From an uncultured Eubacteriales bacterium (GTDB lineage Bacteria; Bacillota; Clostridia; Peptostreptococcales; Anaerovoracaceae), in NCBI GenBank assembly GCA_902786355.1, contig CADABZ010000002.1:62001-126000 (forward strand): 64,000 nt of DNA, given 5' to 3'. Shown here piece by piece: positions 1 through 64,000 of this stretch (positions within the stretch are counted from its first letter, which is position 1; every line of letters starts with the position of its first letter). Made by a program: the position numbers and the translations under genes. The notes beneath the pieces were generated by a model that had not been told where the DNA came from, made no database searches, and saw only the letters and a program-made list of their open reading frames with translations.

Positions 1-2
1 TC

Positions 3-1160
3 GTCGGAGAGAATGCCCAGGGCAAAACCAACCTTGTGGAAGCTATATACCTCACAGCTTTTGCGAGGTCTTTTCGTACCAGCAACTCCGCAGACCTGAT
101 CAGGTTCGGTGAGAGCAGCGCGAGAGTCAGTACAGATATAACAAGCGAAGATATTGATAAAAATATTAATATAGTTATAAGATCTGACGGAAAAAAGATG
201 ATAAAAAAGGATGGAAAGGCTATAAGCAAGACCACCGAGCTCCTCAATAATGTTGTTGTCATCATTTTCTCACCTGATGATCTGAGGATAATCAAGGACA
301 GTCCGGAGAGACGGAGATCTTTTATCAACCGCGAACTGTCACAGATGAGACCGAGATACTACGAGCAGCTCAAGAGATATAACGACTCACTCAGGCAGAA
401 AAACGCACTGCTCAAAGGATATTTCAATATAAAGAAGAAGACTTTTACCCGCGCAGACAATCTGACTTTGAATGAGATAGGAGCCGGCGGGGTGAACGCA
501 GGCAGTCTTGAAGGCATGGCGCCGGGTGAAGGAGGAAGAAGTCCTTTTGACAACAGCCGAAGATACAATGAAGAGATACTTGCTGTCTTCGATCACCAGC
601 TGGCGGATGCGGGCTACGAGATAATCAGATACAGAAAAGAATTCACCGAGATGCTCTCAGCTGAGGCCGGTGAGATAATGAGGAAGATATCCGGCGGCAG
701 AGAAGATCTTAAGATCGAATACAAAACAGCATGTGACTACATAACTGCTCCGGAGGGCAGAGAGGTCCTGTACAAGCAGTTCTATCACCACAGAGACCGT
801 GATATATACAACGGAAGTGCCGGACTCGGTCCTCACAGAGATGATCTGGAGTTTTATATCAACGGAAAAGATGCGAAAAAATACGGTTCGCAGGGTCAGC
901 AGAGGACGATCGCGCTGTCACTCAAGCTTGCAGAGATAAGGATAGCAAGGCAGCTTCTTGATGAATCTCCGGTGCTTCTTCTCGATGATGTCCTGTCTGA
1001 GCTGGATCTCGACAGACAGAGATTCCTGATCAGCGAGATCGATGACGTGCAGCTTTTTATCACATCTGCAGAGCTTAATGATGAAGTCATCAAGGATCTG
1101 CGCGGAGGCACACTCTTCCGTATCGAAGAAGGAACCGTGACAAGGGTAGATAAATACTGA
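3..1160 (+). CDS. recF: DNA replication/repair protein RecF, 5' end cut by window
   Basis: RecF is an SMC-like ATPase that loads recombination mediators at single-strand gaps. The reading frame is open from base 3, so the start codon lies before the window. The Walker A motif GENAQGKTN is read at the very edge. The signature region (GPHRDDLEF, then GSQGQQRT) and Walker B (VLLLDDVLSELD) are near the C-terminus, the order expected for the family. The visible part is 386 residues, already longer than the usual 360 or so. The excess is largely a Gly-rich stretch around bases 430-545 with no counterpart that I know in RecF. The position just before gyrB fits the common dnaA-dnaN-recF-gyrB-gyrA order near the origin. 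It converges on the MATE gene, with 18 bases between the two stops. Confidence 0.95.
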   Translation, partial: VGENAQGKTNLVEAIYLTAFARSFRTSNSADLIRFGESSARVSTDITSEDIDKNINIVIRSDGKKMIKKDGKAISKTTELLNNVVVIIFSPDDLRIIKDSPERRRSFINRELSQMRPRYYEQLKRYNDSLRQKNALLKGYFNIKKKTFTRADNLTLNEIGAGGVNAGSLEGMAPGEGGRSPFDNSRRYNEEILAVFDHQLADAGYEIIRYRKEFTEMLSAEAGEIMRKISGGREDLKIEYKTACDYITAPEGREVLYKQFYHHRDRDIYNGSAGLGPHRDDLEFYINGKDAKKYGSQGQQRTIALSLKLAEIRIARQLLDESPVLLLDDVLSELDLDRQRFLISEIDDVQLFITSAELNDEVIKDLRGGTLFRIEEGTVTRVDKY

Positions 1161-1166
1161 TGAGCC

Positions 1167-1190
1167 GATGATCTGGGATCACAGATCATC
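1167..1190. terminator. Inverted repeat between convergent recF and MATE genes
   Basis: A perfect 9-bp stem (GATGATCTG, loop of 6, CAGATCATC) starts 7 bases after the recF stop and contains the MATE stop codon in its loop. It sits where a bidirectional terminator is expected. There is no T-run on either side, so the termination function is only inferred. Confidence 0.4.
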
Positions 1191-2531
1191 GATCACTGTG
1201 TTCATCCATTTCTTTGACTTGAAGCGCCTGAGCAGGATCACTGCTTTGATCAGAGACTCTGTTCTTGTAAGCAGCAGTGCGAGATGCACAGGAAGGTGCC
1301 ATACAAGAGCAGCCATGAAGGCAAGAGGAACAGCTACCAGCCAGATGCTTCCGCATTCTGTGAGCATGGTGAAGCGAGTGTCCCCGCCTGCACGGAGGAC
1401 TCCGGCGATAAGGACACCGTTGAGAAGATCAATAAGCATCGTGGCGCCGAAAACTATCAATATATAGAATGTATAAGTTTTGCCCTGAGCGGACAGATTG
1501 AAGACCTGAGAGAGAGGTTTCGAAAGAGCTATAGTAATAAGTCCCAGAGTCAGACCGACACCGGCGGCAACCTTGATGATATGCCTGGATAACACCCAGG
1601 TATATTTTTTATCCCCTTCTCCGAGCTTCTCCCCGATCAGGATCAGTGCAGCGTCACCAACGCTGAACGATGCGAAATTAAGGATGTTGAAAAGCGAGTT
1701 GGCTGCCTGATAAGCCGCGTAGGCCGTTGTACCGATGCGGTTAAAGGCCGCGACATACATCGTCTGGCCGAAGCCCCAGAAGAATTCGTTCAGAGTAGTA
1801 GGGGTCGCGTTGCGGATGATCCTCCTGATCAGCTCCGGATCCCACCCGAAGAAGCTTCCTATGCTGCCGCGGAAGGAATTCTCCTTTCTGAAAGCGAAGA
1901 ACATATTGAGAACCAGTTCTATGATCCTTGCTGACAGAGTTCCTATTGCAGCTCCGGCTACTCCCAGCTGCGGGAAGCCGAACTTTCCGAAGATGAGTAT
2001 ATAGTTGATAAAAGTATTGCTCACGAAGACCGCAGTGCTGACGATCATAGGGAGACGTACCTGCTGAGTCGCCTTGAACGCCATCTCAAGAGGCGAGGAA
2101 AAGGCCAGCAGGAGGAATGAAAAGCTGTTGATCCTGACATATGCCGATGCAAGCTCCCGGACAGCAAGGTCTTCAGTGTAGAGCGACAGGATAGTGTCTG
2201 TGAAAAAGTTCGTCGCTAAGAAGAAAATGATGCCGAGCGCAGTGAGCAGGGTAAATGCAAAGCCGATAACCTTGCGTATGTTGGCCATGTCACGCGTGCC
2301 GTAGAACTGCGCCATGAATGTAGCCGTACCGCTCAGCAGACCGAACAGAATCATATAATGGACCATAAAAAGCTGAGCTCCGACACCGACTGCCGCGAGT
2401 TCAGTTTCGCCGAGGAAGCCAACCATGAGGTTGTCTACCATGGTGAGGGTCGCCGTCACTATGCCCTGTATAGCTATAGGAGCTGCGATCTGTATAAGTT
2501 TTCTGTTGAGACTTCTGCTGTCGAATTTCAT
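1179..2531 (-). CDS. MATE family multidrug efflux transporter
   Basis: This is a 450-residue polytopic membrane protein of the MATE family, which expels drugs or metabolites in exchange for Na+ or H+. The sequence has about 12 hydrophobic segments and the family's two-fold repeat. The N-terminal half opens with IQGIVTATLTMVDNLMVG, and each half has the conserved pattern of helix breaks. The length is typical. It is transcribed against recF and gyrB, which it separates. The purine-rich GAAGG upstream touches the ATG almost directly, so either translation is weak or the true start is slightly downstream. A good promoter lies 38-66 bases upstream. Substrate cannot be told from sequence. Confidence 0.93.
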   Translation of the reverse strand: MKFDSRSLNRKLIQIAAPIAIQGIVTATLTMVDNLMVGFLGETELAAVGVGAQLFMVHYMILFGLLSGTATFMAQFYGTRDMANIRKVIGFAFTLLTALGIIFFLATNFFTDTILSLYTEDLAVRELASAYVRINSFSFLLLAFSSPLEMAFKATQQVRLPMIVSTAVFVSNTFINYILIFGKFGFPQLGVAGAAIGTLSARIIELVLNMFFAFRKENSFRGSIGSFFGWDPELIRRIIRNATPTTLNEFFWGFGQTMYVAAFNRIGTTAYAAYQAANSLFNILNFASFSVGDAALILIGEKLGEGDKKYTWVLSRHIIKVAAGVGLTLGLITIALSKPLSQVFNLSAQGKTYTFYILIVFGATMLIDLLNGVLIAGVLRAGGDTRFTMLTECGSIWLVAVPLAFMAALVWHLPVHLALLLTRTESLIKAVILLRRFKSKKWMNTVIDDL

Positions 2532-2568
2532 ACCTTCAGATCACTTTTTCTGCACTTTGAACAGAACT

Positions 2569-2597
2569 ATATTATTGTATGCCGAGAATAGTTTCAA
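2569..2597 (-). promoter_or_regulatory. Likely sigma-A promoter of the MATE gene
   Basis: On the minus strand TTGAAA (2592-2597) is followed after exactly 17 bases by TAATAT (2569-2574). The -35 matches 5 of 6 and the -10 matches 4 of 6. The predicted transcript start would be about 30 bases before the MATE start codon. Confidence 0.55.
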
Positions 2598-2721
2598 CAC
2601 AAAAAATTAAAAACTCTGAACAACATGGAAATACTGGCTTTCGGGATATTTCAGTTTGATCGAAGGCGAAAATTGCCGATTTGAGGGGATTTTTCGTTAA
2701 TACAAGATGTTGTGGTAAAAC

Positions 2722-2750
2722 TTGCAATAAAATCGCTTATATGGTAAAAT
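2722..2750 (+). promoter_or_regulatory. gyrB promoter with extended -10
   Basis: TTGCAA (2722-2727), a 17-base spacer and TAAAAT (2745-2750). The -10 is preceded by TGG, an extended -10 (TGn) element. This gives a leader of about 135 bases before gyrB. In several bacteria gyrase promoters respond to supercoiling; the spacer is the standard 17 bases, so nothing here shows that directly. Confidence 0.65.
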
Positions 2751-2830
2751 TTGGGCGCAAACATAAGGGATGATATGCCCGTTTTTTAATGTAAGGGGTT
2801 TTTGATCCTCCGGAAGGCTCTATGTGGTGA

Positions 2831-4816
<1,986 letters not shown>

Positions 4817-4821
4817 GAATT

Positions 4822-5128
4822 GCATCTTCCCGTCGCGGGTACAGCTCTCGCTTCGTGCCGGCGACGCAGCGGTACTAAGCTCTGTCTGCGCGCGATGCGC
4901 TTGTCAATAATGCTTCCGCCAAGCATACGGCGTTGCCGTAAGGTTGGAAGCATTGATCTTCGGAGGCTAAGCTCCTCCGATAACAGCTAAGAACCGGCTG
5001 CCGGCAAGCCCCGCGAAGTGCAGATGCAATTCCGGACAGGAAAGCTATAAAGATATAAAATGTAGCATCTTCCCGTCGCGGGTACAGTTTTCTCCCCGTC
5101 GCGGGTACGGCTCTCGCATTGTGCCGGC
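4822..5128 (+). repeat. Dispersed intergenic repeat, three copies, between gyrB and gyrA
   Basis: The core CCCGTCGCGGGTAC is present three times in the same orientation: 4829-4842, 5072-5085 and 5095-5108. The first two share a 23-base identity starting GCATCTTCCC (4822-4844 and 5065-5087). The first and third share a longer match running to GTGCCGGC (4829-4862 and 5095-5128, with a few substitutions). The core is itself a short hairpin (CCCG, TCG, CGGG). The whole 4817-5173 gap has no gene that I can support. Such blocks usually are multi-copy chromosomal repeats or structured RNA; I cannot tell which. Confidence 0.7.
4911..4980. repeat. Nested stem-loops in the gyrB-gyrA gap
   Basis: TGCTTCC (4911-4917) pairs with GGAAGCA (4946-4952) around a perfect inner hairpin TACGGC-GTT-GCCGTA (4926-4940). 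A second hairpin follows: TCGGAGG (4960-4966), loop of 7, CCTCCGA (4974-4980). There is no T-run after either. Two well-formed stems inside 70 bases suggest a folded RNA or cruciform rather than a simple terminator. Confidence 0.6.
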
Positions 5129-5173
5129 AGTTCGAAATCACATAATGTATACAATATATAAAGGAAGAGAGTA

Positions 5174-7717
5174 ATGGCAGAATTACTTGATAAAACAACT
5201 GACAACAGCAAGATAATAGAGCATGAGATATACGATGAGATGAAGAACTCGTATATCGACTATGCGATGAGTGTCATAGTCGGACGTGCTCTTCCGGATG
5301 TTAGGGACGGACTCAAGCCGGTCCACAGGAGGATCCTGTACGGCATGCATTCCCTCGGAATCACTCCGGATAAACCGCACAAGAAATCCGCACGTATCGT
5401 CGGTGAGGTCATGGGTAAATACCACCCTCACGGAGATTCATCCATCTACGACGCGATGGTCAAGATGGCACAGGATTTCTCCACCAGATACCCTCTGGTG
5501 GACGGTCATGGTAACTTCGGTTCCGTCGACGGAGACGGAGCTGCGGCCTCCAGATACACAGAAGCCAGGATGTCACCGTTTTCTCTGCAGATGGTCAGAG
5601 ACATCGAGAAGGACACCGTTGACTTCATGGACAACTACGACGGAGAGGAACAGGAACCTGTAGTACTTCCGTCAAGAGTACCTAACCTCCTGATCAATGG
5701 ATCAAACGGTATCGCCGTAGGTATGGCGACATCGATACCTCCGCACAACCTCGGAGAGACCATCGATGCATGCGTCAAGCTGATCGACGAGCCTGACTGC
5801 GACATCGACGATCTGATCAGGATCATAAAAGGGCCGGACTTCCCGACAGGAGCGATGATCCTCGGCAGACACGCTGCAAGAGAGGCTTATCTTACAGGAC
5901 AGGGCAAGATCAATGTCAGATCTGTCTGCGAGATAGAAGAAGGCGCTCACGGCAGGATGAGGATAGTCGTCAGCGAGATCCCGTTCCAGGTCAACAAAGC
6001 GAGACTCATCGAGTCTATGGCAGACCTCGTCAGGGATAAGAAGATCGACGGCATCTCTGCCATCAGGGACGAGTCCAACAGAGAGGGAACAAGGATAGTC
6101 ATCGAGCTTAAGAAAGATGTCAATCCTAATGTCATCCTCAACAGACTTTACAAGCACACAGCTCTTCAGACATCATTCAGCATGATCATGCTGGCTCTCG
6201 TTGACGGAGAACCTAAGATCCTCAACCTGAGACAGATCCTCGAGGAGTATCTCAAGCACCAGAAGATCGTAGTAACAAGAAGAACTAGATTTGACCTCGC
6301 CAAGGCAGAGGCCAGGGCTCACATACTCGAAGGTCTCATCATAGCGCTTGACAATATCGATGAAGTCATCGCTACTATCAGATCTTCCTATAACGATGCA
6401 AGAGAAAAGCTGATGATCAGATTCGGTCTCAGCGAGATACAGGCACAGGCAATCCTCGATATGAGGCTCGCCCGTCTGCAGGGACTCGAAAGAGAGAAGA
6501 TCCAGACTGAGTATGAAGAGCTTCAGAAGAAGATCGCTTACTTCAAAAGCCTTCTTGCTGATGAGCATCTGCTCATGGGAGTCATCAAAGATGAGCTCCT
6601 GGAGATCAAGGAAAAATGGAGTGATCCGAGAAGGACCAAGATCGTCGCATTCGAGGGAGATCTCGATGATGAGTCACTGATCGAAGAGCAGGATGTAGCT
6701 GTCACACTCACACATCTCGGATATATCAAGAGAGTGCCGGCAGAGACATACAAGGCGCAGAGACGCGGAGGCAAGGGTATCGTCGGACTGACGACACGCG
6801 ATTCTGATTTTGTCCGCGACCTGATAATTACGAGCACCCATGACTATCTGATGTTCTTCACAGACATGGGCCGCGTATACAAGATCAAGGCATACGAGAT
6901 CCCGGAGGCATCAAGGACAGCTAAGGGAACACCGGTCATCAACTTCCTCAACCTCAACAGCGAGGAAAGAGTAACAGCCGTTATTCCTATCAGAGAATTT
7001 GCTGCTAACGACTGTCTTGTAATGGTCACAAAACGCGGAACGATCAAGAAGACTCCGCTTTCAGAGTTCGACACGAACCGCAAGACCGGACTTATCGCGA
7101 TCAACCTCAGAGAGGATGACAAGCTGATAGCTGTAGCACAGGCCGGCGGCAACGAGAACATCCTTGTCGTAACAAGAGAGGGCAAGGCGATAGCGTTCTC
7201 CGAGAACGATGTAAGACCTATGGGACGCAGCGCAGGCGGCGTAAGAGCTATCCTGCTCGACGAAGGCGATGAGGTTGTTTCCATGGAGCTCGATATCGAC
7301 CAGACAAGGAAGATGCTCGTTATCTCCGAGAACGGCTATGGAAAGAGGACTCCGCTGAGCGAATACAGACTTCAGACCAGAGGCGGCAAGGGCGTTGCGA
7401 CTTATGACAAGACGAAGTTCGAGAGAACAGGAAAGCTTGTCGGTGCTACACTTGTCGATGATGAGGATGAGGTAATGCTCATCAACTCTGACGGCGTCAT
7501 CATCAGGATCAGAGCTAATGAGGTCAGCACTTCGGGCAGATCGACACAGGGCGTCAAGATAATGAGAGTTGACGGAACAGGCCGTATCGTGTCCTTCGCA
7601 AAAGTCGTTGACGACGATAACCAGGGCAAGCCTGACAGAAATGTTGAAGCTGATGAAGCAGCCAGCAATGAAGAGGAGATCACTGTAACAGAAGAAGAAA
7701 TCTCCGCTGAAGAATAA
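5174..7717 (+). CDS. gyrA: DNA gyrase subunit A
   Basis: The strand-breaking and rejoining subunit of gyrase. The 847 residues contain the winged-helix active site with the catalytic Tyr in [11 protein letters not shown]. The quinolone-determining region reads [11 protein letters not shown], with wild-type-like Ser and Asp at the two positions where resistance mutations usually fall. The C-terminal beta-pinwheel carries the canonical GyrA box QRRGGKG, which marks it as gyrase rather than topoisomerase IV. The protein ends in a Glu-rich acidic tail of about 35 residues, as in many gyrases. AGGAAGAGAG lies just before the ATG. It is followed by a second topoisomerase pair. Confidence 0.98.
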
Positions 7718-7737
7718 TCAGAAGCAGACAGACAATA

Positions 7738-7772
7738 CGGGTGCAATTCGCAGAGCATGCAGGTTGCACCCG
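7738..7772. terminator. Hairpin between gyrA and parE
   Basis: A perfect 9-bp stem, CGGGTGCAA (7738-7746) and TTGCACCCG (7764-7772), with a 17-base loop. It starts 21 bases after the gyrA stop. The downstream bases are AT-rich but have no T-run, so it could slow or partly end transcription, or stabilise the gyrA 3' end. Confidence 0.4.
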
Positions 7773-7811
7773 CAAATTATTGAAAAAAGACCTATATAGA
7801 AAGGTATAAGA

Positions 7812-9794
7812 ATGAGCTCATTGAAAGATTCGTACTCAAATGAATCAATAACTTCGTTGAAACCGGTTGAGGCTATTCGTTTCAGACCCGGAGTAATGCT
7901 CGGATCTGCAGACATAAACGGATGCATTCATGCTGCTTTCGAAATACTGTCAAATTCAGTGGATGAAGCAAGGGCCGGATTCGGAGATACGATCAACTTC
8001 ACGATCCATGCGGACAACTCTATAACGGTTGAGGATTTCGGAAGAGGAATTCCTTTAGACTGGAATAAGAATGAAGAACGCTATAATTTTGAACTTTTAT
8101 ACACAGAATTTTATAGCGGGGGTAAGTATTTTGATAATAACTATTCCTATTCTCTCGGTCTGAATGGTCTGGGTGCAATGGCTTGCCAGTGCTCATCGGA
8201 ATGGTTTGATGTTGAGTCAAGAAGAGATAAGAAAGTCTACAGGATGCACTTTGAGAAAGGTCTGCCGGCATCTGAGTTAGAAATAACAAAAGCAAAGAAA
8301 CATCAGAGAACCGGAACGATCCAGACATGGAAACCTGATCTGGAAGTGTTTACCGAAATAGAAATACCGCAGTCTACAATTATCGAAATGCTCAAAACGC
8401 AGGCTGTTGTAAATGCCGGTCTCACCATAAACTTCTCGGATGAAAGAGACGGATTTACAGAAACCTACCTCTACCCTGAAGGTATTCTCGGCTATGTCAC
8501 TGAGCTTGCACAGGATGAGGCGATGACTACTCCTTTCCTGTTTTCAGGCGAGGGCAGGGGCCGTGACCGTGCCGACAAGGAGGAATATTCGGTCAAAGCC
8601 GACATTGCTTTCTGCTTCAGCAACATGACACAGGAGATCAAGTACTTCCACAACTCCTCGCATCTCGAACACGGAGGTTCTCCGGACAAAGCGGTCAGAA
8701 ACGCCATGGTCGCAGCTTTTGACAAAGAGATCAAAAACAGAGGCAAGTATACAGCCAAGGAGGCGAAGCTGACATTCGGAGATATACAGGACAGCCTTGT
8801 ACTTGTGACCAACTCATTCTCTACACAGACATCGTATGAGAATCAGACCAAGAAAGCTATCAACAACAAATTCATACAGGAGTTTCTGACCGATCTTATC
8901 AAGACGAACATGCAGATCTGGTTCATCGAACACAAACCGGATGCAGACAAGATAATAGATCAGGTTCTGATCAACAAGCGCAGCCGTGAGCAGTCTGAAA
9001 GCCAGCGCATCACGGTCAAGAAGAAACTCATGGAGAAGACGGATGTGACCAACAAGGTCAAGAAATTCGTCGACTGCAGGAGCAAAGACCCGGAGAAGAG
9101 AGAACTCTTCATCTGCGAGGGTGATTCCGCGCTCGGAAGCCTTCTTACGGCAAGAGATCCGGAGTATCAGGCACTTATGCCGATACGAGGCAAGATCCTG
9201 AACATCCAGAAGGCCTCTCTGCAGAGCGTGTTTGGCTCGGATATCATCATGGATCTCATCCGCGTAATGGGCTGCGGCATAGAAGTCAGGGGCAAGAAGC
9301 TCCCTAAGGACATCCCGCAGTTCGATGAAAGCCGGCTCAAGTTCAACAAGGTCATAATCACCGCGGATATGGACGTCGACGGATCCCACATCGTCTGCCT
9401 TGTGACCACGATGATATACAAGCTCTGTCCACAGCTTATCGAGAGAGGGTACCTGTACTATGCGATGACTCCGCTCTTCGAGATCACAGACAGGACGGGC
9501 AAAAAACCGGAAACGCTCTATGCGTTCAGTGACGCTGAGCGTGACAAGCTGATCGCCGGAAAAGACCCTAAGAAGCTCACGATCCAGAGGTCCAAGGGAC
9601 TCGGCGAGAACGACGCTGAGATGATGGCAAAATTCATAACTCCGGGCACCCGCAGATTCATCCGCATCACTTCCGCAGAGGCAGAGGAGATGGAAAAGTG
9701 GTTCGACCTCTTCATGGGCAACGAAGTCGCACCGCGCAAACAGTACATAGAGGCGCACGGCCATGAATTTATGGATGACCTCGATATAAGCTGA
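7812..9794 (+). CDS. parE: Second type IIA topoisomerase ATPase subunit (topoisomerase IV ParE-like)
   Basis: A 660-residue GyrB/ParE homologue clearly diverged from the gyrB 3 kb upstream. The ATPase core is intact: EILSNSVDEARAG, VEDFGRGIPLD, lid LGLNGLGA, and NQTKKAI with the transducer Lys. The TOPRIM site reads CEGDSALGSL where GyrB has EGDSAGGS, and the metal site is ADMDVDGSH. PRKQYIE ends the protein as in the family. It is paired with a ParC-like subunit 67 bases downstream, so it is probably topoisomerase IV, which unlinks daughter chromosomes. AAAGG precedes the ATG. The first 650 bases are visibly more AT-rich than the rest (for example 18 of 60 G+C at 8041-8100 against 31 of 60 at 9001-9060). 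Confidence 0.85.
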   Translation: MSSLKDSYSNESITSLKPVEAIRFRPGVMLGSADINGCIHAAFEILSNSVDEARAGFGDTINFTIHADNSITVEDFGRGIPLDWNKNEERYNFELLYTEFYSGGKYFDNNYSYSLGLNGLGAMACQCSSEWFDVESRRDKKVYRMHFEKGLPASELEITKAKKHQRTGTIQTWKPDLEVFTEIEIPQSTIIEMLKTQAVVNAGLTINFSDERDGFTETYLYPEGILGYVTELAQDEAMTTPFLFSGEGRGRDRADKEEYSVKADIAFCFSNMTQEIKYFHNSSHLEHGGSPDKAVRNAMVAAFDKEIKNRGKYTAKEAKLTFGDIQDSLVLVTNSFSTQTSYENQTKKAINNKFIQEFLTDLIKTNMQIWFIEHKPDADKIIDQVLINKRSREQSESQRITVKKKLMEKTDVTNKVKKFVDCRSKDPEKRELFICEGDSALGSLLTARDPEYQALMPIRGKILNIQKASLQSVFGSDIIMDLIRVMGCGIEVRGKKLPKDIPQFDESRLKFNKVIITADMDVDGSHIVCLVTTMIYKLCPQLIERGYLYYAMTPLFEITDRTGKKPETLYAFSDAERDKLIAGKDPKKLTIQRSKGLGENDAEMMAKFITPGTRRFIRITSAEAEEMEKWFDLFMGNEVAPRKQYIEAHGHEFMDDLDIS

Positions 9795-9861
9795 TGCCGG
9801 TAAGATGAACAGAAAGCATCAGACCTCTGAACAGATTAGATAGAGAAAAGGTAAAGTCTTA

Positions 9862-12057
9862 ATGCCTAGAAAGAAAAAAGAAGAACCAAAACCGATAGTT
9901 GAAAATATTCAGAATGTCTCCGCGCCTGAGGTGCTGAAGAATAACTTCATGCCTTATGCGATGAGTGTCATCGTTTCGCGTGCGATCCCTGAGATCGACG
10001 GACTGAAGCCTTCCCACAGGAAGATCCTCTATACGATGTATGATATGGGTCTCCTTACAGGAGCCAGGACCAAGTCCGCCAACGTCGCAGCAAGGACTAT
10101 GCTTCTCAACCCTCATGGAGATGCTTCTGCATATGAGGCAGCGGTCAGACTCACGCAGCACAACGATACACTGCTGACACCTCTGATCGACGGCAAAGGA
10201 AATTTCGGCAAGCATTACAGCCGGGATATGGCTTATGCTGCCAGCAGATATACAGAGATGAAGCTGATGCCGGTAGCGGCAGAGTTCTTCAGATCTATAA
10301 AGAAGAACACCGTTGACTTCGTCGACAACTATGACTCGACGAGAAAAGAGCCTACGCTCCTGCCGGTGACCTTCCCTAATATCCTCGCCAACCCGACCGA
10401 GGGTATCGCCGTCGGAATGGCCTCATCGATACCGAGCTTTAACCTGAATGAGCTCTGCGAAGCGACGATCATGAGGATACAGCATCCGAAGCAGGACATC
10501 GCAGAAGTGATGCCGGGTCCGGATTTTACCACGGGAGGAATGCTGCTGCTTGATCCTGAGACTATGGCAGAGATCTACAGGACAGGCAAGGGCTCGGTCA
10601 CTCTGAGGGCGAAGTATACCGTGGATACCAAGGCCAGGATCATAGAAGTCAACGAGATCCCGTATTCCACGACAGCTGAGGCGATCATCGACGGAGTGAT
10701 TTCACTTATCAAGGCAGGCAAGGTCTCTGAGATCTCAGATATCAGAAACGAGATCGGACTCCATGGATTCCGTCTCGCTATAGACTACAAGAGAACCGCC
10801 GATCCGGATGCACTGATGAAGAAGCTGTTCAGACTCAGCAAGCTGCAGGATACATATTCCTGCAACATGACAGTGCTGATCAACGGACATCCTCGTCAGA
10901 TGGGAGTCGCAGAGATCCTAGACGAGTGGATCAAATGGCGCAGAGTCTGTGTAGTCAGAGAGCTTTACTATGACTACAAGAAGAAAGCCAAGGAGCTGCA
11001 CCTCCTCGAAGGTCTTGCGAAAGTCCTCCTCGACATCGATAAGGCGATCAGGATCATCCGCAGAACCGAAAAAGACGAGGACGTAGTGCCTAATCTCATG
11101 AAGGGCTTCTCGATCACAGAGGAGCAGGCGAATTTTATAGCTGAGATCAAGCTCCGTAATCTCAATAAGGACTACATTCTCAATAAGACCAAGAGCATAG
11201 AGCAGCTCACAGAGGATCTGAAGACGATAGACAAGCAGCTGCGCTCAGAGAAAGAGATCGACAAGATAATCATCAGGACTTTGCGCGAGATCCAGAAGAA
11301 ATACGGTATTCCGCGCAAGACAGAGATCGTGACGGAGTACGAGGATGTAAGGACTCCGGTCGTCGAAGAAAAAGCAGATTATCCTGTCAAGGTCTACGTG
11401 ACCAGAGAAGGTTATGTCAAGAAGGTAGCTCTGACATCTATCAAGAATGATCCGGAGATCAAGTTCAAGGAAGGCGATGAAGTAGTCGCTGTATACGACA
11501 GCTTCAATTCAAAGGAGCTTCTCGTATTCACCGACCGGCAGACCGTATACAAGGTACAGCTTAGCGATCTTAAGGATTCCAAGCCGTCAGACATCGCCGA
11601 CTATATCAACAATATCTGCGAGATCGAGAGCGGCGAGAATATCATCAAGGCGTGCACATCAGATGCCGGCGAGAATGTCCTGATCGGATTCGAGAACGGA
11701 AAAGTCGCAAAATTCCCGCTCTCTGTATATGAGACCAAGCAGAACAGAAAGAAGCTGGTCAATGCGATCAGCGGGACATCAAAGCCTCTGCGCATATGCA
11801 TATTAAAGGAAGAAGAGGATTTTGCGATCCAGAGTTCATCCGGCAAGCTCCTCGTATTCAGCAGCGAAAAGGTGCCTCTCAAGACAACCAAGACGACACA
11901 GGGAGTCCAGGTCATAAGACTGGCAAAAGGACAGACCGCAGTCAGCTTCGGCAGAGTCAGAGAGTTCAGACTTCGCAAGAAGGAAGATTACAGATCAGCT
12001 AATATACCGGCAGCAGGAAAGGCTCATGCCAATGTCCAGCTAAGCCTGTTTGACTGA
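9862..12057 (+). CDS. parC: Second type IIA topoisomerase cleavage subunit (topoisomerase IV ParC-like)
   Basis: A 731-residue GyrA/ParC homologue. The active-site Tyr is in AASRYTEMKLM and the core motifs VGMASSIPS and GLHGFRLAI are present. It lacks the QRRGGKG GyrA box in the C-terminal domain, which is shorter, so it should relax and decatenate rather than supercoil: topoisomerase IV behaviour. The quinolone pocket reads HGDASAYEAAV: the residue matching E. coli ParC Ser80 is Ala, while the Glu84 equivalent is kept. The N-terminus is Lys/Glu-rich (PRKKKEEPKP). It lies 67 bases after parE and probably shares its transcript. AAAGG sits 9 bases before the ATG. Confidence 0.87.
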   Translation: MPRKKKEEPKPIVENIQNVSAPEVLKNNFMPYAMSVIVSRAIPEIDGLKPSHRKILYTMYDMGLLTGARTKSANVAARTMLLNPHGDASAYEAAVRLTQHNDTLLTPLIDGKGNFGKHYSRDMAYAASRYTEMKLMPVAAEFFRSIKKNTVDFVDNYDSTRKEPTLLPVTFPNILANPTEGIAVGMASSIPSFNLNELCEATIMRIQHPKQDIAEVMPGPDFTTGGMLLLDPETMAEIYRTGKGSVTLRAKYTVDTKARIIEVNEIPYSTTAEAIIDGVISLIKAGKVSEISDIRNEIGLHGFRLAIDYKRTADPDALMKKLFRLSKLQDTYSCNMTVLINGHPRQMGVAEILDEWIKWRRVCVVRELYYDYKKKAKELHLLEGLAKVLLDIDKAIRIIRRTEKDEDVVPNLMKGFSITEEQANFIAEIKLRNLNKDYILNKTKSIEQLTEDLKTIDKQLRSEKEIDKIIIRTLREIQKKYGIPRKTEIVTEYEDVRTPVVEEKADYPVKVYVTREGYVKKVALTSIKNDPEIKFKEGDEVVAVYDSFNSKELLVFTDRQTVYKVQLSDLKDSKPSDIADYINNICEIESGENIIKACTSDAGENVLIGFENGKVAKFPLSVYETKQNRKKLVNAISGTSKPLRICILKEEEDFAIQSSSGKLLVFSSEKVPLKTTKTTQGVQVIRLAKGQTAVSFGRVREFRLRKKEDYRSANIPAAGKAHANVQLSLFD

Positions 12058-12077
12058 CCCCGAAAGGAGGCCGTGCA

Positions 12078-13253
12078 ATGGAAGTAAGAGATTTCGGAAA
12101 ACTCAGAGACGGCAGACATGCAAGCCTGTTTATACTCAGAAATGCTGACGGAGCATCGGCAGCAGTTACAGATTTCGGTGCGGCGCTTGTGTCGCTCAGA
12201 GTCCCTGACAAAGACGGACTTTTGCGGGACGTGGTCCTCGGATATGATGATGTCTCCGGATATGAGGCCGGACAGTCATCACTTGGAGCCACCGTCGGAA
12301 GGTTCGCCAACAGGATAGGCGGGGCATGTTTTGCTATGAACGGGAAGACGTATGAACTGACAGCCAACAACGGCCCTAATGCACTCCACGGCGGACGCGA
12401 TCACTACGTGAGCCGGCTGTGGGAGACCAGGATACCTTTCGCAAAGATCAACACTAACGAGATATACAAGCAGTACGCTGTCGAAAGCCTCAATGACAGG
12501 TGGCCGGCAGGAGTCCAGAAGAACATCACCGGAGATGCAGTGACATTCTGCCTTGACAGCCCGGACGGAGATCAGGGTTTTCCGGGAGATCTGCATATAG
12601 AAGTCACTTATACTCTGACAGGTGACAATGAGCTGCATATAGATTATCTTGCCTCGCTGGCAGAGTCCGGAGATCATGCAGTAGAAGAGCGTCTGTCGAC
12701 ACCGCTCAATCTGACCAACCACAGCTATTTCAATCTGAATGGTCATGACAGCGGTGATGTGTATGAGCAGATCGTTAAGATCGAAGCGGATAAGTTCACA
12801 CCTAACGATAAGTGGTCTCTCCCGACAGGAGAGCTGAGAGATGTGCAGGGAACACCGATGGACTTCACTTCGCCTAAGAAGATCGGGCAGGATATCCAAG
12901 CGGACGATGAGCAGATAGAGATCGGATGCGGATATGACCACAACTTCGTTCTGAGAGGTGAGATGGCATCTGACGGCATGTGCAGCTACAGGGAATGCGC
13001 CTCGCTGTACTCATCTCAGAGCGGGATAAGGATGAGAGTCCTTACAGATCTTCCGGGTATGCAGCTTTACACCGGAAACTTCCTCGGAGAGGAAAACGGT
13101 AAGGGAGGAGCATATTACGGACCTGGAAACGGTGTATGCTTCGAGACACAGTTCTGGCCGGATTCGGTCAACAGAGAGGAATTCCCGGGAGGAGTGCTTC
13201 AGGAAGGAAAGGAATTCTGCTCCCGCACGACATATGCATTCAGCTGCAGATAA
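12078..13253 (+). CDS. galM: Aldose 1-epimerase (mutarotase)
   Basis: Interconverts the alpha and beta anomers of free hexoses, feeding the Leloir galactose pathway. The 391 residues show the family's beta-sandwich motifs: GRFANRIGGA near residue 75, NALHGG with the first active-site His, NLTNHSYFNLNGH with the catalytic His, and ETQFWPDSVN with the catalytic Glu at the end. It is about 40 residues longer than E. coli GalM, mainly through an insert after HYVSRLWE. AAAGGAGG lies 8 bases before the ATG. It starts 20 bases after parC, so it may be read from the topoisomerase transcript. A galE gene lies 5 kb away in the same window. Confidence 0.92.
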   Translation: MEVRDFGKLRDGRHASLFILRNADGASAAVTDFGAALVSLRVPDKDGLLRDVVLGYDDVSGYEAGQSSLGATVGRFANRIGGACFAMNGKTYELTANNGPNALHGGRDHYVSRLWETRIPFAKINTNEIYKQYAVESLNDRWPAGVQKNITGDAVTFCLDSPDGDQGFPGDLHIEVTYTLTGDNELHIDYLASLAESGDHAVEERLSTPLNLTNHSYFNLNGHDSGDVYEQIVKIEADKFTPNDKWSLPTGELRDVQGTPMDFTSPKKIGQDIQADDEQIEIGCGYDHNFVLRGEMASDGMCSYRECASLYSSQSGIRMRVLTDLPGMQLYTGNFLGEENGKGGAYYGPGNGVCFETQFWPDSVNREEFPGGVLQEGKEFCSRTTYAFSCR

Positions 13254-13275
13254 TGAACGGCGATGAATGAAGCCG

Positions 13276-14100
13276 TTATATACGTATTACAATAACCGAA
13301 ATGTTGTCCAGGCCGCCGTTTTCGTTTGCGGTCCGGATCAGTGCGGCTGCGGCATCTTCAGGAGCGGAGCTTTCTGCGAGGATCCGGCAGATCATATCCT
13401 CACTGACCATATCTGTCAGTCCGTCGCTGCAGAGGAGAAAGGTATCTCCCTTTCTGAAAGGAAGGACAGCATGTGAAGCAGTCAGCTGATCCTCTGCAGG
13501 ATCCATACCGATATACTGTGTGAGCTGAGGCTTGAATCCGGAAAAACCGAGAGCCTTCATTGCACTTTCGGTTGAGTGGTCTTCTGAGATGCGCGAAAGA
13601 CTGCCGCTGCGGAGGAGATAGCATCTGCTGTCTCCGGCATTGCTGCACCAGGCGCGTCCGTTATACAGGAAGAGAGAGACAGCGGTCGTACCCATGTGAT
13701 AGGCATCAAACTCCTTGCTTCCGTGGAAGACTGCTATGTTCAGGTCCTCATATAGCATGTCAAGAGATGATACGATCAGATCCGGATCATCTCCATCAAC
13801 ATAATCAAGGATCATCGAGCAGTAAGCGTCTGCAGTATGTGCTGCAATATATGAAGCGACCTCGCCATACTGTGAACCGCCGATCCCGTCGAATACAGCA
13901 AAAAAGATCCCTCTCTCATCAGCGTCAAGCGGGACATCATAAGCAGCTGAGAGGATCCCGCCGGTGCCGTTGCTTTCAGGTTTCAGGTATTTCCCGTCAA
14001 AATATATATTATCTTCATTGTTGCCGCGTAATAATCCGCGGTCACTGCAGCATGCAGCGTGCAGCTGATAGTTCTTTGTATCGATTGTTATCTGTTCCAT
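13276..14100 (-). CDS. PP2C-type protein serine/threonine phosphatase
   Basis: A metal-dependent phosphatase that removes phosphate from Ser/Thr. PP2C motifs appear in order: NNEDNIYFDG, VFDGIGGSQYGE (metal Asp and GG), GTTAVSLFL, NAGDSRCYLLR, SEDHS, CSDGLTDMVSEDM and GGLDNISVIVI. No signal peptide or membrane segment is seen, so it acts in the cytoplasm. I start at the ATG at 14100, which has an AGAGAAAAG stretch upstream. A TTG at 14133 in frame has none. No kinase is adjacent; the nearest is in the 49-64 kb locus, which has its own phosphatase. It converges on galM with 22 bases between stops. Confidence 0.88.
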   Translation of the reverse strand: MEQITIDTKNYQLHAACCSDRGLLRGNNEDNIYFDGKYLKPESNGTGGILSAAYDVPLDADERGIFFAVFDGIGGSQYGEVASYIAAHTADAYCSMILDYVDGDDPDLIVSSLDMLYEDLNIAVFHGSKEFDAYHMGTTAVSLFLYNGRAWCSNAGDSRCYLLRSGSLSRISEDHSTESAMKALGFSGFKPQLTQYIGMDPAEDQLTASHAVLPFRKGDTFLLCSDGLTDMVSEDMICRILAESSAPEDAAAALIRTANENGGLDNISVIVIRI

Positions 14101-14338
14101 TGTGCCAACATATCTTTTCTCTATCGACCGCAATTCAGCGATCAGGACTCATCACACTAAAATAACATAACAGAAAGACAAAGTGAAGATAAAAGAACAT
14201 ACACTTTTTTGCTATATGTTCCGGCACAATAAGAAAAACATTGAAAACAACAGAAGAGTAGTATCATATAGATGAATCAGAACAAAATGTGATAAGCGGA
14301 GACAGAAAACCGCTCAATATATAATCAGGACAAAAATA

Positions 14339-15550
14339 ATGAAAAGACGATGGCTTAAAATTCTTTTGATCATATTCTTATTAATACTAGTGATTGCTTT
14401 ATCTCTGTATATCATTTATTACGTTACAGAGCCTGTCATTGAACTCAAAGGAGAACAGGAAATGGAAGTGACACTGGCTGAGGGATATCATGAACCGGGG
14501 TTCGAGGCAAGATACTGGTTTGCAGATCTCACTGAACAGGTTGAAGTCACATCGGATCTTAATGATAAGAAGGTTGGCGAATATTCTGTGAACTATACAG
14601 TTTCCTTCCTGGAAAAAACAACCAGTATTACGAGAACGGTCAGCGTTGTAGACAGGGAGCCTCCGGTCATCACACTGAATCAGGGAGAAACCATAAACAT
14701 CCTGACAAACAGCAAATTCGAAGAGCCGGGATGGAATGCTCAGGATGATTCAGATGGAGATGTAACAGAGGCCGTTAAAACTAAAGGTATCGTAGATACA
14801 TATAACCCAGGAACTTACAGGATATCCTACAGTGTATCAGACTCATATGGCAATGAAGCCAGTATAGAGCGTACAGTCGTTGTGGACGGAGAACCGGAGG
14901 AGGGCCCGAAGAAGGTAATTTATCTGACTTTCGATGATGGACCTAGTGATAATGTGACACCGGAAATACTGGAAATATTGAAAAAGTATAATGTTCCGGC
15001 GACATTCTTTATCATTGATTACGGCCAGAGTGAGGAGAAGATAGCATTACTTAAATCGGCGATAGCCCAGGGCCATACTATCGGAATACATGGCTACTCC
15101 CACGATTACAGCACTATATATCAGTCTGTTCCGGCATTTATGGAGAATATTGAAACGCTTGGTGAGAAAATCCGGAAAGATCTGAACTATGAGCCGTTCA
15201 TAATCCGGTTCCCTGGAGGCAGCTCCAATACAGTAAGCAAAAATTACTGCGAAGGCGTTATGTCGGATCTCGTGTCTAAGGTACAGGAAGAGGGATATTA
15301 CTTTACAGACTGGAATGTAGACTCTACCGATGCATCCGGTAATGGCATAAGTGCAGAGACATTGATTTCCTCCGTAAAGAATAATTGCAGCGAGGACGGA
15401 TACAATATTGTACTCATGCATGACAGTGATGCCAAGCAGACGACTGCTGAGGCTCTTCCGGAGATCATAGAATGGGCGAAGAAAGAAGGCTATACATTTG
15501 CAGCCATGGAGAAAGGCGGACCAACGGTACATCACAGTGTAAACAACTAA
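14339..15550 (+). CDS. Membrane-anchored polysaccharide deacetylase with two Ig-like domains
   Basis: Likely deacetylates peptidoglycan or another surface glycan. Residues 8-28 form an uncleaved membrane anchor. Two bacterial Ig-like domains of the DUF5011 type follow (about 32-103 and 108-183; typical phrases GYHEPGFEA and DSYGNEAS). The NodB catalytic domain starts near 192: TFDDGPSD (catalytic and metal Asp 199-200), HGYSH (metal His 251 and 255), RFPGGSSN, DWNVDS and LMHDS. All five NodB motifs are intact. AGGA lies 8 bases before the ATG. The 205-base gap upstream is AT-rich and holds a TTGAAA (14241-14246) with only poor -10 matches. A strong terminator follows. Confidence 0.9.
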   Translation: MKRRWLKILLIIFLLILVIALSLYIIYYVTEPVIELKGEQEMEVTLAEGYHEPGFEARYWFADLTEQVEVTSDLNDKKVGEYSVNYTVSFLEKTTSITRTVSVVDREPPVITLNQGETINILTNSKFEEPGWNAQDDSDGDVTEAVKTKGIVDTYNPGTYRISYSVSDSYGNEASIERTVVVDGEPEEGPKKVIYLTFDDGPSDNVTPEILEILKKYNVPATFFIIDYGQSEEKIALLKSAIAQGHTIGIHGYSHDYSTIYQSVPAFMENIETLGEKIRKDLNYEPFIIRFPGGSSNTVSKNYCEGVMSDLVSKVQEEGYYFTDWNVDSTDASGNGISAETLISSVKNNCSEDGYNIVLMHDSDAKQTTAEALPEIIEWAKKEGYTFAAMEKGGPTVHHSVNN

Positions 15551-15573
15551 GCGGGATATGATGAGGGACTTTA

Positions 15574-15608
15574 AAACCCCGGAGTTCGTTAAGTGAACTC
15601 CGGGGTTT
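15574..15608. terminator. Rho-independent terminator after the deacetylase gene
   Basis: A perfect 14-bp stem: AAACCCCGGAGTTC (15574-15587), 7-base loop, GAACTCCGGGGTTT (15595-15608). It is flanked by TTTA on the left and ATATAT on the right. It lies between convergent genes and could work in both directions. Confidence 0.85.
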
Positions 15609-15661
15609 ATATATACGTTCTGCTGCTGACTCTGCGGTCATGCTGAATGGTTTAAATTTGA

Positions 15662-16936
15662 TTATTTCGAATACCTAGGTCTTGCATAACCTCTGATGCA
15701 GCCCCAGCCTACAGGGATCGTCCTTGTATCTACGACGCCGATGCCGCGGTTTCCTTCTATAGTATAGATGGTGTTGCCTACGACTTTTTCCACGATGCCG
15801 ATATGCGATGCTGATGCGTTGTTAGGCTGACTCCACTTGTTCCAGCTGAATACGATAATATCGCCAGGGCGTGGTCTGATCGTTCCGTCTTCGATCCAGA
15901 TACCCATCTTCTGGAAAATCCTGATATGCCTTGGTACACCGCACTCTCTTCCGATCCTGCCGACATTGCCGGTCTTGATGGCAGCTGCAGATACGGTCGC
16001 GTCACACCATGCATCTCCATATCTCATCTTATAGCCTGCAGGCCAAGGAGTGACTGAGTTATAGATATCTATGATGCCTTTGTGTTTTCCGTTGAAACGG
16101 CTGAAGCCCTGCCATGCCTTGAAAGTAGTGACCATAGCCTGAGCAGTTCCAGGTCTTGTGATGTATGTAGTGTAAGAGCTGATTGTGCCGGTGTGACTCT
16201 TGGCATAGATCGTAGCTGTACCAGGAGAGACTCCGGTGACAAGGCCCTTATTGTCGACTTTTGCGATATTTGAATTGCTGCTCCACCACCTGATGTATTT
16301 GGAGTAAGCATCGTCAGGGAATTTCAGATAAGTCTGGGCACAGGATCCCTTGGCGATCGAAACGACATTAGCCGGGTTGCTTACAGAGACCTCGTATACA
16401 TTTTCCTCTCTGCTTCTGGTAGTAAGAGCTCCGGCCCATCCGGCAGGTCCGGATACCATGATCTTGCCATCTACCTTCTTGTATGCAAGAACTGAATAAC
16501 GATAGCATCTGTTGGCAGTTCTCGATGTTGAGTCTGTGTAGGCAGTTGCTTTTCTCGTAACGGTAGCGACATGTCTCCAGATATCGTAGTCACGGTCGCG
16601 TCTCAGGATATAATATCCATCGATTGCGGAAGTGTTTGATACTGCCGTCCATCTGAGCCTGACACTGATCCAATGACCTGTGACAGTGAGCTTGGTAGGG
16701 CTGCTTGAAAGTCTCTTGTTGCTTATGACATCCTCGTTGAAGCGGACATCGAGTCCGGCCATGTACTGCTTTCTGGCTGTCGTGTATTTTGCCTGGGAAC
16801 TGGCAGCGAATGCTTCTGTTCCTGCAGCTGTCGGCACCACGAGCACAGCAGCCAGCATAAGGCATATGATCATTCTAAGTACAGTCTTCAGTGTTGCACG
16901 GATCCTTTTGCTGTCTCTTGTCTGATTATTTAACAT
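15662..16936 (-). CDS. Secreted CHAP-type cysteine hydrolase with Ig-like domains
   Basis: A 424-residue exported protein, probably cutting peptidoglycan. The signal peptide (hydrophobic core about 20-38) ends at AFA-AS near residue 45. A fibronectin-III-like region (about 80-170; DGYYILRRD, YRYSVLAY) and a Big_2-type Ig domain (KVDNKGLVTGVSPGTATI) follow. The C-terminal 126 residues look like a CHAP/NlpC-like Cys protease: GDAWCDATVSAA with Cys311, SASHIGIVE with His378 and TIEGN with Glu394. PRPGDIIVFSW just before the His is typical of CHAP domains. GAGGAAAG sits 5-6 bases before the ATG. It may act as an amidase or endopeptidase; sequence does not decide. Confidence 0.85.
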   Translation of the reverse strand: MLNNQTRDSKRIRATLKTVLRMIICLMLAAVLVVPTAAGTEAFAASSQAKYTTARKQYMAGLDVRFNEDVISNKRLSSSPTKLTVTGHWISVRLRWTAVSNTSAIDGYYILRRDRDYDIWRHVATVTRKATAYTDSTSRTANRCYRYSVLAYKKVDGKIMVSGPAGWAGALTTRSREENVYEVSVSNPANVVSIAKGSCAQTYLKFPDDAYSKYIRWWSSNSNIAKVDNKGLVTGVSPGTATIYAKSHTGTISSYTTYITRPGTAQAMVTTFKAWQGFSRFNGKHKGIIDIYNSVTPWPAGYKMRYGDAWCDATVSAAAIKTGNVGRIGRECGVPRHIRIFQKMGIWIEDGTIRPRPGDIIVFSWNKWSQPNNASASHIGIVEKVVGNTIYTIEGNRGIGVVDTRTIPVGWGCIRGYARPRYSK

Positions 16937-17047
16937 GATTCTTTCCTCTTATGAACCGACTGACGGAGCGCCGGCTCCGCAGACATCGTCAAATGCTCTT
17001 TACATGAGTCATTCTAACATGCAAAAAGAGGCAAAAATCTGAAGATC

Positions 17048-17071
17048 CTTTAAGAAAGGCCTTTCTTAAAG
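17048..17071. repeat. Perfect 24-bp palindrome
   Basis: CTTTAAGAAAGG followed directly by its reverse complement CCTTTCTTAAAG, with no loop bases. It lies between the end of the acyltransferase gene and the promoter side of the CHAP gene. It could be a dimeric regulator site for the CHAP gene or a second hairpin behind the adjacent terminator. Confidence 0.75.
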
Positions 17072-17081
17072 AATATTAAAA

Positions 17082-17103
17082 AACCCGCATTTTTCAGCGG
17101 GTT
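17082..17103 (-). terminator. Rho-independent terminator of the acyltransferase gene
   Basis: Read on the minus strand: AACCCGC, 8-base loop, GCGGGTT, then TTTTTAATATT. It starts about 39 bases after the stop codon of the plsC-like gene. Stem and T-run are both good. Confidence 0.85.
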
Positions 17104-17141
17104 GAGGTTCGATATCATATCTTTGATCAGCGGATGGATGA

Positions 17142-17867
17142 TCAGTCGAGCGCTGATCTGATGGTGTTCTCGATCTCTGCTGCAGCTTCTTTCTGCTCAG
17201 ACTTGCTCAGCTGCTCTATGTGAACGAGAGGATGGACAGTGATCCTGATATTGGCCGGCTGATATGTGCCTTTCTCTTCGAATAATCTGTAACCTCCGTC
17301 CAGAGTGACAGGGAGGATAGGAACTTTGCCTTTCTCTGCGAACTTGAAAGCGCCTGGCTTGAATGCGCCCATCTCATGTTTCTGCGAACGGGTGCCTTCA
17401 GGGAAGATCACGAGATTGAAGCCTTGCTTAAGGAGCTCAGAGACTTCCCTTAGGGAGCGTATAGCCTCGCGGCTGTCACCGCGAACGAGGAATATAGATC
17501 TGGTATATTCAATGGCTGCAGCGAGAGGTTTCAGCTTTCTCCATTCATCTTTGGCAACATAGCCCATCTGGCAGCGGTCCTTGAACAGATAGATCATGGA
17601 CAGGATATCTGCGTAGCTCTGGTGGTTGGAATACACCATGAAGGCGCCTTCTTCAGGAATGTTCTCTTCCCCGGTGATATCGAAAGTGAGCCTGAGCCGC
17701 GGTGCGATGTGTTCTATCGCATCCTTCTGACCGAGACGGATCTCTTCCTTTTCGCCACTGATGTCACCGGCCTCGCGAAGTCGCTTAATAGCAGGAATAT
17801 GCCGGTTGAATTTACGCAGTCCGATATATACATCTATAAGACGCGGCAGTGAAGTGAAAGGATTCAT
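17142..17867 (-). CDS. plsC: 1-acyl-sn-glycerol-3-phosphate acyltransferase (PlsC family)
   Basis: Transfers the second acyl chain onto lysophosphatidic acid to give phosphatidic acid, at the inner face of the membrane. The 241 residues show the acyltransferase blocks in order: NHQSYAD (the NHx4D catalytic motif), SIFLVRGD, FPEGTRS (phosphate binding) and VPILPVTLDG. Length is normal. GGAGGTG lies 6 bases before the ATG. It is transcribed away from galE, with back-to-back promoters in the 96-base gap, and ends in a clear terminator, so it is a single-gene unit. Confidence 0.9.
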   Translation of the reverse strand: MNPFTSLPRLIDVYIGLRKFNRHIPAIKRLREAGDISGEKEEIRLGQKDAIEHIAPRLRLTFDITGEENIPEEGAFMVYSNHQSYADILSMIYLFKDRCQMGYVAKDEWRKLKPLAAAIEYTRSIFLVRGDSREAIRSLREVSELLKQGFNLVIFPEGTRSQKHEMGAFKPGAFKFAEKGKVPILPVTLDGGYRLFEEKGTYQPANIRITVHPLVHIEQLSKSEQKEAAAEIENTIRSALD

Positions 17868-17896
17868 AGTGCACCTCCATTATGACAGTTAAAAGT

Positions 17897-17929
17897 ATTA
17901 TAGCACGGCGCTGCGTCTTAAAGTATAAT
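17897..17929. promoter_or_regulatory. Overlapping divergent promoters for plsC and galE
   Basis: A perfect TATAAT on the minus strand (17897-17902) faces plsC and a perfect TATAAT on the plus strand (17924-17929) faces galE. The -35 position of each falls on the other's -10, with weak matches (TAGCAC and TACTTT). Predicted leaders are about 25 bases each. The geometry implies that the two promoters compete for polymerase. Confidence 0.5.
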
Positions 17930-17963
17930 ATATTAAATCGAAAAACGGAGGATAGAAAACGGT

Positions 17964-19070
17964 ATGAAAACACTTCTAACAGGAGGAGCCGGATATATAG
18001 GCTCGCACACAGCAGTGGCCATGCTTGAGGCAGGACACGAGGTTGCAGCAGTTGACAATTTCAGCAACAGCTCACCTGAAGCTATCAGGAGAGCTGAGCA
18101 GATAACAGGTAAAACGATCAGCCTGTACGAGGCGGATGTTGCAGACAAGGGCAGGATGATGGAGATACTCCGCAAGGAGATGCCTGACTGTATAATACAT
18201 TTTGCCGGACTCAAAGCAGTAGGGGAATCCGTCGACAAGCCGGTAGAGTATTACAGGAACAATATAGACACGACACTTACGCTCGTCGAATGCATGAGAG
18301 AACTCGGGCTGAGCAACATAGTTTTCTCAAGTTCTGCGACAGTTTACGGCGAAGACAATAAACCGCCTTTTACCGAAGATATGCCAAAGGGCGTCTGCAC
18401 CAATCCTTATGGCTGGACCAAGTGGATGCAGGAGCAGATATTAAGAGATGCGTGGTTTGCAAGCGAAAAGGAAGTGTTCAGCTGGGCAAAATCGCACAGC
18501 ACGGAAGAACCGGGGGACACGGTGACGGCAGATGAGATCAGCAGGATGAGACCGAGAGAGCTTTCTGTGGTCCTGCTGAGATATTTCAATCCGGTCGGCG
18601 CGCACGAAAGCGGCCTGATAGGAGAGGATCCGCAGGGCATCCCTAACAACCTGATGCCGTATATCTCGCAGGTGGCAGTCGGCAGGAGGGATCACCTGAC
18701 TGTCTTCGGCAACGATTATGATACCCCTGACGGCACATGCAGACGCGATTACATACATGTTATGGATCTTGCAGAAGGGCATGTCAAGGCTGCGGAGTAT
18801 GCGCTTGAACACAGAGGGACGGAAATATTCAACCTCGGAACAGGTGATCCATACAGCGTTCTGGATATGGTCAGAGCATTCGGAGAGGCCTGCGGCCATC
18901 CGGTAAAATATGAGATCGGTCCGAGAAGGGCCGGCGATGTACAGGACAGCTGGGCTAATGCAGACAAAGCCAGGGAGATCCTCGGCTGGGAGGCTAAGAG
19001 AGGGATCTCTGAGATCTGCCGGGATGCATGGAAATGGCAGAGCGGCAATCCGAAAGGCTACGAGGAATAA
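17964..19070 (+). CDS. galE: UDP-glucose 4-epimerase
   Basis: Interconverts UDP-glucose and UDP-galactose (and possibly the N-acetyl forms) with bound NAD. The Rossmann motif GGAGYIGSH is at the N-terminus, FSSSATVYG and the YGWTK pair (catalytic Tyr and Lys) are in the middle, and [14 protein letters not shown] and FNLGTG follow. The 368 residues exceed the usual 330-340 through an insert of about 30 polar residues after the catalytic Tyr (around [12 protein letters not shown]). GGAGG precedes the ATG by 13 bases. Its products supply sugar donors for the polysaccharide locus further right; galM lies upstream. Confidence 0.94.
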
Positions 19071-19108
19071 GCAGAGCAGTAATCCGGAGAACAGGAGAGA
19101 GATATTAT

Positions 19109-19555
19109 ATGAGATTCGTGATACAGAGAGTGCAGAGGGCATCCGTTACAGTAGACAATGAAGTTATTGGCAAAATCAACAGAGGCTACATGGTGCTGAT
19201 AGGAGTCTGCGATGCAGATGATGAGGCAGTGGCGGACAAAATGGTCGACAAGATGATCAAGCTCCGCATCAATGAAGATGCAGAGGGCAAGACAAATCTG
19301 TCGCTTGCAGATGTCGGCGGAGGACTGCTCCTGATATCCCAGTTCACTCTCTATGCCAACTGCAAGAAGGGCAACAGACCATCATTCGTCGAAGCAGGAG
19401 CACCTGACAAAGCCAATGCTCTATACGAATACATAATAGACAGGTGCAGGCAGAGCGTGCCGGTAGTCGAGAAGGGTTCATTCGGAGCCCATATGGCTGT
19501 TGAACTTGTCAATGACGGACCGTTCACCATCGTGCTTGACTCCGACCGGCTGTAG
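19109..19555 (+). CDS. dtd: D-aminoacyl-tRNA deacylase
   Basis: Cleaves D-amino acids (and Gly mischarged on tRNA-Ala) from tRNA, a proofreading role in the cytoplasm. The 148 residues match the usual DTD length. Key motifs are [17 protein letters not shown] and the C-terminal GPFTIVLDS, which holds the Gly-cisPro pair used for chirality rejection. I use the ATG at 19109, after AGGAGAG, giving [13 protein letters not shown], the typical DTD opening; the frame stays open upstream but without family similarity. It begins 38 bases after galE and probably shares its transcript. Confidence 0.95.
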
Positions 19556-19566
19556 AAGGCCGTTCC

Positions 19567-19596
19567 TTGAACAGCTGCAAGCAGATACAGTATAAT
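19567..19596 (+). promoter_or_regulatory. Promoter of the L,D-transpeptidase gene
   Basis: TTGAAC (19567-19572), an 18-base spacer and a perfect TATAAT (19591-19596). It lies in the 127-base gap after dtd and gives a leader of about 80 bases. Confidence 0.65.
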
Positions 19597-19682
19597 TACA
19601 GCAACAATATAAATGTAGAGAATCGGTATAAAAGACAGATCCTCATATCCGGACGGGTGTGCATACAGAAGGAGGCGGCAAC

Positions 19683-21353
19683 ATGAAAAGAATGATTTCG
19701 AAGAACCTGGCGATCCTGCTCTTCCTTGTGATGCTTATGATGCCTGCAGCACCGGCTCTGGCTTATGGAAACACTGAAGGCTCAGATGCCGCAGCCGAAA
19801 AGATCACTGATGAAGAGACCAGGACATTTACAGTAAAATGGATGCTCAGGGACGATGAGAACGATCCGCTTGAGACAGATAAGAAGGTGGCCTTCGGGAC
19901 ATTGCCTTCATATGACGGAGAAGAGCCGGAGCTCGAAGCTGACGGGGAGTATACATACGAATTCGCCGGATGGGCTGCAGAACCTGATGCAGAGGAAGGC
20001 ATCAGGCAGGAGGATCTGCCGGCTGTAACAGAAGATACAGTGTATTATGCAGTGTTCACCAGGATCCCTGCAGACCAGGGAGAAGAGGGAGCTCAGCAGG
20101 ATCAGGCAGATGCAGAGACTGCCGGAGGAGCAGAGGACCAGACAGATACTGAAACAGAAGAGGGATCACAGGATCTTTCAGATGCGGAAGCAGCCGGAGA
20201 ATCTCCGGAAGATGCACAGCAGGCATCTGAGACAGAGACAGAAAAGCCGGCGCCGGCAAAGTCTTTGAAGCTCGCAAATACAGCGCCTAAGACATATACA
20301 GTAAAATTCACCGACGGGCAAGGCAAGACTCTCAGCACTCAGACGGTCGAGGAAGGCAAATCAGCGACAGCGCCTAAGACTCCGACAAGAAAAGGATATG
20401 ACTTCAATGGCTGGGATAAAGCCTTCAGCAATGTAACAGCCAATATAACAGTGAACGCAAAGTGGGCGGCGCATGTGCATAAGTATGGCGCATGGACAGT
20501 CACTAAGCAGGCCAACTACTTCCAGACAGGCACCAGAGTCAGAAAGTGCGCCTGCGGAGCGACACAGACACAGACGGTTGCTAAGCTCATCGCGAAGAAC
20601 AGATGGATAGGCTACGGAGGCAAGCTCTACTATTTTGACGGCAACGGCAAGCTTTACAAAGGCTGGCACAAGATGGTGCCGATAAAATCCAATAGAGAGC
20701 AGTGGTGCTATTTCAACAGGAACACAGGAGCCTTCGTGAAGGGCATCGTCAACACCACGAAGAATAAATGGGTAGAGGCTGACGGATACAGATTCTATTT
20801 CTACTATAAGATGAGGCCTATCGGAGCAGGTTTTCAGGTCATCAACGGCAGACTGTACTACATGGACAAGTGGGATGCCATGATGAGAGGAACCTTCAGG
20901 GCAAGTGACGGCAAGACCTATACAGCCAACAACGACGGAACGATATGGGGGATGCCGTACTATATCCACAAATACAAGACATTCATCCTTATCGACAAGT
21001 CTGATCAGAGACTGTACTACTATGTAGACAAGAGCTTTAACATGAGCGCCGGAGTTGTCACCGGGCTGAGGGGCGTGTATGATACGCCAAGAGGCACGTA
21101 TTATGTAAGGAGCAAGCTGAGGAACATATACCTCACCGGACCGACATGGAGGTCCTATGTCAACTACTGGATGGCATTCATAGGTTCATCGTACGGGATG
21201 CATGATGCGACCTGGAGATCATCGGGAGAATTCTATGACAACAGTACATACTTATATGATGGTTCGCACGGATGTGTTAATATGAGTCTCCAGGATGCAT
21301 CCAAGCTGTACTACAGAGTCGATATAGGGACGACCGTCATAGTTCAGGAATAG
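19683..21353 (+). CDS. Secreted L,D-transpeptidase with InlB-type and cell-wall-binding repeats
   Basis: Crosslinks peptidoglycan through L,D bonds or attaches proteins to it. The start is the ATG at 19683 because GGAGG lies 7 bases upstream; the frame is open from a GTG at 19659. The protein is 556 residues. It has a signal peptide ending at ALAYG, an InlB B-repeat-like domain (about 40-120), a Glu/Asp/Gln-rich linker, a second B-repeat (about 205-260; RKGYDFNGWDK), a small Cys-containing module (RKCACGATQ), and glucan-/choline-binding-like YYFDGNGKLYKGW repeats. The C-terminal YkuD domain has GMHDATW and the active-site SHGCVNM, with Cys near residue 531. All catalytic motifs are intact. 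Confidence 0.92.
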   Translation: MKRMISKNLAILLFLVMLMMPAAPALAYGNTEGSDAAAEKITDEETRTFTVKWMLRDDENDPLETDKKVAFGTLPSYDGEEPELEADGEYTYEFAGWAAEPDAEEGIRQEDLPAVTEDTVYYAVFTRIPADQGEEGAQQDQADAETAGGAEDQTDTETEEGSQDLSDAEAAGESPEDAQQASETETEKPAPAKSLKLANTAPKTYTVKFTDGQGKTLSTQTVEEGKSATAPKTPTRKGYDFNGWDKAFSNVTANITVNAKWAAHVHKYGAWTVTKQANYFQTGTRVRKCACGATQTQTVAKLIAKNRWIGYGGKLYYFDGNGKLYKGWHKMVPIKSNREQWCYFNRNTGAFVKGIVNTTKNKWVEADGYRFYFYYKMRPIGAGFQVINGRLYYMDKWDAMMRGTFRASDGKTYTANNDGTIWGMPYYIHKYKTFILIDKSDQRLYYYVDKSFNMSAGVVTGLRGVYDTPRGTYYVRSKLRNIYLTGPTWRSYVNYWMAFIGSSYGMHDATWRSSGEFYDNSTYLYDGSHGCVNMSLQDASKLYYRVDIGTTVIVQE

Positions 21354-21374
21354 GCAGAACAGGCAGGAACTAAG

Positions 21375-22073
21375 ATGATATACGCAGCAGTGCTGGCAGG
21401 CGGCACAGGGACCCGCATGGGCGCAGATCTGCCCAAGCAGTTTCTTGAGTTCGCGGGAAAGCCGGTCATTATACATACAACAGCGAAGTTTCTGATCCAC
21501 GAGGATATAGATAAGGTCATCGTGGTCACTCCGCAGGAGTGGGTCAGTTATACAGAAGACCTTCTTGCGGGATATTTCGGAGACGACAGCAGGATCATCA
21601 CAGCAGCCGGAGGAGAGACTAGAAACGAGACTCTTATGAACGCGATAGCCGCTATCGAGCAGGACGGCGGTCTCGATGATGACACCATAATAGTCACGCA
21701 TGACGCTGTAAGACCTTTTGTCACAGAGAGGATGATAAGCGAAAACATCCGGATGGCTGAGGAGATGGGTGCCTGCGAGACTGCTTTTCCGGCAACAGAC
21801 ACCATCGTTGAGACTGAGGATGGAAAGACTGTTATGGCTGTGCCTGACAGATCGCGGCTGTGGATGGTACAGACGCCGCAGACCTTCAGAGCGAAGAAGC
21901 TCCGCGATCTGTACTTGAGCCTTACGGAAGAAGAGAAAGAAGTCCTCACAGATGCCGCGAGGATATATATAATGAAAGGCCGCAGCGTCGGCATCGTCAG
22001 AGGGGAAAGCAGCAATATCAAGATCACATATCCTGACGATATCCGGATCGCGGAAGCCATAAGCTGCAAATAA
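21375..22073 (+). CDS. TarI-like (IspD family) cytidylyltransferase
   Basis: Couples CTP to a sugar- or polyol-phosphate to give a CDP-activated donor. The 232 residues open with MIYAAVLAGGTGTRMG and LPKQFL, then EWV, THDAVRPFV, TPQTF and SNIKITYPDD. This pattern is closer to TarI (ribitol-5-phosphate cytidylyltransferase) than to IspD, whose usual motifs are PAAG and HDAARP. No TarJ reductase of the zinc ADH type is nearby, but an iron-type dehydrogenase lies 2.5 kb downstream, so the alcohol-phosphate may not be ribitol. It starts 21 bases after the transpeptidase gene. IspD itself remains possible. Confidence 0.8.
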   Translation: MIYAAVLAGGTGTRMGADLPKQFLEFAGKPVIIHTTAKFLIHEDIDKVIVVTPQEWVSYTEDLLAGYFGDDSRIITAAGGETRNETLMNAIAAIEQDGGLDDDTIIVTHDAVRPFVTERMISENIRMAEEMGACETAFPATDTIVETEDGKTVMAVPDRSRLWMVQTPQTFRAKKLRDLYLSLTEEEKEVLTDAARIYIMKGRSVGIVRGESSNIKITYPDDIRIAEAISCK

Positions 22074-22098
22074 GTCTGCAGACTACGAGCGGTTATGT

Positions 22099-22104
22099 TA
22101 TACT
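22099..22104 (+). promoter_or_regulatory. Possible extended -10 promoter before the ATP-grasp gene
   Basis: TATGTTATACT contains TGn followed by TATACT (22099-22104). The -35 position has only CTGCAG. The predicted start is about 35 bases before the ribosome site of the ATP-grasp gene. Confidence 0.35.
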
Positions 22105-22144
22105 TAAAAGTGGTATACCCTCAGAGGAGGTTGATCATACAATA

Positions 22145-23359
22145 ATGAATAGAGATAAAGTTACGAGAGCCGGTATAATCGGCGCAAGCAATGAGTCTGT
22201 CTATGCTATCACTGAAGCGGGCAAGAGAGGCATCAGGACGATAGCCGTAGACGGGAGTCCGCATGCACGCGGACTTGAATGTGCTGACGAGGGCCATGTA
22301 GTTGACCTTCGCGACACCGATGCGGTCTTTGCGTTTTTTGACAGCAACCCGGTCGATTTTCTGTTGCCCGTTCCGGTCGGCAGGATACTGACGACGGCAG
22401 GAGCAGTCAATGACAGATACGGCCTGCCGGGAGTAAGCCGCAGAGCCGCAGAGCTTTCCACAGACAAATGGGAGTTCCACAAGACTCTCGCTGCTGAAGG
22501 CCTCCGCGATGCAGAGGCGATCCTCTTTAATACTAAGGAGGAGATAGAGGGCCTGAGCAGGATGCAGTATCCTGTGGTCGTGAAGCCGAGGTTCGGTTCC
22601 GGAAGCCGCGCAGTCAAGGTTTACAGATCATATGAGGCGCTTGCTGATGATATGAAGGATGTCACATCCTTCGATGAAGATTATATAGCGGAGTCCTGTG
22701 TGCCGGGCACTGAGTACGGAGTCGATGTTATCATCACAGAGGGAGTCTACAGGATGGTCCTTCTGAGAGAGAAGATCATAACACCGGAGCCTTACAGACA
22801 GTGCGTCGGTTACTTTGCAATAGAGAAGAACGCAGAGAGCAAAGCTCTGTTCGACAGAGTAGACAGTCTGCTGTCAGCCGCTGTAAGAGTGCTCGGGCTT
22901 GATGACTGCCTTATGCATGCGGATATCATGGATGACGGCAGCAAGTCCTTCATAATAGAGCTGTCTCCAAGACCGTCCGGTCATTATCTTCACAATTATT
23001 TCACGAGATATGCTACCGGGTTTGATATGCTTTCTGAGTATATATCATATGCGGAAGCGTGTGCTGACGGAAAGACATACGATATCGATTATCAGTACAA
23101 TGCGAAGAGCATGATGATAAGATACTTCGATCTGCTCGAAGGTGTTGTCGCGAAACTGCCGGATCCGGCGGAGATAGAGAGCATGGACAGTGTGATATGC
23201 TACAACTGCTTCATGAAGGAAGGTGACAGACTCGGCAAAGTCATAGACGGAGGGTCTGTGATGGGCAGAGGATTCTATGTCATCAAGGCAGATTCTATCG
23301 ATGAAGCGATGGATATAAGCAGAGAGATAGAGAAGAGAATAATAATCAAGGAGTGCTGA
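22145..23359 (+). CDS. ATP-grasp carboxylate-amine ligase-like protein
   Basis: A 404-residue ATP-grasp enzyme related to the carbamoyl-phosphate-synthase-like group. Such enzymes activate a carboxylate as an acyl phosphate and join it to an amine or thiol. An N-terminal Rossmann-like preATP-grasp part (AGIIGASNESVYAI, LLPVPVGRI) precedes the ATP-binding core: YPVVVKPRFGSGSRAVKV is the phosphate loop, and MHADIMDDG with IIELSPRPSGH carries the Mg2+-binding acidic residues. The substrate is unknown. It lies between a cytidylyltransferase and an aminotransferase and upstream of a nonulosonic acid pathway that lacks an acetyltransferase, so N-acylation of an amino sugar is one possibility (inference). 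AGAGGAGG is 14 bases before the ATG, a long spacing. Confidence 0.82.
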   Translation: MNRDKVTRAGIIGASNESVYAITEAGKRGIRTIAVDGSPHARGLECADEGHVVDLRDTDAVFAFFDSNPVDFLLPVPVGRILTTAGAVNDRYGLPGVSRRAAELSTDKWEFHKTLAAEGLRDAEAILFNTKEEIEGLSRMQYPVVVKPRFGSGSRAVKVYRSYEALADDMKDVTSFDEDYIAESCVPGTEYGVDVIITEGVYRMVLLREKIITPEPYRQCVGYFAIEKNAESKALFDRVDSLLSAAVRVLGLDDCLMHADIMDDGSKSFIIELSPRPSGHYLHNYFTRYATGFDMLSEYISYAEACADGKTYDIDYQYNAKSMMIRYFDLLEGVVAKLPDPAEIESMDSVICYNCFMKEGDRLGKVIDGGSVMGRGFYVIKADSIDEAMDISREIEKRIIIKEC

Positions 23360-23369
23360 GAAAAGAAAA

Positions 23370-24569
23370 ATGGAAAATCATCTTTTACCAATTATTCATT
23401 TTACGGAAGAAGTAATGTCCCGCGGTGAGGGAAGCTATGTGTATGATACAGAAGGAAAGAAATACCTGGATCTCAATTCCGGACAGTTCTGTGTTGCCCT
23501 CGGTCATTCCAATGAGGAAGTGATGTCAAAGATCTTTGAGAAGGCAGGAAAGATAGTCCACACCGCATCGAATATTTATACTGATGAAGTCGCAGAGTGT
23601 TCCAACAAGCTCAATAAGCTGAGCGGAGAGATGGATGCTTACAGCATACTTCTGAGCACGGGTTCTGAAGCTGTTGAGTTCTGCATGAGATTCTCCAAGT
23701 TCCTCAAGGGCAGGGACGGCGTTGTGTGCTTTGACAGAGGATATCACGGACTGACTCTCGGATCGCAGACGATCACATTCGGAGGCAAGTTCGCCAAGCC
23801 TCATATCGACAATATCGCAACCGTACCTGTACCGGTCACAGAAGAGGAAGCAGAGGCATCGGCAGAGGAACTCGGAAAGCTTCTGGCAACAGGCCAGTAT
23901 GCTTCAGTCATCCTTGAGCCTATCGTATCTGTAGGAGGAATGCTCTATCCGCCTGAAAAATGGTTTAGTCTCCTTCGCAAGGTCTGCGATGACAATGACA
24001 CACTGCTGATCTTCGATGAGAGCCAGACTGGCTTCGGCAGGACCGGCGAGTGGTTCGCATACCAGGCATTCCATACAGTACCTGACATGGTCGTGCTCGC
24101 CAAGAGCGTGGGTCTCGGCTTCCCTGTATCCGTAGCCATGTTCAGAAAAGAGCTCGTTCCTGATGAGACATACCGCATGTCTCACTACAGCTCGCACCAG
24201 AATGATTCTTTCGCAGCAGCGATCATCAATACAGGGATCGAATATATCGAGAAGCACGATGTTCTCGCGGGCGTCAAGGTAAGAGGAGACCTCTTCCTTG
24301 AGAAGCTGAAGGCCCTTGAGGAGAAAAACGAGCACATCAAAGATGCCAGAGGCCACGGGCTCATGCTCGGATGCGAACTTTACTATGAAGGAGTAGAGGA
24401 TTACAGACCTCTGTATGCAAAGCTGTATGACCGCATGATGAAGAATGGTGTCATCATCCAGGGAACCAACGGAGGACACACTCTCAGATTCCTGCCTGAC
24501 TATCTGCTGGAAGAAGAAGACATGGATCTCGCAGTCGAAACGCTTGACAGAGTGCTGAACGAGCTCTAG
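23370..24569 (+). CDS. Class III pyridoxal-phosphate aminotransferase
   Basis: Moves an amino group between an amino donor and an aldehyde or ketone. The 399 residues have the class III fold marks: LNSGQFCVALGH, STGSEAVEFCMRF, DRGYHGLTLGS, IFDESQTGFGRTG (Asp216 contacts the cofactor ring) and VVLAKSVGLGFP with the PLP lysine Lys245. It begins 10 bases after the ATP-grasp gene with only a weak ribosome site, which suggests translational coupling. With the dehydrogenase 13 bases downstream it could interconvert an aldehyde, an alcohol and an amine; the substrate is not evident. Confidence 0.9.
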   Translation: MENHLLPIIHFTEEVMSRGEGSYVYDTEGKKYLDLNSGQFCVALGHSNEEVMSKIFEKAGKIVHTASNIYTDEVAECSNKLNKLSGEMDAYSILLSTGSEAVEFCMRFSKFLKGRDGVVCFDRGYHGLTLGSQTITFGGKFAKPHIDNIATVPVPVTEEEAEASAEELGKLLATGQYASVILEPIVSVGGMLYPPEKWFSLLRKVCDDNDTLLIFDESQTGFGRTGEWFAYQAFHTVPDMVVLAKSVGLGFPVSVAMFRKELVPDETYRMSHYSSHQNDSFAAAIINTGIEYIEKHDVLAGVKVRGDLFLEKLKALEEKNEHIKDARGHGLMLGCELYYEGVEDYRPLYAKLYDRMMKNGVIIQGTNGGHTLRFLPDYLLEEEDMDLAVETLDRVLNEL

Positions 24570-24582
24570 GAGAATACTGACA

Positions 24583-25734
24583 ATGAACGATTTTGTATTT
24601 CACATACCTACTAAAATGTATTTCGGAAGGCAGTGCCTTGATAAGCTCAGCTCCGAGATGAAGGGAAGCGGAAGCCGCGTCCTGATCGTCTATGGGGGAG
24701 GCTCTGTGGTAAGGTCCGGTCTGCTTGGCAGGATCAAAGACCAGCTCAGAGATGACTTCACCGTGTTCGAGCACAGCGGCATCGAGCCTAATCCGAAGAT
24801 CGGATCTATACGCATAGGAGCAGATCTGTGCAAGGAGAAAGATATAGACATGATCCTTGCAGTTGGCGGCGGCTCAGTAATAGATGCCTCCAAAGCGATC
24901 GCTGCCGGAGCATGTGTGGATTTCGATCCGTGGGAGTTCTACGGCGGACCGCGCAGACCTATCGAGAAGGCTTTGCCACTCTATACTGTAGTCACGATGG
25001 CATCTACAGGATCAGAGATGACCTGCGGAGCTGTTATCAGTAACGACGAGACCTGCGAGAAACTCGGAAGAGGAGGCTTCCCGGTATTCCCGAAGGCATC
25101 CTTCCTCGATCCGCAGCTGACATTCTCGGTCCCTCGCTTCCAGACGGCAGCCGGGGCAGCAGATATCCTCTCGCATGTCATGGAGAGCTATTTCAAGAAA
25201 GACGTGGATTTCTTCATGCTCGACAGGATGATGGAAGGAGTCATGAAGACAGTCATAGTCAATGCCAGGATCGCCCTTGATGATCCGGAGAACTACGAAG
25301 CCAGAGGCAACCTGATGTGGGCTGCATCCTGGGCTATCAACGGACTCTTCGGAGGCGGATCAAGGCAGGTGTGGAGCTGTCATCCTATAGAACATGAACT
25401 GTCAGCAAGATATGATATGACTCATGGTCTGGGGCTGGCGATCATCATGCCTAAGTGGATGAGATACTGCATGAAGACCGATCCGGAGACCTGCAGCAAG
25501 ATCAGAGATTTCGGAGCCGCAGTGTTTGGCGCATCTGACGAGAATGAGGCTATAGCAAAGCTGGAAGACTTCCTGTACGGGGATCTCGGGCTGGCATCTT
25601 CACTCAGTGCTGCCGGAATAGAAAACATCGATGCAGCAGATATGGCAGCATCGATATGCAAGAAGGGAAATATCAACGGGTACCTGCCTCTTGACGAAAC
25701 AGCAGTCACAGAGATACTGGAAGCCTGCATATAG
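24583..25734 (+). CDS. Iron-containing (group III) alcohol dehydrogenase
   Basis: An NAD(P)H-dependent reductase of aldehydes or ketones related to the butanol dehydrogenase/YqhD branch. The 383 residues contain the GGGSVIDASKAIA nucleotide-binding motif, TMASTGSEMT and the metal site residues in ADILSHVMESYF and HPIEHELSARYDMTHG. All expected His ligands are visible. Its AGGAGA ribosome site overlaps the stop codon of the aminotransferase gene, so the two are tightly coupled. In this context it probably reduces a locus-specific intermediate rather than serving fermentation, but the sequence alone does not prove that. Confidence 0.9.
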   Translation: MNDFVFHIPTKMYFGRQCLDKLSSEMKGSGSRVLIVYGGGSVVRSGLLGRIKDQLRDDFTVFEHSGIEPNPKIGSIRIGADLCKEKDIDMILAVGGGSVIDASKAIAAGACVDFDPWEFYGGPRRPIEKALPLYTVVTMASTGSEMTCGAVISNDETCEKLGRGGFPVFPKASFLDPQLTFSVPRFQTAAGAADILSHVMESYFKKDVDFFMLDRMMEGVMKTVIVNARIALDDPENYEARGNLMWAASWAINGLFGGGSRQVWSCHPIEHELSARYDMTHGLGLAIIMPKWMRYCMKTDPETCSKIRDFGAAVFGASDENEAIAKLEDFLYGDLGLASSLSAAGIENIDAADMAASICKKGNINGYLPLDETAVTEILEACI

Positions 25735-25748
25735 ATAAGGAGGGACAG

Positions 25749-26894
25749 ATGAACATAATACCATACGGAAAACAGCATATCACCGAGGAAGACATCGAAA
25801 GAGTTGTAGAGGTGCTGAGATCAGAACTGATCACACAGGGTGAAGTGCTTCCGGAATTCGAGAGGACCGTGGCCGCTTATCACGGAGCAAAACACGGCAT
25901 AGCTTTCTCTAACGGAACTGCTGCTCTCCATGCAGCTTATTCAGTTCTCGGAACCGGGGCAGGAGATGAAGTGATCTCCTCGCCGATCACCTTTGCGGCA
26001 TCGGTCAACGGCGGACTCTACTGCGGAGCAACACCTCGTTTTGTCGACATGGATCCGGCAACCAACTGCATGGATGTCAATAAGCTCAGAGATGCTGTCA
26101 CAGACAAGACCAAGGTCATTACACCGGTTTCATATGCGGGATATCCGGTTGATCTCAAAACAGTTCACGAGATCGCTTCAGAGAATGGCTGCCATGTGAT
26201 CCACGATGCCTGCCACGCTCTCGGAAGCAGAAGAGACGGCACCTTCGGAATGGAATATGTGGATATGGCGATACTGTCATTCCACCCGGTCAAGCATGTA
26301 ACGACAGGTGAGGGCGGCATGGTGCTCACCAACAGCGATGAGCTTGATGCTAAGCTCAGACTCTTCAGATCACACGGGATCACAAGAGACCCGCAGAGCC
26401 TGAGGAAAAACGACGGCCCATGGTATTATGAGATGCAGAGCCTCGGATACAACTACAGAATGACTGATTTCCAGGCAGCTCTCGGCCTCAGCCAGTTCTC
26501 AAGACTCAAAGAGAACCTCGCTAACAGAAACGCCATCGCAGCAAGATATCATGAAGGACTGAAAGACTGCAGCTTCCTTGAACTGCCGCCGCAGCTTGGA
26601 TTCGATGCAGACGGAGAGACGGTACATTCATATCATCTCTTCACCGTAAGATGCTGCTCAGCGGAGGTCCGCAAGGCGCTTCATGCATATCTTCGCGAGA
26701 ATAAAATATTTGCACAGATCCATTACGTACCGCTTCACATGCATCCATACTATATGGACAACTACGGGTTCAAAGAAGGTGATTTCCCTGAAGCAGAGGC
26801 ATTCTATTCAGGCGAGATAAGCCTGCCGATGTACCACAGCATGACAGAAGAAGAGCAGAACTTTGTGATAGAAACTATCATGAAGTTTAAATAA
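25749..26894 (+). CDS. pseC: PseC-like aminotransferase of nonulosonic acid synthesis
   Basis: A DegT/DnrJ/EryC1-family PLP enzyme expected to aminate C4 of the keto sugar made by PseB, giving UDP-4-amino-4,6-dideoxy-beta-L-AltNAc. The 381 residues open with IPYGKQHITEEDIERV, typical of PseC. They show SNGTAALHAAY, the Asp of HDACHALGS, and the PLP Lys182 in FHPVKHVTTGEGG, whose wording is characteristic of PseC. AAGGAGGG is 7 bases before the ATG and the gene follows the dehydrogenase by 14 bases. PseB is the next gene, after a 93-base gap that may hold another promoter. Confidence 0.92.
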   Translation: MNIIPYGKQHITEEDIERVVEVLRSELITQGEVLPEFERTVAAYHGAKHGIAFSNGTAALHAAYSVLGTGAGDEVISSPITFAASVNGGLYCGATPRFVDMDPATNCMDVNKLRDAVTDKTKVITPVSYAGYPVDLKTVHEIASENGCHVIHDACHALGSRRDGTFGMEYVDMAILSFHPVKHVTTGEGGMVLTNSDELDAKLRLFRSHGITRDPQSLRKNDGPWYYEMQSLGYNYRMTDFQAALGLSQFSRLKENLANRNAIAARYHEGLKDCSFLELPPQLGFDADGETVHSYHLFTVRCCSAEVRKALHAYLRENKIFAQIHYVPLHMHPYYMDNYGFKEGDFPEAEAFYSGEISLPMYHSMTEEEQNFVIETIMKFK

Positions 26895-26987
26895 ACAGAG
26901 ACGATGATCCCCATCTGAAACGGGGGGCATGATCTGACACAAGATACTCTAATCAACTAATTCAATATATCACGGAGGAAACACAGT

Positions 26988-27998
26988 ATGTTCGCAGACA
27001 AAACCATTCTTATCACTGGAGGAACAGGATCTTTCGGTAAGGCGTTTTCAGGAGAGCTGATCGAGAAGTACAACTTCGGAAAGATCATTATCTTCTCAAG
27101 AGATGAGTTCAAGCAGGACCTGATGAAGAAAGACTTCACAGCCAAGTACGGTCCGGAAGCAATGAAGAAATTCAGATTCTTCATCGGAGACATCAGGGAT
27201 AAGGAGAGACTCAAGCTGGCATTCAAGGGCGTAGACATCGTTATCCACGCAGCTGCTATGAAGCAGGTCCCTGCTTGCGAGTACAACCCTACAGAAGCTA
27301 TCAAAACCAACATCAACGGAGCTATGAACATCATCGATGCAGCTCTCGAGACAGGCGTTGAGAAGGTCGTTGCACTGTCAACAGACAAGGCCGTAAACCC
27401 TATCAACCTCTATGGCGGCACCAAGCTCGTATCCGACAAGCTTTTCGTATCTGCTAACGCTTATTCCGGCGGCAAAGGCACAAAGTTCGGTCTCGTAAGA
27501 TACGGCAACGTATCCGGAAGCCGCGGATCTGTTATCCCGTTCTTCAAAGACCTGATCGACAAGGGCTTCGATGAACTCCCTGTAACAGACGAGAGAATGA
27601 CAAGATTCTGGATGACACTCGACAAGGCTGTCAAGCTCGTTCTGATGGCAGTACAGGATATGACAGGCGGCGAGACCTTCGTATTCAAGAACCCTTCATA
27701 TAAGGTAACAGATATCTGCAAGGCTATGGCTCCGGATGCTAAGATGAAGATCGTCGGAATCAGAGAAGGCGAGAAGATCCATGAGGTAATGATCACCAAG
27801 GACGACTCCAGATCAACATATGATTATGGTGATTACTACATCATCTATCCTAACTTCGAATGGTTCGATTTCAAGAAGTCATTCAAGGAAGGCGGCAAAC
27901 CGCTCGAGGATGGATTCGAATACAATTCCGGCAACAACACTGAGTGGCTCTCCGTTGAGGATATCCACAAACTGCTCATAGAGTACAATCTGATGTAA
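26988..27998 (+). CDS. pseB: UDP-N-acetylglucosamine 4,6-dehydratase (inverting), PseB
   Basis: First enzyme of pseudaminic acid synthesis: dehydrates UDP-GlcNAc and inverts C5. The 336 residues include the NADP motif GGTGSFGK, HAAAMKQVPACEYNP, and STDKAVNPINLYGGTK with Asp133, Lys134 and Tyr142, the inverting dehydratase triad. MTRFWMTLDKAV and IREGEKIHEVMI are further PseB marks. GGAGG lies 11 bases before the ATG. The 93-base gap before it contains a short CCCC/GGGG stem (26909-26925) with no T-run. The codon choice is the most uniform in the window, consistent with good expression. Confidence 0.95.
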   Translation: MFADKTILITGGTGSFGKAFSGELIEKYNFGKIIIFSRDEFKQDLMKKDFTAKYGPEAMKKFRFFIGDIRDKERLKLAFKGVDIVIHAAAMKQVPACEYNPTEAIKTNINGAMNIIDAALETGVEKVVALSTDKAVNPINLYGGTKLVSDKLFVSANAYSGGKGTKFGLVRYGNVSGSRGSVIPFFKDLIDKGFDELPVTDERMTRFWMTLDKAVKLVLMAVQDMTGGETFVFKNPSYKVTDICKAMAPDAKMKIVGIREGEKIHEVMITKDDSRSTYDYGDYYIIYPNFEWFDFKKSFKEGGKPLEDGFEYNSGNNTEWLSVEDIHKLLIEYNLM

Positions 27999-28010
27999 GA
28001 GGATCCCGAT

Positions 28011-28841
28011 ATGAAGACAGGATGTATCGTTCAGGCCAGAATGACCTCGAGCAGACTTCCGGGCAAGGTGCTGAGAACACTTGACTACACAGACAACACG
28101 AGTGTTCTCGGCAGTGTTGTCGAGAGACTGAGAGCGGCGAAGATGCTCGATCATGTGGTCATTGCCTGCACCACTAATTCAGATGACGATCCTCTGGTCG
28201 AATACGCTAAGAGAGAGGGCCTTGCATACTACAGAGGCAGCGAGAACGATGTGCTCGACCGCTTTTACAATGCGGCCACTGAGAACGGATATGACAATAT
28301 CGTCCGTATCACAAGCGACTGCCCGTTCCTCGATCCTTCTGTTATCGATGACCTGGTAAGACTGTTTCTCGATGGAAACTATCAGTATGCAAGCAACTGT
28401 ATCAGAAGGACATATCCGCACGGGCTTGACTGTGAGATACTGACCTATGATGTCCTGAAGTGGATGCACGAAAACACTGAAGACAAATTCTATCGTGAAC
28501 ATGTCACAAGCTATGTGACTCACCATCTGGATGAATTCAGGATCGGCAGCCTCGCGCTCGACGGCGAAGACTACAGCAAGGTCAGGATCACGGTCGACAC
28601 GATCAACGACTACACACTGGCCTGCGTCATCACTGATTTTATCAGAGACAAAGAAAACAGATTCTCTTTCAGAACAGTCCTTGACTGCTTCAAAGAGCAT
28701 CCGTATATCAGCAATATCAACGCTGACATAATGCAGAAGAAGAAATACGACACTCCTGAAGAAGAGATAGCTGCTGCCGTCAGAATGCTCAGGCTCCAGG
28801 AGATGGATCGTGCTGCTGCAATACTGGAGAAGAACAATTGA
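28011..28841 (+). CDS. SpsF-type cytidylyltransferase, probable CMP-nonulosonic acid synthetase
   Basis: A nucleotidyltransferase of the SpsF family. It opens with CIVQARMTSSRLPGKVL, the CTP-binding loop, and has RITSDCPFLDP and VRITVDTINDY further on. In this place in the pathway it most likely activates the finished nonulosonic acid to its CMP form, the job done by PseF in Campylobacter; PseF is a different branch of the fold. The gene is 276 codons, 12 bases after pseB, and its TGA overlaps the start of pseG by 4 bases, so the genes are co-translated. Confidence 0.85.
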   Translation: MKTGCIVQARMTSSRLPGKVLRTLDYTDNTSVLGSVVERLRAAKMLDHVVIACTTNSDDDPLVEYAKREGLAYYRGSENDVLDRFYNAATENGYDNIVRITSDCPFLDPSVIDDLVRLFLDGNYQYASNCIRRTYPHGLDCEILTYDVLKWMHENTEDKFYREHVTSYVTHHLDEFRIGSLALDGEDYSKVRITVDTINDYTLACVITDFIRDKENRFSFRTVLDCFKEHPYISNINADIMQKKKYDTPEEEIAAAVRMLRLQEMDRAAAILEKNN

Positions 28842-29812
28842 AAATGGTAATTTTTACTGAAGCCGGATTTGAATACGGCTTCGGTCATTTCTACAGAATG
28901 TCAGGGATCTGCGAAAGGGCTCTTCGTACAGGCGGGTGCGCTGAGATGCACCTGCGTGCGGATGAGGCCGCAAGATCCAATCTGAAACGCGAATATGTGA
29001 TCTTTTCCGACTGGAAGGATCCCGCGGTGTACACAGAGATACTCGGACCTGATGTCACTCTCGTGATCGACTCGTATCATGTAGATATCAGCGAACTGGA
29101 GACTTACAAAGATCTCTGCAGGGATATGGTAGTCATAGATGACAATATCAGACTCGACTACCATGACATGAAGATCCTCAACCCGAACTTCTTCGGGGTA
29201 TGGCTCAACTATCCTGAAGGCAGAGGCAACACCGTATATACCGGAAAGGATTGCACACTTCTGAGAGATGAATTCGTAATGAATGAAGACAGGGCGGCTG
29301 CCAGAGAAGTGTCAGATATTCTCATAACTATGGGAGGTACTGACCTTAAAGGACTGACAGCCGGCTTTGTTGAGTCTGTCCGCGAAATATCCTCTGATGT
29401 CAGGCTGCATGTGGTGTGCACTAATGCCTACCCGGATCTTGACAGGATCAGAACAATGCTTTCAGAAGAGGACAGACTGTATATCAACATACAGGCAGGC
29501 GAGATGTGCGGCCTGATGAAGCGCTGCGATTTTGCTGTTGCTACGGCTGGCGGCACTACCAATGAGCTTATCAAGATGCAGTGCCCTGCAGTACTTGTAG
29601 TCGTTGCGGATAATCAGATCCTCAATACAAGGTTCCTGTCGGAGAACGGATTCACAGAAGCGATATACGGTGAAGACAGGAGCGTGATCAGGGAGATGTT
29701 CTCTTATGAGAAGAGATCTGCCATGATCGACAAGCTCAAAACATTCCGCTCAGACAGATCAGGAAAGGATCTGCTCTGCGAGATAGCATTCGGTGGAGGA
29801 AACAATGAGTAA
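28838..29812 (+). CDS. pseG: UDP-2,4-diacetamido-2,4,6-trideoxy-beta-L-altropyranose hydrolase, PseG
   Basis: A GT-B-fold hydrolase that releases UDP from the diamino sugar intermediate. The N-terminus reads EYGFGHFYR with His17, the catalytic base position known in Campylobacter PseG. Later motifs are DSYHVD, VIDDN, ITMGGTD and ATAGGTTNE. It uses a TTG start at 28838 with GGAG 9 bases upstream, overlapping the previous stop. The 324 residues are about 50 longer than Campylobacter PseG. That is too little for a fused GNAT acetyltransferase, so PseH activity is not supplied by this gene. Confidence 0.88.
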   Translation: MKMVIFTEAGFEYGFGHFYRMSGICERALRTGGCAEMHLRADEAARSNLKREYVIFSDWKDPAVYTEILGPDVTLVIDSYHVDISELETYKDLCRDMVVIDDNIRLDYHDMKILNPNFFGVWLNYPEGRGNTVYTGKDCTLLRDEFVMNEDRAAAREVSDILITMGGTDLKGLTAGFVESVREISSDVRLHVVCTNAYPDLDRIRTMLSEEDRLYINIQAGEMCGLMKRCDFAVATAGGTTNELIKMQCPAVLVVVADNQILNTRFLSENGFTEAIYGEDRSVIREMFSYEKRSAMIDKLKTFRSDRSGKDLLCEIAFGGGNNE

Positions 29813-30818
29813 CAGAGCAATGATAGTTGCGGAGATCTCGGCTAATCACGGACACGACATCGAGATAGTCAAGAGATCCATTCTCAAAGCGAAGGAGATG
29901 GGCTGCGATGCAGCTAAGATCCAGTCATATACCCCGGATACCATCACACTTGACTGCGATAACGAGTATTTTCAGATAGATACCGGAACTCTGTGGGACG
30001 GTACCACACTTTATAAGCTGTACAGCGAAGCTTTTATGCCGTGGGAGTGGCATGAAGAGCTGTTTGAATATGCGAAGAGCATAGACTTCACGCTCTTTTC
30101 CACGCCTTTTGATAAGACTGCTGTGGATCTTCTGGAAAAATGCGGCAATCCTGTATACAAGATCGCATCTTTTGAGATAACGGATATACCTCTGATCAGG
30201 TACGCTGCCGCTTGCGGCAAGCCGATGATCATTTCTACAGGCATCGCTACGGAGGAGGAGATAATGGATGCCGTTGAGGCGTGCCATGCTGCCGGAAATT
30301 ATGATGTCTGCCTCCTCAAGTGCACTTCGGAATACCCGGCTAAGCTTGAGGACGCTAATCTGAATACCATGATCGATATGAGAGAGAGATTCGGCTGCAA
30401 GGTCGGCCTCTCAGATCATACTCTGGGCGATGAAGTAGCTGCAGCAGCGGCTGCGATGGGCGCGGCAGTGATAGAAAAGCATTTTATCCTTGACCGTGAG
30501 ATCGGCGGACCGGACGCATCGTTCTCCATGACTCCGGATGAATTCCGCGCGATGATCGACAGAGTGAGACTTATAGAGAAGATCTGCGGTGATGTCACAT
30601 ATGAGATAACACCTAAGAAACAGAACAGCCGCAAATACGCAAGGTCGCTTTTTGTAGCGAAGGATGTAAAAGCGGGGGATATCCTGACAGAAGAAAATGT
30701 CAGAAGCGTCAGACCGTCGAACGGCCTTGCGCCAAAAGAGCTTGACAAGGTCCTCGGAAGAGAATTCAGCGAGGATGCAGAGGCGGGCACACCGCTTTCG
30801 TGGAATATCATTAAGTAA
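29805..30818 (+). CDS. pseI: Pseudaminic acid synthase, PseI (NeuB family)
   Basis: Condenses the free diamino sugar with phosphoenolpyruvate to form the nine-carbon acid. The NeuB barrel motifs are present: VAEISANHGHD, AAKIQSYTPDTIT, STPFDKTAVD, KIASFEITD, KCTSEYP and GLSDHTLG, followed by EKHFILDR. A C-terminal SAF (antifreeze-like) domain covers about the last 65 residues (ARSLFVAKDVKAGD). I place the start at the ATG at 29805, with GGTGGAGG just upstream; an in-frame ATG at 29793 lies inside that ribosome site. It overlaps the pseG stop by 8 bases. The wording is closer to PseI than to sialic or legionaminic synthases, by memory only. Confidence 0.9.
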   Translation: MSNRAMIVAEISANHGHDIEIVKRSILKAKEMGCDAAKIQSYTPDTITLDCDNEYFQIDTGTLWDGTTLYKLYSEAFMPWEWHEELFEYAKSIDFTLFSTPFDKTAVDLLEKCGNPVYKIASFEITDIPLIRYAAACGKPMIISTGIATEEEIMDAVEACHAAGNYDVCLLKCTSEYPAKLEDANLNTMIDMRERFGCKVGLSDHTLGDEVAAAAAAMGAAVIEKHFILDREIGGPDASFSMTPDEFRAMIDRVRLIEKICGDVTYEITPKKQNSRKYARSLFVAKDVKAGDILTEENVRSVRPSNGLAPKELDKVLGREFSEDAEAGTPLSWNIIK

Positions 30819-30826
30819 GGATATAT

Positions 30827-32443
30827 ATGAAAAGATTGCCGGGCAGCAGAGCGATATCGAATATCAGAGAATGTCTGATCAATTCGGAGATTTATAGTGT
30901 CTATTATAAGCGTCCGATCAGGGACGATATCGTTTTTGCTGAATCCAGAAACGGCAAGGATTTTGCCGGCAACGTCCTGAGGCTGGCCGTAGAGATCAAT
31001 GAGCGTTACGGAGGCAGATATAAGATCTGCACCGCTGCGACCGCGGACTGCACGGATCACATCCGTCAGATACTCAGCTGCTACGGGCTCGACAATGTTC
31101 AGATCTGTGAATATGATAGCAAGCAGCACATACAGATGCTTGAAACAGCCGCATATCTGATCAACGATACCACCTTCCCTTTCAGATATGTCAAAAGGGA
31201 CGGTCAGATATACCTGAACACATGGCACGGCACTCCGTACAAGAAGATGGGGAATGATAAACACGAGGGCAGGCATCTGATCGACAACATACAGCGCAAC
31301 CTCATGCAGGCGGATTATCTGCTGTTCCCGGGCAGATACTGCGAGGAAAAGATGACTACCGCGCACTGCATAGAGGATATGTATCAGGGTGTCGTCCTGG
31401 ATGAGGGTTATCCGAGAAACTCGGTATTCTTCGATCCGGATGCACCGTCAAGGGTGAGAGAGGCCTACGGACTGGGGGATAAGCGTGTATATGTATATAT
31501 GCCTACCTTCAGAGAGAGGAGCGCTCAGCAGGATAACGGATCTGCTGCAGATCTCCCTATGATCATGAAGGAGATCGATGAGCATCTGACAGACGATGAG
31601 ATCATGTACGTCAAGCTTCATCCGCTGGCTATGCAGGAGCTGGATCTCAGTTCGTACATGCATATCATACAGTTCCCGGAAGATATCGAGCCATACGAGT
31701 TCCTGACGGCATGCACCTGTCTGATCACAGATTACTCGAGCGTGTTTTATGACTTCGCCAATTCAAGGCACAAGATAGTCAGGTTCATCTACGATGAAGA
31801 TGACTATTCAGCCAGCAGAGGACTGTACGATCAGCCTGTTGAGATACCTTTCCCGGCGGTAAGGACAGTCAGCGAACTGATAAGCGAGATCCGGAGCGGC
31901 ATAGACTACGATGACAGCGCTTTTATCGAGTGTTACTGTACTTACGATAACGCCGATGCCGCAGAAAAGATAATAAGACATATATTTGAAAAAGCAGATA
32001 CCTGCAGACATCACAGGATATATACAGAAAAAGAGAGAGTCCTGGTATATTCCGGAGATCTCGCGCGTGAGCCTCTGACAGGATTCCTTGAAAATCTGCA
32101 AAGTATGCCTGAGAGCAATACGGATTACTATATCTGTTTCTCGAGAGTTGCTCTGCGCAAGAAGAGCAATCTCGGGAACCTTGACAATTTGCCTGTGGGG
32201 TGGCCGGTATATGGTATCAATGGGAAGCTGTTTCTGACACTGCCTGAGTATCTGGCCAGAAGATCATCCCGCAGGGGAAGCAGCAAGCCGTCAGTTAATT
32301 CCCAGAAAGAACGTTATCTCAGCCGTGAGGCCAGAAGATCTTTTCTGAATACCAGTTTCGGCAGATTCATATATCTCTCCGGAGATAACCGCGATATCAC
32401 TGAAGTGATGCAGTATTCAGGAGCTAAGAGCTCAGGCCGATGA
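30827..32443 (+). CDS. CDP-glycerol glycerophosphotransferase family protein (TagB/TagF-like)
   Basis: Transfers a polyol phosphate from a CDP donor to a growing teichoic-type polymer, at the cytoplasmic face of the membrane. The 538 residues contain the Glyphos_transf core: NTWHGTPYKKMGND with the essential His, DEGYPRN, YMPTFRERS, KLHPLAM, and ITDYSSVFYDFANS, the donor-binding Ser/Thr/Asp group. An N-terminal extension of about 120 residues and a C-terminal basic tail of about 130 residues frame the core; the tail probably contacts the membrane. It starts 9 bases after pseI. Whether the donor is CDP-glycerol, CDP-ribitol or another CDP-alcohol is not decided by sequence. Confidence 0.88.
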   Translation: MKRLPGSRAISNIRECLINSEIYSVYYKRPIRDDIVFAESRNGKDFAGNVLRLAVEINERYGGRYKICTAATADCTDHIRQILSCYGLDNVQICEYDSKQHIQMLETAAYLINDTTFPFRYVKRDGQIYLNTWHGTPYKKMGNDKHEGRHLIDNIQRNLMQADYLLFPGRYCEEKMTTAHCIEDMYQGVVLDEGYPRNSVFFDPDAPSRVREAYGLGDKRVYVYMPTFRERSAQQDNGSAADLPMIMKEIDEHLTDDEIMYVKLHPLAMQELDLSSYMHIIQFPEDIEPYEFLTACTCLITDYSSVFYDFANSRHKIVRFIYDEDDYSASRGLYDQPVEIPFPAVRTVSELISEIRSGIDYDDSAFIECYCTYDNADAAEKIIRHIFEKADTCRHHRIYTEKERVLVYSGDLAREPLTGFLENLQSMPESNTDYYICFSRVALRKKSNLGNLDNLPVGWPVYGINGKLFLTLPEYLARRSSRRGSSKPSVNSQKERYLSREARRSFLNTSFGRFIYLSGDNRDITEVMQYSGAKSSGR

Positions 32444-32462
32444 GAAAGTCTGGGTATCCTGT

Positions 32463-35153
32463 ATGCAAGAAACAAACAATACCGCCAAAAGAGAATACTT
32501 CTTTGAGCCTGCATTTGAGGGGACAGACAGATGTATCCTGTTCTCTGCGAATGACGGTTTTATCGCGCCTCTGGCTGTTATGATAAGATCCATAGCCGAT
32601 CATATGTCAGCAGACAGATACTATGATATCGTGATCATGCACCGCGATATCACTGAAGCGCACCAGGATATGGTGAGAGGAATGGCCGAAGGCACAGATA
32701 ACCTTTCGATCAGATTCCTGGATCTGACAGAATATACAGCAGGGATCAGTTTCTATACTGCGAACCGCGAGACTCTGACAGAAGAGACCTATTACAGGCT
32801 CTACGCTCCATGGGTCCTGAGCAAAGGCTACAGATACGCTCTGTATCTGGACGCGGATATGCTCGTAAGGCGTGATGTCGGAGAGCTGCTTTATCTGGAT
32901 ATCGGTGACAGCTATATCGCAGCGCTCCGCGATTACTGGGGCATCTGCAGCGTATACAAGCCGGGAAGCGATTTTGCCGAGTACAGAAAGTCGATCGGAC
33001 TGACAGATCTCGATGGATATATCATCGCGGGGACTATATTGTTCGACCTTGACCAGTTCAGAGAACTTTTCAGTCTCGAGGGCATACTCAGGCTGGCAAC
33101 TGAGACCAACTGGAGACAGCACGATCAGGATGTGGTCAATATACTGTGTGCCGGACACATACACTATATCGGCCCGGAATGGGGCATGGTCACAGATTAT
33201 GGTGACAATATGTACCTGCCTGATTATCTGCGCAGGGATCTTATGATAAGTCCGGATGAGGTAGCGATCGTGCACTATGCCGGGAGCCGCAAGCCGTGGC
33301 ACAGGATGATCCACCCGTATGGAGCCGACTTCTGGAAGACTGCTCAGACGACCGTCTTTTTCAGAGAGCTTCTCGACAGGATCAAAAAGACCGATATAAG
33401 AGTCATGGTTGCGCGTGCACTTGATCCACAGGGGATAACTGTGCAGGAAGAGACTGACGAAAACGGACAGGTCAGGTATCAGAGATCCTGGGGAGATTTC
33501 GACCTTGGAGAAATGGGCCAGGACTACTGCAGGGTCAGCGATGTGCGGCTTTCGGACGGAAAGCTTCGTATCGAAGGAACCGCCAGATACTACTGGACCC
33601 CTGATGGTGAGACACCGGACCTCTGCCTCCGTGCCGGAAGCAGAAGCTTTGTACTTGACAGAACGATAGAAGAAATAAGAGAAGAAGAAGGCGATTACAC
33701 CTATACCGAGATACGTTTCCGCGGAGCCTTTGATGCTTCGGATGGTCTGACAGGAAAGAAGCTGAGGCTGGTCAGCACCATAGGCAGCAGGGAGATCCCT
33801 GTAAAGAAGATAACATACGGCAGACTCTCAGGACTAAACAGAAAGCAGAGACACGATTATATCTGCCGCGGCGGATACGCTCTGAGAGTCTTCAAAGATC
33901 ATTTCAGCATCATCCGCTGCTCACACGCCAAGAGGTGGAAGCTGGAGATCAGAAATATAGGAGAGATCGTTTTCTCCAAGAAGCCATACAGGCTCAAAGG
34001 CATAATGTACAGACTGCTGAGTCTGCTCTGGCAGACAGATCCGGACAGGGAGATCTGGCTTGTGTCCGACCGCCTTGCGCAGGCAGGCGATAACGGAGAA
34101 GCGTTCTATGACTATCTGATGAAGGAGAACGCACGGCAGAAGTACTTCTTCGTCATCGACAGAAACTGCAGCGACGCAAAACGCCTCTCACAGAAAGGCT
34201 TCAGGATCGTGCAGCCGGGGTCTTTCAGACACAAGATCCTTCTGCTGAAGGCCCGGAAGGTCATAGGGTCGCAGACGGATATAATCTTCCGGAATCCGTG
34301 GTATCAGGATGAGCGCGCGACAGAGATCCTCAGAAGCCTGATCTTTACGACGGACTTCGTCTTCGTGCATAGCGGCATGCTCCAGACAGACTGCTCTAAA
34401 CTGCTGTCAAGGACAGAACAGATCATTTCTGCCTTTGCAGTTTCGACGCAGCAGGAGAAGGAAGAGCTTCTGAAAGCATCCTATGGATATCCGGATGAGG
34501 CTGTGATCATCAGCGGACAGCCTAAGTGGGACAGTCTCGGCGACAGCAGGGAAAAAATCATCTGCATCATGCCGACCTGGAGGAGATATCTTGTGACCGG
34601 GCAGGATACCCGCGACGGCAGATGGAAGCCGGTTGATGATTTTGCCGGCAGCAGGTATGCGGAATTCTACAGAAATATCGCCACAGACAGCCGGCTCGCA
34701 GAGGAAGCGAAGCGGCTGGGATACAGGATATGGCTGAGGCTGCATCCTTCATTCAGCGAAGAAGCCTTTGAAGCTCTGGGTCTGTCTGATACAGTAGAGA
34801 TCAAAGGCCGCGATATGACATATGCTGAGATCGTCAGCAAGGGCGCTCTGCTCGTGACTGACTATTCTGCTGCAGCGTGTGACTTCGCTTTGCTCAGAAA
34901 GCCGGTCATTTACGCGCAGTTTGACAGAGAAGAATTCTTCTCCGGCAAACACATGGTCTCACAGGGAGCCTTTGATTTTGAGAAAGACGGCTTCGGAGAG
35001 ATTGTATCGACAGAAGACGACCTGATCACCAGGGTAATAGAATACATGCAATCGGACTGTAGAATGAAGGAAGAATACCGCAGACGGGCCGATGAAATGT
35101 TCGGAGATAATGACCGGAAAAACAGTGCAAGGATATATTCGGCAATAGAGTAA
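32463..35153 (+). CDS. Fusion of GT8 glycosyltransferase and glycerophosphotransferase-like domains
   Basis: An 896-residue two-domain enzyme. The N-terminal 300 residues are a GT8 (LgtC-like) transferase: FSANDGFIAPLAVMIRSI, the metal-binding DxD in LYLDADMLVR, GTILFDLDQFR and the IVHYAGSRKPWH acceptor-side His. A central region of about 200 residues has no clear family. The C-terminal 350 residues resemble the polymer-type glycerophosphotransferases: FVFVHSGMLQTDCS (variant of QHGxxxDxS), IMPTWRRY, RLHPSF and VTDYSAAACDFA. The fusion suggests one protein adds both the sugar and the polyol phosphate of a repeating unit. It begins 19 bases after the previous gene. Confidence 0.82.
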   Translation: MQETNNTAKREYFFEPAFEGTDRCILFSANDGFIAPLAVMIRSIADHMSADRYYDIVIMHRDITEAHQDMVRGMAEGTDNLSIRFLDLTEYTAGISFYTANRETLTEETYYRLYAPWVLSKGYRYALYLDADMLVRRDVGELLYLDIGDSYIAALRDYWGICSVYKPGSDFAEYRKSIGLTDLDGYIIAGTILFDLDQFRELFSLEGILRLATETNWRQHDQDVVNILCAGHIHYIGPEWGMVTDYGDNMYLPDYLRRDLMISPDEVAIVHYAGSRKPWHRMIHPYGADFWKTAQTTVFFRELLDRIKKTDIRVMVARALDPQGITVQEETDENGQVRYQRSWGDFDLGEMGQDYCRVSDVRLSDGKLRIEGTARYYWTPDGETPDLCLRAGSRSFVLDRTIEEIREEEGDYTYTEIRFRGAFDASDGLTGKKLRLVSTIGSREIPVKKITYGRLSGLNRKQRHDYICRGGYALRVFKDHFSIIRCSHAKRWKLEIRNIGEIVFSKKPYRLKGIMYRLLSLLWQTDPDREIWLVSDRLAQAGDNGEAFYDYLMKENARQKYFFVIDRNCSDAKRLSQKGFRIVQPGSFRHKILLLKARKVIGSQTDIIFRNPWYQDERATEILRSLIFTTDFVFVHSGMLQTDCSKLLSRTEQIISAFAVSTQQEKEELLKASYGYPDEAVIISGQPKWDSLGDSREKIICIMPTWRRYLVTGQDTRDGRWKPVDDFAGSRYAEFYRNIATDSRLAEEAKRLGYRIWLRLHPSFSEEAFEALGLSDTVEIKGRDMTYAEIVSKGALLVTDYSAAACDFALLRKPVIYAQFDREEFFSGKHMVSQGAFDFEKDGFGEIVSTEDDLITRVIEYMQSDCRMKEEYRRRADEMFGDNDRKNSARIYSAIE

Positions 35154-35183
35154 GCAGCGATATGCTGGCCGGGGGGTTCGAAA

Positions 35184-37817
35184 ATGGGATTGATACGTGA
35201 CATCAGGAAGAAGATGAAAGAGAGAAACGACGAAAGGACGATCGCCAGGATCCAAAAGAACCTTTCAGTGCTGTCATCTCTTGATAATTCAGAAGATTGT
35301 TTCCCATATGAAAAGCAGGTCATGGCGGATATCCTTTCCCTGCCGAAAGACAAAGAAAAGAACGACGGACTCCTGCAGCCTCTTCATCTGTACTTCATGA
35401 CCCTGTATCCGAAGGGCAGACTGTCGCTGGATGAGACTGCGGATAATAAGTCGATCGGGCTTTTCACAGATGAGTTCATCGCTCATCCGAGACTGATCAA
35501 GAACCGTTTCTATTATGAAAATCTGCAGAAAGTCATACTTATGCTCATTCTTGCCAACCTGAGCATACATAATGTGCAGCACGCGCAGAAGCTGCTTGAT
35601 CAGTACTATGTCATCTTCAGAGAACGATACAAGGCAAGAATGTATGTACAGATATTGTCGAGCAGCTGTGGCAGGATGCCGATTGGCAGGATAGAGGAGC
35701 TCTTTGCTTCATGCGGTGAAGCGTATGTAAAGGAGTGTACAAAGCTCAACTATAAGGCAGACTTTCTGTACAATCTGTATCTGCTGAGCAGCAGGACAGG
35801 AGTAAGCAACCCTGAGTTCGACAGGCTGCTTGACGACATATGCAGGAGATTCAACGGCATGCCTTCTCCTGTGATCATGCAGCTGTTCAGGGAGTTCTGC
35901 TATAACAATGAGAATGTCGGGCGCGTCCGTGCCTACCTTGATTCTCTCGGCGAGACCGAATACACCAGAAAGTATGCTCTTGAGATCGAGACACTCAGAC
36001 GTCTCTGCGAAGGAAGGGAGCAGAAAATAGAAAAGATTTCCAGACTGTCTGCCGGAAAAGGACCTGCGGAGGCAGCCGTAGGCTATCAGATCAGCAGGAT
36101 CAGGCGGAACATGGCGGACAAAGACTATGAGCTTGACGATCTTCTGAATGATATAGACAATGCAGTCGAACATTACAGATCTGTCGCGGCGAAGGCATCT
36201 TCACTTGAGGACAGACTCGTAGCCAACAAGGACATATATTCTCTGCTTCTGATGAGACCGGAAGTGGAGTATTGGAAAGAGTACAGAGACAACTTCATAA
36301 AAGTCATCCCGGATGAAAAGGACCGGGTCGATGATGCGGTGTTCGTTTTCGTCAATGAACATTCGCTGGTGAACGGTGCGGTTACATTCCCGTTCCTGCT
36401 TGAGGCAAGACGCAGGGGAATACCATGCTACTCCTTTTCGCCTAAGATCCATCTTGACTTATGCAGTCCGGAAGATGAGTTTTATGAGCTGCAGGGATGG
36501 TGGAATGACGGAATAGATACACGGTACTATCAGGATAATGACATATCCTCCGTTGAGATCGATATACCGGGCAAAAGGATCATCTGCAGAGGCATGAATA
36601 TCTATCAGCCGATATTCGAGATCATTTCCAGACATCAGTTTACCTACAACTACAACTATGAAACTGATGCATGGGCGAGATACAGGACAAACGCGCTCAT
36701 CAAGATGTACAATACTTTCTTCAGATATATCAGCGACGTCGAGAAATGGGCACTCAGCAACGGCAAGAGAGTGTACTTCATCTCAAATGCTCCTCACATC
36801 CACTATGCGGCAGCCTTCCGCATATACTGCGAGGAAAAAGGATTCCGAAACGGACTGAATTATATCTGTACATCGCCGGGCTATGATAATTATTTCCTGA
36901 ACGCATCAGATCCTCGTTCAGAGACTACTACTGCACTCAACCTGACCCGCAATCTGAATTCGAGGAATTCATTCCTCGGAACTCCGGAAGGGTTTGAGAG
37001 ATATTACGAAAACAACAAGTGGCGTCTGCCGGAGATCCGGCAAAAGATGCAGAAACATCTTGAGGCACAGCGTGGCAGAGACAGGCAGAGAGTTCTATAC
37101 GAGGCTAAACAGAACGTGCTTGAGCAGATCCGTAAAGCAAAAGACGAAGGCAAGACGATCATTCTGCTCAATGGAAAGGTCATAATAGATCTTGCCGTAA
37201 AGTATACTCAGGGCTGCGTCCATTCCGACATGAGGGAATGGATCACGCACGCTGTGGATTTTGCAAACAGAAACAGCGACAGTGTGCTGCTTCTTATCAA
37301 ACCTCACCCACATGAAAACAGAGTAGATCTTACTCTTACCTCTGAAAAGATCGATGATCTCCGATCACTGATCGATGTAGAAATGGGAGACAGTGTGATC
37401 TATCTTGACAATGACATGTTCACTAATTCCGAACTGACGCCATACATGGACATAGGACTTGTATGGAACGGCACAAGTTCACTGGAATTTACTGCTCAGG
37501 GCAAAAAAGTTCTTGTAGCAGACGTGTGGGGACATTATGATTATCCGATAGGATTCGTATTCCCAAAGACGATAGAAGAATATGAGAGCTATATGCTTGA
37601 TCCTTCTCTGATACAGGAAAGGGAGGATATAAGCGACAGAGCGATCACCTTCCTTGAGTATATGGGAAGCGACGATGTGAGGATACGCAATCTGTATTCA
37701 CAGACTACACTCATGAACTTCCATCAGTTCGAATCATCTGTAGACTCGGAGGCCGTAGATGAGTTTGTCAGAAACGGAAATGAACATCTCAGAGAGAAAT
37801 TCAGCGAATTGTTATAG
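35184..37817 (+). CDS. Large putative surface-polysaccharide glycosyltransferase
   Basis: I do not recognise a single family with certainty. The protein has 877 residues and no signal peptide. The first 400 residues are helical and charged, without a motif I know. The C-terminal half looks like a GT-B transferase of the capsule type: FVNEHSLVNGA, FISNAPHIHYAAAF, LLLIKPHPHENR and GLVWNGTSSLEFTAQG with KKVLVADVWG. The PHPHE and NGTSSLE motifs resemble those of KpsS/KpsC-like enzymes that handle acidic sugars, so it is a candidate for transfer of the nonulosonic acid (inference). It lies 30 bases after the fusion gene and 30 before the next transferase. Confidence 0.6.
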   Translation: MGLIRDIRKKMKERNDERTIARIQKNLSVLSSLDNSEDCFPYEKQVMADILSLPKDKEKNDGLLQPLHLYFMTLYPKGRLSLDETADNKSIGLFTDEFIAHPRLIKNRFYYENLQKVILMLILANLSIHNVQHAQKLLDQYYVIFRERYKARMYVQILSSSCGRMPIGRIEELFASCGEAYVKECTKLNYKADFLYNLYLLSSRTGVSNPEFDRLLDDICRRFNGMPSPVIMQLFREFCYNNENVGRVRAYLDSLGETEYTRKYALEIETLRRLCEGREQKIEKISRLSAGKGPAEAAVGYQISRIRRNMADKDYELDDLLNDIDNAVEHYRSVAAKASSLEDRLVANKDIYSLLLMRPEVEYWKEYRDNFIKVIPDEKDRVDDAVFVFVNEHSLVNGAVTFPFLLEARRRGIPCYSFSPKIHLDLCSPEDEFYELQGWWNDGIDTRYYQDNDISSVEIDIPGKRIICRGMNIYQPIFEIISRHQFTYNYNYETDAWARYRTNALIKMYNTFFRYISDVEKWALSNGKRVYFISNAPHIHYAAAFRIYCEEKGFRNGLNYICTSPGYDNYFLNASDPRSETTTALNLTRNLNSRNSFLGTPEGFERYYENNKWRLPEIRQKMQKHLEAQRGRDRQRVLYEAKQNVLEQIRKAKDEGKTIILLNGKVIIDLAVKYTQGCVHSDMREWITHAVDFANRNSDSVLLLIKPHPHENRVDLTLTSEKIDDLRSLIDVEMGDSVIYLDNDMFTNSELTPYMDIGLVWNGTSSLEFTAQGKKVLVADVWGHYDYPIGFVFPKTIEEYESYMLDPSLIQEREDISDRAITFLEYMGSDDVRIRNLYSQTTLMNFHQFESSVDSEAVDEFVRNGNEHLREKFSELL

Positions 37818-37847
37818 ACACTAAAACAAAAGAGGGGTCACAAAAGC

Positions 37848-40070
37848 ATGAAATCACTGGTAGCTATGACTTATTATCAGCTGATGCATTCTATCGCATT
37901 GGCACTGACATTTGATGAAAAGCCTAATCTGTATTTTTCAATGGATTTTCTCAATCCGGATGAAGTACTGCTTGAAAGGATAGCAGGTACGGGTGTTTTT
38001 AATGAGGTAAGAGGTATCACCTGGAGAGGGGAATTTCCGGAATTAGTCAAGGAACTCAGAAAGACATACAACGCTCCTGAAGAGGTAATAGACGAGCTTG
38101 GCTCATCACTTTTCGACAAGTATCTGGAGCCTCAGTATGAAGAAGACTTTGAAAACGCAGACAAAAGCGATGAGATCTTCATCTATAATGACTTCCAGTA
38201 CCACTACTACTATATCTGCAATCACTTTGAGAATATAGTCGGAGTCGAGGACGGATACGGGTCGCTCCAGCAGCAGATAGGTATCCACAGATTCAAAGGA
38301 GACAAGGAAAGGCTCGAGCCGTTTATCGAAAAAGGATACTACCCGGAGCCGCTGTACAGACACGAGAAGGTCAGAAAGATCATCAGCAGCACTGATTTTG
38401 AGGACCTTGATGAATACTACAGGTCCAAGCTCGTCGTCTGGGACTATAAGGATATAGTCGCGCAGAATGAAGAAGAATTCAAGAAGGCTCTTCTTTACAT
38501 TTTCGATGTGGAGAATATGGGAATAACAGGGAACAGCTCCCTGTATCTCGGACAGCCTCTCGACAGATCAAGATATTGCAACGCTGTTGACAACTATCTT
38601 CTGTGCAGGAAAATAATCAGAAATGAAAACATCGATGGGCTGAACGTGTACTATAAACCTCATCCGGCTGAAAGAAATGATCCGAGGGTGTACGGAAGTG
38701 AAAAGGCGAAAGTCCTTCCTAAGGATTTCCCTGTCGAGGTATTCAACTATCAGGATCAGAAATTTGACAGACTCGTCACATTCGGATCAACCGGAGCGTC
38801 TATTGCTACCTGCGCTAAGGATTCAAGAGTATACTTCACTCAGACTGAATTCACCAGGAAGGATGTCACTAACGCCATCAAGGAAGAGATCGCTGATGAG
38901 AAACTGGCGATCAACATGTTCATCAAAGCAAAAGAGATGACACCTGAGACTTATATTAATGTCTACAGCTGCATCTTCAGGAAGGCGTATGTCAGGACAA
39001 GTCTCTATCTGCTCATTCCGCAGGGCAGCCTGGAAGAATACAGAGAATACTTTGACCGGGCTCATCTGCATGATAGAGTAAAAGAATATAAGGATCAGAT
39101 CAGCGGCACGAGGGAGGAGAAACTCTGGCATAAAGAGCTGGGATGGATCAAGACCTGGCTTGACAGATATGATCCATATATCGAATTCTGTGAAGTGGCT
39201 TCCTATGATGACTGGACGATTTACAGAGAAGTCATGAGCGGCAGAAAGGATTATGATTATGCGATGCTGCTGGATGAAGGCAATCCGGGATTCGCTCTTA
39301 CCAATGAGATCGCGGGATCTCTGAGAGCGCGCATCCATCCGGTCATATTCTTCAGACTTCAGACAACTATCACCAACGCCAACAACAAACCTGTTAAGAT
39401 TGCTCTTAATCCGGGCTATCTGGGAGATAACTATAACGGAGATATAATCAACAAGGTCTGGCACCGTGAGGTATTAAGACGTTTTGAGGAAGAGGGAGAG
39501 CTGACCAGGGAAAATCTGGGACGCCTGACTGCCGATTACGTTGGGTATATAAGGAAGAGAGAAGATTTTACACTTAATGTGACCGCCGACAGGTTCTTTG
39601 AGATCGAAGACGGAAAGAGCTATTTCGGCGAACTGGCGCAGCAGATCATCAACGAAACAGAAGAGGTCACAGAAGAGGTCACAGAAGAGATCAACGGCAG
39701 ACTTGCGAACGTAGTCTATGACTATTATGACTGGCTGGTCGTAAACGGCAAAAGTCCGTTTACACTCTTCGCTTCTGATGTGGTAGAAGATCTTATCGAG
39801 GACAAGGACTATCAGTTTGAAGTATATAAGATCTTTGCTGATGCGATGCTCAAGGACCGCGCAGTTTCCAACTCAAGAGGACTGATACAGGATATCAATT
39901 TCTATCAGGGAATGAAGCCGCTGATCGATAAAGCGGCGGAAAAAGGACTTCTCACAAGGATGGAGAATGTCCAGAGAGTAAAAGACAAGATCCGCATCAA
40001 ACGCAGGATCAGGAGGATGTACAGGAGAATCTTTAATAACAGTGGAAACGATAAGAACAATAATAAATGA
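37848..40070 (+). CDS. Putative sialyltransferase-like (GT52-like) glycosyltransferase
   Basis: A 740-residue protein opening with MKSLVAMTYYQLMHSIALAL, a start like that of GT52 and related sialyltransferases. YYKPHPAERND and VTFGSTGASIATCAKDS are the CMP-sugar-type GT-B motifs. Residues beyond about 370 form a long charged C-terminal region of unknown role, ending in a strongly basic tail (KIRIKRRIRRMYRR) that could bind the membrane. It is a good candidate for the transferase that uses the CMP-nonulosonic acid made upstream. It begins after a GAGGGG ribosome site. Its 3' end overlaps the tagG start by 29 bases. Confidence 0.62.
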   Translation: MKSLVAMTYYQLMHSIALALTFDEKPNLYFSMDFLNPDEVLLERIAGTGVFNEVRGITWRGEFPELVKELRKTYNAPEEVIDELGSSLFDKYLEPQYEEDFENADKSDEIFIYNDFQYHYYYICNHFENIVGVEDGYGSLQQQIGIHRFKGDKERLEPFIEKGYYPEPLYRHEKVRKIISSTDFEDLDEYYRSKLVVWDYKDIVAQNEEEFKKALLYIFDVENMGITGNSSLYLGQPLDRSRYCNAVDNYLLCRKIIRNENIDGLNVYYKPHPAERNDPRVYGSEKAKVLPKDFPVEVFNYQDQKFDRLVTFGSTGASIATCAKDSRVYFTQTEFTRKDVTNAIKEEIADEKLAINMFIKAKEMTPETYINVYSCIFRKAYVRTSLYLLIPQGSLEEYREYFDRAHLHDRVKEYKDQISGTREEKLWHKELGWIKTWLDRYDPYIEFCEVASYDDWTIYREVMSGRKDYDYAMLLDEGNPGFALTNEIAGSLRARIHPVIFFRLQTTITNANNKPVKIALNPGYLGDNYNGDIINKVWHREVLRRFEEEGELTRENLGRLTADYVGYIRKREDFTLNVTADRFFEIEDGKSYFGELAQQIINETEEVTEEVTEEINGRLANVVYDYYDWLVVNGKSPFTLFASDVVEDLIEDKDYQFEVYKIFADAMLKDRAVSNSRGLIQDINFYQGMKPLIDKAAEKGLLTRMENVQRVKDKIRIKRRIRRMYRRIFNNSGNDKNNNK
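39657..39692 (+). repeat. Three 12-base tandem repeats inside the GT52-like gene
   Basis: ACAGAAGAGGTC is repeated three times (last copy has one change), encoding TEEV-TEEV-TEEI. The unit keeps the frame, so copy-number change by slippage would alter a charged linker without truncating the protein. Confidence 0.8.
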
Positions 40071-40848
40071 ACACATATCGTTCAAAGCGCAGATATTCAA
40101 TCTGGCAAAGTCTGATCTGATCAAGACGTACAGAGGAGCAGCTCTTGGCTGGGCATGGGCGCTGATCAAGCCGATGATCACTCTGTTCGTCTTCTGGTTT
40201 GCTTTTACAATCGGACTCCGTTCAGGAAAGCCGGTAGAAGGCTATCCGTTTTTCCTGTGGCTTGAGTCAGGATTCCTGCCATGGTTTTTCATGTCGGAAC
40301 TGATCACAGGAGGTGCAGCGTGTATCAGGAAATACAGTCATCTCGTCACCAAGATGAAGTTCCCGATATCGATAATCCCGACATATGTAAATATTTCGCA
40401 TCTGTATACGCATATATTCCTGTGTGTTGTTACTGTAGTGCTGTTCATGTGCTTCGGATACATGCCGGATAAATATCTGCTGCAGATACCGCTCTATATG
40501 CTCATGATGTTCATGTTCTTTACGGTATGGGCTCTTTTTGCCGGGCTGCTTTCAGCAATCAGTAAGGATTTTCAGAATCTTGTCGGGTCATTGTCACAGG
40601 CTATTTTCTGGATGTCGGGTATCATCTACAATGTCGATACGATCCAGCATGACTGGGTCAGACTGCTGCTCAAATTCAATCCTGTCACTGTTATCTCAAG
40701 CGGATACCGCAAGGCTTTTATATACAAGCAGTGGTTCTTTGAAGACAAGATCGAATTGCTGTGCTACTGTGTAACACTTCTGGTATTTACTATGGGCGCC
40801 CTGTGGGCATACCGCCGGCTCCGCAAAGAAATCCCGGATGTTCTGTAG
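40042..40848 (+). CDS. tagG: Teichoic acid/polysaccharide ABC exporter, permease TagG
   Basis: The membrane part of an ABC-2 exporter that moves lipid-linked teichoic or capsular polymer across the membrane. The 268 residues have six hydrophobic segments and the family phrase YRGAALGWAWALIKPMITL near the N-terminus. It starts at a GTG inside the end of the upstream transferase gene, overlapping by 29 bases, with AGGAGA about 15 bases upstream. The ATPase partner follows after 17 bases. Export by TagGH supports a polymer built entirely in the cytoplasm by the enzymes encoded upstream. Confidence 0.92.
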   Translation: METIRTIINEHISFKAQIFNLAKSDLIKTYRGAALGWAWALIKPMITLFVFWFAFTIGLRSGKPVEGYPFFLWLESGFLPWFFMSELITGGAACIRKYSHLVTKMKFPISIIPTYVNISHLYTHIFLCVVTVVLFMCFGYMPDKYLLQIPLYMLMMFMFFTVWALFAGLLSAISKDFQNLVGSLSQAIFWMSGIIYNVDTIQHDWVRLLLKFNPVTVISSGYRKAFIYKQWFFEDKIELLCYCVTLLVFTMGALWAYRRLRKEIPDVL

Positions 40849-40865
40849 AAAGAGGATGGTAAAGC

Positions 40866-41681
40866 ATGGAAAATGAAGTAGTGATACGTTTTCAAAACGT
40901 AACCAAGATATACAAGCTGTACAAGAGCAGCCGGGACAGATTCAAAGGCCTGTTCTCCAAGAAGATCAAATACAAGGAAAACAAAGCCATCAACAACCTC
41001 TCCTTCGAAGTCAGAAAAGGCGAGAGCGTGGCTCTGTTCGGGCGCAACGGATGTGGTAAATCCACGACCCTCAAGATGGTAACAGGTGTTACCTTTCCTA
41101 CCGAGGGAGAGATATATGTAAAAGGCAAGGTCAGCGCTTTGCTTGAGCTGACTGCTGGTTTTGACAATGAGTCCACGGGACGCGAGAACATCGGCTTCAA
41201 GTGCAGCCTGATGGGCATGACAGAAGAAGAGATCGCGGCCGTTGAAGAAGATATCATCGAATTTGCTGATATCGGAGACTACATAGACCAGCCGCTGAGA
41301 TCCTATTCAAGTGGTATGAAGGCAAGACTCGGCTTTGCCATAAGTGTCAACTCCAATCCTGACATACTGATCGTAGACGAGGCACTAAGTGTCGGAGACA
41401 AGAACTTCCAGAAGAAGTGCAAGGACAAAGTCGCGGAAATCATGGCGAATGATGACGTTACGCTGCTGTTCGTAACACACTCATTGTCTACATCCAGAGA
41501 TTTCTGCGAGAGAGGCATCGTTCTGGAAAAAGGTGTCAAAAAATTCGACGGACCGATTGATGAAGCGATAGACTTCTACGATCCGGCCAATGCTGAAGAG
41601 AGAGCAGCCGCAAGGAAGAGAGCAGCTGCCAAGAAAGCAGCTGAGGAGAAAGCAGCTTTAGCAAAAAAACAGGAGGCATAG
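40866..41681 (+). CDS. tagH: Teichoic acid/polysaccharide ABC exporter, ATPase TagH
   Basis: The nucleotide-binding subunit of the exporter. Walker A is GRNGCGKST, the signature is YSSGMKARLGFA (a form typical of TagH/KpsT/RfbE exporters), and Walker B is ILIVDEALSVGD. The 271 residues end in an Ala/Lys/Glu-rich helical tail of about 30 residues in place of the longer extracytoplasmic domain of Bacillus TagH. It lies 17 bases after tagG. Only 3 bases separate it from the MoxR gene, whose ribosome site AGGAGG is inside the end of tagH. Confidence 0.93.
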   Translation: MENEVVIRFQNVTKIYKLYKSSRDRFKGLFSKKIKYKENKAINNLSFEVRKGESVALFGRNGCGKSTTLKMVTGVTFPTEGEIYVKGKVSALLELTAGFDNESTGRENIGFKCSLMGMTEEEIAAVEEDIIEFADIGDYIDQPLRSYSSGMKARLGFAISVNSNPDILIVDEALSVGDKNFQKKCKDKVAEIMANDDVTLLFVTHSLSTSRDFCERGIVLEKGVKKFDGPIDEAIDFYDPANAEERAAARKRAAAKKAAEEKAALAKKQEA

Positions 41682-41684
41682 AAA

Positions 41685-42644
41685 GTGCACGAAAGAACGG
41701 TACAGGCTGTGTACAAAGCTACGCAGGCTATCAACGAAGAAGTAAGTAAGGTAATAATCGGTAAAGAGGATGTCATCCGTAAGGTGCTCATGAGCATCCT
41801 TGCCAATGGACATATCCTCCTCGATGACGTACCGGGTGTCGGAAAGACTTCCCTTGCGATCGCTCTGGGAAAGACACTGGGCATGAAGTATAACAGGATC
41901 CAGTTCACACCGGACGTGCTGCCGTCAGATATTGTCGGCTTCTCCGTATTCAACAGAGAAGACAATACTTTTGTCTATATGCCGGGAGTCATCAACAGCA
42001 CCAACCTGGTGCTCGCAGACGAGATCAATCGTACTTCCAGCAGAACTCAGGCTGCGCTGCTTGAGGCAATGGAAGAGAAACAGGTAACAGTCGACGGACA
42101 GGCTCACAAGCTGCCTGATCCTTTTATCGTTATCGCGACGCAAAACCAGGTCGGCGCAGCCGGAACACAGGTGCTTCCTCATGCACAGATGGACAGATTC
42201 CTCGTCAGGCTGGCGATAGGCTATCCTGACAGGGACAGTGAAGTGGCAATAATCCAGGGCAGACAGACCATGGATCCATACGCTTCCGTAAAGCAGATCC
42301 TCGATACCGAGGCTGTTCAGGCTATGCAGACTGCGACACTTCAGGTGACGATCAAAGAACCTCTTGTCAGATATATCGCTGATCTCGTTGCCGCAAGCCG
42401 CGACAACCAGAACATAGAACTCGGCATCAGCCCGAGAGGAGCGATCGCTGTCAGCCACATGGCCAAGGCGAGCGCACTGATGCAGGCAAGGGACTATGTG
42501 ACAGAGGATGATATCCGCGGAGTGTTCACAGATGTATGCGCTCACAGGATCCTCCTGACACAGAAGGCCAGAGCAGCCGGAACTTCAGCTCAGGACATCC
42601 TTGGTCTGATACTCGATAATGTGAAGTCGCCGGGCAGTATATAG
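41685..42644 (+). CDS. MoxR family AAA+ ATPase
   Basis: A chaperone-like AAA+ ATPase that usually works with VWA or DUF58 proteins in assembling or modifying envelope complexes. The 319 residues show Walker A DVPGVGKTSLA, the pore region FTPDVLPSDIVG, Walker B LVLADEINRTSS, IATQNQ (sensor 1) and ELGISPRGAIA (sensor 2). The start is a GTG at 41685 with AGGAGG 8 bases upstream, inside tagH. It is followed by DUF58 and a membrane protein, the standard MoxR module, here embedded in a teichoic export operon. Confidence 0.92.
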   Translation: MHERTVQAVYKATQAINEEVSKVIIGKEDVIRKVLMSILANGHILLDDVPGVGKTSLAIALGKTLGMKYNRIQFTPDVLPSDIVGFSVFNREDNTFVYMPGVINSTNLVLADEINRTSSRTQAALLEAMEEKQVTVDGQAHKLPDPFIVIATQNQVGAAGTQVLPHAQMDRFLVRLAIGYPDRDSEVAIIQGRQTMDPYASVKQILDTEAVQAMQTATLQVTIKEPLVRYIADLVAASRDNQNIELGISPRGAIAVSHMAKASALMQARDYVTEDDIRGVFTDVCAHRILLTQKARAAGTSAQDILGLILDNVKSPGSI

Positions 42645-42660
42645 GAGTCAGATTACTCAG

Positions 42661-43800
42661 ATGTTGATCAGAAGAATAGTATGCTGCATCCTCATAGCTG
42701 CAGCTGCAATATTATATCTGTTCTCCAACGAGACTGTGACACTTGCTCTTCTTATAACGGCGATCGCTGTTCCCGCGGCATCGCTGGGGCTGCTGAGATT
42801 CTCAGGAAGGAATATCAGCATCAGCCTCGAAGGCAAAGCTCCTTCGGCTGACCACCGCAATGTCCTTCTGACCATGACCAATCCGGATATCATACCGGTC
42901 GCTTCTGTAGATGTGGAAGTAAGGTGCGTCAACAAGAGGACAGGGGAGACTGACGTCTACAGGATCAGCAGGCCCCTGCCGCCGAAAGGCAGCTGTGAGA
43001 CAGAGCTTGAAGTCATTCCGGGACATGCCGGCAGATATGTAGTATCCATAGTATCCGCTGAGATCGCGGATACTCTCGGTATATGGAGCAAAAAAGCAGA
43101 GTGCTCAGGAGAAGAGCGCCTTACTGTGATGCCTGAGATGTTCGACATACAGCTCGCATATACAAGCAGCGCGGCTATGCTCGAAAACGACAGATACAGA
43201 GCGCATGTCAGGGGAAATGACCCGGGAGACATAACCGGAATCAAAGAATATGTGCCGGGAGATCCGGTAAGGAACATACACTGGAAACTGACAGAGAAGA
43301 CAGATAAGCTTCTTGTCAAGGAACTTGGCAACCCGGTCACCGACCAGTTTCTGGTCATACTCGACACAGCTCCGGACATCGCGCAGGATCCTTTTGCTCT
43401 TGATGCAGCAGCATCAGTCTACGCGTCGGTCATACAGTCTATACTCAGCGACGGATATGTCCTGTCCGCTGCATGGACAGACCCTGATACCGGAAAAGCT
43501 GTCATCAGAAAGATACAGGACGAGACAGAAGCATCTGCTGCAGCGGATGAATATCTGGCTGTGCCAAGCGCGGGCCCTAGCGCTTTCGGCAGGATAGAAA
43601 GGGACATAGCTGAGAGCAGATATGCTCATATCATAATAGTAGGCTCAAGGATACCTGAAGGCATCGAAGCCATTACCAACGGTTGTCAGGTCACATTGCT
43701 TCTCTACGGAGCAGAGGGCTCGACAAGCGAGACAAATCTCACTATAGCCGGTTTCCACAGAGGCTCATATCAGAAAGAGCTTGCCGGCATTGAGGTATAA
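42661..43800 (+). CDS. DUF58 domain membrane protein
   Basis: A partner of MoxR ATPases. Two hydrophobic segments near the N-terminus (about 5-50) anchor it. The DUF58 signature is intact around residue 200: IKEYVPGDPVRNIHWKLTEK (the YxxGDxxRxIxW motif). A VWA-like part follows: LVILDTAPD. The 379 residues match the family. It lies 16 bases after moxR. The substrate of this module is unknown; in other bacteria DUF58 proteins link to transglutaminase-like membrane proteins. Confidence 0.88.
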   Translation: MLIRRIVCCILIAAAAILYLFSNETVTLALLITAIAVPAASLGLLRFSGRNISISLEGKAPSADHRNVLLTMTNPDIIPVASVDVEVRCVNKRTGETDVYRISRPLPPKGSCETELEVIPGHAGRYVVSIVSAEIADTLGIWSKKAECSGEERLTVMPEMFDIQLAYTSSAAMLENDRYRAHVRGNDPGDITGIKEYVPGDPVRNIHWKLTEKTDKLLVKELGNPVTDQFLVILDTAPDIAQDPFALDAAASVYASVIQSILSDGYVLSAAWTDPDTGKAVIRKIQDETEASAAADEYLAVPSAGPSAFGRIERDIAESRYAHIIIVGSRIPEGIEAITNGCQVTLLLYGAEGSTSETNLTIAGFHRGSYQKELAGIEV

Positions 43801-43806
43801 CACGAT

Positions 43807-45201
43807 TTGAAAATAAAACTGCCAGAGATACAAAAGAAAAAGAAGACTGAAGAACCGGATGAGGGGATGATAACCTTCGGCCTCTACGAATCTGCTCCGG
43901 ACAGCTTTGAAGTCAGCGTCAGAAATGATGAGCCGATATTAAAGTGCCCGGATGAGGATGCAGAAACGGGATGGAAGAACTATCTTGTCCTCAATATTTC
44001 AGGTGCCTGTATTCTTGTGACAGTGTTAAGCATATTCCTCACCGCCGCATACGCAGGAAGCCTGATACCTTTTACAGCTGCAGGGATGATCCTCTATCTG
44101 GGGATCACCATGGCAGAGGCAGTAAAACCCGGAAAACTCAGATGGATAATAGCCGTGGCCGCAGCAGTGATACTCATAGCAACCGTGGCTGTATGGCATG
44201 CGAAGATCGGCGGAGGGCTTGCGATCCTTTCAGGATATTTCTACGACATGGCAGAGCAGGCGCAGGCATATCTCTATGACAGATTCACCGTATCCGAAGA
44301 AGCCATGATGTCTTCAGTGCTCTGCACCCGCCTTGCGGTGATCTGGCTCTCATGCCTCGCAGGTCTGATCCTTGCGTTGCCGCCTGCACGTTACCGCAGA
44401 GGAGTCTCTGTATTCCTTGCAGGATTTGTGATGATTGCTTTTGCCTACTACGGGCTGATCCCATCATGGATATGCATCGGGATACTGATCCTCGCCGGCA
44501 TCATAGCAGTCTCAAAAGGCAGTTTGCTGTCATCAGTACCCCTGCTGCTGATAGCCGTGCTCCTCTTTGGCGCTGTGATGCTGATCTCTCCGGGAGAAAG
44601 CCTGACGATATCCAGAGCGGATGAGACCTTCAGGGACAAATTCGCACTCAGATCTTCATTCATTGAGAGTCCGGAAGATCAGATGAATGATCTCACCGAG
44701 CTTCAGAAGGAAGACTTGCTCGAAGAAGAACAGGAGCAGCAGGAAGAAGAAAACAATTCAGCTTCTTTGAAAATGATAAGGACCATTGCGGTGCTCTTCT
44801 TCATACTTGCCGCTGTCACAGCGGCAGCCGTGCTGCTGTGGAGAAAGCTGAAGAAGCGCATAGATATGAACAGAGCCGGAATAGATGCAGTGGATAACAG
44901 GGAGGCAATCAAAGCCATGTTCCCGTACTGTGTCAGATGGCTCCAGTCATACGGCATAGAAGCAGCCGGAAAGCCATTCTCTGCGCTCACGCCGGAGGTG
45001 AGAGAAGAGATGAGCAGAGAATACGCTTACAGATATGAAGACATGTATGACCTCTGGCAGGAAGCATCGTACAGCGACCATGAGATGTCAGATGACCAGA
45101 GGAAGGAGATGTCCGGCTTCATGCATGAAACTATCGACATTATCAGAGAAGGATCAGATTTTAAAGACAGGATCCTCACTAAGATCAGATACGCCTTGTG
45201 A
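43807..45201 (+). CDS. Multi-pass membrane protein resembling TgpA without its transglutaminase core
   Basis: The third gene of the MoxR-DUF58 module, started at a TTG 6 bases after DUF58, with GAGG about 13 bases upstream. The 464 residues carry about seven membrane segments between 58 and 260. A short extracytoplasmic stretch of about 60 residues follows, rich in Glu/Gln, then another membrane segment (about 320-345) and a cytoplasmic DUF4129-like C-terminus (FPYCVRWLQSYGIEA). In the usual TgpA layout the stretch between the last two membrane parts is a transglutaminase domain of roughly 150-200 residues; here it is missing. The assignment rests on layout and neighbours. Confidence 0.65.
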   Translation: MKIKLPEIQKKKKTEEPDEGMITFGLYESAPDSFEVSVRNDEPILKCPDEDAETGWKNYLVLNISGACILVTVLSIFLTAAYAGSLIPFTAAGMILYLGITMAEAVKPGKLRWIIAVAAAVILIATVAVWHAKIGGGLAILSGYFYDMAEQAQAYLYDRFTVSEEAMMSSVLCTRLAVIWLSCLAGLILALPPARYRRGVSVFLAGFVMIAFAYYGLIPSWICIGILILAGIIAVSKGSLLSSVPLLLIAVLLFGAVMLISPGESLTISRADETFRDKFALRSSFIESPEDQMNDLTELQKEDLLEEEQEQQEEENNSASLKMIRTIAVLFFILAAVTAAAVLLWRKLKKRIDMNRAGIDAVDNREAIKAMFPYCVRWLQSYGIEAAGKPFSALTPEVREEMSREYAYRYEDMYDLWQEASYSDHEMSDDQRKEMSGFMHETIDIIREGSDFKDRILTKIRYAL

Positions 45202-45241
45202 TAACAGCGAGTCTGTACTTCACTCTTTACCGAAGGAAATA

Positions 45242-46636
45242 ATGGAAAGAAAAACGAACCGAAAATTTCTCAGGATACTATGCATCGCGTCAGTGCTCGT
45301 GCTGATGCTGCTTTTGTGCGGCTGCAGGACAAGACTGACCAACAATGATGAGGTAATCTCCGTGGCCGCTGAAGAGGATATGTTCAAACAGGCGGAGTAT
45401 GAGATGAGAAGAGACGAGCTCGGACTTGGCAAAGCACCGAAGCCTTTCTTCAATGGATTCGGATCAGCACCTGAAGAGGAAAACTTTGCTGAAGGAAGTG
45501 ATGATATGCAGGCGCTCGAGGAGTACGAGCCTCCTGATGAGAATGAGAACGTCATAGAGGTGGATGACACAGCACCGAAGAAAAAAGCCAGAGGGACAAG
45601 CAGGAAATCTAAAGATGGATCCGGTGAAAGTGAAAGTGAAAAAGAAAACTACGAACCGGCGCCTCAGCTGATCACAGTAACATTAGATCCAAACGGCGGG
45701 GAATGTGAGAAAGAAACCATAGAGGTTGAAATCGGGGAACCATATGGGAAACACGAAGAACTTCCGGTTGCCACCAGAGAAGGCTACAAGTTTACAGGAT
45801 GGACAAGGACCTATGATGGCAAAGTGGTAAACATCGATGCAGATTATACTGTTGATGTAACAAAACCACATACACTCAGAGCAACATGGGGACAGGAGGT
45901 CTTTAAAGTAACATTCGATTTAAACGGCGATGGTGCAAAGGTCGTATCCGGAGAGACAACCATGTCTATCCAGAAGGGAGGAAATTATGGCAAGCCTCCT
46001 GAAGTCGACCGCAGAGGATACCTGCCTGAGGGCTGGTACACAGAAGCCGGAGATGGAAAGGGAACTAAGATAGAGGCCGGAGACAAGTTTACCGTCAACA
46101 AGGATCAGACACTTTATGCTCACTGGAAGAATGATCCGGAAGGCTACTGGAGGAAGAAACTGGAAAGCACTACTGCCGGTCTGGATAAGACAAGCAGGAT
46201 CGTCTGCAGCGTTGAGACTGATGATGAAAATCTTTGGGCTCTGATCGAGGAATGCGGAGGCAGAGCGCCTGAAGGTGATGAGGAAGATCAATTTGTTGTA
46301 GCCTTCGCTGATGACATGAGTCAGGCTGAAACTATTGCAGAGAGACACCCGGGAAAGAAAGTGGTCGTTGTATCGAAAGAACCGGCTGCTGCGGATGACG
46401 GAAGATCTCTGTACTCCAGGCTGCTTCTTCTGAACGCTCTGAATAACAACGGATATGAAGAGGCTATCAGCGGATCCAAAGAGGATCTCAAAGTAACAGA
46501 TGAAGACGATACACTTATTAAAGTGATAGATAAAACCGTGAAAGAAACGCCTGCTCCTGATCAAGGCGGGAACGCTGCTCCGGATGCCCCTGAGGCAGGA
46601 GCGGGATCCGGTACAGGACAGGCAGTGGAAGGATGA
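45242..46636 (+). CDS. Lipoprotein with two InlB-type B-repeats and a unique C-terminal domain
   Basis: Start chosen at the ATG at 45242 after AAGGAAA; the frame is open 69 codons further, overlapping the previous gene, without meaningful sequence. The 464 residues begin with a lipoprotein signal (MLLLCGC, acylated Cys at about 33). An acidic linker and a Lys/Ser-rich patch follow, then two B-repeat/Flg_new units (REGYKFTGWTRTYDG; RRGYLPEGWYTEAGDG). The last 170 residues contain a globular region (TSRIVCSVETDDENLWALIEE) that I do not recognise, and an Ala/Gly/Pro-rich end. It sits between the MoxR module and two glycerophosphotransferases, overlapping the next gene by 4 bases. Confidence 0.8.
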   Translation: MERKTNRKFLRILCIASVLVLMLLLCGCRTRLTNNDEVISVAAEEDMFKQAEYEMRRDELGLGKAPKPFFNGFGSAPEEENFAEGSDDMQALEEYEPPDENENVIEVDDTAPKKKARGTSRKSKDGSGESESEKENYEPAPQLITVTLDPNGGECEKETIEVEIGEPYGKHEELPVATREGYKFTGWTRTYDGKVVNIDADYTVDVTKPHTLRATWGQEVFKVTFDLNGDGAKVVSGETTMSIQKGGNYGKPPEVDRRGYLPEGWYTEAGDGKGTKIEAGDKFTVNKDQTLYAHWKNDPEGYWRKKLESTTAGLDKTSRIVCSVETDDENLWALIEECGGRAPEGDEEDQFVVAFADDMSQAETIAERHPGKKVVVVSKEPAAADDGRSLYSRLLLLNALNNNGYEEAISGSKEDLKVTDEDDTLIKVIDKTVKETPAPDQGGNAAPDAPEAGAGSGTGQAVEG

Positions 46637-47730
46637 TCAACGTGGATACTGCAGTTAACAGAAGAAAAGGAAAAGTCGCTATCCTCAGCCGTGAGAGCGA
46701 CAGCAAGAGTCTGGACATCAGGATGCTGGAAGAAGAGCTTCTGAAAAGAGGTCTTCAGGTTCGCACACTGACCAAACTGTTCACCAAGGACAAGAGCCAG
46801 GGAGATTCGTTTGGCTATGTCAGACACATGCTGAGTCAGGCTGCGGCCATGGTATGGGCGGATGTCGTCGTTGTCGACACATACATCATCCCGGTCAGTA
46901 TGCTTCCGCATACTGGCAGGACCAAGGTGATCCAGATGTGGCACGCACTGAGCGCAGTCAAGAAATTCGGCTGGCAGACAGTAGGCAGCGAGGACGGAAC
47001 AGATGAGAAGACCGCGCGCCTCATGAGGATGCACAAGGGCTACGATTATGTGATCGCGCCCAGCGATGCCACCGCTGATATTTTTGCAGAGGCATTCGGC
47101 ACAGACAGAAGCAAGGTCGTCAGACTCGGGCTCCCGAGGGCAGACTACATACTTGATGTAACGCAGGGCGACGGAAGATACAAGGCCATGGGTGCTGTAT
47201 ATGCGCTCTATCCTCATCTTGCAGAGAAGGACAAGACCGTAGTGCTCTACGCCCCGACCTTCCGCAGGGGAAGTCTTCCTGATGTTAAGAGCCTGGCAGA
47301 CGCTCTCGATCCTGAAAAATACGAGCTGATCGTCAGACTTCATCCTCTCTACAAGGCCGAAGGAGAACTTCCTCAGGCAGAGCATGTCATATATGAAGAG
47401 CACATCCCGACATATGATCTGATGGCATGCGCAGATGCAGTGATAAGCGACTATTCATCACTTGTTGTCGAGGCGACCATCGCTGACAAGCCGCTGTATC
47501 TCTATACCTACGATATTGACAGCTACAGCAGGACAACAGGCCTCAATATGGATTTTGAGAAAGAAGCCATCGCAGATTATGTGTTCAGAGATGCAGGAGA
47601 GCTCGCAGCTGCTATGGACAAGCCATATGATTTTGAAGCACTCAAAGCGTTCAAAGACAAGTACATAGAGGTCGAGCCGGGACACTGTACAGAACAGCTT
47701 GCGGACTTCATCCAGTCACAGATCCGGTAA
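46633..47730 (+). CDS. CDP-glycerol glycerophosphotransferase family protein (short form)
   Basis: A 365-residue member of the same family as the gene at 30827, lacking long extensions. The core motifs are MWHALSAVKKFG (WHGTP-type site with Ala-Leu-Ser in place of Gly-Thr-Pro), LGLPRADYIL, YAPTFRRGS, RLHPLYKAEG and ISDYSSLVVEATI. It resembles primer-type (TagB-like) enzymes in size. The ATG at 46633 overlaps the TGA of the lipoprotein gene, a coupled start. It may add the first or a side-chain polyol phosphate. Confidence 0.85.
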   Translation: MINVDTAVNRRKGKVAILSRESDSKSLDIRMLEEELLKRGLQVRTLTKLFTKDKSQGDSFGYVRHMLSQAAAMVWADVVVVDTYIIPVSMLPHTGRTKVIQMWHALSAVKKFGWQTVGSEDGTDEKTARLMRMHKGYDYVIAPSDATADIFAEAFGTDRSKVVRLGLPRADYILDVTQGDGRYKAMGAVYALYPHLAEKDKTVVLYAPTFRRGSLPDVKSLADALDPEKYELIVRLHPLYKAEGELPQAEHVIYEEHIPTYDLMACADAVISDYSSLVVEATIADKPLYLYTYDIDSYSRTTGLNMDFEKEAIADYVFRDAGELAAAMDKPYDFEALKAFKDKYIEVEPGHCTEQLADFIQSQIR

Positions 47731-47755
47731 AAATAACCTTACAGGCAGGTAAAAA

Positions 47756-49003
47756 GTGAACAAACTCGCAAAAAAAGCAAAAAAGAAAATATTCGATCTG
47801 GCTAAGAAGAACAAGACCTTTCGTGTCGCCGCCAGAGCCGGGAGGGACGCAGCCTACCATGCCAAGATGGTGATGGACGAGCCTTTTGCCCGTATAGACG
47901 ATAAGCTGGTCTACTTTCAGACCTTCTCAGGCCGCGGATACAGTGATTCGCCTAAGGCCATGTATGAGTACATGATGAAGGCGCCGGAATACAGCGGTTA
48001 CAGATTCATCTGGAGCTTCAAGGAGCCTGAGAAATACAGCTTTCTCAGAAACGAGCGGACGGATATCGTGAAGTTTCGCACGAGAGCGGATAACAAGGCG
48101 CTCAGGAAAGCTAAGTACTGGATATCCAACTACAGGATGCTTGATCATCAGCATCCGCGCAGGGGACAGATATACCTGCAGTGCTGGCACGGCACACCGC
48201 TCAAGAGGCTCGGCTACGACCTTGAGAGCAGCGACAATTCGATGAATTCGATCGAGGAGATCAGGAGCAAATACCGCACGGATGCAGCAAAGTTCTCTTA
48301 TCTTCTATCGCCATCTCCTTTTGCTACCGAGAAATTCTCTACAGCATGGAATCTCATTGAGACTGGGCAGACCGGCAAGATAATAGAGGAAGGCTACCCT
48401 CGTAATGACAGACTGATAACAGCAGGACCGGAGGAGAGGGCTGAGATAAGGAAGAAGCTCGGCGTTGATGACAAGAAGGTCATCCTCTACGCTCCGACAT
48501 GGAGAGACAATCAGCATACGAGTGGAGAGGGCTATACTTACAAGACTGAGGTAGACTTCGACAAGCTCAGAGACGAGCTCGGAGAAGAATATGTCATTCT
48601 CTTCAGAGCTCATTACCTGGTCGCAAACAGCTTTGACTTCGACAGATATGCAGGATTCGTCAGGGATGTCTCCTCATACAGCGATATCAATGATCTCTAT
48701 ATAGCGGCCGATATACTGATCACAGATTACTCCAGCGTATTCTTTGACTACGCTAATCTGAAGAAACCTGAGATCTTCTACATGTATGATCTCGAGGAAT
48801 ATGCAGGTGAGCTGAGAGGCTTTTACATATCCCTCGATGAGCTGCCGGGGCCGATCGTCAGAGATGAGGATGCTCTGATCCGTGAGATCAGAGCCTGCAA
48901 TGACTGGAAGCCGGATGCAAAATACGAAGCATTCTGCGCGAAATACAACCCGAAAGATGACGGGCACGCGTCCGAAAGAGTGCTCGCGAGAATCATCCGC
49001 TGA
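47756..49003 (+). CDS. CDP-glycerol glycerophosphotransferase family protein (TagB/TagF-like)
   Basis: A 415-residue transferase opening with a basic, probably membrane-binding helix (KLAKKAKKKIFDLAKKNK). The motifs are complete: YLQCWHGTPLKRLGYD with the catalytic His, EEGYPRND, YAPTWRDNQ, FRAHYLV and ITDYSSVFFDYANLKKP. The start is a GTG with AGGCAGG 8 bases upstream, 25 bases after the previous gene. It is the last gene of the polysaccharide run; a terminator follows 100 bases later. With four such domains in the locus the polymer must carry several distinct polyol-phosphate linkages or use separate primer and polymerase enzymes. Confidence 0.9.
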   Translation: MNKLAKKAKKKIFDLAKKNKTFRVAARAGRDAAYHAKMVMDEPFARIDDKLVYFQTFSGRGYSDSPKAMYEYMMKAPEYSGYRFIWSFKEPEKYSFLRNERTDIVKFRTRADNKALRKAKYWISNYRMLDHQHPRRGQIYLQCWHGTPLKRLGYDLESSDNSMNSIEEIRSKYRTDAAKFSYLLSPSPFATEKFSTAWNLIETGQTGKIIEEGYPRNDRLITAGPEERAEIRKKLGVDDKKVILYAPTWRDNQHTSGEGYTYKTEVDFDKLRDELGEEYVILFRAHYLVANSFDFDRYAGFVRDVSSYSDINDLYIAADILITDYSSVFFDYANLKKPEIFYMYDLEEYAGELRGFYISLDELPGPIVRDEDALIREIRACNDWKPDAKYEAFCAKYNPKDDGHASERVLARIIR

Positions 49004-49102
49004 TAAGAGCAAGGGAGAGAAATTGCAATCTTCATAGAAAAAGCCAATAAATAACAGATACTATAAATTGTCATTCATCTCGAATAATATGCTGTTCATC
49101 AG

Positions 49103-49128
49103 AAAAGCTCCTGCAAAGGAGCTTTTTT
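49103..49128 (+). terminator. Rho-independent terminator at the end of the polysaccharide locus
   Basis: AAAAGCTCC (49103-49111), 6-base loop, GGAGCTTTT (49118-49126) with the T-run continuing to 49128. Perfect stem and T-run, 100 bases after the last transferase gene. Confidence 0.9.
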
Positions 49129-49152
49129 GTTATCTTTTGGAAAAAGAAGGCG

Positions 49153-49479
49153 TCACAGTTTCTTATTGGATCCGATAGTGTTTTTCAATTTCAGGAACTC
49201 AAGAATATCCTCTCTTAGATAGGAAGGTGCTTCGCGTAATTCATGAAGGAGTTCGATTTCATTATCAGAGAGCGCTGAATATTCAATCAGCGTGTTACCG
49301 ATTATATAGTCAACAGAAACGTTATAAAACGAAGAAAGCTGAATAAGAATATCTATGGATGGTTCCCGCTGACCGGTCTCATATCTTGAGTAAGTAGCAG
49401 GGGAGCAGCCAATCACATCAGCAATTTTTCGCTGTGACAAATTGTTCTTTTTTCGAAGTTCACGCAAACGCAATGTCAT
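49153..49479 (-). CDS. XRE-family helix-turn-helix regulator
   Basis: A 108-residue DNA-binding protein. The first 60 residues form a classic XRE domain: LRELRKKNNLSQRKIADVIG, then CSPATYSRYETGQREPS and LIQLSSFYNVSVDYIIG. The C-terminal 45 residues are acidic and helical, likely for dimerisation or ligand response. No ribosome site precedes the ATG at 49479, so it may be translated from a leaderless or weak start. It is divergent from the FHA-protease gene and the paired sites in the gap between them may be its operators (inference). The sequence around it is AT-rich. Confidence 0.88.
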   Translation of the reverse strand: MTLRLRELRKKNNLSQRKIADVIGCSPATYSRYETGQREPSIDILIQLSSFYNVSVDYIIGNTLIEYSALSDNEIELLHELREAPSYLREDILEFLKLKNTIGSNKKL

Positions 49480-49493
49480 GGTTAATGATTATT

Positions 49494-49526
49494 AAGCTCT
49501 ACACTTTGGGGGAGCAGAGCTTTTTT
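49494..49526 (+). terminator. Possible terminator upstream of the FHA-protease promoter
   Basis: AAGCTCT (49494-49500), 15-base loop, AGAGCTT (49516-49522) and a T-run to 49526. It points rightwards and could block read-through from the left into the signalling locus. The loop is long. Confidence 0.4.
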
Positions 49527-49601
49527 CGTTCTATATCTAGTCCAATACAAATTAAGCTGTGAAGCTATTTAATTCTAAAATAGGAACAAAGCGCTATATA
49601 C

Positions 49602-49652
49602 TACCGATTTGGCAGTTTTTGGCTTTACTGGCTACCGAATTGGTAATATAAT
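49602..49652 (+). promoter_or_regulatory. FHA-protease promoter with two operator-like sites
   Basis: TTTACT (49624-49629), 17-base spacer, perfect TATAAT (49647-49652). The site TACCGATTTGG (49602-49612) recurs as TACCGAATTGG (49633-49643), exactly 31 bases later, about three helical turns. The second copy lies inside the promoter spacer and forms the near-palindrome TACC-GAATT-GGTA. This is the layout of a repressor-controlled promoter; the divergent XRE protein is the obvious candidate. Confidence 0.55.
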
Positions 49653-49690
49653 ATTTCTAAATCTTGTGCCTTTAATGAAGGAGGAAAGAA

Positions 49691-51238
49691 ATGGAGAAGA
49701 ATAAGAGGTTTATGAGGCTGTTGGTGACGCTGATTGCCGCGTTTACGCTCATCGCCGGCACAGCAGTTACATCTTTTGCTGCAGAAGCTAACCAAAATGT
49801 AACAAATGATCGTAATGGTGTTGTTCAGGTAAAGGTCGTATTCCAAGGAAATGATGCAGATTATTTGGTACAGTGGGGATCTGGATTCCTTGTCAATGAC
49901 ATGACAGTTCTCACATGTCATCACGTAGTATATGTTGATGATGAAACGCTCCAGCTAATTAGAGAAGATGAGCATCTTGGCCCTATGGTTTCTGGAAAGA
50001 CAGATAAACAGATTCGGGACAAAATGGCGTTACAGGTTACTGTTTACTCTGACAGCAGTGTATCAGCAGAGGTTATAGAGGGCGTTAGCAGCCGTTCCGC
50101 TGATTTTGTAGCGTTGAAACTGAAAACTGCGCTTGTCGACTACTCTCCTCTCACAATAAGAGATACAAAAGATAATCCAGTAGTACCGACAGAAGCCTGT
50201 TATGTTTTAGGATTCCCGTATAAGATGATGTATCTGAAGGGAGATAATGCAAACAAGTTTGCCCCTGAAAATGTAGAGGTTACACCTGGAACGGTTAAGC
50301 AGATGGATACAAATAGTGATGGTTTTGTAAATATTACGATGACAGGAACCATCTCTAGTGGTTATTCGGGTGGCCCAATGGTGGATAATGATGGAAATGT
50401 AATCGGTATTGCAACAGGGAACGATGATAACCAGTCATTTGCTACAGGCTCACACGAATTTGTAGCTGTCCTTACTACAATAGGAATTGATTTTACAAAA
50501 GCCGATGGAGCTCCATCTGTAGATGAAGAGAAGAAAGAAGAAGCAAATGCTGAAGAAGAGGTTAAGGAAGAAGTTCCTGAGCCTGTACAGCCTGCAACTC
50601 CGGCAGAGCCAGAGAAGAAGACTAACTATGTTCCGTTCATTATCGGCGGCGCAGCAGTAGTTCTTCTCGGAATCCTTGCAGCAGTTCTTCTTTCACGCAA
50701 GAAGAAGAACGATGCACCAGAACCTGCCGGTGCAACATATGCTGCAGGCGGTCCTGTACCGGTTAATCCTGTTACAGGAACAGGAAGACCTGCAGGTGGA
50801 GCACCTGTAGTACCGCCAGCTGTCTCCGGAGGATATCCGGGAGGCCCTACACCTGATACAAGCGTTCTGAATCAGGGCTCTAATGAGACCACAGTTCTCG
50901 GACAGGGCGCAGGAGAGACTTCTGTACTGGCTGAGACACATATAATGGGTCATCTAATCAGAGAAAAGAACGGCGAGAAGATCAACATCACAAGAGAGAA
51001 CTTCAAGATAGGACGTGAACGCAGCAGAGTTGATTACTGCATCAGTGACAACACAGCTATCGGACGTCACCACGCAACTATCATCGTAAGAAATGATGAA
51101 GCATATCTTGTTGACCAGAACAGCCGCAACTTTACATTCGTAAACGACGTTAAGGTTGCGCCTAATGTAGAGACGAAACTGCAGGAAGGCGATAAGATCA
51201 GCTTCGCAGATGAAGTATATACATATCACGTAAGATAA
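49691..51238 (+). CDS. Transmembrane trypsin-like protease with C-terminal FHA domain
   Basis: A 515-residue membrane protein. A signal peptide (1-30, SFA-AE) leads to an extracellular chymotrypsin-fold protease (about 40-270) with His77/78 in TCHHVV, Asp138 in SADFVALK and Ser226 in GYSGGP. An acidic Pro-rich linker and a membrane helix (313-334, followed by RKKK) put the rest in the cytoplasm: a Gly/Pro-rich segment, three spaced motifs (TSVL 390, TTVL 400, TSVL 410), and an FHA domain (431-515) with IGRERS, IGRHHATI and DQNSRNFTFVN, the phospho-threonine pocket. GGAGG lies 6 bases before the ATG. The neighbours are a PP2C phosphatase and Ser/Thr kinases, so FHA binding is probably phosphorylation-controlled. 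Confidence 0.9.
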   Translation: MEKNKRFMRLLVTLIAAFTLIAGTAVTSFAAEANQNVTNDRNGVVQVKVVFQGNDADYLVQWGSGFLVNDMTVLTCHHVVYVDDETLQLIREDEHLGPMVSGKTDKQIRDKMALQVTVYSDSSVSAEVIEGVSSRSADFVALKLKTALVDYSPLTIRDTKDNPVVPTEACYVLGFPYKMMYLKGDNANKFAPENVEVTPGTVKQMDTNSDGFVNITMTGTISSGYSGGPMVDNDGNVIGIATGNDDNQSFATGSHEFVAVLTTIGIDFTKADGAPSVDEEKKEEANAEEEVKEEVPEPVQPATPAEPEKKTNYVPFIIGGAAVVLLGILAAVLLSRKKKNDAPEPAGATYAAGGPVPVNPVTGTGRPAGGAPVVPPAVSGGYPGGPTPDTSVLNQGSNETTVLGQGAGETSVLAETHIMGHLIREKNGEKINITRENFKIGRERSRVDYCISDNTAIGRHHATIIVRNDEAYLVDQNSRNFTFVNDVKVAPNVETKLQEGDKISFADEVYTYHVR

Positions 51239-51273
51239 AATGCTTTTTTCATAAGACCCTCACCCTTATGAAA

Positions 51274-51335
51274 CGCTGGTGCTGTACTGATGGAGCGCAG
51301 CACCAGCGCCTTATAACGTTATAAGGCTAGCTTTT
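51274..51335 (+). terminator. Tandem hairpins between the FHA-protease and PP2C genes
   Basis: A perfect 11-bp stem, CGCTGGTGCTG (51274-51284) and CAGCACCAGCG (51298-51308), is followed at once by a perfect 18-bp palindrome CCTTATAACGTTATAAGG (51309-51326). GCTAGCTTTTTAAT comes next, ending in five T. It could be a partial terminator that sets the protease-to-phosphatase ratio, or an RNA processing site. Confidence 0.55.
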
Positions 51336-51359
51336 TAATATGAATTGTCAGGAGATAAA

Positions 51360-52127
51360 ATGGAATTTCTTACAGCCAGTTATACCGATGTAGGAATAAG
51401 GAAAAAAACCAATCAGGATTCTATGATGATTCTTAGGGCGGAGAGCATCGGCCATAAGATACTCTTTGCATCGGTCTGTGATGGCATGGGAGGTCTTGCC
51501 AAAGGAGAACTGGCTAGTGCGACGATGGTGCGCGCGCTTGATGCATGGTTCCGGGAACGATTTCCGGTATTGCTGGCGAAAGGCTTTTCTCCGGATGATA
51601 TCTGGGACGAATGGGAAAAACTGATCGAGTTCACTAATCGGGCTATATCTAATTATGCCACAGATAACAGAACCAGTCTGGGAACGACGTGTACCGCGCT
51701 GCTTCTTCTGGACAACCTGTTTTACCTTATGAATGTCGGAGATTCCAGAATTTACAGACTCGCAGATAATATCTATCAGCTTACTAAAGATCAGACTGTT
51801 GTCCAGCGCGAAATAGATGCAGGAAGAATGACCTATGAACAGGCAATGGTCGATCCTGAAAGAAGCGTTCTGCTGCAGTGTATAGGTGCGACAGCAGACG
51901 TACATCCGGATTATATGTCAGGAGTTGCAAATCAGGGAGATGTATTCATGCTTTGCAGCGATGGATTCAGGCATAGAGTTGATGCAATGGAATTCTATCA
52001 GGTCTTTCATCCATCATTGATGTCTACAAAGCAGCTAATGGAGCAAAGACTTAAAGAGATGACAGATCTGAATATTCAGCGTGGAGAGGATGACAACATC
52101 AGCGCCATGCTGATCAAACTGCTGTAG
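51360..52127 (+). CDS. PP2C-type protein phosphatase (PrpC/Stp-like)
   Basis: A cytoplasmic Ser/Thr phosphatase of 255 residues. Motifs in order: GIRKKTNQDSM, CDGMGGLAKGE, GTTCTALLL, NVGDSRIYRL, TKDQT, LCSDGF and GEDDNISAML, with all metal-binding Asp positions present. The start is the ATG at 51360, with AGGAGA 4 bases upstream; a TTG at 51345 is in frame but has no ribosome site. It is followed 34 bases later by a Ser/Thr kinase, the usual Stp-Stk pairing. It probably removes phosphate from the kinases and from their targets encoded here. Confidence 0.93.
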   Translation: MEFLTASYTDVGIRKKTNQDSMMILRAESIGHKILFASVCDGMGGLAKGELASATMVRALDAWFRERFPVLLAKGFSPDDIWDEWEKLIEFTNRAISNYATDNRTSLGTTCTALLLLDNLFYLMNVGDSRIYRLADNIYQLTKDQTVVQREIDAGRMTYEQAMVDPERSVLLQCIGATADVHPDYMSGVANQGDVFMLCSDGFRHRVDAMEFYQVFHPSLMSTKQLMEQRLKEMTDLNIQRGEDDNISAMLIKLL

Positions 52128-52161
52128 TATCACATGCTCACAGCATCGAAAGGATACCTGT

Positions 52162-53961
52162 ATGCTAGAAATCGGTTCGGTTCTGGACGGCAAGTACAAA
52201 ATACTGAATGAAATAGGCCACGGCGGGATGAGCGTGGTCTACTTGGCTTTGAACGAAAGAGCTAATAAAACATGGGCAGTAAAAGAAGTCAGGAAAGACG
52301 GTGGAAACGACAATGAGGTTGTAAGTCAGGGATTGATCGCTGAGACTGAAATGCTCAAAAAGCTCAATCATCCCAATCTACCAAGCATTGTAGATGTAAT
52401 AGATACGAAAGACACGTTCATTATTGTAATGGACTACATTGAGGGGCGGAGCCTTCAGTCCGTGCTTAATCACACAGGCGCACAGGATCCGGAAAAGGTG
52501 CTTGAATGGTCTAAGCAGCTTTGCGATGTGCTTGGATATCTTCACAGCCGCCGTCCCGCAATCATATACAGAGACATGAAGCCTGCCAATGTCATGCTCC
52601 GACCGGATGGTCAGGTTGCACTTATAGATTTTGGTACGGCAAGAGAATACAAAGAACATAGCCAAGGAGATACAACATGGCTGGGCACTCGTGGCTATGC
52701 AGCACCTGAGCAATTTGGAGGAAGAGGACAGACTGACGCCAGAACGGATATCTATTGTCTTGGCGCGACTATGTATCACCTTCTTACAGGATACAGCCCT
52801 GCGGATACGCAATTTGTAATATATCCAATCGGACAGCTTGTTCCGTCTCTTGCCGGTAGTGGACTTGAAAAGGTTGTTGCGAAATGCTGTGAACCGGACC
52901 CTGCCAACAGATATCAGAGCTGCGCAGAACTGATGTATGCGCTTGAGCATGTCCATGACGAAGATGCTAAGGCTATAAATGAGCGTAATCGTAAATGGAG
53001 ACTGTTCGTAGCTAGCTGTGTTATCACTGCGATTGGTCTGGTCGGCATAATCGGCTTTGGCATTACAGGAATAGTTGCCGAGAACAAGACCTATGACAGC
53101 AAATATAAAGCAGCACAGACCATTGATGACAGCAAAGAAAAGCAGGAAAAATGTGCGGAATTGATGGACCTGAAACCAGAAAAAGCGGAAGCATATTCAT
53201 TAATGCTGTCTGCTATGGAGGAACCTGCGAGTGAAGCTGGAGAGAAGATCACTTCGTCAGAACATAAGATTCTGGAAGATGCTTTTGTAAAACATAAAGA
53301 GGATTTCAGAAAAGGCAACAGGAAGCAATATCTGGATTTCCAGTATCAAAGAGGGGTGGATTACTTCAGCTATTTCACTGGGAATAAGGCTGTAACGAAA
53401 GCAATCCTTGATGATATCAGCAATGATGAAAAGATAGACGACGAGGATTTCAGGAAAAAAGTATCAAAATGTCTGAGTGTTTTCTGCAGCATTTATATCC
53501 TTGAAAGCACTCCGGATAATGTTGAAACCGGAGGCACGAATTTGTCAGACCTCATGACTGATGATTCAGATAAAACGGGTAAGAATGACTATGCTGAGCT
53601 ATGGGAAAGCGTAGAAGGCATAGCGTCAGATCCTAAGAAAATAGATGAAATAACCGGAAGTCCGATTCTTTCAGCAATTCTTTACAGAGAAGCAGCAAAA
53701 CAGATAAGCAGTTATTCTGTTCTTTTCCAGAGCGGAGGAGTATCAAAAGAGAGCATGAGAGCACTGATGACCGCGGCCGAGCAATATGTTGATTCAGCAG
53801 ACCGAGGAGCAGACTCGAAGTATTCTGCCGCACTTGATGAAGCAGAAGAAGCTATAAGTGAAGCAATACTTCAGCTGAATCGAAAGAACACGAAAGACCC
53901 AGGCCTGGCTTCAGACCTGTCAGCAGAAGAGTCACAGCCGGATTCCGGAAGCACTGAATAA
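52162..53961 (+). CDS. Transmembrane Ser/Thr protein kinase 1
   Basis: A 599-residue bacterial Hanks-type kinase. The kinase domain spans 1-265: glycine loop GHGGMSVVY (19-27), ATP lysine Lys41 in AVKEV, catalytic loop YRDMKPAN (Asp138) with Tyr in place of the usual His, DFG at 157-159, GTRGYAAPEQ and DIYCLG. A membrane helix covers about 281-305. The extracellular 290 residues have no PASTA repeats and match nothing that I know; they are polar and helical, so the sensed ligand is unlike cell-wall fragments. It lies 34 bases after the phosphatase gene and 11 bases before the next. Confidence 0.93.
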   Translation: MLEIGSVLDGKYKILNEIGHGGMSVVYLALNERANKTWAVKEVRKDGGNDNEVVSQGLIAETEMLKKLNHPNLPSIVDVIDTKDTFIIVMDYIEGRSLQSVLNHTGAQDPEKVLEWSKQLCDVLGYLHSRRPAIIYRDMKPANVMLRPDGQVALIDFGTAREYKEHSQGDTTWLGTRGYAAPEQFGGRGQTDARTDIYCLGATMYHLLTGYSPADTQFVIYPIGQLVPSLAGSGLEKVVAKCCEPDPANRYQSCAELMYALEHVHDEDAKAINERNRKWRLFVASCVITAIGLVGIIGFGITGIVAENKTYDSKYKAAQTIDDSKEKQEKCAELMDLKPEKAEAYSLMLSAMEEPASEAGEKITSSEHKILEDAFVKHKEDFRKGNRKQYLDFQYQRGVDYFSYFTGNKAVTKAILDDISNDEKIDDEDFRKKVSKCLSVFCSIYILESTPDNVETGGTNLSDLMTDDSDKTGKNDYAELWESVEGIASDPKKIDEITGSPILSAILYREAAKQISSYSVLFQSGGVSKESMRALMTAAEQYVDSADRGADSKYSAALDEAEEAISEAILQLNRKNTKDPGLASDLSAEESQPDSGSTE

Positions 53962-53972
53962 GGAGGTCGATC

Positions 53973-54623
53973 ATGCAGATAGAAACTTTACTTCAGGTCG
54001 CCTCAATATGCTTCCGAGTCAGTATCGCACTCTTTCTGCTTGGAGCAGTCATCACGGTACTGCTTTACCGGAAGCTGAATATAAAAGAAATATATCTCAT
54101 ACGTTCCGGAAAAGCAAAGAGACGCCAGATCGGAGAGCTTGAACAGCATAATCGGGAAACCGGCAATCTCAGAGATTTTATTGATCTTGACTATACGACA
54201 GGCAGCCTCAAAAAACTAGTTAGAAAAAAAGAGCAAAAGACAGAGGCAACAGATCAGGACTCTCAATTCAAAAGAGAAATTCACAGCGGCAATACCGGTG
54301 TATTCAGCACACCATCAGGAGAGATTAGTGCGCCGAGCAGAGGCCAGGATGATAAAGTATCCGGCAGCTCATTCATCGCACTTACGGGTGATAAGCCGGC
54401 AACAGAACCAGCTGAAGGCAGTCCATCCCCGGTATCAGACGAAGGAGAGACTGTTAAGCTGTCAGATATGATTTCCGCAGACTATAACGCGCGTATCAAT
54501 ACAGCGTATCAGCAAGGGAATACAGGAGATATAGCGGCCCCTGCACCAGCAGAACCAATGGTACCTGTAAACATTATTTCTGCTGAACTCATCATTCATA
54601 CCAATGAAGTCATAGCGATATGA
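53973..54623 (+). CDS. Single-pass membrane protein with long polar tail, unknown
   Basis: I do not recognise this 216-residue protein. One membrane helix covers about 11-33 and is followed by a basic stretch (RSGKAKRRQ), which puts the tail in the cytoplasm. The tail is low-complexity and rich in Ser, Thr, Glu and Pro. It contains NTGVFS, EGETVKLSDMIS and NTGDIA, the kind of exposed Thr next to acidic residues that Hanks kinases modify and FHA domains bind, so it may be a substrate or adaptor (inference). AAGGAGG lies just before the ATG. Its stop is 71 bases before the giant surface protein. Confidence 0.7.
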   Translation: MQIETLLQVASICFRVSIALFLLGAVITVLLYRKLNIKEIYLIRSGKAKRRQIGELEQHNRETGNLRDFIDLDYTTGSLKKLVRKKEQKTEATDQDSQFKREIHSGNTGVFSTPSGEISAPSRGQDDKVSGSSFIALTGDKPATEPAEGSPSPVSDEGETVKLSDMISADYNARINTAYQQGNTGDIAAPAPAEPMVPVNIISAELIIHTNEVIAI

Positions 54624-54694
54624 CACCCCCGAAAAGGGATATAAGGAAATTTTATTTATCAGAGGTAATCAATTATTACCAGAAGGAGAAAGCG

Positions 54695-57600
54695 ATGAAC
54701 AAGAAGAAAGGCAACACCAGCCGGATCCTTGCTATTCTGTGTGCATTAGCTATGATAGTGACCGCATTTCCAGCAGGTCTCTGGGCCGGCGGAGCTTATG
54801 CAGCAGACGAAAATGCATCGGTTGCAGCAGAGGCAGAGCCCGCTGCAGGAGAAAACGAGGCAGAAGAGCCTGGTGGAGCAGATCAGGCCGAACCACAGGA
54901 ACAGGCATCTCAGCCTGAGAATGACCAGCCTTCAGTAGAAGGTGAATCTAAGGCAGAAGAAAAGCCGGTAGTCCAGGAGACAGAACCTGAAAAAGAGATC
55001 ACTGAACCTGCTGAAAATGCTGAGGTCGATAAGGAAGAGGCCAAAGCAGAGGAAAAAGCAGAGACAGAAGAACCTGATGCAAAGGAAGACACTGCAGAGG
55101 AAGATGTCTTTAAGGTCAGATTCGATTTCGCGGAGAACTATGCGAACTTCAATCAGATAAATGATGAAACCACAGAACCAGGTGGCAAATTTACTCTGCC
55201 GAAAAAGCCTGAAGCCAGAAAAACTCTGTACAAAGCGGGCGACGGCAAGGAATACTACTTCACAGGCTGGAAATATGATGGTGAAGAGTATGAGCCAGGC
55301 GATGCTGTAGTTCTTGATTCTGATACTGTATTCAAGGCTGTATGGAAACAGACATATACAATTGAATTCAGTACTAAAGGAATCGTAGCTGATGAGGTCG
55401 AGTCTCAGACAGAAGTGTATGGAGAACCGGTTGTACTTCCGGACGAAACCGCCAAGAAGGCCGGATATGATTTTATCGGATGGACACCGGACAAAGGTGA
55501 AACCGTATTTGCACCTGGCACATCTATCGCAGCCAGCAGAATACAGCCATCAAGGTCAAAGGCGCAGATGAGACTTCTTGGTGTCACAGAAGACACTTCC
55601 AGGCCAGATGTGTATATTGAGATCGAAGAACACTTTCCGAATGAGGAAGACCCAATAATGGGCTATGCGACATTTAAAGTTACAGCATTCGACAAAGGCT
55701 CAGGAGTCGATAAAGTAGAAATAACAAATAATGATACTGGTGACACGGGCTGGCAAGAGATCAGTAACGGGGAAGTAGTAAAGGGTTATTATAATCGGTT
55801 CCTACATGCAAGAGCTTTTGACAAAGCAGGTAATAAAAGTGAACCAACGTTTGTCATTGTAACAACAGGAATGCAAAAGCATTCAGCTGCTGAGTTTACT
55901 GATATCAAAGTAGATGGGAAAGAAGCAATAGCACAAGACGGAGAAATAGATGCATCAAATGTTGCAAAGAAGGAACACACGATAGGCTTCTCCCTAAGCA
56001 AAGAGGTGTCTGCATTAAGGGCTTATATAGATGATAAAGAGATAACTGGTGATATCGCTGGAGATTATGCCAGTGGATATACTCTTAACTTGTCAGGAGA
56101 TGATCTGAACGGGGAAAAAACTGTCTCGATAGTAGCGAGGTCAACCTTCACACATTCAGATCTGGCAATAAAACTTGCCTTTGATAATGCGAAACCATCT
56201 GTCAAGTCATTCTCGATGAAGGGTGGTAATAGTTTCGGTTATTACAACGCATCTGGAGACTGGACTCTGGAAGCTGAGGCTGATAAAGAACTTGCTTCCG
56301 CAGAATTCAATATCGGAGGAGAGAAGTTCCCGGGAAAAGTAGAAGGCAAGAAGGCCAGCGCAACTATTACTAAGGAAGAAGTAGAGGAAAAGTTCAAAGG
56401 GGCAGAGGGCGAATATGAAATCTCTGTTGCTGCAAAAGACACAGCAGATAATGAAAACGAAGAAGATGATCAGAAGCTCGCAAACGTTGAGGCTCCTGAA
56501 GGGTTGTATTCAGACAACAAGATCATCATAGACACTGTTGCACCAAAACTTACAAAGGTTGAAACTACTCCATCAAGTTTACTAGATCCTAAAGATAATA
56601 ATTATTATTATCAGAAAGCTGCGTCAACTACATACACTATCAAAGATAGTTATCCTGATACGATGAACCTCAGCTACAAGAAAGATGGCGAGTCGACAGA
56701 TCCAATAGTTGAAAAAGAAAAGAATACTATAACAGCTGATTGGAAAGGGGATTTCACATATAGTGATATTACTCTCACAGCTACAGATAAAGCAGGAAAT
56801 CTTCTTGAAAATGGCTCTACGCCGAGCACTGAGGACACAGTAACTGTCGAAAATGGTATAGCCGCATTTACTTATGGAAAAGTAATAGATACTAAGGCAC
56901 CGCAGGTAACAGTTAACTATGATTCCAATGCTAAACTTTATGTATATGAAGATGGCGTATTTGTAAATGATACCGTATCGTTTAAGCTCAGTATAGAGAA
57001 GGACGATAACCTTGACAAAGATGCAGTCAGCGTCAAACTGCTTAAAGATGGAGTAATCGATCCAAAAACTACCATTGCGATTGATACAGCAGAAGATGGA
57101 AAGCTGGAGGCAGAGGGAGTCATCTGTCTAAAGGATAGTGAAGGACTGAATGATGGTGAGTATTGCCTGCAGATAACAGGAACAGACAGAGCTGGACATG
57201 CTGTACAGATCACTGAAGTAAAACCTGAAAATGCAAAGATCATGAGTGGAAAATGGCCAGATGCAAAAGAAGATAATATCAATGTCAAATTCGTTCTGGA
57301 CAATACAGCACCGAAGTACACATCTTCAGACTTCTCTGAGGTTTCAGAAGGCGCGTCCCCTGATGGCAACACTGCATATTATCAGAATGCAGTATCAGGA
57401 AAGTTCACTATTAATGAAAACAACTTCGCTGAGAATAGAATAATAGCAGGTTACACAAAGGCAGATGGCAAACAGTACAGTAAAGTAGAACTAAAATGGC
57501 CAGATAAACCTAGTGCCACTGGAAAATGCAAAGGCAAAACATATACTGTTGAAACCCCTGATGAAGCAGGTGTATACAGACTGCTTATTACGGGAGAAGA

Positions 57601-60337
57601 TAAAGCCGGAAACCTTCTTGAAAAGGAAAAAGATGATACATCGGATATTTACAACGAAACAGAACAGAATGCTGATGGACAATTCTGGTCATTCAATAAG
57701 GTCGTAGATAAAGATGATCCTGGCTATATTCTGAGCATTTCTGATACTCAGGGTGAATATTACAGAAAGATAGTAGATGTAAGAGATAAGGATGCTGCAG
57801 GAGAGGAAAAATACAAGCCTTTCAGAAAGAACAGAACAGCAAGCATCGTAGTAAAAGGAGATGACGCTTCTCCAGTAAAAGTCAGCTATGACATTCTTGC
57901 AATTGACAGTAATGGCAAGGCCGGAGAATGGAAAAAGGTCAATGACATACCTTATACTGCTGATTACGCCGACAATCTTTCTGTACCATCAGAAAAATCA
58001 GGAGAAACGCAGTTTAAAGTTGCTAATATCACTGTCATGGACAGATCCGGGCGTAAGGTGGAACTGGGAATGAGCAACCCGGTTTATCTGGACGGAACGA
58101 GGCCTGTTAATGATATTATTCAGCCGATTGCAAAGATAAAATCAACTACTGCTATCACCAAGAGAGTACAGAATAAAGATCTTTACAATAAGTCAGTTAA
58201 TCTTTCGTTTGAAGTGTCAGACCCTAACGAGAACAAATCCAGTTCCGGGTTAGCAAAAGTCTGGTATGAAGCATACATCGATGGAACTGTCGTAGATAAA
58301 GGCGAACTTGATGGTACAGATGGATATTTCCTCAATTTAAGTGAATCTGAAGCAGAGCAGGCAGCCAAAGAGGATAAATTAACTTATAAGAAGAATGCAG
58401 CAATAACTATTCCTGCAAAGAGCAAGTATGAATCAAACAACATCAGAATTGTTCTGCATGCGATAGACAATGCAGGGAACGAAACTAGTACCAGCACCGT
58501 TTTCGGTATAGATTCTGTTGGCCCAGAGATTGTCATTAGCTATGATAATAATTCGGTTAAGAACGAAAAGTATTTTAAAGCGAACAGAACTGCGACGGTA
58601 ACCGTTACAGAAAGAAACCTCGGAACATATAGCAAAAAAGTGAATATAAAGACAGAGGTTGGTGTTCCAGGCAGTTGGTCTTACTCTGAAGGAGGAAGTG
58701 CCAGCGGAAACAATGATAAATGGATAAAACGCCTGTATTACACAAAAGATGGTACATACAACATGACTGTATCAGGCACCGACGCACTTGGAAATCCGGC
58801 ACATGTAACTTATACAGGAACTGCGAACAGACACTTTGTTATTGACAAAACGGCTCCGCTTCTTGCGGTTTACTTTGACAATAACAGTGTCCGCAATGGC
58901 AAGTACTACAATGCGGACAGAGTAGCTACGATCGATATCAGAGAGCTGAATTTCAGAGATTCCGATGTCACTATCAAAGGCAAGGCTACCGCTCCTAGGG
59001 GTGGTGCTATGGGATTCCCGTCACGCAGCGGATTCTCATCGAGTGGTATCAACAGATTTGCAACGATCCCGTTTGTCAGGGAAGGACGTTTCAACTTTGA
59101 TGTTGATTTCGTCGATCTTGCAGGCAATAAGGCTAAGACCGTTTCGATCAGCGAGTTTGTAATCGACAAAACAAAGCCTACTGTCAGAATCGAGAATGTC
59201 ATCGACGGTGGCATCTATCGCAACTCGGTAGCACCGAGGGCGGTATTTGATGATGATAATTTCAGCCTTGGCGATAGCTCGTTCCGATTCACAGGAGTCA
59301 GAAAGATAGATAGATCAGAGCTTGTGTCTGCCTTCAGATCCAATGGAGAATATGGCGGAGTATATATACTCAATGATATCCCTCAGATAAGGGCTAATGA
59401 TGATATCTACACCGCATATGCAACATCAACTGATATGGCCGGAAATACAACAACTGTACAGGTAATATTCAGTGTCAACAGATTTGGATCGACATACGAC
59501 TACAACAATGATAAAACCACAGAGAATCTTGTAGCTAAGAAAACAGGCCGCTTCTACACTAACAAAGCCGAAGATCTTCAGCTGAGAGAAATCAACGTCA
59601 ATCATATCAAGAATTACAGTCTGACTCTCGACAGAGGCGGAAACAGTGTCAAGCTGAAGGAAGGAAAAGATTATACTGTTACTAAGAAAGAATCCGAACA
59701 GGGTGTTCAGTATATCTATAAGATAAGCAAGGACGTTGTCACCGATGAAGGCAGCTATAATATCGTAGCCAAGTCTGAGGATGAGGCCGGAAATATCAAT
59801 ACTAATGCGGCAATCAGATCCGAAAACAAGGACAGCGAAGTGCCTGTAAGATTCGTATACGATGTAACCAAGCCGGTGATCAATGTTGTTGACCCAGGAA
59901 ACAACAAGGTCATAGAGCTGAAGAAATCACCATACTATGGTATATCTGCTCTTGACATAGGTATCAAACCGGATGATGATTGGGCACTTGGCGGAAAGAT
60001 CAAGCTTATACTCAGAGACGGTGAGAACGAGTATGTTGAGGAGTACAGCGGTAAAGAATTCTGGGAGATCATGGGAGAGAACAGTGACAAGAAGTTCTTC
60101 CCTGAGACGATCAAAAGCGGAAGCAGGACGAAGACTCTTGATGTAACCGTATGGGATGCTGCCGGTAATGAAGAGACCGCTCATTACGATATCACAGTAC
60201 TGAATGGCGTAGGAGATGTAGCAAGACGTTACTGGTATCTCCTGCTGCTCCTCCTTGGAGTTGCAGCTGGCGGATACGCTTACTACAGACATCGCAAAAA
60301 CGATGACGATGATGAGAAAGAGGACGACGCTGCATGA
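54695..60337 (+). CDS. Giant Ig-repeat surface protein with C-terminal membrane anchor
   Basis: An 1,880-residue exported protein. The start is the ATG at 54695 after AAGGAGA. The signal peptide ends near residue 38 (AYA-AD). A Glu/Ala-rich acidic region of about 110 residues and two InlB B-repeat-like units (YYFTGWKYDGEEY; AGYDFIGWTPDKG) follow. Seven or more Ig-like modules come next, most introduced by a variant of IDKTAPxxxV: DTVAPKLTKV, DTKAPQVTV, DNTAPKY, DSVGPEIVI, DKTAPLLAV, DKTKPTVRI and DVTKPVINV. The C-terminus is one membrane helix (YWYLLLLLLGVAAGGYAYY) and an Asp/Glu-rich cytoplasmic tail; no LPxTG. Likely an adhesin or a scaffold, and possibly a target of the adjacent protease (inference). 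Confidence 0.88.
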   Translation: MNKKKGNTSRILAILCALAMIVTAFPAGLWAGGAYAADENASVAAEAEPAAGENEAEEPGGADQAEPQEQASQPENDQPSVEGESKAEEKPVVQETEPEKEITEPAENAEVDKEEAKAEEKAETEEPDAKEDTAEEDVFKVRFDFAENYANFNQINDETTEPGGKFTLPKKPEARKTLYKAGDGKEYYFTGWKYDGEEYEPGDAVVLDSDTVFKAVWKQTYTIEFSTKGIVADEVESQTEVYGEPVVLPDETAKKAGYDFIGWTPDKGETVFAPGTSIAASRIQPSRSKAQMRLLGVTEDTSRPDVYIEIEEHFPNEEDPIMGYATFKVTAFDKGSGVDKVEITNNDTGDTGWQEISNGEVVKGYYNRFLHARAFDKAGNKSEPTFVIVTTGMQKHSAAEFTDIKVDGKEAIAQDGEIDASNVAKKEHTIGFSLSKEVSALRAYIDDKEITGDIAGDYASGYTLNLSGDDLNGEKTVSIVARSTFTHSDLAIKLAFDNAKPSVKSFSMKGGNSFGYYNASGDWTLEAEADKELASAEFNIGGEKFPGKVEGKKASATITKEEVEEKFKGAEGEYEISVAAKDTADNENEEDDQKLANVEAPEGLYSDNKIIIDTVAPKLTKVETTPSSLLDPKDNNYYYQKAASTTYTIKDSYPDTMNLSYKKDGESTDPIVEKEKNTITADWKGDFTYSDITLTATDKAGNLLENGSTPSTEDTVTVENGIAAFTYGKVIDTKAPQVTVNYDSNAKLYVYEDGVFVNDTVSFKLSIEKDDNLDKDAVSVKLLKDGVIDPKTTIAIDTAEDGKLEAEGVICLKDSEGLNDGEYCLQITGTDRAGHAVQITEVKPENAKIMSGKWPDAKEDNINVKFVLDNTAPKYTSSDFSEVSEGASPDGNTAYYQNAVSGKFTINENNFAENRIIAGYTKADGKQYSKVELKWPDKPSATGKCKGKTYTVETPDEAGVYRLLITGEDKAGNLLEKEKDDTSDIYNETEQNADGQFWSFNKVVDKDDPGYILSISDTQGEYYRKIVDVRDKDAAGEEKYKPFRKNRTASIVVKGDDASPVKVSYDILAIDSNGKAGEWKKVNDIPYTADYADNLSVPSEKSGETQFKVANITVMDRSGRKVELGMSNPVYLDGTRPVNDIIQPIAKIKSTTAITKRVQNKDLYNKSVNLSFEVSDPNENKSSSGLAKVWYEAYIDGTVVDKGELDGTDGYFLNLSESEAEQAAKEDKLTYKKNAAITIPAKSKYESNNIRIVLHAIDNAGNETSTSTVFGIDSVGPEIVISYDNNSVKNEKYFKANRTATVTVTERNLGTYSKKVNIKTEVGVPGSWSYSEGGSASGNNDKWIKRLYYTKDGTYNMTVSGTDALGNPAHVTYTGTANRHFVIDKTAPLLAVYFDNNSVRNGKYYNADRVATIDIRELNFRDSDVTIKGKATAPRGGAMGFPSRSGFSSSGINRFATIPFVREGRFNFDVDFVDLAGNKAKTVSISEFVIDKTKPTVRIENVIDGGIYRNSVAPRAVFDDDNFSLGDSSFRFTGVRKIDRSELVSAFRSNGEYGGVYILNDIPQIRANDDIYTAYATSTDMAGNTTTVQVIFSVNRFGSTYDYNNDKTTENLVAKKTGRFYTNKAEDLQLREINVNHIKNYSLTLDRGGNSVKLKEGKDYTVTKKESEQGVQYIYKISKDVVTDEGSYNIVAKSEDEAGNINTNAAIRSENKDSEVPVRFVYDVTKPVINVVDPGNNKVIELKKSPYYGISALDIGIKPDDDWALGGKIKLILRDGENEYVEEYSGKEFWEIMGENSDKKFFPETIKSGSRTKTLDVTVWDAAGNEETAHYDITVLNGVGDVARRYWYLLLLLLGVAAGGYAYYRHRKNDDDDEKEDDAA

Positions 60338-60376
60338 CCATGACCTGTGATATCTCAATGGCTCAATAGAACGCAC

Positions 60377-60410
60377 AGAGAGGTGCCGCCTTAACCGGCA
60401 GCACCTCTCT
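60377..60410 (+). terminator. Hairpin after the giant surface protein gene
   Basis: A perfect 10-bp stem, AGAGAGGTGC (60377-60386) and GCACCTCTCT (60401-60410), with a partly paired inner loop. It starts 40 bases after the stop. Only TTC follows, so a terminator function is probable but not certain. Confidence 0.55.
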
Positions 60411-60452
60411 TCGTATACGCAAAAAAAGTTAGACCAGGAAAGCAAAACAACA

Positions 60453-62330
60453 ATGCTGCGGGCAGGAAATATCATTAGCGGAACATACCAGATAGTCCAG
60501 GAAATAGGCCATGGCGGAACAGGCGTGGTCTATTTGGCTTACCACATCAATCTGCAGAAGTACATAGTTCTTAAACGCGTTACAAAGCAGATACATAGCA
60601 TGGAGGCTCTGAGACGAGAAGCAGATATTCTGAAAAATCTGCGGCATACTAATATACCCCAGATATATGACTTTGTTATAGAGAACGGGGAAGTATTCAC
60701 TGTGATGGATTATATCGAGGGGGAGTCTCTTGATAAATACATCGGAGGATCCAACTTCCACTCTGAGGAACAGCTTTTGAAGTGGTTTAGAGAGCTGACA
60801 GATGTTCTTGTATATCTTGGCAGCAGGAAGCCGGCAATAATACACAGCGACATCAAGCCCGAAAACATAATCATCACACCACAGGGGTCGCCTGTACTTA
60901 TTGACTTCAATATTTCTCTGGGTCAGGACGACTCTTCAAGACTGGCTGGTATCAGCAGAAACTACGCATCTCCGGAACAAGGATACATCTTCGAAGAAAT
61001 AGGCAAAGGCCGCACTCCAACTATATCATTAGATGTGCGTACAGATATATACAGTCTTGGAGCGGTATTCTATACCCTCATTACAGGGATAGTTCCAGAC
61101 TGCAGATACGTTTTAAGCAAGCTCTCATCTATGCAGGGTCTGATTTATTCCTCTGCATTCAAGGCAGTAATAGATAAGTGTATAGAATGGGATCGCGAAA
61201 AGAGATTTAAAAATGCCGCCAGGCTTTCATCTGCAGTAACGAATCTGTACAGAATGGACAGAAACTATCGTAAGTATGCCGCCCTCAGGGTTGCGAGCTG
61301 GATAATCAGCGCCGGAGTTTTTGCCTCGGGATGCTTTTGTGTTCTTCACGGAATGCAGATCAATAACAGCGTGAAGGTACAGGAATTGTACAGTAATGCA
61401 GTTGCAGCTACTAGTGAAGGAGATTTCGGAACGTCAGGAGAAATAGCAGAGGAAATCGTAAGTCACAGAGTTTTATACAGTCAACTCGATACAGAAAAAA
61501 AGGCTGAAATATACCATGCACTTGCGGATTCTGAGTATGTATCAGGCAACTACAATGATGCTGCCGAAAATTACAGAAAAGCGCTGGAGATCCTCGAAGG
61601 AACGGAAAATAGCAGGACATCTTCGTACAGATCAGATCTGGCATTGGCATATCTGAGGAACGGAGATCTGTCCGCAATAAAAGCGCTGAATGCAGAATAT
61701 GAGAATGACGGACCTGAGGATGATAATATGCGGCTGATTAAGGCGGCTGCTTTGAAGCAAAGCGGCGATAATGAAGGATGCAAGAAGATTGCTGACAGCA
61801 TTATCAATGAAGCAGATGATCAGGAGATAAGAGCTAAAGCTTGTGTCATTGCTGCACAATGCTGCAGCCCGGATCAACTGACAGACAAACTTCGGTATAT
61901 GCGGCAGGTAACTGAGTACAGCGGTGAACTGCGATATGTAAGGGAATGTGCTGCTCTTGAATATGAATGTGCCGGACGACCGGGAATAACTGAGTTTGAA
62001 AGAAAAGCGGGTGCAGAGAAAGCTGCAGCATTATATGAAAAGATTTGCAGTTTTCCATCTGCACAGAGCACAGACAGGATAAACCTCGGAATCTCATACT
62101 ATTATGCAGGAGATTATGACAAATCCCTTGAAAAGCTGACTGAGGCAGCAGGTTATAGCAATGATTACAGGATCCGTATGTATCAGGCTCTTGCTGCTGA
62201 GAAAACGGGAGATAAAAACAGTGCAAGGAATTACTGTGCTGATGCGATAAATGAATGCAGAAAAGAGAAGAGACAGGGATGGGAAGATGATTATCAGATA
62301 CTTCAGGAACTGTCGGGACGGTTGTACTAG
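60453..62330 (+). CDS. Transmembrane Ser/Thr protein kinase 2 with TPR region
   Basis: A 625-residue Hanks-type kinase. The glycine loop is GHGGTGVVY, the ATP lysine is Lys41 (IVLKRV), the catalytic loop reads HSDIKPEN (Asp133, with Ser instead of Arg) and the metal motif is DFN (151-153) instead of DFG. NYASPEQGYI and DIYSLGAVFY complete the domain. Lack of the HRD Arg usually means no activation-loop phosphorylation is needed. A membrane helix (about 279-300) leads to a C-terminal TPR-like region (EIYHALADSEYVSGNYNDAAENY; YYYAGDYDKSLEKL). AGGAAAG precedes the ATG. It shares little beyond the core with kinase 1, so it probably has other partners. Confidence 0.9.
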   Translation: MLRAGNIISGTYQIVQEIGHGGTGVVYLAYHINLQKYIVLKRVTKQIHSMEALRREADILKNLRHTNIPQIYDFVIENGEVFTVMDYIEGESLDKYIGGSNFHSEEQLLKWFRELTDVLVYLGSRKPAIIHSDIKPENIIITPQGSPVLIDFNISLGQDDSSRLAGISRNYASPEQGYIFEEIGKGRTPTISLDVRTDIYSLGAVFYTLITGIVPDCRYVLSKLSSMQGLIYSSAFKAVIDKCIEWDREKRFKNAARLSSAVTNLYRMDRNYRKYAALRVASWIISAGVFASGCFCVLHGMQINNSVKVQELYSNAVAATSEGDFGTSGEIAEEIVSHRVLYSQLDTEKKAEIYHALADSEYVSGNYNDAAENYRKALEILEGTENSRTSSYRSDLALAYLRNGDLSAIKALNAEYENDGPEDDNMRLIKAAALKQSGDNEGCKKIADSIINEADDQEIRAKACVIAAQCCSPDQLTDKLRYMRQVTEYSGELRYVRECAALEYECAGRPGITEFERKAGAEKAAALYEKICSFPSAQSTDRINLGISYYYAGDYDKSLEKLTEAAGYSNDYRIRMYQALAAEKTGDKNSARNYCADAINECRKEKRQGWEDDYQILQELSGRLY

Positions 62331-62342
62331 AAGGAGAAAGGA

Positions 62343-62468
62343 ATGGAATCAGGCACGATATGGATAATAACCGGAGTCGTACTTATGATAGCAGGAACCG
62401 GATTCTTTGCTGTAACGCACACGGCGATTACCAGATGGATCCGCAGCTTTGAAAGACTGCACGAATAG
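62343..62468 (+). CDS. 41-residue single-pass membrane peptide
   Basis: A short gene between kinase 2 and the TPR/DUF2135 protein. AAGGAGAAAGGA sits directly upstream of the ATG, 12 bases after the kinase stop, and the next gene starts 17 bases after its TAG. Residues 6-25 form one hydrophobic helix (IWIITGVVLMIAGTGFF), followed by a charged amphipathic end (TRWIRSFERLHE). Good ribosome site and tight packing argue that it is real. It may regulate or stabilise a membrane partner such as the kinase. I know no family for it. Confidence 0.65.
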   Translation: MESGTIWIITGVVLMIAGTGFFAVTHTAITRWIRSFERLHE

Positions 62469-62485
62469 AGAAGGAGGGCGGCACT

Positions 62486-63958
62486 ATGAGTAAGAAGTAC
62501 AAAATAGTAATGCTGGCAGGTGCAATTGTGGCTGTGATGTTGATAGTTGCAGCAATTGTAATAGGTATGCATAACCAGGCTATGGCTGCATACAGTGCTA
62601 AGCTGGATGAAGCTGATAAGATGCTGGCAGCAGAGGATTATTCAAATGCTGTCCTGAAGTATCAGGAGGCAATATCAGATCAGCCTGAAGAGGAAGAAGG
62701 CTATCTGAGACTTGCTGTAGCTTATGAAGTATCCGGCAATCCTGATTATGCGAAAACCACTATACAAAATGCACTGACGATTCTGCCTGGCAATGAAAGA
62801 CTTACAGAAAAACTCAGTCAGATGGAAGGTGACAACATAAAAACTAATGCTCTTGCATTAGACAATTCACTGCTTACAACTCTATCTTCCAAGAGCTTTT
62901 ATGATTATGGAAAGACAAATGGAGTTGAGAAAGTCACTGTTATAAAAGATGGCGCAATTGCGGTAAGAATCAAAGGCGTGAATGCAGATCTTATTTTCCG
63001 CAACACCAGTGAGCAGCCTAACGCAGTTTCAGGGAACGGGCCTAATCCGGACAGCCTGCCTGCTGAGGTTCACTTCGATAACATTCTAGCAGTTTTCGGT
63101 GGCGTTTCAAGTATGACGATAGATGACCTGAAGGATCTTGGCGTAAAGGATGCAAAAGTTGTCAGTCATCAGGATTACGGGAAGGCTGTCACATTTACAC
63201 ATGAACTGTACAGCTTCACTATAGAATGTGATGAGGAAGGAACGGTCCGGGAAGGTGCTGCTAATTCTGTATTAATACCAACGCCATCCGTAAAGGCCGG
63301 AGGTAATGTAGAGATAAAAGGAGTAGCGATCAATGCTGTTACAGGTGATGGCATAGATAATGCGAAACTTACTTTCGTCAAAGGGAGTGACAAGTATGAA
63401 GTATCGACCGACTCCAGCGGACATTTCCAGGCCAAGCTGGGCGCAGGAGATTATACCGTAGAGTGTCGTGCCGAGGGCTTTATAGAGGAGAATAAAAACG
63501 TCTATGTCCCATCATATTCCAATAACTGGACCTGTGAGATAGTAATGTCTCCGGAAATAAATGCGAAGGAAGCGAGATTTGTTCTTACATGGGATTCGGC
63601 ACCTGCCGATCTTGACTCGCATCTTGTAGGCAACGGAGTCCACACTTCGTGGCTGCATATGGAAGAAGGAGATATAGCCTCTCTTGACCTTGACGATACT
63701 AATGGTTATGGCCCGGAGACGACGACTTTGTACGACTTGAACGGGCATTATACGTTCGTTGTTCATAACTACAGTCAGGATGCACCGCTTGCTGACTGTG
63801 GTGCAGAGGTTACGGTATATCTGCCTGGAGAGGAACCGGTAACTATCTCTATCGGAGGCGATGGCGCCGCAGATACGTGGGTCGTCTGTGAGATCGATAA
63901 CGGAAAACTGAATGTCATTAATGAGATTCAGGATTATGGCCTTGATTTGATAATGTAG
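62486..63958 (+). CDS. Membrane-anchored TPR protein with carboxypeptidase-regulatory-like and DUF2135-like domains
   Basis: A 490-residue protein anchored by an N-terminal helix (about 7-28) with the rest outside. Residues 35-115 carry two or three TPR-like units (YSNAVLKYQEAISDQPEEEEGYLRLA). A middle part of about 150 residues has no family that I know. A carboxypeptidase-regulatory-like beta domain follows (EIKGVAINAVTGDGIDNA, YTVECRAEGF). The last 120 residues read FVLTWDSAPADLDSHLVG and GHYTFVVHNYSQDA, like the YfaP/DUF2135 family. GGAGGGC precedes the ATG. TPRs here and in kinase 2 suggest that the two interact outside the cell (inference). Confidence 0.82.
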   Translation: MSKKYKIVMLAGAIVAVMLIVAAIVIGMHNQAMAAYSAKLDEADKMLAAEDYSNAVLKYQEAISDQPEEEEGYLRLAVAYEVSGNPDYAKTTIQNALTILPGNERLTEKLSQMEGDNIKTNALALDNSLLTTLSSKSFYDYGKTNGVEKVTVIKDGAIAVRIKGVNADLIFRNTSEQPNAVSGNGPNPDSLPAEVHFDNILAVFGGVSSMTIDDLKDLGVKDAKVVSHQDYGKAVTFTHELYSFTIECDEEGTVREGAANSVLIPTPSVKAGGNVEIKGVAINAVTGDGIDNAKLTFVKGSDKYEVSTDSSGHFQAKLGAGDYTVECRAEGFIEENKNVYVPSYSNNWTCEIVMSPEINAKEARFVLTWDSAPADLDSHLVGNGVHTSWLHMEEGDIASLDLDDTNGYGPETTTLYDLNGHYTFVVHNYSQDAPLADCGAEVTVYLPGEEPVTISIGGDGAADTWVVCEIDNGKLNVINEIQDYGLDLIM

Positions 63959-64000
63959 TTAATTCATACGGAATGTGGAAATATATAGTAACAGTTTTTT

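What the first reader, a model, noticed from the sequence alone, without database searches (positions are those of the whole stretch)
49691..63958. Candidate undescribed phospho-threonine system controlling surface proteins
Seen: one run of same-strand genes encodes a transmembrane protease with cytoplasmic FHA domain (reader), a PP2C phosphatase (eraser), two transmembrane Hanks kinases (writers), a single-pass protein with a Thr-rich tail, a 1,880-residue membrane-anchored Ig-repeat protein, a 41-residue membrane peptide and an exported TPR/DUF2135 protein. Known: FHA domains bind phospho-Thr; PP2C-kinase pairs are standard. Inference: kinase signalling inside the cell gates an extracellular protease or the display of the giant protein. 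No EssC, WXG100 or PASTA kinase is present, so it is neither a type VII secretion locus nor the normal Stk/Stp pair.
Basis: partly seen in the sequence, partly recalled or inferred. Interest (0 to 1): 0.82.

Follow-up and report, generated by a model that had tools for sequence, protein, structure and literature searches.

The report
Phospho-regulated type VII secretion gene cluster
The gene run is the front half of a bacterial protein-secretion machine (type VII) from a gut Clostridia relative; its core genes start just past the window's edge, and it carries an unusual membrane protease that appears to be wired to phosphorylation signals inside the cell.

Summary
The genes are as described, but ruling out type VII secretion (T7SS) is a window-edge artefact. 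EssC starts 501 bases past the window end (TIGR03928, 1057.8 bits; cut-off 778.4), followed by LytTR, YukD-like, FHA and five WXG100-type genes. Ten loci found elsewhere carry the protease-FHA gene with its neighbours: 7 keep the whole order to EssC, one lacks two genes, two run off their contigs. Kinase, PP2C, TsxH-like and giant Ig protein match published T7SSd/e/j (PMC11217815). Not described in the text I read: an FHA-tethered trypsin-like protease (triad in 11 of 11) and a TPR/transthyretin-like protein. A gene before YukD models like the EspG chaperone, reported for T7SSa/b/c/h/i only. The protease's cytoplasmic linker carries 2-3 T-[ST]-[VIL]-L repeats in 11 of 11, resembling the GarA/OdhI phospho-switch motif. 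Against: one triad-intact protease-FHA (G222) has no motif and no EssC within 40 kb; 15 of 17 relatives in other T7SS loci lost triad residues; several FHA pockets are degenerate. Verdict: new variant of a known kind, probably a phospho-threonine-regulated T7SS; no function was shown experimentally.

The parts
49691..51238 (+). Type I membrane protein: signal peptide, trypsin-like protease (aa 63-240), TM (aa 316-335), cytoplasmic linker, FHA domain (aa 439-505)
   Evidence: Pfam PF13365 1.8e-19, PF00498 9.6e-15; triad H78/D138/S226 kept in 11 of 11; TM and linker positions; signal peptide by eye
50855..50929 (+). Three D/E-T-S/T-V-L repeats, 10 residues apart, between TM and FHA (candidate phospho-acceptor motifs)
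   Evidence: 0 of 2000 linker shuffles reach the observed count; rare outside this family and the TsxH-like family
51345..52127 (+). PP2C phosphatase (TsxF-like); likely ATG start at 51360
   Evidence: PF13672 1.2e-11; Stp1/IreP model 2.6e-48, 164.6 bits, below its cut-off of 230
52162..53961 (+). Transmembrane Hanks kinase 1 (TsxD-like), catalytic residues present
   Evidence: PF00069 9.5e-48; Lys, catalytic Asp (YRD for HRD), Asn and DFG kept in 11 of 11
53973..54623 (+). Single-pass protein, long Thr-rich cytoplasmic tail, C-terminal IHTxE-type motif (TsxH-like)
54620..60337 (+). Giant Ig-repeat protein (TsxI-like), signal peptide, C-terminal TM; likely start 54695 (1880 aa)
   Evidence: PF19077 8e-19; homologues of 1451-3139 aa at the same place in 8 other loci
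60453..62330 (+). Transmembrane Hanks kinase 2 with TPR outer domain; DFN in place of DFG
   Evidence: PF00069 3.7e-34 and TPR hits; 8 of 8 DFN
62343..62468 (+). 41-aa single-TM peptide (TsxK-like by size and topology only)
   Evidence: homologues of 39-51 aa in 4 other loci
62486..63958 (+). TM-anchored TPR protein with CarboxypepD_reg/transthyretin-like and C-terminal beta domains
   Evidence: model pLDDT 83; Foldseek hits include carboxypeptidase transthyretin-like domains
63973..64000 (+). Start of TM-FHA protein (169 aa; continues past the window to position 64482), followed 18 bases later by EssC (64501-69195)

Best explanation
This is the membrane-component and signalling half of a chromosomal type VII secretion locus. 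Shown by sequence: a recurrent run of protease-FHA, PP2C, kinase 1, TsxH-like, giant Ig protein, kinase 2, small TM peptide, TPR protein, FHA, EssC, LytTR protein, a protein of EspG-like predicted fold, YukD-like, FHA and WXG100-type proteins; in the window's genome a DUF4176 protein follows. Inferred: EssC exports WXG100/LXG-type substrates brought by the EspG-like chaperone. The giant Ig protein spans the thick wall as EsaA does in T7SSb, and the kinases stand in for the EssB pseudokinase. Kinase 1 (perhaps kinase 2) phosphorylates the T-[ST]-V-L repeats in the protease's cytoplasmic linker and, in several relatives, Thr motifs in the TsxH tail. FHA domains (own or neighbouring) bind the phosphorylated tails, which recruits or switches the outer protease at the machine; PP2C resets it. 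The protease would act on envelope subunits or exported proteins, a role like that of mycosin in T7SSa but from a different protease family.
For: T7SS: EssC 1057.8 bits over its cut-off, WXG100 hits; EssC matches that of a complete T7SSb plasmid locus at 3.7e-179; DUF4176 1.2e-27; EspG-like fold of the L116 homologue (first 12 PDB matches all EspG, best E 4.4e-4). Unit: of 39 neighbourhoods annotated (30, 9), 10 carry the protease-FHA gene with PP2C, kinase 1 and TsxH-like after it; 7 of the 10 keep the order to EssC, 1 lacks two genes, 2 end at contig ends. The 9 were picked for that gene (9 of 12 genomes searched). Genome-wide, 4 of 5 FHA domains and 2 of 3 Hanks kinases lie in this locus; the other FHA is an FtsW/RodA fusion, the other kinase a PASTA kinase. 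pThr switch: linker motif in 11 of 11; with the stricter pattern 26 copies in the 13 proteins of the protease-FHA set, 10 in TsxH-like proteins, 1 in the other 21 families together; the GarA/OdhI ETTS motif lies in an unstructured stretch next to FHA, which binds it when phosphorylated (passages of PMC5448819 and PMC8546545). Motif and triad go together in part: of 29 trypsin-FHA proteins, 14 have the triad (12 with the strict motif) and 15 do not (1 with it).
Against: No phosphorylation, secretion or proteolysis is shown. G222 has a triad-intact trypsin-FHA protein (27% identity) beside PP2C and kinase genes with no linker motif and no EssC in the 40 kb read. With a looser T-x-[VIL]-[LI] pattern, 6 of the 15 triad-broken proteins also match, so the motif/triad link depends on the pattern; rows are related, too. 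15 of 17 trypsin-FHA proteins in the other T7SS loci lost triad residues, so proteolysis is not needed by every related system. The protease's FHA has Gly at the usual pThr-contacting Ser in 6 of 11, the window's included; the window's EssC FHA has Ser for the usual Arg and its 169-aa FHA also departs (canonical residues recalled); only the 185-aa FHA looks canonical. The window's own TsxH tail has no copy of either motif. The YukD-like label is weak: no Pfam hit, E 0.12 to a T7SSb EsaB, best PDB match a ubiquilin at E 0.011.
Confidence: 0.6

Rival explanations
1. T7SS locus in which the kinases and FHA domains are only structural (as EssB pseudokinase with EssC FHA in T7SSb): contacts do not depend on phosphate, and the protease is a scaffold.
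For: In B. subtilis the YukC-YukB FHA contact is held to be phosphorylation independent (passages of PMC9600267). The triad is lost in 15 of 17 trypsin-FHA proteins of other T7SS loci. Several FHA pockets are degenerate.
Against: Kinase 1 keeps its catalytic residues in 11 of 11 and a PP2C sits beside it. Protease triad 11 of 11 in window-type loci. Linker motifs conserved.
Confidence: 0.25
2. One reading: a stand-alone phospho-threonine system for surface proteins, merely next to a T7SS.
For: G222 has a trypsin-FHA protein with PP2C and kinase genes and no EssC in the 40 kb read; G248 has a DUF6382-FHA protein with PP2C and kinase, likewise without EssC. Such modules can stand alone.
Against: The order runs into EssC in 7 of 10 loci that carry the window-type genes; only 14 and 18 bases separate TPR protein, FHA and EssC in the window's genome. 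G222 lacks the linker motif.
Confidence: 0.08
3. An anti-phage defence system (kinase-based).
For: PADLOC kinase models (PD-T4-6, mad6) match the kinases, and RT-Protease and LmuA models match the protease domain.
Against: These look like generic kinase/protease domain hits; EssC, WXG100 and the EspG-like protein define a secretion locus.
Confidence: 0.03

Closest known systems
T7SSe / T7SSd (Garrett, Higginson and Palmer 2024, PMC11217815)
   Same: EssC with N-terminal FHA, WXG100 proteins, YukD-like protein (T7SSe), TM kinase, PPM phosphatase (T7SSe), TsxH (single TM plus tail), TsxI (signal peptide, Ig domains, C-terminal TM), small TM protein like TseK
   Different: Here a trypsin-FHA protease, a second kinase, a TPR/transthyretin-like protein, a LytTR gene and an EspG-like protein; no DUF6382-FHA (TseJ) hit in the window's locus. 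Word search of the main text: 'trypsin' 0, 'DUF2135' 0, 'LytTR' 0, 'protease' 2, both mycosin
T7SSj (same paper)
   Same: Kinase with TPR outer domain, PPM phosphatase, Ig giant, FHA protein; found in Clostridia
   Different: T7SSj has no TsxH and one kinase as described; here TsxH-like and two kinases
T7SSi (same paper)
   Same: A LytR-like regulator (TsiN) and an EspG-like chaperone at the locus
   Different: Described as Vallitalea only, sharing almost all parts with T7SSh (which has the kinase-like TshM); no TsxI in the text read
T7SSb (Ess/Yuk)
   Same: EssC over the T7SSb model's cut-off; WXG100; DUF4176 (link to T7SS recalled)
   Different: No EsaA, EssA or EssB match in the locus (best E 0.053) and no EssB family hit over cut-off in the genome
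T7SSa with mycosin protease
   Same: A membrane-anchored outer serine protease and an EspG-type chaperone accompany the ATPase
   Different: Mycosin is subtilisin-like (recalled); here trypsin-like with a cytoplasmic FHA tail
GarA/OdhI phospho-switch
   Same: Thr motif (ETTSVF against ETSVL) in an unstructured stretch N-terminal to an FHA domain
   Different: Here 2-3 copies, mostly 10 residues apart, on a transmembrane protease

Membership tests
Type VII secretion system (general) | FtsK-type EssC/EccC ATPase plus WXG100 protein | tested here: met
   TIGR03928 1057.8 bits over cut-off; WXG100 PF06013 over cut-off for two genes
T7SSb | EsaA, EssA, EssB | tested here: not met
   No significant match by phmmer to one complete T7SSb set (its EssA is my assignment of a gene annotated as hypothetical); EssB family best E 0.063 in the genome, below cut-off. 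EsaA and EssA were not sought outside the locus
T7SSe | TM kinase, PPM phosphatase, TsxH, TsxI, TsxB, two TsxA | tested here: inconclusive
   Met by architecture and order, but not by homology to a named T7SSe sequence; TsxB label weak
T7SSe | TseJ with DUF6382 and FHA | tested here: not met
   The locus's FHA proteins show no DUF6382 hit; one relative of the same layout, L192/G473, has a weak DUF6382-FHA protein (24.2 bits, cut-off 26.7)
T7SSe | EssC falls in the TseC clade | not tested
   No named TseC/TsdC/TsjC sequence was obtained; the tree has one T7SSb outgroup
T7SSj | No TsxH; kinase with TPR | tested here: not met
   TsxH-like protein present; kinase 2 has TPR
EspG/EsaE chaperone fold (TsxG) | EspG fold | tested here: met
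   Model of the L116 homologue (pLDDT 77.7) finds 12 EspG chains first, TM 0.35-0.40 by query length, only one with E <= 0.001; the window genome's own copy (172 aa) was not modelled
GarA-like FHA switch | Phosphorylated Thr motif bound by FHA | not testable with these tools
   Motif present; phosphorylation and binding need experiments

The most novel reading that the evidence does not exclude
A T7SS subtype with an inside-out protease switch: cytoplasmic kinase signalling phosphorylates tandem GarA-like motifs on the tail of a transmembrane protease, FHA binding transmits this across the membrane, and the outer trypsin domain then licenses the machine (or its giant wall-spanning subunit) for export; many sister loci lost motif and catalysis and kept the FHA pseudo-protease as a scaffold.
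Probability: 0.28. Interest if true: 0.78.

Novelty: new variant of a known kind. Interest (0 to 1): 0.52.

Why it matters
The paper that describes T7SSc-j raises phospho-threonine control as a possibility (Discussion). This locus names the parts for a test: a kinase, a phosphatase, exact Thr motifs and an FHA-tethered protease in one gene run. It also adds a protease and an EspG-like protein to a branch for which I found none reported, and the wider EssC clade is frequent among Lachnospiraceae in the 80 loci read.

Tried and rejected
Relative search with the protease protein in genome contigs: 134 pattern matches, none a relative; the EssC alignment worked. IMG/VR viral contigs: none of 115 pattern matches was a relative. 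Protease protein in 393 genomes of the order: 71 with a match, most through the FHA domain alone. I read 23 of those: only G400 has the window layout; G441 has EssC and a trypsin-FHA protein elsewhere; G352 has EssC with an FHA-only match; G222 has a trypsin-FHA protein without EssC. In the other proteins listed a regular expression finds no GxSGG; the one tested by Pfam, G248, is DUF6382-FHA. Of the 12 genomes, G475, G476 and G477 matched through FHA only and were not read. The 7 EssC neighbourhoods read do not show the window layout. Horizontal spread: GC is 0.41-0.46 over about 49-76 kb against 0.47-0.52 beside it, and the locus is patchy in the genus; none of 3 downstream proteins occurs in the 15 kb read downstream in G400, whose upstream side was hardly read (1.6 kb), so this is not shown. 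Defence reading weighed with PADLOC. A subtype tree with named TseC/TsjC references could not be built. Publication searches for a T7SS with an FHA protease: (open-access library only); I judged from listings, and opened PMC11217815 (abstract, text parts 2-4 of 7, Discussion, word search), PMC9600267 (passages) and PMC13059805 (abstract and outline). One search served the GarA papers, of which passages were seen.
Full report
WHAT IS THERE. The window is G000:C2:62001-126000 of a 2.50-Mb assembly. A genome of the same genus that has the whole locus, G400, is the record JAFWFU010000053.1, Mogibacterium sp. RGIG5700 from sheep duodenum (L119); NCBI places Mogibacterium in Anaerovoracaceae.

The window stops inside the gene run. 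A TM-FHA gene begins 28 bases before the window end, and EssC (1564 aa) begins 501 bases after it. EssC scores 1057.8 bits with the T7SS EssC model (cut-off 778.4). Then come a LytTR protein, a 172-aa protein, an 82-aa YukD-like protein, a second TM-FHA protein, a 114-aa protein, five WXG100-type small proteins (two over the Pfam WXG100 cut-off, two below it, one with only a weak PPE hit), a 315-aa protein with no Pfam hit (LXG-like by position only), a DUF4176 protein (1.2e-27) and a 573-aa exported protein. 'No EssC or WXG100' is a border effect. The YukD-like label is weak: no Pfam hit at E 0.1, E 0.12 against a T7SSb EsaB, and ubiquilins as best PDB matches (E 0.011).

ONE RECURRENT UNIT. 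I annotated 39 neighbourhoods: 30 (23 drawn by the protease protein, 7 by EssC) and 9 (picked from the 12 genomes because the protease match covered more than the FHA domain). Ten carry protease-FHA followed by PP2C, kinase 1 and a TsxH-like gene: G400 and the nine. In 7 of these 10 (G400, G470, G472, G473, G469, G466, G468) the order protease-FHA, PP2C, kinase 1, TsxH-like, Ig giant, kinase 2, TPR protein, EssC is kept; G472's contig ends inside EssC and its giant reads as two ORFs, G473 has one extra kinase, and small FHA genes vary. G474 lacks kinase 2 and the TPR protein and its TsxH-like gene is placed by position and sequence ends only. G471 and G467 keep the first four genes and then the contig ends. 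The other neighbourhoods do not show this layout. Of 172 EssC relatives in GTDB genomes the best 80 were kept. Within 10 kb kinase 2 and the TPR protein lie next to FHA/EssC in L116, L118, L119, L129, L146, L154, L189, L190 and L192 (genomes of nine of the ten loci; the tenth, G474, is L147), with looser matches in L142 and L152; many others keep EssC, LytTR, YukD-like and the WXG100 set with other kinase/FHA genes. In the EssC tree (88 rows, quick method) the window's EssC joins L119 and then L116/L117/L129 with SH-aLRT 100; window-type loci need 6 changes and sit on deep branches, so the layout may be old there. Some rows have long branches, and contigs too short to judge (L117, L132) count as 'other'. 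In 47 genomes of the window's genus, its own included, 2 have the TPR protein, and EssC over the cut-off is found in 8 of 197 family genomes, its own included, so the locus is patchy.

SIGNALLING PARTS. Of 5 FHA domains in the genome, 4 are in this locus and one is an FtsW/RodA fusion; of 3 Hanks kinases, 2 are here and one is a PASTA kinase. Kinase 1 keeps Lys, catalytic Asp (YRD for HRD), Asn and DFG in 11 of 11; kinase 2 has DFN for DFG in 8 of 8 but keeps Lys, HxD and Asn. The protease keeps His/Asp/Ser in 11 of 11. Between its TM and FHA domains all 11 have 2-3 T-[ST]-[VIL]-[LI] motifs, spaced 10 residues in 10 of 11 and 13 in G474; none of 2000 shuffles of each linker reached the count. 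With the pattern [EDGA]T[TS][VL][LI] there are 26 copies in the 13 proteins grouped with the protease (two of them not proteases), 10 in TsxH-like proteins (4 of 10 proteins) and 1 in the other 21 families together; in the 80 loci it is rare (3 copies in 30 protease-FHA-like proteins, 1 in the single TsxH, 5 in all others); background is 1 copy in 32 ORFs of the window. The motif resembles ETTSVF of GarA/OdhI, a kinase site in an unstructured stretch next to an FHA domain that binds it (passages of PMC5448819 and PMC8546545). Against a simple reading, the window's TsxH tail has none, and several FHA pockets, including the protease's and EssC's, miss a canonical residue (canonical set recalled).

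A NATURAL CONTRAST. Among the 80 loci 17 hold a trypsin-FHA protein within the DNA held. Only L130 and L149 keep the whole triad; 15 of 17 do not (Ser lost in 14, His in 13, Asp in 4). Adding the 11 and G222 gives 29: 14 with the triad, 12 of them with the strict linker motif (not L130, not G222); 15 without, 1 of them (L168) with it. With a looser T-x-[VIL]-[LI] pattern it is 13 of 14 against 6 of 15. This suggests that the motif serves the active protease, but the rows are related and the count is not a test. G222 is the clearest counter-example to a fixed tie with T7SS: triad intact, beside PP2C and kinase genes, no motif, and no EssC in the 40 kb read.

NEW SMALL COMPONENT. Of 52 candidate ORFs taken from the place just before YukD, an iterated profile puts 51 into one family; the miss is an overlapping ORF in L155. 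Two loci are in the set twice (G469/L146, G474/L147), and the profile was run only on those candidates, so drift is possible. In Pfam, 40 members scanned give five single-member hits between E 0.022 and 0.046, one of them DUF5081. An AlphaFold2 model of the L116 member (40 rows, pLDDT 77.7) has EspG chaperones as its first 12 PDB matches, best E 4.4e-4, TM about 0.35-0.40. EspG-like TsxG was reported for T7SSa/b/c/h/i, not d/e/f/j, in the text that I read.

COMPARISON. PMC11217815 was read in abstract, text parts 2-4 of 7 and Discussion, plus a word search of the main text; figures, tables and supplements were not seen. It describes TsdH/TsdI, kinase, phosphatase and TseK with the anatomy found here, a LytR-like TsiN in T7SSi, and raises phospho-control as a possibility. 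'Trypsin', 'DUF2135' and 'LytTR' do not occur in its main text. The locus is therefore a T7SSe/T7SSj-like system with extra parts. Whether it is a branch of T7SSe or a new letter needs the paper's EssC accessions. T7SSb is disfavoured by the lack of EsaA/EssA/EssB matches in the locus.

CONFIDENCE. T7SS locus: about 0.97. Protease, two kinases and TPR protein belong to it: about 0.88. Phosphate-dependent control through the linker motifs: about 0.58. Protease gating export: about 0.28.

Noticed in passing
L007:11722-13021 (G000:C2:135721-137020): A 315-aa protein and a DUF4176 protein follow the WXG100 genes; they look like a T7SS substrate with its partner, but the 315-aa protein has no Pfam hit.
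   Followed up: partly
L007:13301-15022: A 573-aa exported protein with repeats and a C-terminal domain that looks NlpC/CHAP-like by eye only (no such Pfam hit); could be a dedicated wall hydrolase as EssH is for T7SSb (abstract of PMC13059805).
   Followed up: no
window 49000-64000 on to about position 76000: GC content is about 0.41-0.46 over the locus against 0.47-0.52 on both sides; with its patchy presence in the genus it may be a horizontally acquired island.
   Followed up: partly
L121, L128, L151, L157, L158, L165, L168, L169, L171, L175, L176, L178, L180, L181, L182: Trypsin-FHA proteins with lost catalytic residues (pseudo-proteases) in T7SS loci of other layouts, mostly downstream of the WXG100 genes.
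   Followed up: partly
G222 (L078/L079) and G248 (L080:2264-5652): FHA proteins (trypsin-FHA in G222, DUF6382-FHA in G248) beside PP2C and kinase genes with no EssC within the 40 kb read: free-standing relatives of T7SS signalling parts.
   Followed up: partly
window 53973-54623 and homologues: TsxH-like proteins end in a conserved hydrophobic motif around HTxE (HA for HT in G471; 11 sequences), a possible docking site.
   Followed up: partly
L224 (NZ_CP019033.1): A T7SSb set (EsaA, EsaB, EssB, EssC, WXG100) sits on a mobilizable 29-kb plasmid of Limosilactobacillus fermentum.
   Followed up: no
L003:187-1914 (G000:C20): FHA domain fused to an FtsW/RodA cell-shape protein, the only other FHA found in the genome.
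   Followed up: no
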